Shown here piece after piece: positions 1 to 32,332 of a DNA stretch of 32,332 nt. The DNA comes from Akkermansia muciniphila (GTDB lineage Bacteria; Verrucomicrobiota; Verrucomicrobiia; Verrucomicrobiales; DEV007), in assembly GCA_945883495.1 (NCBI GenBank), contig CAMCXS010000066.1:1-32332 (forward strand), given 5' to 3'. The notes beneath the pieces were generated by a model. That model had not been told where the DNA came from and did no database searches. It saw nothing but the letters and a program-made list of their open reading frames with translations. Within the stretch, counting starts at the first letter, position 1, and the number at the start of each line of letters is the position of its first letter. The position numbers and the translations under genes are program-made.

Positions 1-408
1 CCCAGAACCGTTTGGATGAACCGCATCTTTGTCGCCCCGTTTGCGATCGTCGCCCTGATCTTGATGCTCCGGCGACAACGCTTCGCCAAGTTCGCCGAGG
101 ATCTATTTTTAAGCCTGCTCGCGATCTCGCCAGCGGTCCATGCCTGGTATTTCACCTGGGCCCTGCCGTTCGCCTGCTCCACCGGAAATCTCGCGTTCCG
201 GGTCGCGGGGCTTGCCTCCGGAATCTACTTCGTCCTCGAACATCGCCAAGCCGCCGGGGCCCCTCTCTGGCGATTGACCTCGCCGGAATGGGCGGTCATG
301 TGGGGGGCGATTCTTGGGGCTTACGCATACTCCCGCTGGCGAGAGCGCGTTCCCAAGACGGAAGATCATCCACATCCTCCAATGGCGGCGCCATCACCCG
401 CAGACTGA
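1..408 (+). CDS. C-terminal part of an integral membrane glycosyltransferase (GT87/DUF2029-like), 5' truncated
   Basis: The reading frame is open from base 1, so the visible 136 codons are the end of a longer gene that starts outside the window; the ATG at 16 is probably internal. The piece is hydrophobic, with roughly three to four membrane segments (around codons 8-20, 36-60, 65-80 and 98-110). A motif reading SPAVHAWYFTWALPF resembles the 'P-x-x-x-P-W-Y-x-x-W-x-x-P' loop of polyprenyl-phosphate-dependent mannosyltransferases of the GT87/DUF2029 group, which act in the cytoplasmic membrane. The family call is an inference from that one motif plus topology. The last 113 bases overlap, tail to tail, the end of the minus-strand TIGR04282-like gene. 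The final ~20 residues are polar and proline-rich. Confidence 0.55.
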   Translation, partial: PRTVWMNRIFVAPFAIVALILMLRRQRFAKFAEDLFLSLLAISPAVHAWYFTWALPFACSTGNLAFRVAGLASGIYFVLEHRQAAGAPLWRLTSPEWAVMWGAILGAYAYSRWRERVPKTEDHPHPPMAAPSPAD

Positions 409-907
409 GATGACCTGGGATCCGCTCCAGCGTTTCCCGGAAGACCTCGCTCGTGCCCCAGGAGATCCCCTCAAAGACTTCCGGACACTCCGTGCGCAAA
501 CCCAACAGGCAGTAGCCCCCATCCCGAGCCGGCCAGATCACCACATCGTGCAGCGCCAGGGCTTCTGCGGCCTCACGGAGGCGTTCCGTCGTAAGCTCCG
601 GGCAATCTCCCCCGAGAAAGATCAGAGGTCCGCCCAAATCCTGCATCACACGCTCCAGCCGGCGCCCGAGGTCCCCTTCGCATTGCGGGCGGAACTCTTG
701 CGACGCCCCAAGCCATTCCCGCATTTCGTCCTCGGCATCGGCGGGAGCAAAGGCGATCACCGTCTCCCAATCCGTCGGCAGCGCCCGCATCTGGGCGTCC
801 ACCAGCCGCAGATAACCGTCACGAGCCTGGGCCGCTCCGAGGTCCGCCGCGAGCCGTGTCTTCACGAAACCGGGCCGCGGCGCTTTCAACATCAAACAAA
901 CTTTCAC
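296..907 (-). CDS. TIGR04282 family glycosyltransferase-like protein (DUF2064; rSAM/selenodomain-associated transferase 1)
   Basis: 203 residues, the usual length of this GT-A-like nucleotidyl/glycosyl transferase family. The N-terminus carries the family signature KAPRPGFVKTRLA (residues 8-20), followed by a GGDCPEL segment that corresponds to the metal/nucleotide site, and DGGYCLLGLR near residue 130. The start is GTG at 907; it overlaps the stop of the DUF1223 gene by four bases (GTGA), so the two are probably translationally coupled. Family members occur near radical-SAM/arsenosugar genes and next to nucleotide-sugar enzymes, but no such rSAM partner is visible here, so the substrate is unknown. 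The 3' end overlaps the plus-strand membrane glycosyltransferase by 113 bases. Confidence 0.85.
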   Translation of the reverse strand: MKVCLMLKAPRPGFVKTRLAADLGAAQARDGYLRLVDAQMRALPTDWETVIAFAPADAEDEMREWLGASQEFRPQCEGDLGRRLERVMQDLGGPLIFLGGDCPELTTERLREAAEALALHDVVIWPARDGGYCLLGLRTECPEVFEGISWGTSEVFRETLERIPGHLSLRVMAPPLEDVDDLPSWERALASGSMRKPQESPPT

Positions 908-1635
908 AGCGCGAGTGAGGCGCGCGCCGCCCCGGTGATTGTGCCGCCGGGCGCCCGCTGGGTGTAGCCGATCACCTCAAAGCCCTCCGCCGGCAATCCC
1001 TCCGGCAGCCGGAACGTCGCCCGGCCCGCCCCCGCCTCGACCGATCGGAACGCCCGGACCACCTGACGATGGCTGAGATGGCGCCCGGAATTCTCTCCAG
1101 CAGGGACATCATTCGTCGCTTCTCGCTGGACCAAGGCCAGGTTGAGCAGCTGACCGTCGGCTCCATCCACCTGATAGCTCACCTCAATTTCGCCTGGGTT
1201 TGCCCCGATTTTGGCCTCGATCTTGATCACGCCAGTCACGGCTTTCGCCAGCGCGGATTGAACGGCAGCTCGTGAGGCACGGCGATCCGAACCGACAAAC
1301 TCTTCGGTTCCGTTCACGATCATCTGCGGCGTATAGACTTGGGAGCTTCCTCTCGACCGCGCATAGCTGCTCTGCCGCCCGCTAAACTCCGCTTGGCTGT
1401 ACGGATCCGTCCAGCCCAACCGGTTCCAATAATCGACATGGAACGACAGACAATAGACTGGCTTGCCTTGGTCAGTCGCCCAATCGTGCAGCTCCGCCAG
1501 TGCCACATCCGCAGGGGGGCAACTGCTACAACCTTGGGAGGTAAACAATTCGACTACCGCGATCCCGCCCTCCTCTGCTGGAGCACAGGTCGCCAAGGTA
1601 AGACTGATCAAGGAAGCAAGGAGGGATCGTTTCAT
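904..1635 (-). CDS. DUF1223 family secreted thioredoxin-like protein
   Basis: 243 residues with an N-terminal signal peptide (MKRSLLASLISLTLATCAPA) and a typical DUF1223 core. The motif ELFTSQGCSSCPPAD near residue 30 holds a CxxC pair in the position of a thioredoxin active site. LSFHVDYWNRLGW and YTPQMIVNG further along are the other conserved blocks. The protein is likely exported to the periplasm; the family has no well-established reaction, and a redox role is an inference from the CxxC fold. It overlaps the downstream TIGR04282 gene by four bases. The bases directly before the ATG read CCTCCTT, the opposite of a Shine-Dalgarno sequence, so initiation is not of the standard type. Confidence 0.9.
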   Translation of the reverse strand: MKRSLLASLISLTLATCAPAEEGGIAVVELFTSQGCSSCPPADVALAELHDWATDQGKPVYCLSFHVDYWNRLGWTDPYSQAEFSGRQSSYARSRGSSQVYTPQMIVNGTEEFVGSDRRASRAAVQSALAKAVTGVIKIEAKIGANPGEIEVSYQVDGADGQLLNLALVQREATNDVPAGENSGRHLSHRQVVRAFRSVEAGAGRATFRLPEGLPAEGFEVIGYTQRAPGGTITGAARASLAL

Positions 1636-1682
1636 AAGGAGGCGAATCCTCAGGCGCTTGAAGGCCCGATCCCCTTACAAGA

Positions 1683-2174
1683 CTATGCCCGGCGGAGGGC
1701 TGCGATCTCCTTGGCGCTTAGGTAATAGAGCGGTCGCGCCGTTCCGCGGACGAGCTGCGCAACCTCCAACTCCCACAGTGAGCCTTTCCCCACCTCCACT
1801 TCACTGCCCGGCAACCCCGTGAGGTAGCAGACCAGTTCGCCAAAGTCCGGCTGATGCCCCACAATGACTACCCGCGCCCGGTCGAGATACGGCTTCAGTC
1901 CGGCAATCGCGTCGGAAACACACATCCCGCTGGCGAGAAACTCCCCCTCCACCGGAACCGCGAAGCCGCCCTCTTCACAGAATAACTCGGCGGTCACTAG
2001 CGCCCGGCGATACGGGCTCGTCAGCACCACGTCCGGCAGCCAAGCGTTTTGCCGGAAGTACCACCCGGCATGGCGCGCTTGCTCACGCCCCTTATCAATC
2101 AATTCCCGGCGCGAGTCCTGGCCGGATGGATGATAATCCTCGGCGGTTCCATGGCGCAGCAGGGTCAACTTCAT
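1683..2174 (-). CDS. sixA: Phosphohistidine phosphatase SixA-like (histidine phosphatase superfamily)
   Basis: 163 residues, the usual SixA length. The catalytic phosphoacceptor motif LLRHGTAED lies at residues 5-13, the arginine region SPYRRALVTAEL near 53-64, and the second histidine in IVGHQPDFGEL near 103-113. Family members remove phosphate from phosphohistidine proteins such as phosphotransfer domains or PTS NPr; the actual substrate here cannot be told. It lies 15 bases downstream of fabG and 47 bases upstream of the DUF1223 gene on the same strand, so all four genes from fabG to TIGR04282 could be one transcript. No good ribosome binding site is visible before the ATG. Confidence 0.88.
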   Translation of the reverse strand: MKLTLLRHGTAEDYHPSGQDSRRELIDKGREQARHAGWYFRQNAWLPDVVLTSPYRRALVTAELFCEEGGFAVPVEGEFLASGMCVSDAIAGLKPYLDRARVVIVGHQPDFGELVCYLTGLPGSEVEVGKGSLWELEVAQLVRGTARPLYYLSAKEIAALRRA

Positions 2175-2189
2175 AGGGCCACGAGCATG

Positions 2190-2936
2190 TCACATCACCA
2201 TCCCGCCGTCGACCGTGAGCACTTGTCCGGTCACATAGGACGCGCCTGGCCCGGCCAAGAACAACGCCGCGGCGGCGATATCGCCCGGCTCCCCAAGCTT
2301 CCCGAGCGGAATGTTCTTGGTGATGGCCTCCTTCTGATCCGCCGTGAGCACGTCGGTCATATCCGTGGTGATGAAGCCCGGGGCAATCGCGTTCACCGTC
2401 ACCCCGCGCGAGGAAAACTCCCGGGCCAACGCTTTCGTGAATCCGAGCAATCCCGCTTTGGACGCGGCGTAATTCGCCTGGCCGGCGTTCCCCATGAGTC
2501 CCACCACCGAGCTGATGTTGATGATCCGCGCGGACGGCTGCTTCAAGAGCGAGCGCTGGAATGCCTTCACGCAGTTGAACGCGCCCTTCAGGTTGGTATC
2601 GAGCACCACGTCCCAATCTTCCTCGCTCATCCGCAGCGCCAGTCCATCACGCGTCACCCCGGCGTTGTTCACGAGGATATCGACCTTCCCATACGCCTCC
2701 AAAATCTCCTTCCCCACGGCCGCCGTGGATGCGGAATCCGCCACATCCATCGCAAACGCACGAGCCTTGCCGGGGAACTTCGAATTGATCTCCTCCGCCG
2801 CTCCCTGGCAGCTCGAAACACTTCGGCTCACGACCGCCACGCTCGCTCCTTCCGCCGCAAACGCTTCCGCGATCGCTTTCCCAATTCCACGTCCCGCGCC
2901 GGTGACCACGGCCACTTTCTCATCTAGCAAACCCAT
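2190..2936 (-). CDS. fabG: 3-oxoacyl-[acyl-carrier-protein] reductase FabG (SDR family)
   Basis: 248 residues, the standard FabG length. It reduces 3-oxoacyl-ACP with NADPH in fatty acid elongation. The dinucleotide site TGAGRGIGKAIAE is near residues 12-24, the NNAG motif near 88-91, the catalytic Ser in INISSVVGLMGNAGQ near 140, and Y-x-x-x-K in YAASKAG near 154-158. PGFITTDMT and the closing VDGGM are FabG-typical. The start ATG at 2936 was chosen because GGAAAGGGGAG precedes it and it gives the canonical MGLLDEKVAVVTG N-terminus; a longer frame upstream adds 15 untypical residues. fabG heads a possible fabG-sixA-DUF1223-TIGR04282 transcript. The neighbourhood contains no other fatty-acid synthesis genes. 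Confidence 0.95.
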   Translation of the reverse strand: MGLLDEKVAVVTGAGRGIGKAIAEAFAAEGASVAVVSRSVSSCQGAAEEINSKFPGKARAFAMDVADSASTAAVGKEILEAYGKVDILVNNAGVTRDGLALRMSEEDWDVVLDTNLKGAFNCVKAFQRSLLKQPSARIINISSVVGLMGNAGQANYAASKAGLLGFTKALAREFSSRGVTVNAIAPGFITTDMTDVLTADQKEAITKNIPLGKLGEPGDIAAAALFLAGPGASYVTGQVLTVDGGMVM

Positions 2937-3025
2937 GACTCCCCTTTCCATGCGGTCGCGAGCTTTGCAAGAGCCATGCAAGTGATCTCAGATCCCAAAT
3001 CAAGATTCGTGACTCGGCCCCCAGG

Positions 3026-3266
3026 CTCCGAACACAATCGTCCGGGCAACTTGCTCGGGTGTTGCAGCTCCGGACACAATGATCCGGGCAGAAAGCTCCA
3101 CGAGACGAGCCAACTTGCCTGATTGGCGGAGCAAACAACTCAGCAACTGCAGCAAATAACTGCAATCGTGAGGCTCCGAACTGCGATCGCCGAAAAACGA
3201 GCGACTTCCGTCGAGCGAAGGCACTCCAGCGGTGGAGCTTTCTGCTCGGATGATTGCGTTCTGGGC
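3026..3266. repeat. Degenerate 42-bp-period repeat with an inverted copy, between tRNA-Leu and fabG
   Basis: This fills most of the 398-base gap between fabG and tRNA-Leu (2937-3334). Two direct units begin at 3026 (GCTCCGAACACAATCGTCCG) and 3068 (GCTCCGGACACAATGATCCG), exactly 42 bases apart. A further GCTCCGAA start occurs at 3173, 105 bases (2.5 periods) on. An inverted copy of the second unit lies at about 3231-3266; its reverse complement matches 3068-3103 at most positions, including the shared run CAGAAAGCTCCAC. Several short frames run through here, but they are only the repeat read as 14-residue units, and I do not support any as a gene. No promoter or terminator for the tRNA or fabG is clear. 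Confidence 0.6.
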
Positions 3267-3334
3267 GGGAATGGAGTCCTCAGAGAGCCATAGGGCCAAC
3301 GGACCGCTCTCCCCTCAACTCTCAACCGAACCAC

Positions 3335-3420
3335 TACCACCGGCGGGACTCGAACCCGCACACCCCTCGCGGAGCAACGGATTTTAAGTCCGGTGCGTCT
3401 ACCGATTCCGCCACGGTGGC
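3335..3420 (-). tRNA. tRNA-Leu, anticodon UAA
   Basis: An 86-base class II tRNA. The 7-bp acceptor stem pairs GCCACCG with CGGUGGU (first pair G-U), with discriminator A. The D-arm GCGGAAUCGGUAGACGC is leucine-typical, the anticodon loop is CUUAAAA giving anticodon UAA, the long variable arm has a CUCC/GGGG stem, and the T-arm GCGGG-UUCGAGU-CCCGC is perfect. One C-U mismatch sits at the base of the anticodon stem. The 3' CCA is not encoded (the next bases are GTG) and must be added by the nucleotidyltransferase. It decodes UUA, a rare codon in a GC-rich genome. It is separated by 66 bases from the oxidoreductase gene upstream on the same strand, with a hairpin in between. Confidence 0.95.
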
Positions 3421-3430
3421 ATGAGCGAGA

Positions 3431-3459
3431 CATAGACTCCGGCAGAACCGGAGTCTATG
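3431..3459 (-). terminator. Perfect 12-bp hairpin downstream of the Gfo/Idh/MocA gene
   Basis: CATAGACTCCGG and CCGGAGTCTATG form a perfect 12-bp inverted repeat around a 5-base loop, starting 28 bases after the stop of the oxidoreductase gene and ending 10 bases before the tRNA-Leu 5' end. On the minus strand the hairpin is followed by TCTCGCTC, only a weak U-tract. It probably terminates or 3'-protects the oxidoreductase mRNA and insulates the tRNA gene; whether it works without auxiliary factors is uncertain. Confidence 0.6.
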
Positions 3460-3486
3460 CAACAACGCCGATCGTTGAAATGAGGC

Positions 3487-4944
3487 TTAGGCACTCAGCT
3501 CCCAGCCTGGTCGATAATCGCGCTTGATCATCGGCTTCAGGTCCGGGCGATCCTTGATTTCCAGGTTCACCGGATCCCATTCCAGCCGGGTGTCTGGCAC
3601 TTTCTGTGCAATGCAACCGAGGAGCACGGTCTCGGTGAACGGACCGGCCTGGGTGAAGTTTGATTCCGCTTGGCCAATCTTGCCGGTGACGGCGTCGAAC
3701 CACTCGTCGTGCGGATTCTGATTTCGGGCGCGGGGCAATGTCTTCTCCGGCCAAGCGGTGAAGCCGTCCACGGCGGCGCCAGGACGAATCACCCAGGTGT
3801 CCTTGCTGCGATTGAAGAAAAGTTGGGCCTTCTCTCCAATGATGACGCAGTCGTATCCCTTGGCCTCCGTGTGGTCCATGCCGCTGAGGACTTCTTGTGG
3901 GCGATTGAACTCCCCGGGCTTGAGGCTCCAGGTGTCTTGCTTGAACTCGGCGCCGATCTGTCCGTCGTACCAGAAATACTTGATCCCCTCAGGGACAGAG
4001 TATTCGTTGGCCGCGAACTCGTAAGTAAGCGTGGAATTAATAGGCGCGGACCACTCGCTGCCACCCTGTTGCTTGCCAGTGATGGCGAGAGGAGCGCTCA
4101 ACCCGAGGCCCCAGTAAGGCATGTCCATGATGTGACAAGCCATGTCGCCCAACGCGCCAGTGCCGAAGTTCCACCAACCACGCCAGTTGAAGGGCGCGAT
4201 CTTCGGGCTGTATTCGACAAAAGGAGCAGGTCCGATCCACTGTTCCCAGTCGAGCCACTCTGGGACCGGTTCCGGCGGAGGCGTGGTTTGGAAGCCTTGG
4301 GGCCAGATGGGACGGTTGGTCCAGGCGTGCACCTCTTTGACACGTCCGATGACGCCGGCACGGACCAGCTCGATGCAGCGGCGCATGTGGTCATTGGCGT
4401 GCGCTTGGTTCCCCATCTGGGTCTTGACGCCGGTCTTCTTGGCGAGATCCGCGAGAAATCGAGCTTCCCAGATGCCGTGCGTAAGCGGCTTTTGGCAATA
4501 AACGTGCTTCCCAGCGCGCATCGCGGCGGCGGCAGCGTGGGCGTGGTGATGGTCGGGCGTCGAGATGGTAACGGCATCGACCTTGTCGCCCAAGTCATGG
4601 AGCATCTCGCGCCAGTCGGCATAGAATTTGGCGTCCGGATACGTATCACGCTGTTTCGCCAAACCTTGCATTCGCGGCATTCCCTTGAGTTCGGGGATGC
4701 GCTTGGCGTCAATCACATCAACGAGGCCTACGACCTGGAACCCAGCGGAGGCGGAATTATTGATATCGCTCTCTCCCTTGCCGCCAGTGCCAATGCCAGC
4801 GAGGGCGGGTCGCTCATTAATGCCCCAAACGTGGCTGGGGACGAATTGGAAACCGAAGGCGCTGGCTGCGGCCAAGCCGGCCGACTTATGGAAACGCCGA
4901 CGGGAGATGCCCTGGTTCGGATTGGGGCTCTGAGGATCGTTCAT
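3487..4944 (-). CDS. Secreted (Tat) Gfo/Idh/MocA family oxidoreductase
   Basis: 485 residues. The N-terminus has a twin-arginine signal (SRRRFHKSAGLAAASAFG, residues ~13-30), so a folded, cofactor-loaded protein is exported. A Rossmann domain follows (LAGIGTGGKGESD, then VVGLVDV), with AVTISTPDHHHAHAA and the catalytic-region motif YCQKPLTHG, in which Gln replaces the Glu of the classic EKP motif, as is usual in the secreted planctomycete/verrucomicrobial subgroup. The C-terminal alpha/beta domain contains WTNRPIWPQG and GALGDMACHIMDMPYWGL. These proteins oxidise or reduce sugars or sugar derivatives with bound NAD(P); the substrate is not predictable. The start ATG at 4944 is chosen because it places the RR motif correctly; the frame extends 46 codons upstream over the hairpin region. 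It is probably monocistronic, with hairpins on both sides. Confidence 0.92.
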   Translation of the reverse strand: MNDPQSPNPNQGISRRRFHKSAGLAAASAFGFQFVPSHVWGINERPALAGIGTGGKGESDINNSASAGFQVVGLVDVIDAKRIPELKGMPRMQGLAKQRDTYPDAKFYADWREMLHDLGDKVDAVTISTPDHHHAHAAAAAMRAGKHVYCQKPLTHGIWEARFLADLAKKTGVKTQMGNQAHANDHMRRCIELVRAGVIGRVKEVHAWTNRPIWPQGFQTTPPPEPVPEWLDWEQWIGPAPFVEYSPKIAPFNWRGWWNFGTGALGDMACHIMDMPYWGLGLSAPLAITGKQQGGSEWSAPINSTLTYEFAANEYSVPEGIKYFWYDGQIGAEFKQDTWSLKPGEFNRPQEVLSGMDHTEAKGYDCVIIGEKAQLFFNRSKDTWVIRPGAAVDGFTAWPEKTLPRARNQNPHDEWFDAVTGKIGQAESNFTQAGPFTETVLLGCIAQKVPDTRLEWDPVNLEIKDRPDLKPMIKRDYRPGWELSA

Positions 4945-5055
4945 GTAGGATTGCGGATTGATTGAAGAATGAGGGCTGAAGACCCAGCGCTTCCTCTTGC
5001 CACGCTGAGGGGTCTTTTGGACTCCACCTAGCGGCGGCACAATCACCAATCCTAC

Positions 5056-5084
5056 ACGTGCCGGAAAATGGCTTTCCGGCACGT
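5056..5084 (-). terminator. Perfect 12-bp hairpin downstream of the AP2-like gene
   Basis: ACGTGCCGGAAA and TTTCCGGCACGT pair perfectly around a 5-base loop, starting 18 bases beyond the stop of the AP2-like gene. There is no real U-tract on the minus strand, so it may be a transcript 3'-end stabiliser or a weak terminator separating this gene from the oxidoreductase that starts 112 bases further on. Confidence 0.55.
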
Positions 5085-5102
5085 TAAGGATGGAGAGACG
5101 GA

Positions 5103-5630
5103 TCAGCTCTTGGCCGCGTCTTGGAGAGCGGCAAGGCGGCGTTGTTCCGCCTTGGCTTCGCGCTCCGCACGAGCGGCGAGAACCTCATCACGCCAAGCGA
5201 CTGCACGGCGAAGGGCTTCGTCGTAGCCGAGCTTGTCGACGGAGAACTTGCGGTTGACAGGACGGCCAACAGCTTCCCGAGCGGTCACGGTGATCACCGT
5301 GCGCTTGGTGCCAGCGCGGTTGATGTACTCAGTCAGCGAAGCACCGAGCTTGCCGGTGTTGGTCTTGGCGTCCCGCTCAAGCTGCCACAAGGGCTTCGCC
5401 AGCGGAGCCATTTCGGCCAACAGGGTATCGCGGTAGCGCTTGGCTTCCGCCAAGGCTTTGCGCTTGCCCTTGTAGACCCGGTCGCTGAACAGCTTCGTAC
5501 GGAGGACGCCGCCGCGCCGTACGTGAACCTGCCAACCATGGGTCTTGGTTGAGTCGATGCGCTTGATGTTTTTTACAGACTGCTGATTGCGCAGTCTGGG
5601 GGTATGGATGCGAGTCTTCGCCTTTTTCAC
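5103..5630 (-). CDS. Stand-alone AP2/ERF-like DNA-binding domain protein (two AP2-like units)
   Basis: 175 very basic residues if started at the GTG at 5630 (preceded by AGAAAG); a GTG at 5690 would add 20 residues. The first AP2-like unit spans about residues 23-70: KRIDSTKTHGWQVHVRRGG followed by KLFSD, then a helix KALAEAKRYRDTLL. A second, more divergent unit spans about 92-150: TGKLGAS, then RKFSVDKLGYDEALRRAVAWRD. The strand-strand-strand-helix layout with F-S-D/G-x-x-x-A-x-x-x-A-x-x-x-R-D is the AP2 pattern. In bacteria this domain usually sits in HNH homing endonucleases, but no nuclease motif is present here. A role as a DNA-binding or nucleoid protein is an inference. The Lys/Arg-rich tail is a short coiled-coil-like helix. 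A large inverted repeat lies upstream. Confidence 0.75.
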   Translation of the reverse strand: MKKAKTRIHTPRLRNQQSVKNIKRIDSTKTHGWQVHVRRGGVLRTKLFSDRVYKGKRKALAEAKRYRDTLLAEMAPLAKPLWQLERDAKTNTGKLGASLTEYINRAGTKRTVITVTAREAVGRPVNRKFSVDKLGYDEALRRAVAWRDEVLAARAEREAKAEQRRLAALQDAAKS

Positions 5631-5746
5631 GGATGTCTTTCTATTGGTCTTGTAACGGGTAACTGAGCCCTGGAAACGAGCTACGCCCACCCCAGGGGTG
5701 GCTTAGGCAGGGGCGTCGCATCCCCTAAGTTGCTTAGCCTACCCTC

Positions 5747-5807
5747 TAAGAAACGCTACGTCTGAGAACCACTGACGGATGCCAACCCCAGTTTGTAGCG
5801 TTTCTTA
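5747..5807. promoter_or_regulatory. 13-bp perfect inverted repeat upstream of the AP2-like gene
   Basis: TAAGAAACGCTAC (5747-5759) and GTAGCGTTTCTTA (5795-5807) are exact inverted copies separated by 35 bases, in the 255-base gap between the stop of the sensor kinase gene (5886) and the AP2-like gene start. The half-sites are centred 48 bases apart. This could be a pair of operator half-sites for a dimeric regulator, perhaps the AP2-like protein itself, or the stem of a long hairpin ending the kinase transcript. The 35-base spacing is long for a terminator loop. Confidence 0.45.
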
Positions 5808-5885
5808 AGTTTCTGCCGTGATAGCGCGTGCCCGGGGATTCGGCAAGTGGGAAACCGCATTTATTCCCCAGAAGGCATACTTTTT

Positions 5886-7199
5886 TCAGGCTGAGTGACT
5901 GAGAACGCCACTTTTTGGCACGATAATCCGGAAAATCGTCTCTTGCCCGGGCTTGCTGGAGACTGTCACCGTCCCTCGATGAGCCTCCACGGCCCGCTTC
6001 ACGATCGATAGTCCTAGCCCCGTTCCTTTCACCTGGTTTTGCGAATGACTCCGCTCCACGCGATAAAATCGCTTAAAGACGTGAGGAATATGACTCCCAG
6101 GAATGCCGACCCCATTATCAACCACTTCCACGATGTGCTCATGGTCCGTGCTTGACAGACGAACTTTCACTAGTAGGCCCGGCTTGTCATTTTGCTTCAG
6201 CGCATTCTCGATGAGGTTGAAGAAGATTTGGTCCCAATAGAATCGATCCCCGGTGATGCTTTGGTCCGCTCCCTCCGATTGGAGAACTACGGAGGCGTGT
6301 TTCTCGACAATTAGGGTGCGGAGATGTTCCACCATATCAGCAGCCGACTCCGCCAAATCGAAAACCTCGCTCCGGAGCGTCGCGGACGCCCCCTCCAGCT
6401 TTGAAATCGTGAGCATGTCCTCAACGATCCGTGCGAGCCTCTGCGCGTGCTTGTCCATCACCCCGTAAAATCTGCGCGCCACCTGAACGTCAGTGACGTT
6501 GCCATCGCTCAGATTTTCGAGATAGCCGATGATGATCGAGAGCGGTGTTCGGATCTCGTGAGAAGCGTTCGCAACGAAGTCTTTGCGGATTTGCTCGACG
6601 TGGTAGCGCTCAGATTCGTCCCGTAGAATCAGCCAAGCTCCGGGGACCCCATGCATAGGCAAGGGTAAGGGAGCGGCCTCCGCCGTGAGATAGCGCTCCA
6701 TCCTTTCGCCATTGATGGTACGAATTTCCTCCAGACGGAAGGTTTCCCCAGTTTTCGCCTCATCCGCGAGCGCCCGTTTCACCACATCCACAATTCGGTG
6801 ATCGAGAAAGGCCTCAATTACGGTGCGCCCCGTGATCCCGGAGACCCGGGCGAAGGTCTCGTTCGCCGCCCGGTTCGCGGAAAGAATTCGGAGATCCCGA
6901 TCGACCACGACAAAACCGTCGTCGAACTGGTCGAGCATCGATTCGGTGATTCGCTCTTGGACGGACTGGCGCGCGATGCGGTCGGACCGGTCCTGCAATT
7001 CCGCCTGGATCTGGCGGGCGAGTTCGCGAATGAAGCCCGGGGTCAACAGGCGATGGTCGACATCGACACGGCCGCACCCATCGGGGTTGCGAAGGGACTC
7101 GGTGAGACGGCTGATGGCACCGCGCAGCCGAACGTGGTAGATGACCAGCCCCGTCAAGGCGAGGCCCATCCCCCAAATCGCGGCTTCAGACCCGGTCAT
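5886..7199 (-). CDS. phoR: PhoR-type sensor histidine kinase
   Basis: 437 residues. One N-terminal membrane helix (about residues 6-24) with no periplasmic sensor domain, then a PAS domain (about 100-215, starting DDGFVVVDRDLRILSANRAA). The HisKA dimerisation domain has the phospho-accepting His in VANASHEIRTPLS. The HATPase_c domain shows the N box NLIENALKQN, G1 VVDNGVGIP, F box FKRFYR and G2 GTGLGLSIVK. This domain order matches phosphate-responsive PhoR. The gene overlaps the response regulator by four bases (ATGA), so kinase and regulator are translationally coupled. The phosphate assignment rests on family architecture; no pst/phoU genes are in the window. Confidence 0.85.
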   Translation of the reverse strand: MTGSEAAIWGMGLALTGLVIYHVRLRGAISRLTESLRNPDGCGRVDVDHRLLTPGFIRELARQIQAELQDRSDRIARQSVQERITESMLDQFDDGFVVVDRDLRILSANRAANETFARVSGITGRTVIEAFLDHRIVDVVKRALADEAKTGETFRLEEIRTINGERMERYLTAEAAPLPLPMHGVPGAWLILRDESERYHVEQIRKDFVANASHEIRTPLSIIIGYLENLSDGNVTDVQVARRFYGVMDKHAQRLARIVEDMLTISKLEGASATLRSEVFDLAESAADMVEHLRTLIVEKHASVVLQSEGADQSITGDRFYWDQIFFNLIENALKQNDKPGLLVKVRLSSTDHEHIVEVVDNGVGIPGSHIPHVFKRFYRVERSHSQNQVKGTGLGLSIVKRAVEAHRGTVTVSSKPGQETIFRIIVPKSGVLSHSA

Positions 7200-7879
7200 T
7201 CCGTTGGCAAAGGGCGAAACATGTAGCCGACGCCCCGCAACGTTTCAATGCAATCCCCGTAAGTACCGAGTTTCTCCCGCAAGCGTTTTACGTGAGTATC
7301 AAGAGTCCGGGTTTGGATCCGTTCGTCGTATCCCCAAATCCGGCGGAGGAGGTCACCGCGGAGCTGTTCCCGCCCCGCGTTCTCAATGAGGATTAGGAGC
7401 AGTTTGAATTCCGTGGCCGTCAAATCCACGATTTCATCGAGGAGTGTAAACTTGAGCGTAGTGCGCTCCAACCGGAAAGGCCCCGCTGTGAGGACTCCGC
7501 CTTGACCGCGTTCGGTGCGCCGGGCCAGATTCTTCACGCGAAGGACCAATTCTTTCGGACTGAAGGGTTTTGTCACATAGTCATCCGCCCCCAAACCCAA
7601 TCCGTGAATCCGGTCGTCTTCCAGGGACTTCGCGGTAAGCATGATAATTGGGATGCACTCGGTGGAGGGATCCTTTTTTAATTCCGCGAACACGCCAAAT
7701 CCGTCGAGCTCCGGCAGCATGAGATCCAGCACGATGACGTGCGGGAGGATCTCCTTAGCCAGCTTGACTCCTCGCAGGCCGTCAGCGGCTTCAAAGATCT
7801 CCCACTCATCCTCCGGAAAATTCAAGCGGACAAGCTCGCGAACATCCGGTTCATCTTCCACTATGAGAAGGGTAGCCAT
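7196..7879 (-). CDS. phoB: PhoB-type winged-helix response regulator
   Basis: 227 residues, typical OmpR/PhoB length. The receiver domain (1-120) has the acidic pocket EDEP (8-11), the phospho-acceptor Asp in VIVLDLMLPELDG, the Thr in IIMLTAK and the Lys in DDYVTKPFSPKEL. The C-terminal winged helix (about 130-225) includes LTATEFKLLLILIENAG and TRTLDTHVKRLREKLG, closing with RGVGYMF. It would bind DNA as a dimer when phosphorylated by the downstream kinase. The ATG at 7879 is preceded by AAGG at a workable distance. It is divergent from the lipid kinase gene with a 63-base spacer; I could not see a convincing Pho box there. Confidence 0.88.
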   Translation of the reverse strand: MATLLIVEDEPDVRELVRLNFPEDEWEIFEAADGLRGVKLAKEILPHVIVLDLMLPELDGFGVFAELKKDPSTECIPIIMLTAKSLEDDRIHGLGLGADDYVTKPFSPKELVLRVKNLARRTERGQGGVLTAGPFRLERTTLKFTLLDEIVDLTATEFKLLLILIENAGREQLRGDLLRRIWGYDERIQTRTLDTHVKRLREKLGTYGDCIETLRGVGYMFRPLPTE

Positions 7880-7942
7880 TGATCAAAGCCTTGAAGACGG
7901 CGCGATCCTACCCCGTTCTCTCCAGTCTAAAAACAGAAACAT

Positions 7943-8905
7943 GTGACGAAAAGTTTGCATCATTTCATCCCACATCAGCGTCCACGCAACCTTCGCATCA
8001 TCGCAAACCCCGCTTCCGGTCAGGGAAGCCTTGAACTTTACCCGCTAAATCGCCTCTTTCGTGCCCACTCCATCCCATGGGATCTCCACCTCACCCACGC
8101 GGAAGGCGATGGCGCCCGCTTGGCCAAACAGTTGATCGCAGCCGGCGCCGATGTCATTGCAGTCTACGGGGGCGACGGAACAGTTAAAGACGTCGCCGCC
8201 GGAATGACGGGCACGGGAATCCCCCTTCTTATTATTCCTGGCGGCACCGGGAATCTCGTCGCGAACGAGCTCGGCATCCCCCGCGATCCCGCAAGCGCCG
8301 CGGCGTTGGTCACGGGAGAAACTTTTCAAACCCGCATGATCGATGTCGGCACGATGTCCGGCCAACATTTTCTCCTCCGCGTCGGCTGCGGCGTCGAAGC
8401 TTGGGTGTTGCGGGACGTGAATCCGGAGTTGAAGAAGCAGTTCGGGAAGTGGGCCTACATCATCGCCGCCGTGAAAACGCTCCAAGAAGTGCCGGCCGCC
8501 CACTTCCGAATCACGATTGACGATGACCTGGTCATCTCCGGAAGCGGCGTCGGCGTCACCGTAGCGAACGCGGGCGCGGTCGGCATCGCAGGACTCGCGC
8601 TGTCCCCCGGGATTGGCATCGCCGATGGCCGGCTCGATGTCGTCTTCCTGCGCAAGGCGGACGTCGAAGGGATTCTCTCCCTCGCCGCGGTGATGGCGGG
8701 AGTCAACGAGGCGCTCAACGAGGTCACCGGGCTGGACGCCTCGCACATGGTGGGCCGCTGGCAGGCGCGCAAGGTGACGATCGAAACCGACCCGATCCTG
8801 GAGATGCAGGCGGATGGAGACTTGATGGGCCAAAGTCCGCAGACGATCGAGGTTCTGCCTTCCGCACTGCGCGTGGTGGTGCCTCCTCCTGGAGCGGGGA
8901 ATTAG
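7943..8905 (+). CDS. Diacylglycerol/sphingosine kinase family lipid kinase (DAGK_cat, YegS/BmrU-like)
   Basis: 320 residues starting at GTG. The catalytic domain begins with RIIANPASGQGS (the family's N-P-x-S/A-G loop, residues 18-29) and contains the nucleotide motif VIAVYGGDGTVKDVAAGM (about 71-88) followed by IPGGTGNLVANELGIP (about 98-113). The C-terminal beta-sandwich carries GIGIADGRLDVVFLR and EMQADGDLMG, where the family contacts lipid. It probably phosphorylates diacylglycerol or a related lipid at the inner membrane. Its stop overlaps the alanine dehydrogenase stop by four bases, tail to tail. The short spacer to phoB suggests a shared divergent promoter region. Confidence 0.88.
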   Translation: MTKSLHHFIPHQRPRNLRIIANPASGQGSLELYPLNRLFRAHSIPWDLHLTHAEGDGARLAKQLIAAGADVIAVYGGDGTVKDVAAGMTGTGIPLLIIPGGTGNLVANELGIPRDPASAAALVTGETFQTRMIDVGTMSGQHFLLRVGCGVEAWVLRDVNPELKKQFGKWAYIIAAVKTLQEVPAAHFRITIDDDLVISGSGVGVTVANAGAVGIAGLALSPGIGIADGRLDVVFLRKADVEGILSLAAVMAGVNEALNEVTGLDASHMVGRWQARKVTIETDPILEMQADGDLMGQSPQTIEVLPSALRVVVPPPGAGN

Positions 8906-10002
8906 AATCGAGGTTCCCGCCATGGAAGCCCGTGAGCCAGGGCGACGCCCTCACAGGTCAACTCGCCCGCTTGGCAGTTGATGCCGCGCTGCAATTCCGG
9001 ATGCGCCTGGCAGGCCGGCCCCAGGCCGTTACGCGCCAGCCATTGCACATAACGGAAGGTTACGTTCGTCAATGCCTGGGTCGAAGTCCGTGCGTAGGCC
9101 CCGGGCATGTTGGCCACGCAGTAGTGGATCACGCCCTCCTCGGTGAACACTGGGTTTTGGTGGGTGGTCGCGCGCGTCGTCTCCACGCATCCGCCCTGAT
9201 CCACCGCAATATCGACCACCACGGTGCCGTTGCGCATGCAGCGGAGCATCTCGCGGGTCACCAACTTCGGCGCTTTGGCTCCCGGAACCAGCACCGCCCC
9301 GATCAAAAGGTCGGTCCGCGGCAGCAGATCCAGCAAAGCGGCCTCGCTGGAATAGAGCGTTTGCGCCGCTTCCAATGTGTCATCAAGGAATCTCATCCGG
9401 TCGTGGTCGACCTCGAGAATGATCGTCTCCGCTCCGATCCCCGTAGCGACCTTGGCAGCATTGATTCCACAGGTTCCCCCGCCCAGAATCACGACGCGAC
9501 CAGGCAGCACTCCGGGGACGCCGCCCAGCAGAGTCCCCCGTCCGCCCTCGTGCTTGGCCAGGAAATAAGCCCCGACCAAGACGGACATGCGGCCGGCGAC
9601 TTCGCTCATCGGCTCCAAGAGCGGAAGACGCCCTCCCAGCGAGACCGTTTCATAAGCGATCGCTGTACAGCCGGAAGCCACCAGCGACTCGGTAAGGTGA
9701 CGGCTGGCCGCGAGATGTAGATACGTAAAGAGGACATGATCCTTGTGGAGCAACGGCAACTCGGAAGGCAAAGGCTCCTTGACCTTCACGAGCAGCTTGG
9801 CGCGTTCAAAAACCTCCTCGTGGGTACCCACGAGTTGAGCTCCCGCATCCCGGTATTCATTGTCCTGATAATCCGCGCCCTGGCCCGCCCCGCTCTCCAC
9901 CACGACCTCAACTCCAGCACGCACCAGTTGCGCCACTCCCGAGGGAACCATCGCCACCCGGTTTTCCTGCTCCTTGATTTCTTTTGGAACGCCGACAATC
10001 AC
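8902..10002 (-). CDS. ald: Alanine dehydrogenase
   Basis: 366 residues, the length of Ald; it interconverts L-alanine with pyruvate and ammonia using NAD. It starts at a GTG with the canonical MIVGVPKEIKEQENRVA; VKVKEPLPSE, LFTYLHLA and AYETV form the pyruvate site. Catalytic Lys and His of the family are in VKVKEP and TYLHLA. The Rossmann motif GGGTCGINAAKVATGIGA is near residues 173-190, and FTEEGVIHYCVANMPGAYARTST is a family block. It diverges from the thioesterase gene with only 20 bases between starts, so each promoter must overlap the other's 5' region. The C-terminus is slightly extended (LAHGLPWREPRF). Confidence 0.95.
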   Translation of the reverse strand: MIVGVPKEIKEQENRVAMVPSGVAQLVRAGVEVVVESGAGQGADYQDNEYRDAGAQLVGTHEEVFERAKLLVKVKEPLPSELPLLHKDHVLFTYLHLAASRHLTESLVASGCTAIAYETVSLGGRLPLLEPMSEVAGRMSVLVGAYFLAKHEGGRGTLLGGVPGVLPGRVVILGGGTCGINAAKVATGIGAETIILEVDHDRMRFLDDTLEAAQTLYSSEAALLDLLPRTDLLIGAVLVPGAKAPKLVTREMLRCMRNGTVVVDIAVDQGGCVETTRATTHQNPVFTEEGVIHYCVANMPGAYARTSTQALTNVTFRYVQWLARNGLGPACQAHPELQRGINCQAGELTCEGVALAHGLPWREPRF

Positions 10003-10022
10003 CGCGCTACCCTGGCCGGAAG

Positions 10023-10403
10023 ATGGAGAATCACAAACTCGTTCTTCCGGAGCATCTCAATCACTTCGGGTTTCTCTTCGGTGGCCATCTCCTGCGCTGG
10101 GTCGATGAAATCGCGTGGATTGCGGCGAGCCTTGACTATCCCGGCCTGCGATTCGTAACCGTCGCCATGGACCGCGTCGAGTTCCGTCGCAGCGTCCACG
10201 AGGGGGCTATCCTCCATTTTGACGTGAACCGCACGCGGACCGGACGAACGTCCTTGACCTACGCCGTCGATGTTCGCCGCACTGGTGAAGTTGAGGCAGA
10301 TCTCGATCCAGTCTTTTCGACGCTAGTCACCCTCGTACACATCGACGAACACGGAAAGAAGTCGCCGCTCTCTACTTCTTCGGCGGAGGCGGAGGCGGAA
10401 TAA
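10023..10403 (+). CDS. Hotdog-fold acyl-CoA thioesterase
   Basis: 126 residues from the ATG at 10023, which is preceded by CCGGAAG; a TTG at 9984 would overlap the ald start. The motif LPEHLNHFGFLFGGHLLRWVDE corresponds to the active-site Asn/Gly-Gly and Asp segment of YciA/BACH-type thioesterases: key residues Asn12, the GG at about 20-21 and Asp27. The following VTVAMDRVEFRRSV and RTSLTYAVDVRR match the second half of the hotdog. It should hydrolyse acyl-CoA to free acid and CoA. The Ser/Glu/Ala tail (SSAEAEAE) overlaps by 32 bases the end of the giant minus-strand protein, whose last residues are a Pro-run. Confidence 0.8.
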   Translation: MENHKLVLPEHLNHFGFLFGGHLLRWVDEIAWIAASLDYPGLRFVTVAMDRVEFRRSVHEGAILHFDVNRTRTGRTSLTYAVDVRRTGEVEADLDPVFSTLVTLVHIDEHGKKSPLSTSSAEAEAE

Positions 10404-13400
10404 CCTCCACGCGCACTTGCAGGAACTCGGCCGTCTCGGCACCAGCTTCCATCGAGCGTAGAAAGTACGCTCCAGGCTTAGCCGGCGCGACGAACGGAAA
10501 CCGCACCTCTTCGCCCGCGGCCACGAGCCCCAACGGCAACACCGGGACTGTCGCCCCTGGCGCTTCCTCGAAAATCCCGACCGCCAGATCGCGCTTTCTC
10601 ACATTGCTCAGCGTCAACTCGACGGCATCCCGAGCCGCGACGGTGAGAGCCCTCTTGTTGAACCCCTCCTCGCCAAACTGCAACTCAAACATTCTCAACC
10701 GCAGGCCAGAAATTTCACCCCCAAGCCGTTGCAGCGCCCGAAACGCATTGAACCGGTCTTGCAACAACGCCGAGTGCCGGGCCACCGTTTCCAGCGATCG
10801 CCGGAAGTCCTCTCCGAGAGCCTGCGCCACCCGGACCGCCGCTTGCCTCCGTTCCTGGCTCATCGCGATATCCAGTTCAATTCGTGCGTCGTTCCGACTG
10901 TAGCGAACCGCCGTCCAAATCGGTTCCCCTTCCGCATTGAGCAAGGCAAACCGCAACGGTCTGGGCGCCGTGATCGCCTCGCCTGGATGATAGACCAGCC
11001 GCTCGACAACTTGCTGGCTCCCCAAATCGACTTCCCACCACGGCCCAGGCAAACCGCCACTCGCCGCCACCTTCACTCCTCGCACGGCCTCCGCACCGGG
11101 CACCAAGTCCTTCAGTGGCAACTCGTCCTCCCAATTTACGACGCCATTCACCCCGTTCTTCGCCAGCGTCGCCCACCAACGCTTCCCGTTCGGGGATTGA
11201 GACTGCCGTGCTGGTCGTTCCTTGGCAATGTTATGACCGCCCGACATCACTTGTAATTCCGCAAAATGAAGAACGTCCCATCCTGGAGCCTCCAACCGGA
11301 CCTTGACGCCCCCTGCAATCGCTGGGGTATCAGGCCGGCTCAACTCCGCTCGAATGATCGGCGATATTTGGCTGCGCAATCGCGCATGCCCCATCACGTG
11401 CGCGCAACCGTCCAGAAGAGCAGCCATCTCGAAGTCACCGCTCTTCGCCACACTGTCGATCAACGCATCCAACGTCCCGCTTTCCGCCGCGCCCACCGCC
11501 AAGGCCGCGTAGGCCGCTTTCAAAAAGCTAGGCCGTTCAGCGGAATCCACCCGTGCTCGGAGCCGCGTACTGCATTGGTAAAGCTCCCAACCTTCTGAAA
11601 GTGCGATCAACCTGAGCAAGTTGGCGATCAATTCATCCGGACTGCCACCGTCTTCCAACCGCTCGACCACCCACCGCTCGATCGACACCCCCGCTCGGCC
11701 CGCTAAAACGACGGCCGCCTGTTTCAACACGCTATTCTCCACGCCGGATCGCTCCAAGATTACACTCGCGGCATGCGGCGTCATTTCCCCAGCAATCAGA
11801 TCGACCGTGGACGTCGCCTTCGCTTTCGCCCGCAAACTCGCGGGAGCCGTTCCGCCACTACCTAACTGGCGGATAGTCGCGTCCACCACCCTGCGCAAAT
11901 CATCGTCCATCCTCTGATGACTCGCCAAACTGGCGATTGCTCCTGCCTCTTTGGCGCCCATCTGACGAGCAGCAAGCAAGGCAGCGGTCCGAACTCGCGG
12001 ATTCTCATCCTCAATGAGCCGCTGCAACAGCACCGCCCGATCCCGGAGCCCTGCACCCCACTCCGCCAACGCGTGGGCCGCCGCGTACCTCCCCCCCGGA
12101 TCAGGAGACTGCGTCAAACGGGAGAGCAACTCGGGATTCTGGGCTCCAAATGCCTGGTGCAGTCGCAACGCCTCCAGGAGAATTCGCTGCCGGTCCGGGC
12201 CGTTCTCCGCAACCAAAGGCAAGTAAGCGCCAAGCGCCGTGAAAACATCCCCGGGTGGCCGGTGCCACAAGGCCAACCGGCTGCCCTCTGCCCCCTCAGC
12301 CCCTCCCTGGTGCAGCTGTTGCAGCAGGGAAACCGAATCGACCCCGTTCCCGGGCGCGGCCCAGGACGGCGGCCAGCGTCTTCCCGCGATCCGCCAAATC
12401 CGGCCAAAGCTCCCCGCGCGCAGTCGTTTCTCTCGTCCGCATGCATCCAACAGGTACAGTGCTCCGTCCGGACCGGCCTCAATGGCAACGGGGCAGAAGT
12501 TCGGATCCGTACTGGTCAGAACCGGAGCGTCTTGCCGACGCCAGCGCCGGATCGATCCTGCCCATTCCGGCACATAGACCCACAATTGCCAATTACCCTC
12601 CGCGCCGCGCTCTGCCCGGACAAAGCCTCCCCGCCACGCCTTGGGCCAGCGATCCCCCTGCAGCATGACCCAGGGGCCAGGTTCTCCCAAACCCACAACC
12701 CCGTCGCCAATTGGCGATGGAGGCTCCCCGGCCCAATGCCCAACCCGGTCCTGACCGATTGGTGATCCATACCGGCCCGGGACGAGTAGCGGCTCTCCCC
12801 ACTCATCAAAAAACACCTCCCGACCTGCCTCCGATTGGACGTGTCTCTCGACTTTACCGGTCGAGGGCCGCCAGCGGAACAATCCCGCCCCACCGTCACG
12901 CACCCCGCCCCAGGGAGTTTCAATCAGCCGGGACCTCGCGCCCCCCGATCCTCCGTCGGAGGTGAACCACAAGCCGCCATCCGGCCCCCACCGCAAGCCA
13001 CGACGGAGAGCCACTCCACCCAAGACGATTTCCTGCCGATCCGCCGCCCCATCCCCGTCCGCGTCCCCATACCAAGTCAAACCTTCTCCCGTGCTAACGT
13101 AGACTCCATCTACTCCCGGCATGAATCCCTCCGGATGTATCGCCCCAGACAGCGCGATCACCTGCCGATCCGCCAGCGAATCGCGATCCAGGTCCTCGAC
13201 GCGTATCAAACACGGTGGCAAACCCGGGGGCGCGCAACCGATCCAGGCTCGCCCCTCATGATCGAATCGCAGATTCACCGGATTCCACAATTCAAAGCCG
13301 ACTTCGGACGCCCACAAAGCTGCGTCAATCTCCCCGGCACATCGGATCCCCGCCACCGCTTCCGTTGGGTTCGTCCGTGCCCCCATACCAAATTGTGAGG

Positions 13401-14340
13401 GTGTCGGCATCCCCAAAGACCGCGGAGGCGACGGGCAAACCTCCATCGCTTCCGGCTCCACCGCCCACAGCGAAGCCAGAGCCGGCTTAGGGCTCGACCA
13501 CAATGCCTGATCCCAGCCTCGACTGCGTTCGCCTCCCTGATGCCCCGAAACCTCCCAATCCACTTCCTTCCTCCGCACAAGCTCGCGCAGCTTCTCCGCG
13601 GCCGCTGGATCCAACCCCGCATCCTTCGCGGGCTTCGGCGACTCGGACGCCAACTCAAGCCCATTCACCACCAGCATCGCCAGCAGCCAATGGCCTCGCC
13701 GGTTGAGGCGCCGCCCATCTCGCGTCACATCGCCGTTCAGTTCAACCGCCAACGAAGCAAACGCCGAAGTCCCATCCAAACAGGCAACGTCGGGGGCTTC
13801 CTCCGCGATCGCGCGCATCTCTTGCGAATAGAGCGACAGCCGCGCGTTGAACGCAGCCTCATCGGGAAGCCCAGGCGCGCTCTGGACGTAGGGCAACGGT
13901 GGAATCAACTCGATGCGCGCTCTCTCCGCCGCACCTGGCCTTGCCTTCCCCCACGCCTGGCACCTCTCTCGCAACGCTTTCCCAAACGCGGCGACTCGCT
14001 CCGTGCCGTCAAAGCTCTCATTTGCTCCGGCGCAGACGAAAATCAGATCCGGTCCAAAGGCCGCCACCTCCGCATCCACACCTCCCGTCCCGATGACGGA
14101 CTCGGCTTCATCCACGCGGAATCCTTCTTGGGCGAAGCTACGGATCGTCAGATTGCGGTCCGGATACGCGAGATGGAGAGCGGTCTCCAGGTATCCAAAT
14201 CGCGCCATGCCGGACGCCAAGCCATCGCCGACGATTGCGATCCGTGCTCCCGCGTCCAAATGCAAAACGCCGCTCCGCAACTCCTCGGCATTCCCCCGTC
14301 CGGCCGATCCGAACCAAAGCGCGACCCACCACGAGAGCAT
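10372..14340 (-). CDS. Giant secreted PVC-type protein: SGNH-like, beta-propeller, HEAT, F5/8C-like and degenerate cupredoxin domains
   Basis: 1322 residues. The ATG at 14340 (GTGGAGC upstream) gives a signal peptide (MLSWWVALWFGSAGRGNA). Domains in order: SGNH-hydrolase-like (about 30-240; VGDGLASGMARFGYLE, CAGANES); PVC-type GSDH/TIGR02604-like propeller (about 340-640; VNLRFDHEGRAWIG, LRWGPDGGLWFTSDGG, AIEAGPDGALYLLD); HEAT repeats (about 690-980); a discoidin-like domain starting HNIAKERPARQSQSPNG; and a cupredoxin-like end (LTLSNVRKRDLAVGI, VAPAKPGAYFL). Relatives usually have a CxxCH haem domain between HEAT and cupredoxin; none occurs anywhere here. The copper-ligand positions (MPHN and Y-x-C-x-x-P-G-H in relatives) are replaced by KRDLA and FLRSMEAGA. 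The block-V His of the SGNH domain also appears changed (DGRRLN). A scaffold or binding role is inferred. Confidence 0.75.
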   Translation of the reverse strand: MLSWWVALWFGSAGRGNAEELRSGVLHLDAGARIAIVGDGLASGMARFGYLETALHLAYPDRNLTIRSFAQEGFRVDEAESVIGTGGVDAEVAAFGPDLIFVCAGANESFDGTERVAAFGKALRERCQAWGKARPGAAERARIELIPPLPYVQSAPGLPDEAAFNARLSLYSQEMRAIAEEAPDVACLDGTSAFASLAVELNGDVTRDGRRLNRRGHWLLAMLVVNGLELASESPKPAKDAGLDPAAAEKLRELVRRKEVDWEVSGHQGGERSRGWDQALWSSPKPALASLWAVEPEAMEVCPSPPRSLGMPTPSQFGMGARTNPTEAVAGIRCAGEIDAALWASEVGFELWNPVNLRFDHEGRAWIGCAPPGLPPCLIRVEDLDRDSLADRQVIALSGAIHPEGFMPGVDGVYVSTGEGLTWYGDADGDGAADRQEIVLGGVALRRGLRWGPDGGLWFTSDGGSGGARSRLIETPWGGVRDGGAGLFRWRPSTGKVERHVQSEAGREVFFDEWGEPLLVPGRYGSPIGQDRVGHWAGEPPSPIGDGVVGLGEPGPWVMLQGDRWPKAWRGGFVRAERGAEGNWQLWVYVPEWAGSIRRWRRQDAPVLTSTDPNFCPVAIEAGPDGALYLLDACGREKRLRAGSFGRIWRIAGRRWPPSWAAPGNGVDSVSLLQQLHQGGAEGAEGSRLALWHRPPGDVFTALGAYLPLVAENGPDRQRILLEALRLHQAFGAQNPELLSRLTQSPDPGGRYAAAHALAEWGAGLRDRAVLLQRLIEDENPRVRTAALLAARQMGAKEAGAIASLASHQRMDDDLRRVVDATIRQLGSGGTAPASLRAKAKATSTVDLIAGEMTPHAASVILERSGVENSVLKQAAVVLAGRAGVSIERWVVERLEDGGSPDELIANLLRLIALSEGWELYQCSTRLRARVDSAERPSFLKAAYAALAVGAAESGTLDALIDSVAKSGDFEMAALLDGCAHVMGHARLRSQISPIIRAELSRPDTPAIAGGVKVRLEAPGWDVLHFAELQVMSGGHNIAKERPARQSQSPNGKRWWATLAKNGVNGVVNWEDELPLKDLVPGAEAVRGVKVAASGGLPGPWWEVDLGSQQVVERLVYHPGEAITAPRPLRFALLNAEGEPIWTAVRYSRNDARIELDIAMSQERRQAAVRVAQALGEDFRRSLETVARHSALLQDRFNAFRALQRLGGEISGLRLRMFELQFGEEGFNKRALTVAARDAVELTLSNVRKRDLAVGIFEEAPGATVPVLPLGLVAAGEEVRFPFVAPAKPGAYFLRSMEAGAETAEFLQVRVEVIPPPPPPKK

Positions 14341-14372
14341 GATCGCTCCACGAGATACGGAACACCCCCACG

Positions 14373-15911
14373 GTGCGTCTTCCGGCAAGCTCTGCGCTGT
14401 GGCGAACACTCGGGCACTTCTACGCGAGGACCCGACTCAGAGCCAGAGGGGATTTTACGCAGGACATCGACAATCCAGCGCTTGCGCCCGAGCCTCGGTG
14501 GCGCCAGCCTTTGCCCACTCTCTTGGATCACTCTTCCGCCTCCAGCCTTCCCGCCCAAGACGGCCCCAGCACCGCCATCGTTGTGCTCGGCGGCGGCTTA
14601 GCGGGTCTCTACGCGGCATATCACCTCGCCTCTGGCGGCGTCCCTGTCATCGTCGTCGAGCGGGAGTTCGAGCCCGGTGGCCTCCTTCGCGGTCATCGCT
14701 TCCGCGATCATCGATACAGCATCGCCGAAGCTCCGTTGGTGACGACGGATGCGGACTTGGCCCAAGACTTGGCTCGTCTTCTTCCCCCTGATCTCGTTTC
14801 CACGGAACCGCCGCCGCCTCCCTCAATGATCCGCTGGAACGGCACCGATCAATCATTGCCGCTCCGACTGCGCGATTTGCTCCCGGGGCTGCCCCCCGCC
14901 CTTCGCTCCAACCTGATCCTCTCCCAACTCGGAGCAAGCTTCCGGCCGGGCCGCCAGCTCTCCCCTTCTCCTGGCGATGCCGCCGAAGTGCTCCGGCAGC
15001 GATACGGCGCCCCCCTTTTCCAAATGGTGATCCAGCCGGACCTGGAACATTACTGGAGCATGCCCCTCAAAGAGCTCGCACCCGCCGCTGCCGGGTTTCC
15101 AATGCGAGAAATCTTCTCCAGCCCGGCCGCCAAGGATGACCCGCCACCCTGGAGTATCCGTTGCGCACCGCACGTCGTAGCTGCGCGGCTGGCGGAGGCA
15201 ATCTGCGGTGCTGGAGGGCGAATTTTTTTCGGAGCCGAAGTGGAAGAGGTCTCGCTGGGAAGTGCATTCACCAGCCACGTCGTGATTCGCGATCGGCTTA
15301 CCCCGGCGGACGAACCACCAACACGGCTCCGCATCTCGGCCCAAGGGGTCCTCTCCACCGTTCCTCTGCGCTCCTTGGTCCGGTCCTTGGGCAACTGTGT
15401 TCCGGCTCAGGTTCACGCATCTTCCTACTATCTCAGCTATCTCCCCGTTCAGACCCACGCCTGCTTGGTGCACCCCGAACGGTGCCTTGATCACTTGACC
15501 CTCCATTTCCGAGACCGTCCGTTTTTACGGATCACCGAGCCACGGCATTTCTCCCTAGAGCCGCAGGATGCACCCAAGCCTTCGTCAAATTTGATTCTCA
15601 TCGAGGTCCCTGGACGAACGCCGCAACATTCAACCGACGTTTGGCAAAGTGTCTTGGAAGCTCTGGAATCCGAGAAAATCTGCGAGCGCTCTGACATCAT
15701 TGAGACCCAATCACTGCTCTCTTCTGGAGGACACCCCATTTTGCGCCGGGATGGCGCCTCGCCCCTTGAACGCATCCACGAGTGCCTCAACCGTTTTCCA
15801 GCACTCCGAATCGCTGGCGCATGCGGTCGATTCGCTTGCGCCTCTCCCGTGGAAGCCATGCTCTCAGCGCGAGCCGCCGCCTATGATCTCGCGACTAAGC
15901 GCGCCGGATAA
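14373..15911 (+). CDS. FAD-dependent amine oxidase / protoporphyrinogen-oxidase-like protein
   Basis: Up to 512 residues. The FAD-binding fingerprint IVVLGGGLAGLYAAYHLASGGVPVIVVERE begins near residue 69 and is followed by GGLLRGHRF, the usual second FAD contact; a C-terminal RIAGACGRFACASPVEAMLSARAAA completes the flavin-binding fold. The family (FAD-dependent, UDP-galactopyranose-mutase/PPOX-like) includes enzymes on sugar nucleotides, carotenoids and porphyrins; the substrate is unclear. The start is uncertain: GTG at 14373 leaves 65 untypical Arg/Pro-rich residues before the FAD motif, and TTG codons at 14511 or 14523 would give a more usual N-terminus. The 3' end overlaps the DUF2243 gene by 17 bases, tail to tail. 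Confidence 0.75.
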   Translation: MRLPASSALWRTLGHFYARTRLRARGDFTQDIDNPALAPEPRWRQPLPTLLDHSSASSLPAQDGPSTAIVVLGGGLAGLYAAYHLASGGVPVIVVEREFEPGGLLRGHRFRDHRYSIAEAPLVTTDADLAQDLARLLPPDLVSTEPPPPPSMIRWNGTDQSLPLRLRDLLPGLPPALRSNLILSQLGASFRPGRQLSPSPGDAAEVLRQRYGAPLFQMVIQPDLEHYWSMPLKELAPAAAGFPMREIFSSPAAKDDPPPWSIRCAPHVVAARLAEAICGAGGRIFFGAEVEEVSLGSAFTSHVVIRDRLTPADEPPTRLRISAQGVLSTVPLRSLVRSLGNCVPAQVHASSYYLSYLPVQTHACLVHPERCLDHLTLHFRDRPFLRITEPRHFSLEPQDAPKPSSNLILIEVPGRTPQHSTDVWQSVLEALESEKICERSDIIETQSLLSSGGHPILRRDGASPLERIHECLNRFPALRIAGACGRFACASPVEAMLSARAAAYDLATKRAG

Positions 15912-16359
15912 TCCGCAGACCTATCAAAAAGAGCGCCAACCCGGCCAACAGGAAAATGTGATCATAGATCGATACCCCCAAAGGCTCAAACACATGATGG
16001 AGGTGCAACAAATGATGGTCGATAAAGCCTTCCACCATATTAAATAAGCCCCATCCCATGAGAATGGCCCCACCGAAAGTGTGTGACGACCATACGAGGC
16101 CAGGGACGGATCGGGCGCGGAATAGCATCCCAATCCCAGCGGCCGTGACAATCCACGTGAAGACATGGAAAAACCCATCCCAAACCATATTCTGTTGCAA
16201 TCTCACGACGCTATCCTTCGGGATTCTCGCCGTGAGCATATGGTGCGTTTGCAGGATTTGATGGAACACGATTCCATCCAGAAACCCACCCATTCCAACA
16301 CCGACGGCAAGCCCCGCGCGCAATAACGGTTTCTGTCTCGGTTTCTCCTTCATTTTCAT
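15895..16359 (-). CDS. DUF2243 family membrane protein
   Basis: 154 residues with about four membrane helices. It carries the DUF2243 signature: GVGMGGFLDGIVFHQILQTHHM near the N-terminus, WDGFFHVFTWIVTAAG in the middle, and NMVEGFIDHHLLHLHHV near residue 115, rich in paired histidines that could bind metal or haem. It acts in the cytoplasmic membrane; the family is often near cytochrome oxidase genes but its function is not known. The ATG at 16359 is chosen because it overlaps the preceding stop as TGATG; a GTG at 16371 is an alternative. It is co-transcribed with the small protein upstream. Confidence 0.85.
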   Translation of the reverse strand: MKMKEKPRQKPLLRAGLAVGVGMGGFLDGIVFHQILQTHHMLTARIPKDSVVRLQQNMVWDGFFHVFTWIVTAAGIGMLFRARSVPGLVWSSHTFGGAILMGWGLFNMVEGFIDHHLLHLHHVFEPLGVSIYDHIFLLAGLALFLIGLRIIRRA

Positions 16360-16562
16360 CAGGGAAGGCACCAGCGGCAGATCACATAGCTAGCCACCGC
16401 CAACACCGGAAATGGCGCAAGCACCTCCACCACCGTTCGGGTCAGCTCCTCCCCGAACAGCGCCTGCCGCAACTCTTCCCCAGAGACAGAATCGCATACG
16501 GGACAGGCCGTCACCCCCGTAATCATGGCCGTGCTGGCAAAGGCGATCGCGTAACGACGCAT
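16359..16562 (-). CDS. Small membrane protein with CPVC motif, partner of the DUF2243 protein
   Basis: 67 residues from the ATG at 16562; a TTG at 16592 would add 10. The N-terminus is a signal/anchor sequence ending VTACPVCDS, where V-T-A-C could be a lipobox and the two cysteines form CxxC. A second hydrophobic segment (VVEVLAPFPVLAVASYVICRW) lies at the C-terminus. Similar short proteins with 'CPVCDS..G....R..F' then 'L.PFPVL' seem to accompany DUF2243-type or respiratory genes in PVC genomes; this is from memory of the pattern, not a search. Its stop and the next start share one base (TGATG), so the two proteins are likely made together and may interact. Confidence 0.6.
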   Translation of the reverse strand: MRRYAIAFASTAMITGVTACPVCDSVSGEELRQALFGEELTRTVVEVLAPFPVLAVASYVICRWCLP

Positions 16563-16626
16563 ACCGCACTCAATCACAGCCCCATTCAGCAAGCAATGCC
16601 TGTTGCCGCCCCATCACCGCTGTAAC

Positions 16627-17508
16627 TCATCGTACGGCACATGACAACAGTTTCTCAATGACCTCCATCGGCACCTCCAGCACCGATCCGTGCCGCATTC
16701 CAGGTGGCATTGTCAGTTCCTCGCTCGCATCCTCGAAATCCACAAAATCGCAGGTGCGAATCGCACCATATGTTCCGCGGGTATATTCATCAAAGTAGAT
16801 CATCCAATGATCCCTCAAGCACAAGACCGATGGGCCCTCCACCCAATTCCGTGTGAGCGGACCCGCGACGTCCGTATAGGGTCCCTCCAGACACCGGCTC
16901 ACCGCATACCGCAGATGCTTCCTCAATGGCCGGCTCGTCTCATCTTTCACGACCAAGCGGAACAGAGCCCCGTCCCGGACAATGGTCGCGTCAATCACAT
17001 CGAACCCGCCATCATAAAATAAGCGCGCTGGACTGAACGTTCGCCAATCCCTCGTCCTCGCGCCATAAATACGATGGTCTAAGCCCTCGTCTCCGCGACC
17101 ATCCGTCTCGTGGAACCGCCCGGCCACCGTGCTCGACCAAATGATGAGAAATTCCTTGCGAGGCGGGTCGTAGATCACTTCGGGCGCCCAGCAATTGAGA
17201 ACCCTTGGCTCCTGGTCCATCACAGGGATGGCGTGTTGCCCCGACCAGGTAAGCAAGTCACTGGACCAAGCATGGCCGATCGTGCGGCCTCTCCATGAAG
17301 TCGTCCAGACCAGGTGAAAGACGCCGTCGGGACCACGCATCAGAAACGGATCTCGCATCAATTGACTCTCACCCACCCGCGGCGCTAGAAATGAAGCCCC
17401 ACCTCGCAGGATATCCCAGCAGTAGCCATCCCGGCTCCACGCCAAACGGAGTCCGTCCTCGCCATTATTGACAAAATAGGAGAACAAATACACAGAAGGG
17501 TGATCCAT
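16627..17508 (-). CDS. Cytoplasmic GH43-like glycosidase (five-bladed beta-propeller)
   Basis: 293 residues, no signal peptide. Repeated W/S-x-D-G-x-x-W blade motifs (WSRDGYCWDIL, WSSDLLTWSGQ, TRDWRTFSP) and the GH43 landmarks are present: RDPFLMRGPDG (candidate base Asp near residue 53), NCWAPEVIYDP (near 105-115), DVIDATIVRDG (pKa-modulating Asp near 170) and NWVEGPSVL (candidate acid Glu near 220). Family members remove arabinofuranose, xylose or galactofuranose units. The lack of a signal peptide suggests an intracellular substrate, perhaps a product of, or imported glycoside related to, the glf operon nearby. It is divergent from the galactokinase gene with a spacer of about 120 bases. 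Substrate prediction is inference. Confidence 0.75.
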   Translation of the reverse strand: MDHPSVYLFSYFVNNGEDGLRLAWSRDGYCWDILRGGASFLAPRVGESQLMRDPFLMRGPDGVFHLVWTTSWRGRTIGHAWSSDLLTWSGQHAIPVMDQEPRVLNCWAPEVIYDPPRKEFLIIWSSTVAGRFHETDGRGDEGLDHRIYGARTRDWRTFSPARLFYDGGFDVIDATIVRDGALFRLVVKDETSRPLRKHLRYAVSRCLEGPYTDVAGPLTRNWVEGPSVLCLRDHWMIYFDEYTRGTYGAIRTCDFVDFEDASEELTMPPGMRHGSVLEVPMEVIEKLLSCAVR

Positions 17509-17630
17509 GGGATTTCGAAGGCAGAGCCGGGTAAGACGCCGTATCTTCTATTTCTTTTCAGTGTAGGAATCGCTTACTAACGCAACCACGGCCGCCTTTG
17601 CTTTTTTTGTGTTTGCCGTTCAGAGCCTTA
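17509..17630. promoter_or_regulatory. Divergent promoter region between the GH43-like gene and the galactokinase gene
   Basis: About 120 bases separate the two 5' ends and must hold both promoters. A spaced inverted pair GTAAG (17530-17534) / CTTAC (17571-17575) flanks an AT-rich stretch (TATCTTCTATTTCTTTTC). I see no convincing -35/-10 pair or known operator. Confidence 0.35.
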
Positions 17631-18773
17631 GTGGTTTGTTGCTGCATCACCGAAAAATTCCAGCTCATCTATGGCCGCTCTCCCGCTTGGGCCGCTCGGG
17701 CACCGGGCAGAATTGAGTTCATCGGCAACCACACGGATTACAATGGCGGGCCTGTCATCGGCGCCGCCATCAATCGTTACGTGTCTGTCGCCATAGCGCC
17801 CCGAGCCGACGGAGTCTGGAACTTCTATAGCGACTTCACCGGTCATCTCGCCACACTGCCCGCTCACTGCATCTCCCGCCAGGAGGGGGAGCTCTCATGG
17901 CTCAACTATCCTCTCGGCGTCCTCGACGCCTTTCCGGCTTTTGGCTTCAAGAGACCGGAAGGCTTCGATCTTCTCACGATGTCCGACCTGCCGGCCGGCT
18001 CTGGACTCTCCAGCAGCGCCGCCCTCGAACTGGCAACAGCCCTGGCGTTCCTGTCATTGACCGGCCAGTCCATTGAGCGCGCCAGGCTCGTTCAATTGGC
18101 CCGGCATGCCGAGAATCAGTTCGTAGGCGTACCTTGCGGGATACTCGACCAGGGAGTCTCCGCCTTTGGAAAGGTAAATCACTTGGTCTGGATTGATTGC
18201 CTGCTACAGACATTCGCCACCGTCCCCCTGCCGGCGGATGTGCACTTCTGGATCTTCAACACCCACACCAAACACGCTTTGATCGATGGGATGTATGCGG
18301 AACGCCACCATGAGTGCATGCAAGCCGCACACGCCCTGGATGTCCCGTTGCTGGTCCACGCAACCCCCGCCCAGGTCGAAGCCGCCCGCCCCGGCCTCTC
18401 CGCCTCCCAATTCAAGCGAGCTCGCCACGTGGTCGAAGAAATCGCCCGTGTCGAGCAATGTATCGACGCTCTGCGGGGCGGTGATCTCGTGACCACCGGT
18501 CGTCTTCTCACGGCTTCTCATCGCAGCTCGCAGTGCCTCTTCGAAAACAGTACCACGGAACTCGACTTCCTGGTCGACCAGCTCACCCGCAATCCAAGCG
18601 TCTATGGAGCTCGTCTTTCCGGCGGCGGCTTCGGCGGCTCCGTCATGGCACTGACCCAGTCCAGCTTCAAAGAGAGCGATGCCCTGCGGATCCAACAATC
18701 TTATGAGGTGCAGTTTGACGTCGAGCCGGAAGGCTTTCATTTGCTCACCGCAAATGGCGCCGCTCCGATCTAA
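17631..18773 (+). CDS. galK: Galactokinase-type GHMP sugar kinase
   Basis: 380 residues from the GTG at 17631, which places 23 residues before APGR as in E. coli GalK; a TTG at 17598 is also in frame. GHMP landmarks: galactose-binding APGRIEFIGNHTDYNGG, phosphate loop LPAGSGLSSSAALE, catalytic-Asp region GVPCGILDQGVSAFG and the closing RLSGGGFGGSVM. It phosphorylates galactose, or a related sugar, at C1 in the Leloir pathway. The usual GEHTDYN is GNHTDYN here; that Glu contacts the sugar O6 in characterised GalK structures, so specificity could differ. No galT or galE is in the window. It probably supplies sugar-1-phosphate recovered by the neighbouring glycosidases. Confidence 0.85.
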   Translation: MVCCCITEKFQLIYGRSPAWAARAPGRIEFIGNHTDYNGGPVIGAAINRYVSVAIAPRADGVWNFYSDFTGHLATLPAHCISRQEGELSWLNYPLGVLDAFPAFGFKRPEGFDLLTMSDLPAGSGLSSSAALELATALAFLSLTGQSIERARLVQLARHAENQFVGVPCGILDQGVSAFGKVNHLVWIDCLLQTFATVPLPADVHFWIFNTHTKHALIDGMYAERHHECMQAAHALDVPLLVHATPAQVEAARPGLSASQFKRARHVVEEIARVEQCIDALRGGDLVTTGRLLTASHRSSQCLFENSTTELDFLVDQLTRNPSVYGARLSGGGFGGSVMALTQSSFKESDALRIQQSYEVQFDVEPEGFHLLTANGAAPI

Positions 18774-18838
18774 TCCGCAACTCCTTCAGGCCACATCATG
18801 GTGGAACCTGCCCCTCCTCGGGTAGCTGCTCCAGTTCG

Positions 18839-19174
18839 GATCGCATCCGCTATCCCGTTCGGATACGCCGCACGGAATCAGATCGCGCTTGGTCGTTTCG
18901 CCAATGCGGCGCCGCTTCTGCCATACGACGTTCGTCGATGGGGCGAAACAGCACTGTTTTGTCCAAACGACGCCGGTCGATCTCAAAGAACAGAGGTGTT
19001 TTTCCAGAACGACGAGCGTCGTTTGCCCAAAACAGGTTGCTTCTCGTCATCGACGCTCTTCGATGGGGCTGAACAGGGCGGGGTTCGGCCATCAACGACG
19101 AGCGTTTGCGCAAAGCGACTCTGGTTTCGGTAATCGACGAAGCGCAACGGCTTTTCCGGGCCTAGCTGACCGCG
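18839..19174. repeat. 42-bp tandem array with palindromic cores between two convergent genes
   Basis: About eight consecutive 42-base units start at 18839, 18881, 18923, 18965, 19007, 19049, 19091 and 19133; the middle five (18923-19132) are clearest. A unit reads roughly ACGACG-N2-CGTCGAT, then GGGNNAA-ACAG, then a T-rich GGTGTTTTTCC. The core is a near-palindrome in each unit although its bases vary: CGACG-TT-CGTCG, ACGACG-AG-CGTCGT, ATCGA-N6-TCGAT. The array occupies most of the 493-base gap (18774-19266) between the ends of the galactokinase gene (+) and the GH1-RmlD gene (-). Because 42 is divisible by three, both strands stay open and read as 14-residue repeats, but neither looks like a real protein. 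Confidence 0.8.
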
Positions 19175-19266
19175 TGTTCGGCAAACTATTCGTCTCCGGT
19201 ATCATCGAAATCGTAGAAATACAGTTCAACAAGCACGCAGGCCGGGTGCATCCACTTCTCGCCTTA

Positions 19267-21501
19267 CTACCGCAAGCCGGGGCGGGGCTGTGAACTCCCA
19301 TCAGAACTCCCTCGTATCACCGCCTCCGAATAGTCACAGATCGCTCGCTCAAGCGAAGGCATCACCCGCCCGCGCTCCGATATCAGGGCACTGAAGATTG
19401 GCCGTTCCGCACACAAATTCAGTTCTTCACTCGAACACCCAACAATACCTGCTTCGCTCACTCCACAGCGACGAGCGGCCAACCTGGCGAACCCAGCCCA
19501 GCTGATTTCGCCTTCGTTCGCCAAGTGCCAAATGCCGGAAGCCCCATCAATCAATAAGTCCAGCGCCGCGCTCACCAAATGCGGCACATACGTCGGTGAG
19601 ACAATCACATCTTCAGGTACCCGGAGACTCTCCCCATTCCTTAACGTATTCAGAGAGTGCGTCACGAAATTCCAGTTGTCCGCCGGCCCAAAGAAGGCAC
19701 TAGTTCGCGCAATCAAGGCCTTAGGAGCCTCGGCGCTCACCCTGCGCTCCATCTCAACTTTACTCCGCCCATAAATATTGAGAGGCCCAGGTGCATCGCT
19801 CTCCACATAGGCAGACCATTGCTTACCATCGAAGACAAGATCTGATGAAAAACAAAGCACCGGTGCTCCAAAATGCTCACAAGCCGCCGCCAATCGCACA
19901 GCACCTTCCGTGTTCACCTCAAAGCACCCCTCTTGATCAATCTCCGCTTCATCAACTCTGACATAACCGGTCGCATTGATGACCGCCCACGGCCGGACAG
20001 CGCGCAATACGTCACGAACCGCACCTGGATTTCGCAGGTCCGCCTCTTGCCGGGAACAGGCGATATACGCAAGCCCTCTTATTTCACAAGCGGCCACGAA
20101 GGCTCGCCCCAGCGTTCCGGTGGCACCCAGGATCAACAACTGGGAGCACGGCACCGCCACCTTCCCCGGCAACCGATCGCCCCCCCGCGTAGCCAACGCG
20201 CGATGCGCCTCAAACAACCTTTCCGGCCTCCTCCACCACCCCGGCTGCTCCAGCGCAGGATGCCTCGGCATCTGTCCAGCGGCGACGGCTCTCAAGACGG
20301 AAGCAATCCCGGTCTCTCGGGGCTCCACGCCTCTGACATCAAACACTCCCGGCTCATAGTAACCCTCGTCCCGGGTGACCAAACTATTCCAATTGAACGC
20401 TCCCAAGAGCGACCAAGCGGTGACAGCGCGCACCTCGGCACCATTTTCGCGGGCGGCGACGGCTGCCGTCCACGAATCGGCAAACCAGCGCATCTGCTCC
20501 TCCCTTGTGCAGCCCAAATGAGACTCCGTGATGGCGACCGGAATCCGATACCGGCGCCACGCCTCCAGAAGGCGCTCCTCAAATCCCGCCACCGCCTCAG
20601 GTAACACCCGCACGGCTTCGGTGTCCACATAACGCATAGCGCCACCCTCACACGGAGCCACCGCTCCATAGAGGTCTACGTTTTCATCAAGAAAGCGATC
20701 ACTCGTAGGATAATGATTCACCCCTATCACATCAGGCGGGCATCCATTGTCCAAGAACCACCTCAACTCGTCTTCACTCACTCCAGATGTGCGCAAGTAA
20801 CGCCAAAGCGCATGATTTCTATCCACCAAGCCACATATCAGATCCCAGGCCAGCCAGCGCCGGTCATTCTGGTATTCAATTTCTTTACAAAGTCCATCAG
20901 TGCCATAAATTCGTCCCAGGTCATCTGTCTGGATCAGCCCGGCTGATGGATTGACCTCCCGAATGGCCCGCATTGCCAGAATCGTTCCCCGACACTCATT
21001 CAGGAGAATCCTCGCGAATGCTCGATGTGAACCTCCATGTGGATACCACAGGCCATACAGGCCGCAGAATCTTGCCGTTGTCAGCGGCTCGTTCACCGGC
21101 GTGTAGGAATCAATCCAGGGAAATCGCTCCGCAACGCGCCGCGCAAACCGCTCCAATCCAACAGCAAACCGCGGAGACTCAATCGAAGCATGGCGCGGGC
21201 CGCTCCCATGATGGACCAATCCCACAATGGCTCGAATCCCCTTCTCCCTTAGCTTACCCATTTGCTGGTCGACAAACTGCCAGTTGATTGCTTCCCCTTC
21301 TGCCGGTTCGAGCATCTCCCATATGACGGGGTATCGAATCGCAGAAATTCCTAAGCAAGCGAATCGATCAATGTCATCCGGACGATCCAAGTGACCACTC
21401 CACACCAATTGATTGTAGTAACGCCCCCCCACGCGATTCACCGTAGCCTCGATTCCGGCCCACGTCTCCATCGCATATAGACCGGTCGCCTGGGGAGTCA
21501 T
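19267..21501 (-). CDS. Fusion of GH1-like glycosidase and RmlD-like dTDP-4-dehydrorhamnose reductase
   Basis: 744 residues from the ATG at 21501, which overlaps the GH2 stop (ATGA). Residues 1-430 are a TIM-barrel GH1-like domain with both catalytic Glu positions kept: TPVNEP (Glu138) and VAITES (Glu326), plus AWSLLGAFNWNSL. Residues 452-730 are an extended SDR of the RmlD family: GATGTLGRAF (NAD(P) loop, 459-468), NATGYVRVDEAE, FSSDLVFDG, and the catalytic YGRSK (Tyr577, Lys581). RmlD reduces dTDP-4-keto-rhamnose; no rmlABC genes are here, so the keto-sugar is unknown. There is no signal peptide, so it is cytosolic. The fusion implies that one glycoside or nucleotide sugar passes between a hydrolase/transglycosidase and a reductase. 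Confidence 0.88.
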   Translation of the reverse strand: MTPQATGLYAMETWAGIEATVNRVGGRYYNQLVWSGHLDRPDDIDRFACLGISAIRYPVIWEMLEPAEGEAINWQFVDQQMGKLREKGIRAIVGLVHHGSGPRHASIESPRFAVGLERFARRVAERFPWIDSYTPVNEPLTTARFCGLYGLWYPHGGSHRAFARILLNECRGTILAMRAIREVNPSAGLIQTDDLGRIYGTDGLCKEIEYQNDRRWLAWDLICGLVDRNHALWRYLRTSGVSEDELRWFLDNGCPPDVIGVNHYPTSDRFLDENVDLYGAVAPCEGGAMRYVDTEAVRVLPEAVAGFEERLLEAWRRYRIPVAITESHLGCTREEQMRWFADSWTAAVAARENGAEVRAVTAWSLLGAFNWNSLVTRDEGYYEPGVFDVRGVEPRETGIASVLRAVAAGQMPRHPALEQPGWWRRPERLFEAHRALATRGGDRLPGKVAVPCSQLLILGATGTLGRAFVAACEIRGLAYIACSRQEADLRNPGAVRDVLRAVRPWAVINATGYVRVDEAEIDQEGCFEVNTEGAVRLAAACEHFGAPVLCFSSDLVFDGKQWSAYVESDAPGPLNIYGRSKVEMERRVSAEAPKALIARTSAFFGPADNWNFVTHSLNTLRNGESLRVPEDVIVSPTYVPHLVSAALDLLIDGASGIWHLANEGEISWAGFARLAARRCGVSEAGIVGCSSEELNLCAERPIFSALISERGRVMPSLERAICDYSEAVIRGSSDGSSQPRPGLR

Positions 21502-24323
21502 AGGCCACTCACGCTCTTTCGAATCACAACGGTTGGACAAATGGGATAACCCCCACAGTCATAATCATACACCGTCAAGCCACCACGAGGCTCACCGACG
21601 ATCTCTGTGCGGATCCAAAGCCTGCCGTCAGCAATTACCCGCCCTACCAGCACCTCGAGCAGCTCATTCTCAATTGCGGACATCAGCAGGTAGCCGTAAG
21701 CACCGTAGCCTCCCCGCAAGTGACTCAAACATCCGCGGCTGTCATGAGGATGATCCGGCAGCACGGTTCTGAGCACAGGCAATCCATTGACTGTGAGCTC
21801 AAGCAGGCTTGCAAACCGGTATGAGTCCGTTTGCGGCGTACCCTGCCGGCAGGATGAGGCCTCAAGCAGAATAGAAACCCTCTTCGCGTAGTGAATCCCG
21901 GCCACTGCCTCCCCACCAAACTCCCACTCAAAAAAACCGTGGCCATTTCCCTGGCAGCAACCGCTGAGCAACGCTTGATCTCGTTCACAACATCCGTCCG
22001 ACCAACTCGCATGGCACCATTCACTAGCTCTTCTGCGAAAAATCATCTCGCCCGGACGATCCTCCTGCTCGCAGAAGGGAGCATCGACGAAATGCTGGAT
22101 GAAATTACTTGCGATGACCTGCCCCTCTGAAGTCACGGCGGACACCGACAGAGTACACAACATCGTCTCATCTGGCATGGTCAGTTCCACTCGACGGGCC
22201 ACCTCGACCCGGTGATGTCGGAAAGGAATTCGATGGAATCCTTGAGACATCTGCGCATGCAGACGCCCTAAAGAATCCATCCCTGACAGACTCCAGTGCA
22301 TCGTAATCCCATCCCGCCGCCTCCGAGAAAAATGAGACGAGAGGACCTCAATCTCGATTGATTCTCCTGGCCTGACAAGAGATATGGGGGGCGCACTGAT
22401 CGGCAACACATCCCCCTGGTTGATCATGGATGGCTCATATCCAAATTCTTTCGGGGTCCGGTCATAATTCATGAATCCATTACACTCCCACTCGACATCC
22501 ATCAGCTGAGTGAATATGTACGCCGACAATTGCCCATGCCGTCGCAGCTCATTCGTGAGAAATTTAAATGACCAGCTTATATCCTGGTCAGGATCAAGCG
22601 CTCCAACCCCGCCATATTCACTATTAATCAGCGGAACATTTCGCTGCAAAAATCCTTCAATATAATTAAACGTCGATCCATGATAAGTTTTCGCAACAAC
22701 CTCCTCGATATGAGCCTTCGCCTTGTAGTAGTCTTTAATATAGAAATGCCAAGAGTTAATATCCGTATCTACGTGCCCCCATGCCACCAAATGCTCCCAC
22801 AGAACGACACTCATGTCTTCCACCAGCCGTGATGAGTCCATCTCTTTTGCGAGAGTCCACATCTTGTGAACCCATTGAAATGAGGATGAGTTTGCAAGCA
22901 ACACCCCCTCTTCCTGAAGCGTGCTCGGCCTCAGATCGGGCGTGATCACCTTCATCAATTCATTCTGCCCTCCAAAACCCCACGTCTCATTGAAGATGCA
23001 CCATGATATGATGGATGGGTGATTGTAGTCCCTCCGCATGGCCTCAACCATCATCTCTTGAAATCGGCGCCTTCCCGTCGGTGTATCTCCTCCCTCGCCG
23101 AAATTGGGAAAATCCTGCATCAACAGCATCCCCAGGGTATCGGCATAATAGAGAAGCAGCGGATCATCAATCTTCAGATGAATTCGCAAGAAGTCAAACC
23201 CCATGGAGATAGCATAGCTAATATCATTTCGTAACGTTCTCGCATCCATCGCGGTATAGACGCCATCGGGGTAGTATGACTGGTAGAGAGCTCCTCGTAA
23301 GTAGATCGGCTTGTTATTCAGACATAGCATCGCAGGTGCGTCGTCTGCGGGCGCCGTGCTAATTTTTCTCATCCCAAAGTAGCTTCGCACCGTATCCACC
23401 GCTTGACCAAGCGAGTCCCAGAGCCGAAAAGTCACACGATAGAGTTTTGGATCGCCAGGCTCCCAGAGCAGCACTGGATGGATTTCGGCGTCGCCAAGGG
23501 CGACCCCATCATGCAAGTCAATGGAGATTGAGAATGAGGGCGAGGCTGGTGGAGCGATATCCACCGTAAGTGAGAAGTCCGCCAGCGTCTCTTTGCACTC
23601 TACTTCGAATGCGACACGCCCATGATCAATGTCAGGATGAATTCGAAAACAGTCGATATGACTTAGAGACCTGGGCTCCAGGAAAACCGTCTGCCAGATT
23701 CCGCTCGTAGTGGTATACCAACCCCACTGCTTGCCTACAGGCTGTTCATGATTCTCCATTGGGTCTTCAACCCGAAGAACGAGAGTCCCATGACGAGAGC
23801 CAACAGCGTCCGATGGACCTAGAGCGCTACTTAGATCAAACTCAAAGGGCAGGTAGCCTCCCTCATGATGACCGAGATGGACCCCATTACACCAGCAGTC
23901 CGTGAAGAAGTCCGCAGCTCCGATGGTGAGAATAATCTGTTTGCTTCGCCAAACATCGCTGGGGGGAATACTCACCTTTCTGCGATACCACCCCACCTCA
24001 TAGCGCTGCTGGCTGCGGTGATTCTCCCGCGTCACCTCCAGCGGATTGCGGTAGCAGCGCACCGAAAAGTAGTTATCGTTATCCGCCATATTGCCATCCC
24101 CCCACGCGGCGAGCGATTCCCAGCAAAAAGGCACGATGATCTGACTCCCCCAGTCTGAGCTATCGGGCTCGTACCAACCCCGTCGCTCTCCCTCACCCCC
24201 TCGATCAAACCGAAACTGCCACGGTCCATTCAGATTCAACCAGTCTACGCCTTCTACCTTACCACGCTGGCAGTCAGGGCGGGGGTACTCGGGCCGTGGA
24301 CAGTAGCTTCCTATGGACATCAC
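21498..24323 (-). CDS. GH2 family glycosidase (beta-galactosidase/glucuronidase/galactofuranosidase-like), cytoplasmic
   Basis: 941 residues, no signal peptide. The N-terminal sugar-binding jelly roll (about 25-220: LNGPWQFRFDRGG, VPFCWES, GWYRRKVSIP, VHLGHHEGGYLPFEFDLS) is followed by the immunoglobulin-like domain (222-325) and the TIM barrel (330-640). The acid/base motif FNETWG has Glu446 and the nucleophile motif INSEYGG has Glu569, both intact. A C-terminal extension of about 300 residues ends in a beta-rich domain. Its place in an operon with UDP-galactopyranose mutase makes a galactofuranosidase or galactosidase role plausible, which is inference. It is separated by 3 bases from glf and overlaps the GH1-RmlD gene by 4. 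It is AT-richer than most of the window; by hand count 22621-22680 is 35% G+C. Confidence 0.88.
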   Translation of the reverse strand: MMSIGSYCPRPEYPRPDCQRGKVEGVDWLNLNGPWQFRFDRGGEGERRGWYEPDSSDWGSQIIVPFCWESLAAWGDGNMADNDNYFSVRCYRNPLEVTRENHRSQQRYEVGWYRRKVSIPPSDVWRSKQIILTIGAADFFTDCWCNGVHLGHHEGGYLPFEFDLSSALGPSDAVGSRHGTLVLRVEDPMENHEQPVGKQWGWYTTTSGIWQTVFLEPRSLSHIDCFRIHPDIDHGRVAFEVECKETLADFSLTVDIAPPASPSFSISIDLHDGVALGDAEIHPVLLWEPGDPKLYRVTFRLWDSLGQAVDTVRSYFGMRKISTAPADDAPAMLCLNNKPIYLRGALYQSYYPDGVYTAMDARTLRNDISYAISMGFDFLRIHLKIDDPLLLYYADTLGMLLMQDFPNFGEGGDTPTGRRRFQEMMVEAMRRDYNHPSIISWCIFNETWGFGGQNELMKVITPDLRPSTLQEEGVLLANSSSFQWVHKMWTLAKEMDSSRLVEDMSVVLWEHLVAWGHVDTDINSWHFYIKDYYKAKAHIEEVVAKTYHGSTFNYIEGFLQRNVPLINSEYGGVGALDPDQDISWSFKFLTNELRRHGQLSAYIFTQLMDVEWECNGFMNYDRTPKEFGYEPSMINQGDVLPISAPPISLVRPGESIEIEVLSSHFSRRRRDGITMHWSLSGMDSLGRLHAQMSQGFHRIPFRHHRVEVARRVELTMPDETMLCTLSVSAVTSEGQVIASNFIQHFVDAPFCEQEDRPGEMIFRRRASEWCHASWSDGCCERDQALLSGCCQGNGHGFFEWEFGGEAVAGIHYAKRVSILLEASSCRQGTPQTDSYRFASLLELTVNGLPVLRTVLPDHPHDSRGCLSHLRGGYGAYGYLLMSAIENELLEVLVGRVIADGRLWIRTEIVGEPRGGLTVYDYDCGGYPICPTVVIRKSVSGL

Positions 24324-24326
24324 GTT

Positions 24327-25445
24327 TCAAGCGGCGGCCAGCGCTTGGCTGCGTTTCACTCCCGAGAGCTTGGCGAATAAAGTCATTGCCTGAGCGACTA
24401 CCTGATCCATATTGTAATAGCGGTAAGTCCCCAACCGGCCGACAAAATAGACATCGGGCCGCTGTTCCGCAAGCCCCTGATACCGCCGGTAAAGCTCTGC
24501 ATTTACAGGCCTCGGAATTGGATAGTAAGGCTCACCTTCAGAGCGAGGATACTCAAATACAATACTAGTCGCGGCATGGTCTTGACCGGTCAAGTACTTA
24601 AACTCAGTCACTCGAGTGTATGCATATTCGTTGGGGTAATTAACCACCGGCGCTGACTGGTAGACCGCAGTGTGGTGGGTCTCATGCCGAAACTCAAGAC
24701 TCCGATATGGAAGCGCCCCGTAGCGATACTCGAAGAACTCGTCGATCGGACCAGAATAGATCAATGCACCGTAATTGATGTGCTTGCACACCTCCTGAAA
24801 GTCGGTGTTTAGCATCACCTTAATGTTTGGGTGATCAAGCATATTCTCAAACATGTGGGTGTATCCTCGCATTGGCATGGCTTGATAGCTGTCGGTGAAG
24901 TAGCGGTCATCCCGATTGTGCCGAACGGGCAAGCGAGCCGTCACCTGCGCATCTAGCTCGGAGGGATCGAGCCCCCATTGCTTCCTTGTGTATCCACGAA
25001 AGAACTTTTCATAGAGGTCACGGCCCATTCCACTCACAACCACATCCTCCGATGTAAGCAGCTTTTCTCTAGGTTCGGCTACGGATGCTAGAAAGGAACG
25101 CATCCCGGCCGGGTCCAGATCCAGGCCGTAGAGTTCATTGATGGTATCCAAATTAATTGGAACCGGAACCAAACGTCCATCCACCGATGCCTTTACCCGA
25201 TGTTGATACTGCCTCCACTCCGTGAACCGGGACAAGTAATCGAAGACATCGCTAGAGTTTGTGTGAAATATGTGAGGTCCATAACGGTGAATCAGAATGC
25301 CGGATTCATCGTAGCAGTCGTATGCATTGCCGCCAATATGACGCCTCTTGTCGATCAGCAGCACCTTGCGTCCCATCCCCCGACCCAGCCGCTCCGCGAG
25401 CACACTCCCCGCGAATCCCGCCCCTACGATCATGTAGTCAAACAT
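24327..25445 (-). CDS. glf: UDP-galactopyranose mutase
   Basis: 372 residues, the usual Glf length. It converts UDP-galactopyranose to UDP-galactofuranose with reduced FAD in the cytosol. Visible blocks: FAD fingerprint MIVGAGFAGSVLAERL (5-20), YGPHIFHTN, the flexible-loop motif GYTRKQWGLDPSEL with substrate-binding Trp/Arg, AMPMRGYTHMFENML, NYPNEYAYTRVTEFKYLTG, EYPRSEGEPYYP and the closing GRLGTYRYYNMDQVVAQA. The start ATG at 25445 gives the canonical MFDYMIVGAG; it overlaps the glycosyltransferase stop by 8 bases. Position 2 in a tightly packed operon shows that galactofuranose is central to this locus. Confidence 0.96.
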   Translation of the reverse strand: MFDYMIVGAGFAGSVLAERLGRGMGRKVLLIDKRRHIGGNAYDCYDESGILIHRYGPHIFHTNSSDVFDYLSRFTEWRQYQHRVKASVDGRLVPVPINLDTINELYGLDLDPAGMRSFLASVAEPREKLLTSEDVVVSGMGRDLYEKFFRGYTRKQWGLDPSELDAQVTARLPVRHNRDDRYFTDSYQAMPMRGYTHMFENMLDHPNIKVMLNTDFQEVCKHINYGALIYSGPIDEFFEYRYGALPYRSLEFRHETHHTAVYQSAPVVNYPNEYAYTRVTEFKYLTGQDHAATSIVFEYPRSEGEPYYPIPRPVNAELYRRYQGLAEQRPDVYFVGRLGTYRYYNMDQVVAQAMTLFAKLSGVKRSQALAAA

Positions 25446-26733
25446 AGCCACCCCCATTGACAGCATCTCGGCTCTGATCCTGAGAAACCCGGCGCTTTGA
25501 GAAAAGCACTTCCTCCAAATGGGCCTGCATCCGCTGAACGATCGAATCCCAGGTGCTTGCTTGGGCAAGCTGTAGACCCAGCTCAAGCCGGCATTTAGAT
25601 GGCGCCCGAACCTGACACCTACAGTGCTCGATGAACTCTTTCTGATCCCGACCAATGAGGACGACTTCTCCAAAGTTAAGCCGCACTTCGTCTAAATCTG
25701 TCGAAACTACCGGTTTGCCTGCAGCCATATACTCCAGCGCCTTGGTCGGATTAATAAATTCCGTCGCCTCGTTGAGAGCAAATGGCATGATACAAACATC
25801 CATTCCCGTCGTCAGCGAAGGCAGCTCGGCGTATGACCTCGGTCCCAACCAGTGCAGATTATCCATCCTTGGCAGCTGATAAGGCTCAATCTTTGCCGTA
25901 GGCCCTATCATCACGATGCTCCAAGCCGGATTCACCATCGCCAACGAGCTCAGCAGTTGGTAGTCAAGCCGTTCATCAATTACCCCGAAGTACCCCAGAA
26001 TTGGACCTCGGACCTCCACCAAACCGCTGTGTATAACAGACCGTCTACTCGACACTTGGCCAAAGTGCTTGCAGTCAACTCCGGTAGGATAAAAGTGCGT
26101 ATTGGGATTAAGGGGCAGCCGCTTGTTCCTCATCTTCTGTCCTCCACAGAAGATGAGGTCCGCCATGCTCACCAAGTCCCTTTCCCTCTGAATCAACTCA
26201 GCAGGCGCGCCAAGGAATTGGGAGAGTTCATCCATGCAGTCGTAGACAATCATGCACTCACCCAGCTGCCCTGCGTAAGCAGTTACCGCCATCGGATCGT
26301 TGAACCAGAGGATCGCCCCATCAAACTCTCCATCCGCCTCTTTGGCCAACCACTCCTTTAGCAATCGCCTGCGCAATCCGTCGATGAACACCCCATCACT
26401 CCACCGGCTGGCCGGTAGGTGAATTCGAGCGATCCGCAACGCCGGATTGCCTGGATCAGACACGACTTCTATATACCCCTCAGCTATTTCGCTGCGATGT
26501 GTCTCTACGAATAGTAGAGGATGCGTTCTGGCCAACCGCGAAAGGAACTGCTGGGGTCTTTGCCAAACCCATTTCCAGCTCAAGTGACATATCGCGATAA
26601 TGGGAGGGTTGTCACTGATCTCGTTCTCCGCCTCGCTGATCACTTTTCTATCGGCAACCCCAACCTCCGCTCGATGTAGTGCTACATTCTCTTCCGTGAC
26701 GTGATTCCGTAGATAGGAGGTAGGCATACTCAT
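25438..26733 (-). CDS. Glycosyltransferase of GT4-like fold, partner of glf
   Basis: About 431 residues from the ATG at 26733. The start is uncertain: ATGs at 26727, 26799 and a TTG at 26835 are in frame, none with a good ribosome binding site, and the conserved region begins only at IIAICHLSWKWVWQRPQQFLSRLA. The N-terminal Rossmann half continues with IVYDCMDELSQF; the C-terminal half has GPILGYFGVIDERLDYQLL, IVMIGP, LHWLGPRSYAELP, and FINPTKALEYMAAGKPVVSTDLDEV, the donor-binding E-x7-E-like segment of GT4. 'WQRPQQ' glycosyltransferases often sit beside glf. It is a candidate galactofuranosyl transferase acting in the cytosol or at the membrane surface. First gene of the four-gene operon. 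Confidence 0.85.
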   Translation of the reverse strand: MSMPTSYLRNHVTEENVALHRAEVGVADRKVISEAENEISDNPPIIAICHLSWKWVWQRPQQFLSRLARTHPLLFVETHRSEIAEGYIEVVSDPGNPALRIARIHLPASRWSDGVFIDGLRRRLLKEWLAKEADGEFDGAILWFNDPMAVTAYAGQLGECMIVYDCMDELSQFLGAPAELIQRERDLVSMADLIFCGGQKMRNKRLPLNPNTHFYPTGVDCKHFGQVSSRRSVIHSGLVEVRGPILGYFGVIDERLDYQLLSSLAMVNPAWSIVMIGPTAKIEPYQLPRMDNLHWLGPRSYAELPSLTTGMDVCIMPFALNEATEFINPTKALEYMAAGKPVVSTDLDEVRLNFGEVVLIGRDQKEFIEHCRCQVRAPSKCRLELGLQLAQASTWDSIVQRMQAHLEEVLFSKRRVSQDQSRDAVNGGGYV

Positions 26734-26835
26734 CGCAAGGGCCGAGGGTTGCTGTCTTTTGCCTCCAACAGAGGCAATCCTCATCGGAGCAGTGCGCATG
26801 CCACCGGAAGAACACGCGGCCGCAATGTTACCCAA

Positions 26836-27398
26836 GCCCTGTCACACAATCACTTATGCGCAGCGCGACGAAGCACAGCATGCGCTAGCATTCGCGCGAT
26901 TTGCAATCCACTGCTTGCATTTCTTCAGGTTCGGATTCAACCTGCGCGCCAAGCAAAGCGACTCAGCTTACCTGCGGCGGGCCCTCCCAGATCCGCGCGG
27001 CTCCAGATACCGATTTTGCCCTCCAATCAGTACCCGCTGGAGGCCGAAGAGGTTTTTGGTGAACCTGGCCGGTTCCGTCGATCAGCTGCCCCTCAACTTG
27101 CCTAGTTCAGTGGATTTGAATCGAAAGCGTAGCGCCGCCAGCTTTATTGGGTCCTCAAAAGTCCGTTCCCTTGACGACGGAGAACCCGCCGACACCAGAG
27201 TCACCGTCGAGTTCAGCGGATTCGCCCCCCCCATCCTGCTCACGAAGCAACTGCCCACGTGCACCTGAAAACTCGTCACCGATCGAAAGCGGAAATCGAT
27301 ACTCCTGCTCCTTGAGGGTTTCAATTGGGCTGCTCCTCCGCCCTCCAGGTTGGGCAAGACACTGCCAATCACAAACCAGCGAGATTGGCTGTCGCTGG
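26836..27398. other. Non-coding gap upstream of the glf operon
   Basis: Roughly 560-660 bases without a gene I can support, depending on the glycosyltransferase start. It should carry the operon's promoter and the 3' end of the PQQ dehydrogenase transcript, but no promoter, terminator or repeat is clear. A 106-codon minus-strand frame (27082-27402) starts at an ATGA overlap with the dehydrogenase stop; it shows no recognisable domain, and is Ser/Arg-rich as out-of-frame GC-rich DNA often is. Similar frames exist on the plus strand. Confidence 0.4.
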
Positions 27399-30056
27399 TC
27401 ATTTTTGGAAATCTACCCAGTCGAGGTTCATCAACCCGCCCTTGCCTGAATTGATGAAGACCAGGTAAACATCCCCCCGCTCCTGAGGCGCCTTGGCCAA
27501 GAGTGTCCTGAACAGTTGATACTTGTCCCAGCCCCCCGTATTAGGAACTTCCAGGGAGCCAAGGATCAACCCATCGGGAGCACCGGCTCGCACCTCAACG
27601 GTTCCACCGTTTCCTCCGGAGGAGGCGAAAATCTCCAAAGCTCCAGTCTCCGACAATGGAATCGACGCGAAGCGCGCCGTGTGGCCATGGGCGATCGAAC
27701 CGATGACTTTACCCTGCTTCTTGGGCCCGTTCAGCACATCCGCTTGCTCCGCTTGGATTCGACGCGTACGCAAAGCCACCTTGGCCTTTCCGGAGAGCGG
27801 GCCAGCGGGAGACCTGCCGAGGTCCGTAAACGTCGCCTCAACGAATCCAGTGGCCAGCCTTCCATCGTTGGGAGCGGTGACTTGCCCTTCCAGGCCTCTG
27901 GACACTGTTGGAGTAGCACCTCCATACGCCAAACCGTAGATCCACTTCACCATCATATGGACTTCGTCCGCGGTATGTTGCGCGTGAGGCAACATCGGAA
28001 TCGGCCCCCAAACATTCGCAGAGCCCTTTATGACCCGATCTACGGAAATCTCCATGGCTCCGGCTTGCTTATGATTCTTCTTGGCCACCTCGAGAAACGG
28101 AGGGCCAACGATTTTCTGGTCGATCGCGTGGCAGTTGAAGCAGTCCGACTGTTTCATCCGCGAGAGGCCAGGATCCACATCGCTAAGTTTCCCATCCGCA
28201 GACGCCCAAGCAGAACTGACCAACGTGCGAGTCGAGAAGTCAGCCTTCCGGCTAATGGAAGAGCCTTCCTCTGGATCGATCACCTCAACTTTATAAGCCA
28301 CAGGCTGACCAGGCGTGAAGAAGTCTCCATCCTGGGGAACGACAAACTTGACCAGAGGAATCGAATTCCCCACGGTCACGGCGGTCGTGGCTTTGCCAGT
28401 TGCTCCCTTCGCATCGCGAACCACCAACTCGAGCCTAAAATCTCCCGGCTCCGTCAACGTGATCGTGGTCTCCCGTTCCTTGGACAGCACCTTGTCGCCG
28501 ATGCGCCATTCATGGCTGATGGGATCACCTTCATGGTCCTTGGACCCAGCGGCGGATAGCGTGACCTCGAGCGGCTCCACCCCGGCGACAGGGGTCACCG
28601 CAGCGACGGCGACCGGGGCTAGGTTCCCGCGTTGATAACTCATGCGAACGAGCCTGGAGTCGGAGTTCACTCCCCAGGTTTCTCCATAATCCAGGAAATA
28701 GAGAGCACCGTCCTTGCCAAAAATAAGATCGATAGGCCGCTTGATCTGAAACCGCTCGCTTCCGTCATCATCCCCCTGCGCCACCCGGGCCGAGCCCGCG
28801 AAGGGAAGGATCTCCAACAGCTTGCCTTCGCTGTCCAGCCGCGCCCAGTGAATGAACGGACGTTGCCAATCATAGAAAAGCAAACAACCATCAAAGTACT
28901 CCGGAAGCCCACCGGTTGCCTCAAAATCCTCGCGGTAGTGAAATACCGGCCCACCGCAAGCGGTCCGCCCTCCCTTACCGAGAATTGGAAATTCAGCCGA
29001 CTCCGCAGCTGGATAGTAGACGAACGGAGCTTGAACTGGAGGGAGTTCAATCAATCCAGAATTGTTCGGGCTCTGATTCAGTGGTTTTGCCGCGTCGTAG
29101 ACGGAACCGGGAGCATTGGCGGCGAAATCATAATCAACGTAAACCTTGTTTCCGCGTGAATAGGGCCAGCCGTAGTTGCCCGCTCTGCGCAATTGATTGA
29201 TCGTATCGAATCCTCGAGGCCCGCGCTCTTGGTTTTCTCCTCCAGCGTCTGGGCCAACGTCACCGACGTAAAGAAAGCCCGTTTTTGCATCGATGTTGAA
29301 GCGCCAAGGATTGCGAAAGCCCATCGCAAAGATCTCCGGCCGGGTTTTTGCGGTTCCAGGAGGGAATAGATTGCCCTGAGGAATGGTATAACCTCCTTCG
29401 GGTGTTGGCTTGATGCGCAGGATTTTACCCCGTAGGTCGTTGGTGTTCGCGGAGGATTTCTGAGCATCCCATGCGCCCCGATCGGGCCGCTCATCGACCG
29501 GCGCATACCCTTGAGAGTCATTGAACGGGTTGGTGTTGTCGCCGGTCGAGGCGTAAAGGCAACCATCGGGACCAAATCGCAGAGTTCCGGCGTGGTGGCA
29601 GCACTGCTCACGTTGCTCTGGCCAGCTTAGCAAATCTTTGCGTGAGGCGAGATCGAGCAGATCGTCCCGCAACGTAAATCGGCTAATAATCTGACCGTCA
29701 AAGTCCATTGGTGAGTGGAAGAGATAAATCCACTGATTCTCGGCAAACTCCGGGTCTAGCGCCATGCCGAGCAGTCCGTTCTCCTGTGCAGTAGTCACCG
29801 GGAGACTTCCTATCTCCGAGACGAGCTTCGTAGCCGGGCTCCAGACCTTGATCTTGCCGGCGATCTCGATGAAAAAGATTCGCCCGTCTGGAGCCTCTTC
29901 CATCGTCATTGGCTGCGGCAGATTTTCAGCCAAGACCTCAAAGTAAAAGCGGTAATCCTGCGGCGAGCTCTGTTGTGCAGCGGCCATTTGAAGCAGGGGT
30001 AGTCCAAGCAGTCCCGCCCGAACGGCCGGGAATCGAAGAAGGAAATCGAGAAACAT
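27399..30056 (-). CDS. Secreted PQQ-type sugar dehydrogenase fused to PKD, cytochrome c and CBM-like domains
   Basis: 885 residues from the ATG at 30056, chosen because it begins a signal peptide (MFLDFLLRFPAVRAG, cleavage near AAAQQ); ATGs at 30086 and 30107 are in frame. The glucose/sorbosone dehydrogenase beta-propeller (about 30-475) contains PQPMTMEEAPDGRIFFIE, the PQQ-region motif HHAGTLRFGPDGCLYASTGDN, and MGFRNPWRFNID. A PKD domain (about 480-570) has GDFRLELVVRDAKGATG. Cytochrome c: CFNCH (Cys639, Cys642, His643) and the probable Met axial ligand in PIPMLPH. The last ~130 residues resemble CBM6-like modules (RRIQAEQAD, SGKGGLMNLDWVDF). Sugar oxidation at PQQ would pass electrons to the fused haem, in the periplasm or outside. 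Confidence 0.88.
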   Translation of the reverse strand: MFLDFLLRFPAVRAGLLGLPLLQMAAAQQSSPQDYRFYFEVLAENLPQPMTMEEAPDGRIFFIEIAGKIKVWSPATKLVSEIGSLPVTTAQENGLLGMALDPEFAENQWIYLFHSPMDFDGQIISRFTLRDDLLDLASRKDLLSWPEQREQCCHHAGTLRFGPDGCLYASTGDNTNPFNDSQGYAPVDERPDRGAWDAQKSSANTNDLRGKILRIKPTPEGGYTIPQGNLFPPGTAKTRPEIFAMGFRNPWRFNIDAKTGFLYVGDVGPDAGGENQERGPRGFDTINQLRRAGNYGWPYSRGNKVYVDYDFAANAPGSVYDAAKPLNQSPNNSGLIELPPVQAPFVYYPAAESAEFPILGKGGRTACGGPVFHYREDFEATGGLPEYFDGCLLFYDWQRPFIHWARLDSEGKLLEILPFAGSARVAQGDDDGSERFQIKRPIDLIFGKDGALYFLDYGETWGVNSDSRLVRMSYQRGNLAPVAVAAVTPVAGVEPLEVTLSAAGSKDHEGDPISHEWRIGDKVLSKERETTITLTEPGDFRLELVVRDAKGATGKATTAVTVGNSIPLVKFVVPQDGDFFTPGQPVAYKVEVIDPEEGSSISRKADFSTRTLVSSAWASADGKLSDVDPGLSRMKQSDCFNCHAIDQKIVGPPFLEVAKKNHKQAGAMEISVDRVIKGSANVWGPIPMLPHAQHTADEVHMMVKWIYGLAYGGATPTVSRGLEGQVTAPNDGRLATGFVEATFTDLGRSPAGPLSGKAKVALRTRRIQAEQADVLNGPKKQGKVIGSIAHGHTARFASIPLSETGALEIFASSGGNGGTVEVRAGAPDGLILGSLEVPNTGGWDKYQLFRTLLAKAPQERGDVYLVFINSGKGGLMNLDWVDFQK

Positions 30057-30427
30057 GCGCCGCCAGTGTAATTCGCCTTCGCGCATCGTCCAGCCCCACG
30101 CATCCATAACCCGGAAGGAGCGCTCAGCATCCCTCCTCACAAGCCTTGTCTTGGGCGGATACGGCGACCGACCGCCAGCGCTCGCTGCCATCGCTGCCCA
30201 TCGTTGACTCTCGCCGTTCGAGTCAGTCTGCTGGCGAGAGCAATCTCGCCGCAGCATCGGAACATTAAGGCCCCATTGGACGTGACAGCCACGTTCACGA
30301 TGCCTCGCGGCATCAGAGATCTCTCGCTAGCAGCCTTGGAGTCTAGCAATTTGCCGCGGCTTCATCTCTATTTTCCTTGTGCCTGGCAACAAGGTGGCAC
30401 AGCGTCACATCGAACTGCCCTCTCGCG
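30057..30427. promoter_or_regulatory. Divergent region between the PQQ dehydrogenase and protease genes
   Basis: About 370 bases hold both 5' ends. A small hairpin, CTCTCGCC (30208-30215) with GGCGAGAG (30233-30240), lies in it, and an imperfect one near 30376-30396 (CCTTGTGCC / GGCAACAAGG) is close to the protease start. No clear -35/-10 pair or operator. The frames on both strands here look like chance. Confidence 0.35.
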
Positions 30428-32332
30428 ATGCCCAGCCCTCCGTCCCTGTTCCGCTTCGCCCTGGCTCTCTGCGTTCTGCTCGCGACCGGGCACCTCTTCT
30501 GGCGACTTCACCCTTTGCCGACCTCCCGCCAGTCAGGTCGGCAAGTCGAGTCAACCCTGCGTCTGCCCCCCTCCGAGCCCTCTCAAGCCCTCCTCGACTG
30601 GGCAGCGCATTTCGCAGGCGCGGGAGCGGCTAAGGCCGGTCGCGAAGCGCGACTCCAGGAGGGCATCAAACTTGCATGCGACCGGGCGGATACAATGAAG
30701 CGTCTAATGCGTGAGAACCCCGCCAAGGCGATCGCGGAAGCCCTCACATTTGAGGAGTGGGAGAGTCTACCACCAGAAGTTCTCCCATTCGTCGAGAAGC
30801 CCTTCAGCGCCACCGCAGATTGGAACCGCTATCCCATCTGCAACCAGCCGACTCAAGGGCATAACAGCTATTTCGCCAGCCTCACGTTACCCACCGGGGA
30901 AGACCTTGACGCCATCGTCTATGGGCGGCGGGCCAATCTAATGAGCAAACGTCAAGTCCCGGTTCAGGGGATTTCCCTGCACGGCTTCGCCGTGATACGG
31001 GAGGAGGTTCTTCTTCAACTCCCGAACTCCTCGGCCAACCAGCGAAAAGTCCTGTCTCACTTCCCCCCCGGCCAACCAGACTCATCCCTAAGCTTCGCCA
31101 CCGGGCGCCCCGTAGGATCCAACCCCGTGCATGCGGTTTGCGGCGGCAGACTCTACACGTTCACCACCGAGGCCGAGTTAGCTGAGTTCAACAGTCGATT
31201 AATCGCCCTAGATGGATTGCCCGGGCCACTCGCCGGCTCGTCGGCGTTGACCCCGCCACAACCGTATGCGCCCAACGCCACCGGCGGATTCAATTGGCCA
31301 GCCGCCGAAGCCTATGCCTACGCCCAAGCCTCGCTCTGGACAGAAACCAAGAAAAAGCTCTTCCTCATCCGGGTCAACTTCCCGAACAACCTGGCAGTGC
31401 CCGTCACCCAAGCCGCCGCACTCGCCGAAATCAACGGCGCCTCCAGCGATCTGATCCGCGCCATGTCATATGGGAAGACCTGGATCGAAGGTGGAGTCAG
31501 CGCCAGTGTCTACACACTGCCACAGAATAGCACCTATTACCTCAACAGCGGCGGCTCCGCGCGAAACAGCGAGCTCATCCGAGACGCCCGCAATGCCTTC
31601 CGCAATACAAAGTCCGGCGCCGATGCCGCGATCAACATCGGCCCGGTCATCAACACAGGCAACGGCGATTCCGGAGGGCTGGGCGACTATGACATCGTGG
31701 GCGTCTTCTTTGCCGAAGTCGGCATGGCGTATGCCGGACTCGCCGGAGGAGGCAATCTTTGGGTACAGAATGCGAATTACACCAGCCTGTATGTTCACGA
31801 ATGGGGGCATAACTACGGCTTGGGGCACGCCAATTTCTGGCAAACCTCCGATGGCTCCGTCTCTGGCACCGGGACGAACGAGGAGTATGGAGATATCTTC
31901 GATGTCATGGGGAGCGGCCCAGCCCCGCAAGGTCACTTTCATCCCCAGGGCAAGTCGCATCTCAATTGGCTCTCCACCAGCGATTGGAGCGATGCCACTG
32001 CACTCGGTAGCGCCACCTATCGGATTTACCGGATTGACGACGCCAACACCACCGGAAAGCCTCGTGGCGTACGGATCACCAAGACCAAGGGAGCGACAGC
32101 GGACGGTTACTTTTGGCTCGGGTTCCGGCCCGCTTTTACCGATTTCCCCACATTGCAACGGGGCGCCTATTTAAACTGGCAGCAGGCGGACGATCATCGC
32201 TCTTGGCTCCTCGATACGACTCCGGGAAGCAATGGTGGGAAAGACGATGGGGTAATCCTGCCCGGCCGGACGTTTGGAGATTCCAGCACCCGAGTCTATA
32301 TAACGCCCCTAGGCACCGGAGGAACCGGCTCC
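30428..32332 (+). CDS. Secreted metzincin metalloprotease, gametolysin (M11)-like, 3' truncated by the window end
   Basis: The ATG at 30428 opens a frame that continues without a stop to the last base (635 codons), so the C-terminus is missing. The N-terminus is a signal peptide/anchor (MPSPPSLFRFALALCVLLATG). A propeptide-like region (about 30-290) is followed by the catalytic domain. The zinc motif HEWGHNYGLGH (His457, Glu458, His461, Gly464, His467) matches HExxHxxGxxH, and the Met-turn EYGDIFDVMGSG (Met494) follows after a distance typical of M11/metzincins. Exported zinc endopeptidase; substrate unknown. PVC relatives are often very long and carry lectin or adhesion modules downstream. 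No Shine-Dalgarno sequence is visible before the ATG. Confidence 0.85.
   Translation, partial: MPSPPSLFRFALALCVLLATGHLFWRLHPLPTSRQSGRQVESTLRLPPSEPSQALLDWAAHFAGAGAAKAGREARLQEGIKLACDRADTMKRLMRENPAKAIAEALTFEEWESLPPEVLPFVEKPFSATADWNRYPICNQPTQGHNSYFASLTLPTGEDLDAIVYGRRANLMSKRQVPVQGISLHGFAVIREEVLLQLPNSSANQRKVLSHFPPGQPDSSLSFATGRPVGSNPVHAVCGGRLYTFTTEAELAEFNSRLIALDGLPGPLAGSSALTPPQPYAPNATGGFNWPAAEAYAYAQASLWTETKKKLFLIRVNFPNNLAVPVTQAAALAEINGASSDLIRAMSYGKTWIEGGVSASVYTLPQNSTYYLNSGGSARNSELIRDARNAFRNTKSGADAAINIGPVINTGNGDSGGLGDYDIVGVFFAEVGMAYAGLAGGGNLWVQNANYTSLYVHEWGHNYGLGHANFWQTSDGSVSGTGTNEEYGDIFDVMGSGPAPQGHFHPQGKSHLNWLSTSDWSDATALGSATYRIYRIDDANTTGKPRGVRITKTKGATADGYFWLGFRPAFTDFPTLQRGAYLNWQQADDHRSWLLDTTPGSNGGKDDGVILPGRTFGDSSTRVYITPLGTGGTGS

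Follow-up and report, generated by a model that had tools for sequence, protein, structure and literature searches.

Galactofuranose genes and intracellular-type glycosidases occur together in bacteria of at least five phyla, and the four-gene run on the minus strand at 19267-26733 of the 32,332-nucleotide stretch analysed here (the window) is, on balance, probably one version of a cytosolic galactofuranosylation module that is widespread, has spread horizontally and carries its own remodelling glycosidases. The run encodes a glycosyltransferase (GT), UDP-galactopyranose mutase (UGM, Glf), a GH2 glycosidase and a GH1-like/RmlD-like fusion protein. In the proposed scheme Glf would convert UDP-galactopyranose to UDP-galactofuranose, and the dedicated GT, which is fused to Glf in some lineages, would add galactofuranose to a lipid-linked or small acceptor. 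The GH2 enzyme, a predicted member of group III, could then cleave off galactofuranose or an arabinofuranose-like sugar, and the GH1-like enzyme would trim or rearrange the same glycoside before its export or use, so that between them the two glycosidases would determine the finished structure or return the product for reuse. The data described below support the presence and conservation of the gene set and its fusions, as well as the folds and catalytic residues of the proteins.

The GT and glf genes overlap by 8 bases (GT stop at 25438, glf ATG at 25445), glf is followed by the GH2 gene after a gap of 3 bases (glf stop at 24327, GH2 GTG at 24323), or of 6 bases if GH2 starts at the adjacent ATG at 24320, and the GH2 gene overlaps the GH1-like gene by 4 bases (GH2 stop at 21498, GH1 ATG at 21501), which confirms the coordinates and spacing of the four one-strand genes that a preliminary description had taken for an operon. 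A promoter and terminator scan of the region did not return sites above the number found in shuffled sequence. The G+C content of the operon is 0.543 compared with 0.606 and 0.584 in its flanks, a dip that is consistent with acquisition but mild. According to a hydropathy scan none of the four proteins has a hydrophobic N-terminus, in agreement with the earlier claim that the glycosidases have no signal peptide, and because no signal peptide is evident it is unlikely that this operon encodes secreted catabolic glycosidases.

Table 1. Coordinates of the genes, domains and key residues of the operon and of the neighbouring galK gene in the window.
Feature	Position	Strand	Basis
Glycosyltransferase (431 aa), the first of the four genes	25438..26733	-	Glyco_trans_1_4; weakly TuaH-like
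glf, UDP-galactopyranose mutase, 372 aa	24327..25445	-	GLF, TIGR00031
GH2, group III-like furanosidase, 940-941 aa	21498..24323	-	family models, structure matches
GH2 acid/base Glu445 codon (FNETWG)	22986..22988	-	alignment
GH2 Glu568 codon (NSEYGG), putative nucleophile	22617..22619	-	alignment
GH2 Thr604 codon, where group III swaps the -1 Trp for Thr	22509..22511	-	alignment (putative position)
GH1-like/RmlD-like fusion, 744 aa, start ATG 21501	19267..21501	-	family models, predicted structure
GH1-fold domain, residues 8-413	20263..21480	-	predicted structure, alignment
GH1-like Glu138 codon	21088-21090	-	alignment
GH1-like Glu326 codon	20524-20526	-	alignment
RmlD-like SDR domain, residues 452-730, GxxGxxG, Tyr577, Lys581	19312..20148	-	predicted structure, alignment
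galK, galactokinase, convergent neighbour outside the run	17598..18773	+	family models

The glf product scores 264 bits with GLF and 394.3 bits with TIGR00031, above the cut-off of 303.75, and its closest solved structure is 3hdq (594 bits, with the runner-up at 310), the UGM of D. radiodurans. The GT reaches 92.4 bits with the TuaH model NF047676, under the curated cut-off of 550, and the same model is matched by all 13 GTs scanned. Galactofuranosyltransferase models match the GT poorly (one of the 13 members matches PRK09814, at 4e-4), and no solved structural relative was found at the thresholds used.

The GH2 protein passes the Pfam models for the sugar-binding, sandwich and TIM-barrel domains (57, 35.4 and 33 bits against cut-offs of 28, 23 and 21). 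Its best PDB matches are 7xyr, 7sf2, 9j6n and 9j6m (4e-65 to 8e-48, the next being 1.5e-23), and the same four structures lead for the two other module-side GH2 proteins searched, one from Gloeothece and one from an alphaproteobacterial genome. In excerpts of PMC12243196, 7XYR and 9J6M are placed in the furanoside-active group III, whose known activities are directed at furanosides including beta-D-galactofuranosides, whereas no group was found there for 7sf2. It counts against the proposed reading that 7xyr, the top match, is itself described in that article as uncharacterised and without the NE motif. The window protein resembles group III (GH2_18/GH2_19), which includes the Streptomyces JHA19 beta-D-galactofuranosidase (9J6M), in sequence, in its catalytic Glu residues and in the Thr that replaces the -1 Trp. 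Thr is present at the Thr604 position in 25 of 25 aligned GH2 open reading frames, which represent 16 distinct genes with the window included, the equation of this position with -1 being drawn from the alignment. Like most GH2_19 enzymes, the window GH2 has no evident signal peptide; about 10% of GH2_19 is secreted (PMC12243196). Unlike group III enzymes, it carries some 300 additional aa at its C-terminus and is encoded within a biosynthetic operon. By these comparisons the window GH2 is closest to the group III furanosidases, with GH2_18 and GH2_19 taken undivided, and would remove galactofuranose or an arabinofuranose-like sugar. With group III enzymes as its closest solved relatives, the tie between GH2 and furanoses is stronger than the preliminary description could know. 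The predicted GH2 structure was poor (pLDDT 61.9, pTM 0.41) and was left out of the analysis. A point that counts against the proposed module is that, if the GT keeps the alpha anomer of its donor, the product would be an alpha-galactofuranoside and hence no substrate for a beta-galactofuranosidase.

The N-terminal domain of the fusion protein scores 19.9 bits with Glyco_hydro_1 (Pfam), below the cut-off of 22.6, and is therefore named GH1-like; a relative in locus L050 passes the same model with 31.1 bits. The predicted structure of residues 8-413 can be superimposed onto the Thermotoga GH1 structure 2j7h (Z 35.0, rmsd 2.8 Å, 379 residues), and the domain shares 18% identity and both catalytic Glu residues with the beta-glucosidase TmGH1 of Thermotoga maritima. 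These residues align to the acid/base (NEP) and nucleophile (TE) of GH1 and, in a set of 80 sequences, are kept wherever the alignment has a letter (79 of 79 and 78 of 78), and together E138/E326 of GH1 and E445/E568 of GH2 bear out the earlier reading of both glycosidases as intact. Fold and residues point to a retaining glycosidase. In canonical GH1 enzymes the -1 sugar site contains a His-Trp pair and a Glu before the last Trp. Unlike TmGH1, the GH1-like domain follows the conserved His with a second His (H98) where Trp would be expected, and it has N, D, G or E at the position of the canonical Glu; given this mismatch, the sugar of the domain may not be galactose. R23, H97 and H98 are invariant and unlike canonical GH1, and no residue was matched to the canonical Gln of the -1 site. 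The GH1-like domain is further set apart from GH1 beta-glucosidases by an SDR domain that is fused to it or encoded beside it.

An unlikely though credible alternative is that the GH1-like enzyme acts by transglycosylation, moving a glycosyl unit between glycosides and thereby forming the final linkage in a galactofuranose glycolipid in the manner of plant SFR2. The fully kept Glu residues, the invariant and non-canonical R23, H97 and H98 and the location of a protein with no evident signal peptide among synthesis genes would all fit such a role, as would the precedent itself, in that SFR2 is a GH1 relative found amid galactose-glycoside biosynthesis: in excerpts of PMC11525325 it is a galactolipid:galactolipid galactosyltransferase, and a title in the reference list of that article calls it a family I glycosyl hydrolase. 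However, the likeness is one of analogy. SFR2 is a plant protein that acts on galactolipids and is membrane-bound (PMC11525325, excerpts), no membrane segment is evident in the window protein, and sequence cannot part transfer from hydrolysis. The build-and-trim pathway of the preliminary description is thus upheld in part: the gene set recurs and GH2 is linked to furanoses, but trimming by the GH1-like domain is still a guess, with no tie in its sequence to galactofuranose, and trimming, transfer and turnover are inseparable on present evidence.

The C-terminal domain scores 213 bits with RmlD_sub_bind (Pfam) and has the predicted fold of RmlD, the dTDP-4-dehydrorhamnose reductase (residues 452-730 against 1vl0: Z 38.0, rmsd 1.5 Å, 276 residues), together with the GxxGxxG and YxxxK motifs. 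With the RmlD equivalog TIGR01214 it reaches 214.1 bits, below the cut-off of 224.05, which the RmlD of locus L004 passes (227.7 bits), and among 60 relatives with letters there the catalytic Tyr is present in 52 and the Lys in 49. The fused nucleotide-sugar reductase proposed earlier is not a fixed part of the module, given the sub-equivalog score and the relatives that have lost Tyr or Lys or have no such domain. Since the genome contains another rmlB-rmlD pair above the cut-off, this half of the fusion can be ruled out as the sole rhamnose enzyme of the cell.

The survey of the gene set took the GH1-like domain as its anchor and covered 77 loci; Glf is encoded within 8 kb of the anchor in 54 of them, GT in 57 and both in 52. 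In the group taken as Hymenobacteraceae each of these counts is 25 of 32; outside it they are 29, 32 and 27 of 45. Two loci had been dropped before this tally (L052, at 27% identity, and L131, a duplicate of L009), the tally includes for L076 a 40% identical Glf under the TIGR00031 cut-off, and L047, a broken copy, is described only. GT and Glf form a single polypeptide in 15 of the 77 loci, and GT plus GLF was confirmed by Pfam in both GT-Glf fusions scanned. GH1 and RmlD are fused in 57 loci and RmlD is a separate neighbour in another 15, and 11 of the 32 Hymenobacteraceae loci have GT, glf, GH1 and RmlD in this order, each as a gene of its own. It counts against the module that neither GT nor Glf lies within 8 kb in 18 loci and that a further 5 have GT without Glf; for 10 of the 18 Glf is encoded elsewhere in the genome, the other 8 (5 plasmid records and 3 genomes) being left out of this count. 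Among 200 Hymenobacteraceae genomes 91 encode both GH1 and glf, none GH1 without glf, 78 glf alone and 31 neither (Fisher p 7e-10, uncorrected for relatedness). GH2 is a minority partner, present in 6 of the 77 loci plus the window. A sample of 337 genomes from the phylum of the window contains five close GH2 copies, all of them in GT-glf-GH2-GH1 runs; two of these runs lack RmlD and carry two stand-alone GH1-like genes. More distant GH2 copies occur in another 11 genomes of this sample, and no GT, Glf or GH1 was found near them at any of the 7 loci examined (L183-L189, three of them <10 kb). Counts from profile searches are lower bounds, as the loose first pass scores few candidates per genome; genome G037 gave a match of 1.9e-146 in one search and is absent from the matches of another, in which it was either not drawn or missed. 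The co-occurrence that the preliminary description proposed to look for is thus conserved across phyla, with GT-Glf and GH1-RmlD fusions among its forms, and this recurrence beyond the phylum of the window rules out a chance neighbourhood or one found in a single genome, the latter being a refuting condition set by the preliminary description. A literature search for this gene set returned no description of it among the matches listed.

Over 52 loci GH1, Glf and GT distances are mutually correlated (r 0.75-0.77, p 0.001, 999 permutations). Between lineages the correlation is clear for GH1-Glf alone (0.45; GH1-GT 0.16, Glf-GT 0.10), so that the co-varying distances lend weak support to joint transfer. 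Beyond the module, 24 of 770 neighbour clusters are common to at least two lineages, and 22 of the 24 had a member scanned. The scanned clusters are mixed, including a histidine kinase, SDR, catalase, DUF892, DUF4142, DUF6766, one MFS transporter, transposase parts, two antisense artefacts and others, and no fixed extra partner of the module was found among them. A DUF892, DUF4142 or DUF6766 gene lies nearby (BLAST) in 9 of the 45 loci outside Hymenobacteraceae and in none of the 32 inside, the 9 being a lower bound, to which Pfam adds a DUF4142 in L046. Individual loci have neighbours of their own: capsule, ABC transporter and other GT genes are close by in the Caballeronia locus L038, an extra GT and a GH16 gene are found in L049, and galK neighbours the module in L082 and in L033, where galT and a group III-like GH2 are also present.

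Known galactofuranose clusters, such as those for bacterial galactans, O-antigens and mycobacterial galactan, combine glf with a galactofuranosyltransferase, and the module resembles them in its bacterial-type UGM and dedicated transferase, adjacent or fused. It is on these typical glf and GT genes, and on the neighbours of L038 and L049, that a second reading draws, in which the galactofuranose supplied by Glf and GT would go into an O-antigen, capsule or exopolysaccharide and the glycosidases would correct faulty lipid-linked intermediates. This is unlikely. No flippase or ABC exporter, polymerase, priming transferase or GT chain was found in 22 of the 24 clusters shared between lineages, although capsule genes do lie near L038, and the module differs from the known clusters both in having no shared flippase, polymerase or export gene in the clusters scanned and in its recurrent GH1-like and, in some loci, GH2 glycosidases and RmlD-like SDR. 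It is improbable that GH2 and GH1 serve salvage instead, degrading imported furanoside oligosaccharides and returning galactose through GalK/GalT with Glf and GT adjoining by chance or shared regulation, for although galK adjoins the window operon, where it possibly returns galactose, and recurs in L033 and L082, and L007, L033 and L036 have MFS transporter genes nearby, the window galK is on the opposite strand, the sole MFS-type transporter among the 22 of 24 shared clusters scanned occurs in 2 loci only, and in different phyla the GH1 gene accompanies GT and Glf, in most cases with neither GH2 nor galK.

Under the favoured reading, in which a cytosolic module for galactofuranosylation includes glycosidases that remodel its product, we infer the sugar specificity, the acceptor, the direction of the GH reactions, the horizontal spread and the role of the RmlD-like domain. 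A bolder version, which seems doubtful, would see the module as mobile and linked to stress, to which the nearby DUF892, DUF4142 and DUF6766 genes might point, and as assembling a galactofuranose glycoside or glycolipid with a protective function. By analogy the GH1-like protein would then be a cytosolic SFR2-like transglycosidase, the RmlD-like domain would serve as carrier or regulator instead of reductase, and GH2 would set the turnover.

To our knowledge, few roles have been assigned to galactofuranose in environmental bacteria, and the UGM of the D. radiodurans type is known mainly from structure. The conserved link of UGM and GT, through operons and fusions, to glycosidases that lack signal peptides provides a testable context for galactofuranose and for this type of UGM, and the module likewise gives a context for non-secreted group III GH2 enzymes. 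The GT-Glf and GH1-RmlD fusions offer single-gene handles for reconstitution. GH1 proteins that are used for synthesis include the acyl-glucose-dependent glucosyltransferases of plants, and if the GH1-like enzyme is a transferase, a bacterial biosynthetic case would join these and SFR2 as one of few synthetic GH1 proteins. The gene set points to an undescribed route in which a sugar-tagged molecule would be built and then reworked.

The glycosyltransferase (GT), UDP-galactopyranose mutase (Glf), GH2 and GH1-like/RmlD-like fusion genes form a minus-strand run whose spacing, described earlier as an 8-base overlap, a 3-base gap and a 4-base overlap, is confirmed. The absence of signal peptides claimed in the same preliminary description is borne out as far as a hydropathy scan goes, a hydrophobic N-terminus being seen in 0 of the four proteins. 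The window Glf is a bacterial UDP-galactopyranose mutase, and by far its nearest solved structure is 3hdq (594 bits; runner-up 310), the D. radiodurans enzyme. The GT is of the Glyco_trans_1_4 type with weak TuaH likeness, and no solved relative of it was found among known structures. As in the window, galK lies near the module at two of the compared loci (L033, L082). The window belongs to a genome of 6.46 Mb that is probably of Verrucomicrobiota: its leucyl-tRNA synthetase, recognised by Pfam, shares 66-70% identity over the aligned segments with that of a genome labelled Verrucomicrobia, compared with 43-61% for four genomes from Gemmatimonadota, Bacteroidota and alphaproteobacteria.

The GT/glf/GH1-like neighbourhood recurs beyond the window, as a co-occurrence check proposed at the outset now demonstrates. 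Among 77 loci anchored on the GH1-like domain at an identity of at least 40% (L052 and L131 removed before the count), Glf lies within 8 kb of the anchor in 54, a GT in 57 and both in 52; GH2 is present in 6, the window being additional. Hymenobacteraceae account for 32 of the 77, and the remaining 45 have Glf in 29, GT in 32 and both in 27. By rough arithmetic, with one or two glf genes per 5 Mb genome, chance would be expected to place glf this close in less than 1% of loci. GT and Glf are a single polypeptide at 15 loci, none within Hymenobacteraceae, and in 11 of the 32 loci of that family GT, glf, GH1 and RmlD are four consecutive genes. GH1 and RmlD share one fused protein at 57 loci; at 15 RmlD is encoded by its own neighbouring gene, and at 5 there is none. 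Across 200 Hymenobacteraceae genomes, uncorrected for relatedness, a GH1 match occurs with glf in 91 and without it in 0, and 78 genomes have glf but no GH1 match; such one-sidedness agrees with a GH1-like enzyme acting downstream of galactofuranose synthesis. Neither GT nor Glf is nearby at 18 of the 77 loci, and the 10 of these that were checked (all but L040, L041, L043, L044, L045, L139, L141 and L142) have Glf elsewhere in the genome; 5 further loci have a GT nearby without Glf. The curated glf cut-off is exceeded in 11 of 13 carrier genomes, with one (G037) just below it and no glf in the MAG of L003. Between lineages, GT tree distances hardly match those of GH1 and Glf.

Other genes lie near the module at some loci. 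DUF892 ferritin-like, DUF4142 and DUF6766 genes, which are frequent in stress islands, were found by BLAST at 9 of the 45 non-Hymenobacteraceae loci as a raw count, and Pfam adds L046. A second, stand-alone GH1-like subfamily (45-74% mutual identity, about 27% to the window's domain) has members close to the module at three loci and one by itself on a Microvirga plasmid. Of the neighbours shared across lineages, histidine-kinase ATPase proteins are the most frequent (16 loci, five lineage groups), as would be expected for so large a family.

Structure prediction of the fusion protein is confident (pLDDT 90.1, pTM 0.90), with a predicted GH1 barrel in the first half and a predicted RmlD fold in the second. 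The Pfam GH1 and NCBIfam RmlD scores are both slightly below cut-off, hence the names GH1-like and RmlD-like. The GH1 catalytic Glu pair read from the window holds in an alignment of 80 GH1-like ORFs, the acid/base in 79/79 and the nucleophile in 78/78 with a residue there. The canonical GH1 His-Trp pair is His-His in these proteins, and at the site of the canonical Glu before the last Trp the residue varies among Asp, Gly, Asn and Glu, the window protein having Asn. Constraint is weaker in the RmlD-like half, where the Tyr is kept in 52 and the Lys in 49 of the 60 sequences with a residue at the site.

The best solved relatives of the window GH2 are 7xyr, 7sf2 and two entries named beta-D-galactofuranosidase 2 (9j6n, 9j6m), and all other GH2 structures follow more than 20 orders of magnitude behind in E-value. 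The same four rank top for two further module-side GH2s, from the cyanobacterium Gloeothece and an alphaproteobacterial genome. One source describes 7XYR as uncharacterised and without the NE motif (PMC12243196). Alignment of the window GH2 recovers its catalytic residues, the NE motif and the second Glu, and likewise the Thr that group III enzymes carry in place of the -1 Trp. Of 337 genomes sampled from the window's phylum, 5 carry a close GH2 copy, namely the window's and four others with 62-64% identity, and every one of these copies sits in a GT-glf-GH2-GH1 run. In two of the compared genomes (G065, G227) the run ends with the GH1-RmlD fusion gene; in two others (G148, G192) its place is taken by a pair of stand-alone GH1-like genes, which share 32% and 24% identity with the window's domain, and no RmlD match was seen. 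A GH1-like gene is thus retained where the reductase is lost.

Relatives of the fusion protein were found in 19 plasmid records (cover at least 80%, identity 41-52%) and at 10 loci in genome contigs, assigned by record title and taxonomy line to Cyanobacteriota, Deinococcota, Pseudomonadota, Bacteroidota, Gemmatimonadota and Verrucomicrobiota. In five of these six phyla the GH1-like gene has Glf nearby, the single Gemmatimonadota MAG having GT only. The GH1-like domain profile, whose counts are lower bounds, is rare in broad samples, each including its centre genome (3/337 in the window's phylum, 3/289 in the class of a Phenylobacterium, 4/247 in the phylum of a Sabulibacter), and commoner in some groups (13/246 in the order of an Erythrobacteraceae MAG, 91/200 in the family of a Rufibacter, taken as Hymenobacteraceae). 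This patchy distribution suggests horizontal transfer. One Phenylobacterium genome holds three GH1-like copies, one adjoining a GT-Glf fusion, one near glf and one alone (L010, L078, L079). A plasmid of Sphingomonas daechungensis carries the fusion gene in broken form, as two ORFs next to GT and glf.

Features in the window and at compared loci
Locus	Coordinates	Strand	Feature
Window	19267-26733	-	GT-glf-GH2-GH1-like/RmlD-like operon
Window	10372-14409	-	1345 aa protein; GDSL lipase, DUF7133, HEAT domains
Window	16627-17508	-	ORF close to galK; weak match to arabinosidase N-terminal domain (BT_3657-like)
Window	17598-18773	+	galK, convergent to operon
Window	27399-30257	-	Large protein immediately upstream of operon; glucose/sorbosone dehydrogenase, PKD, CBM6 domains
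L047	10103-12144		Split fusion gene
L075	4018-5382; 19216-19836		DUF892, DUF4142 or DUF6766 genes
L003, L033, L037, L039, L041, L043, L046, L049, L050			DUF892, DUF4142 or DUF6766 genes
L011	5354-6628		Second GH1-like subfamily
L130	6869-8182		Second GH1-like subfamily
L132	12415-13797; 16215-17540		Second GH1-like subfamily
L052	7356-9218		Second GH1-like subfamily
L137	13672-15153		Histidine-kinase ATPase (with relatives)
L011, L039, L050, L051, L076			RmlD absent
L009, L010, L012			Glf elsewhere in genome
L087, L153, L163, L164, L165, L167, L168			Glf elsewhere in genome (Hymenobacteraceae)

The most likely working of the module is that the coupled Glf-GT pair would make UDP-galactofuranose and transfer the sugar to some acceptor in the cytosol, after which the GH2 could take off a furanoside and the GH1-like enzyme would trim, or transfer on, the same product. 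In this scheme the RmlD-like domain would be optional, perhaps a rare-sugar reductase, perhaps a structural partner. Chief among the alternative readings are that the GH1-like enzyme acts by transglycosylation, that the module serves salvage, and that it is a side path of surface polysaccharide. The conserved gene combination did not turn up among the papers listed by full-text searches of open-licence literature. The component families are known already, and the closest known kind of system is the galactofuranose cluster.
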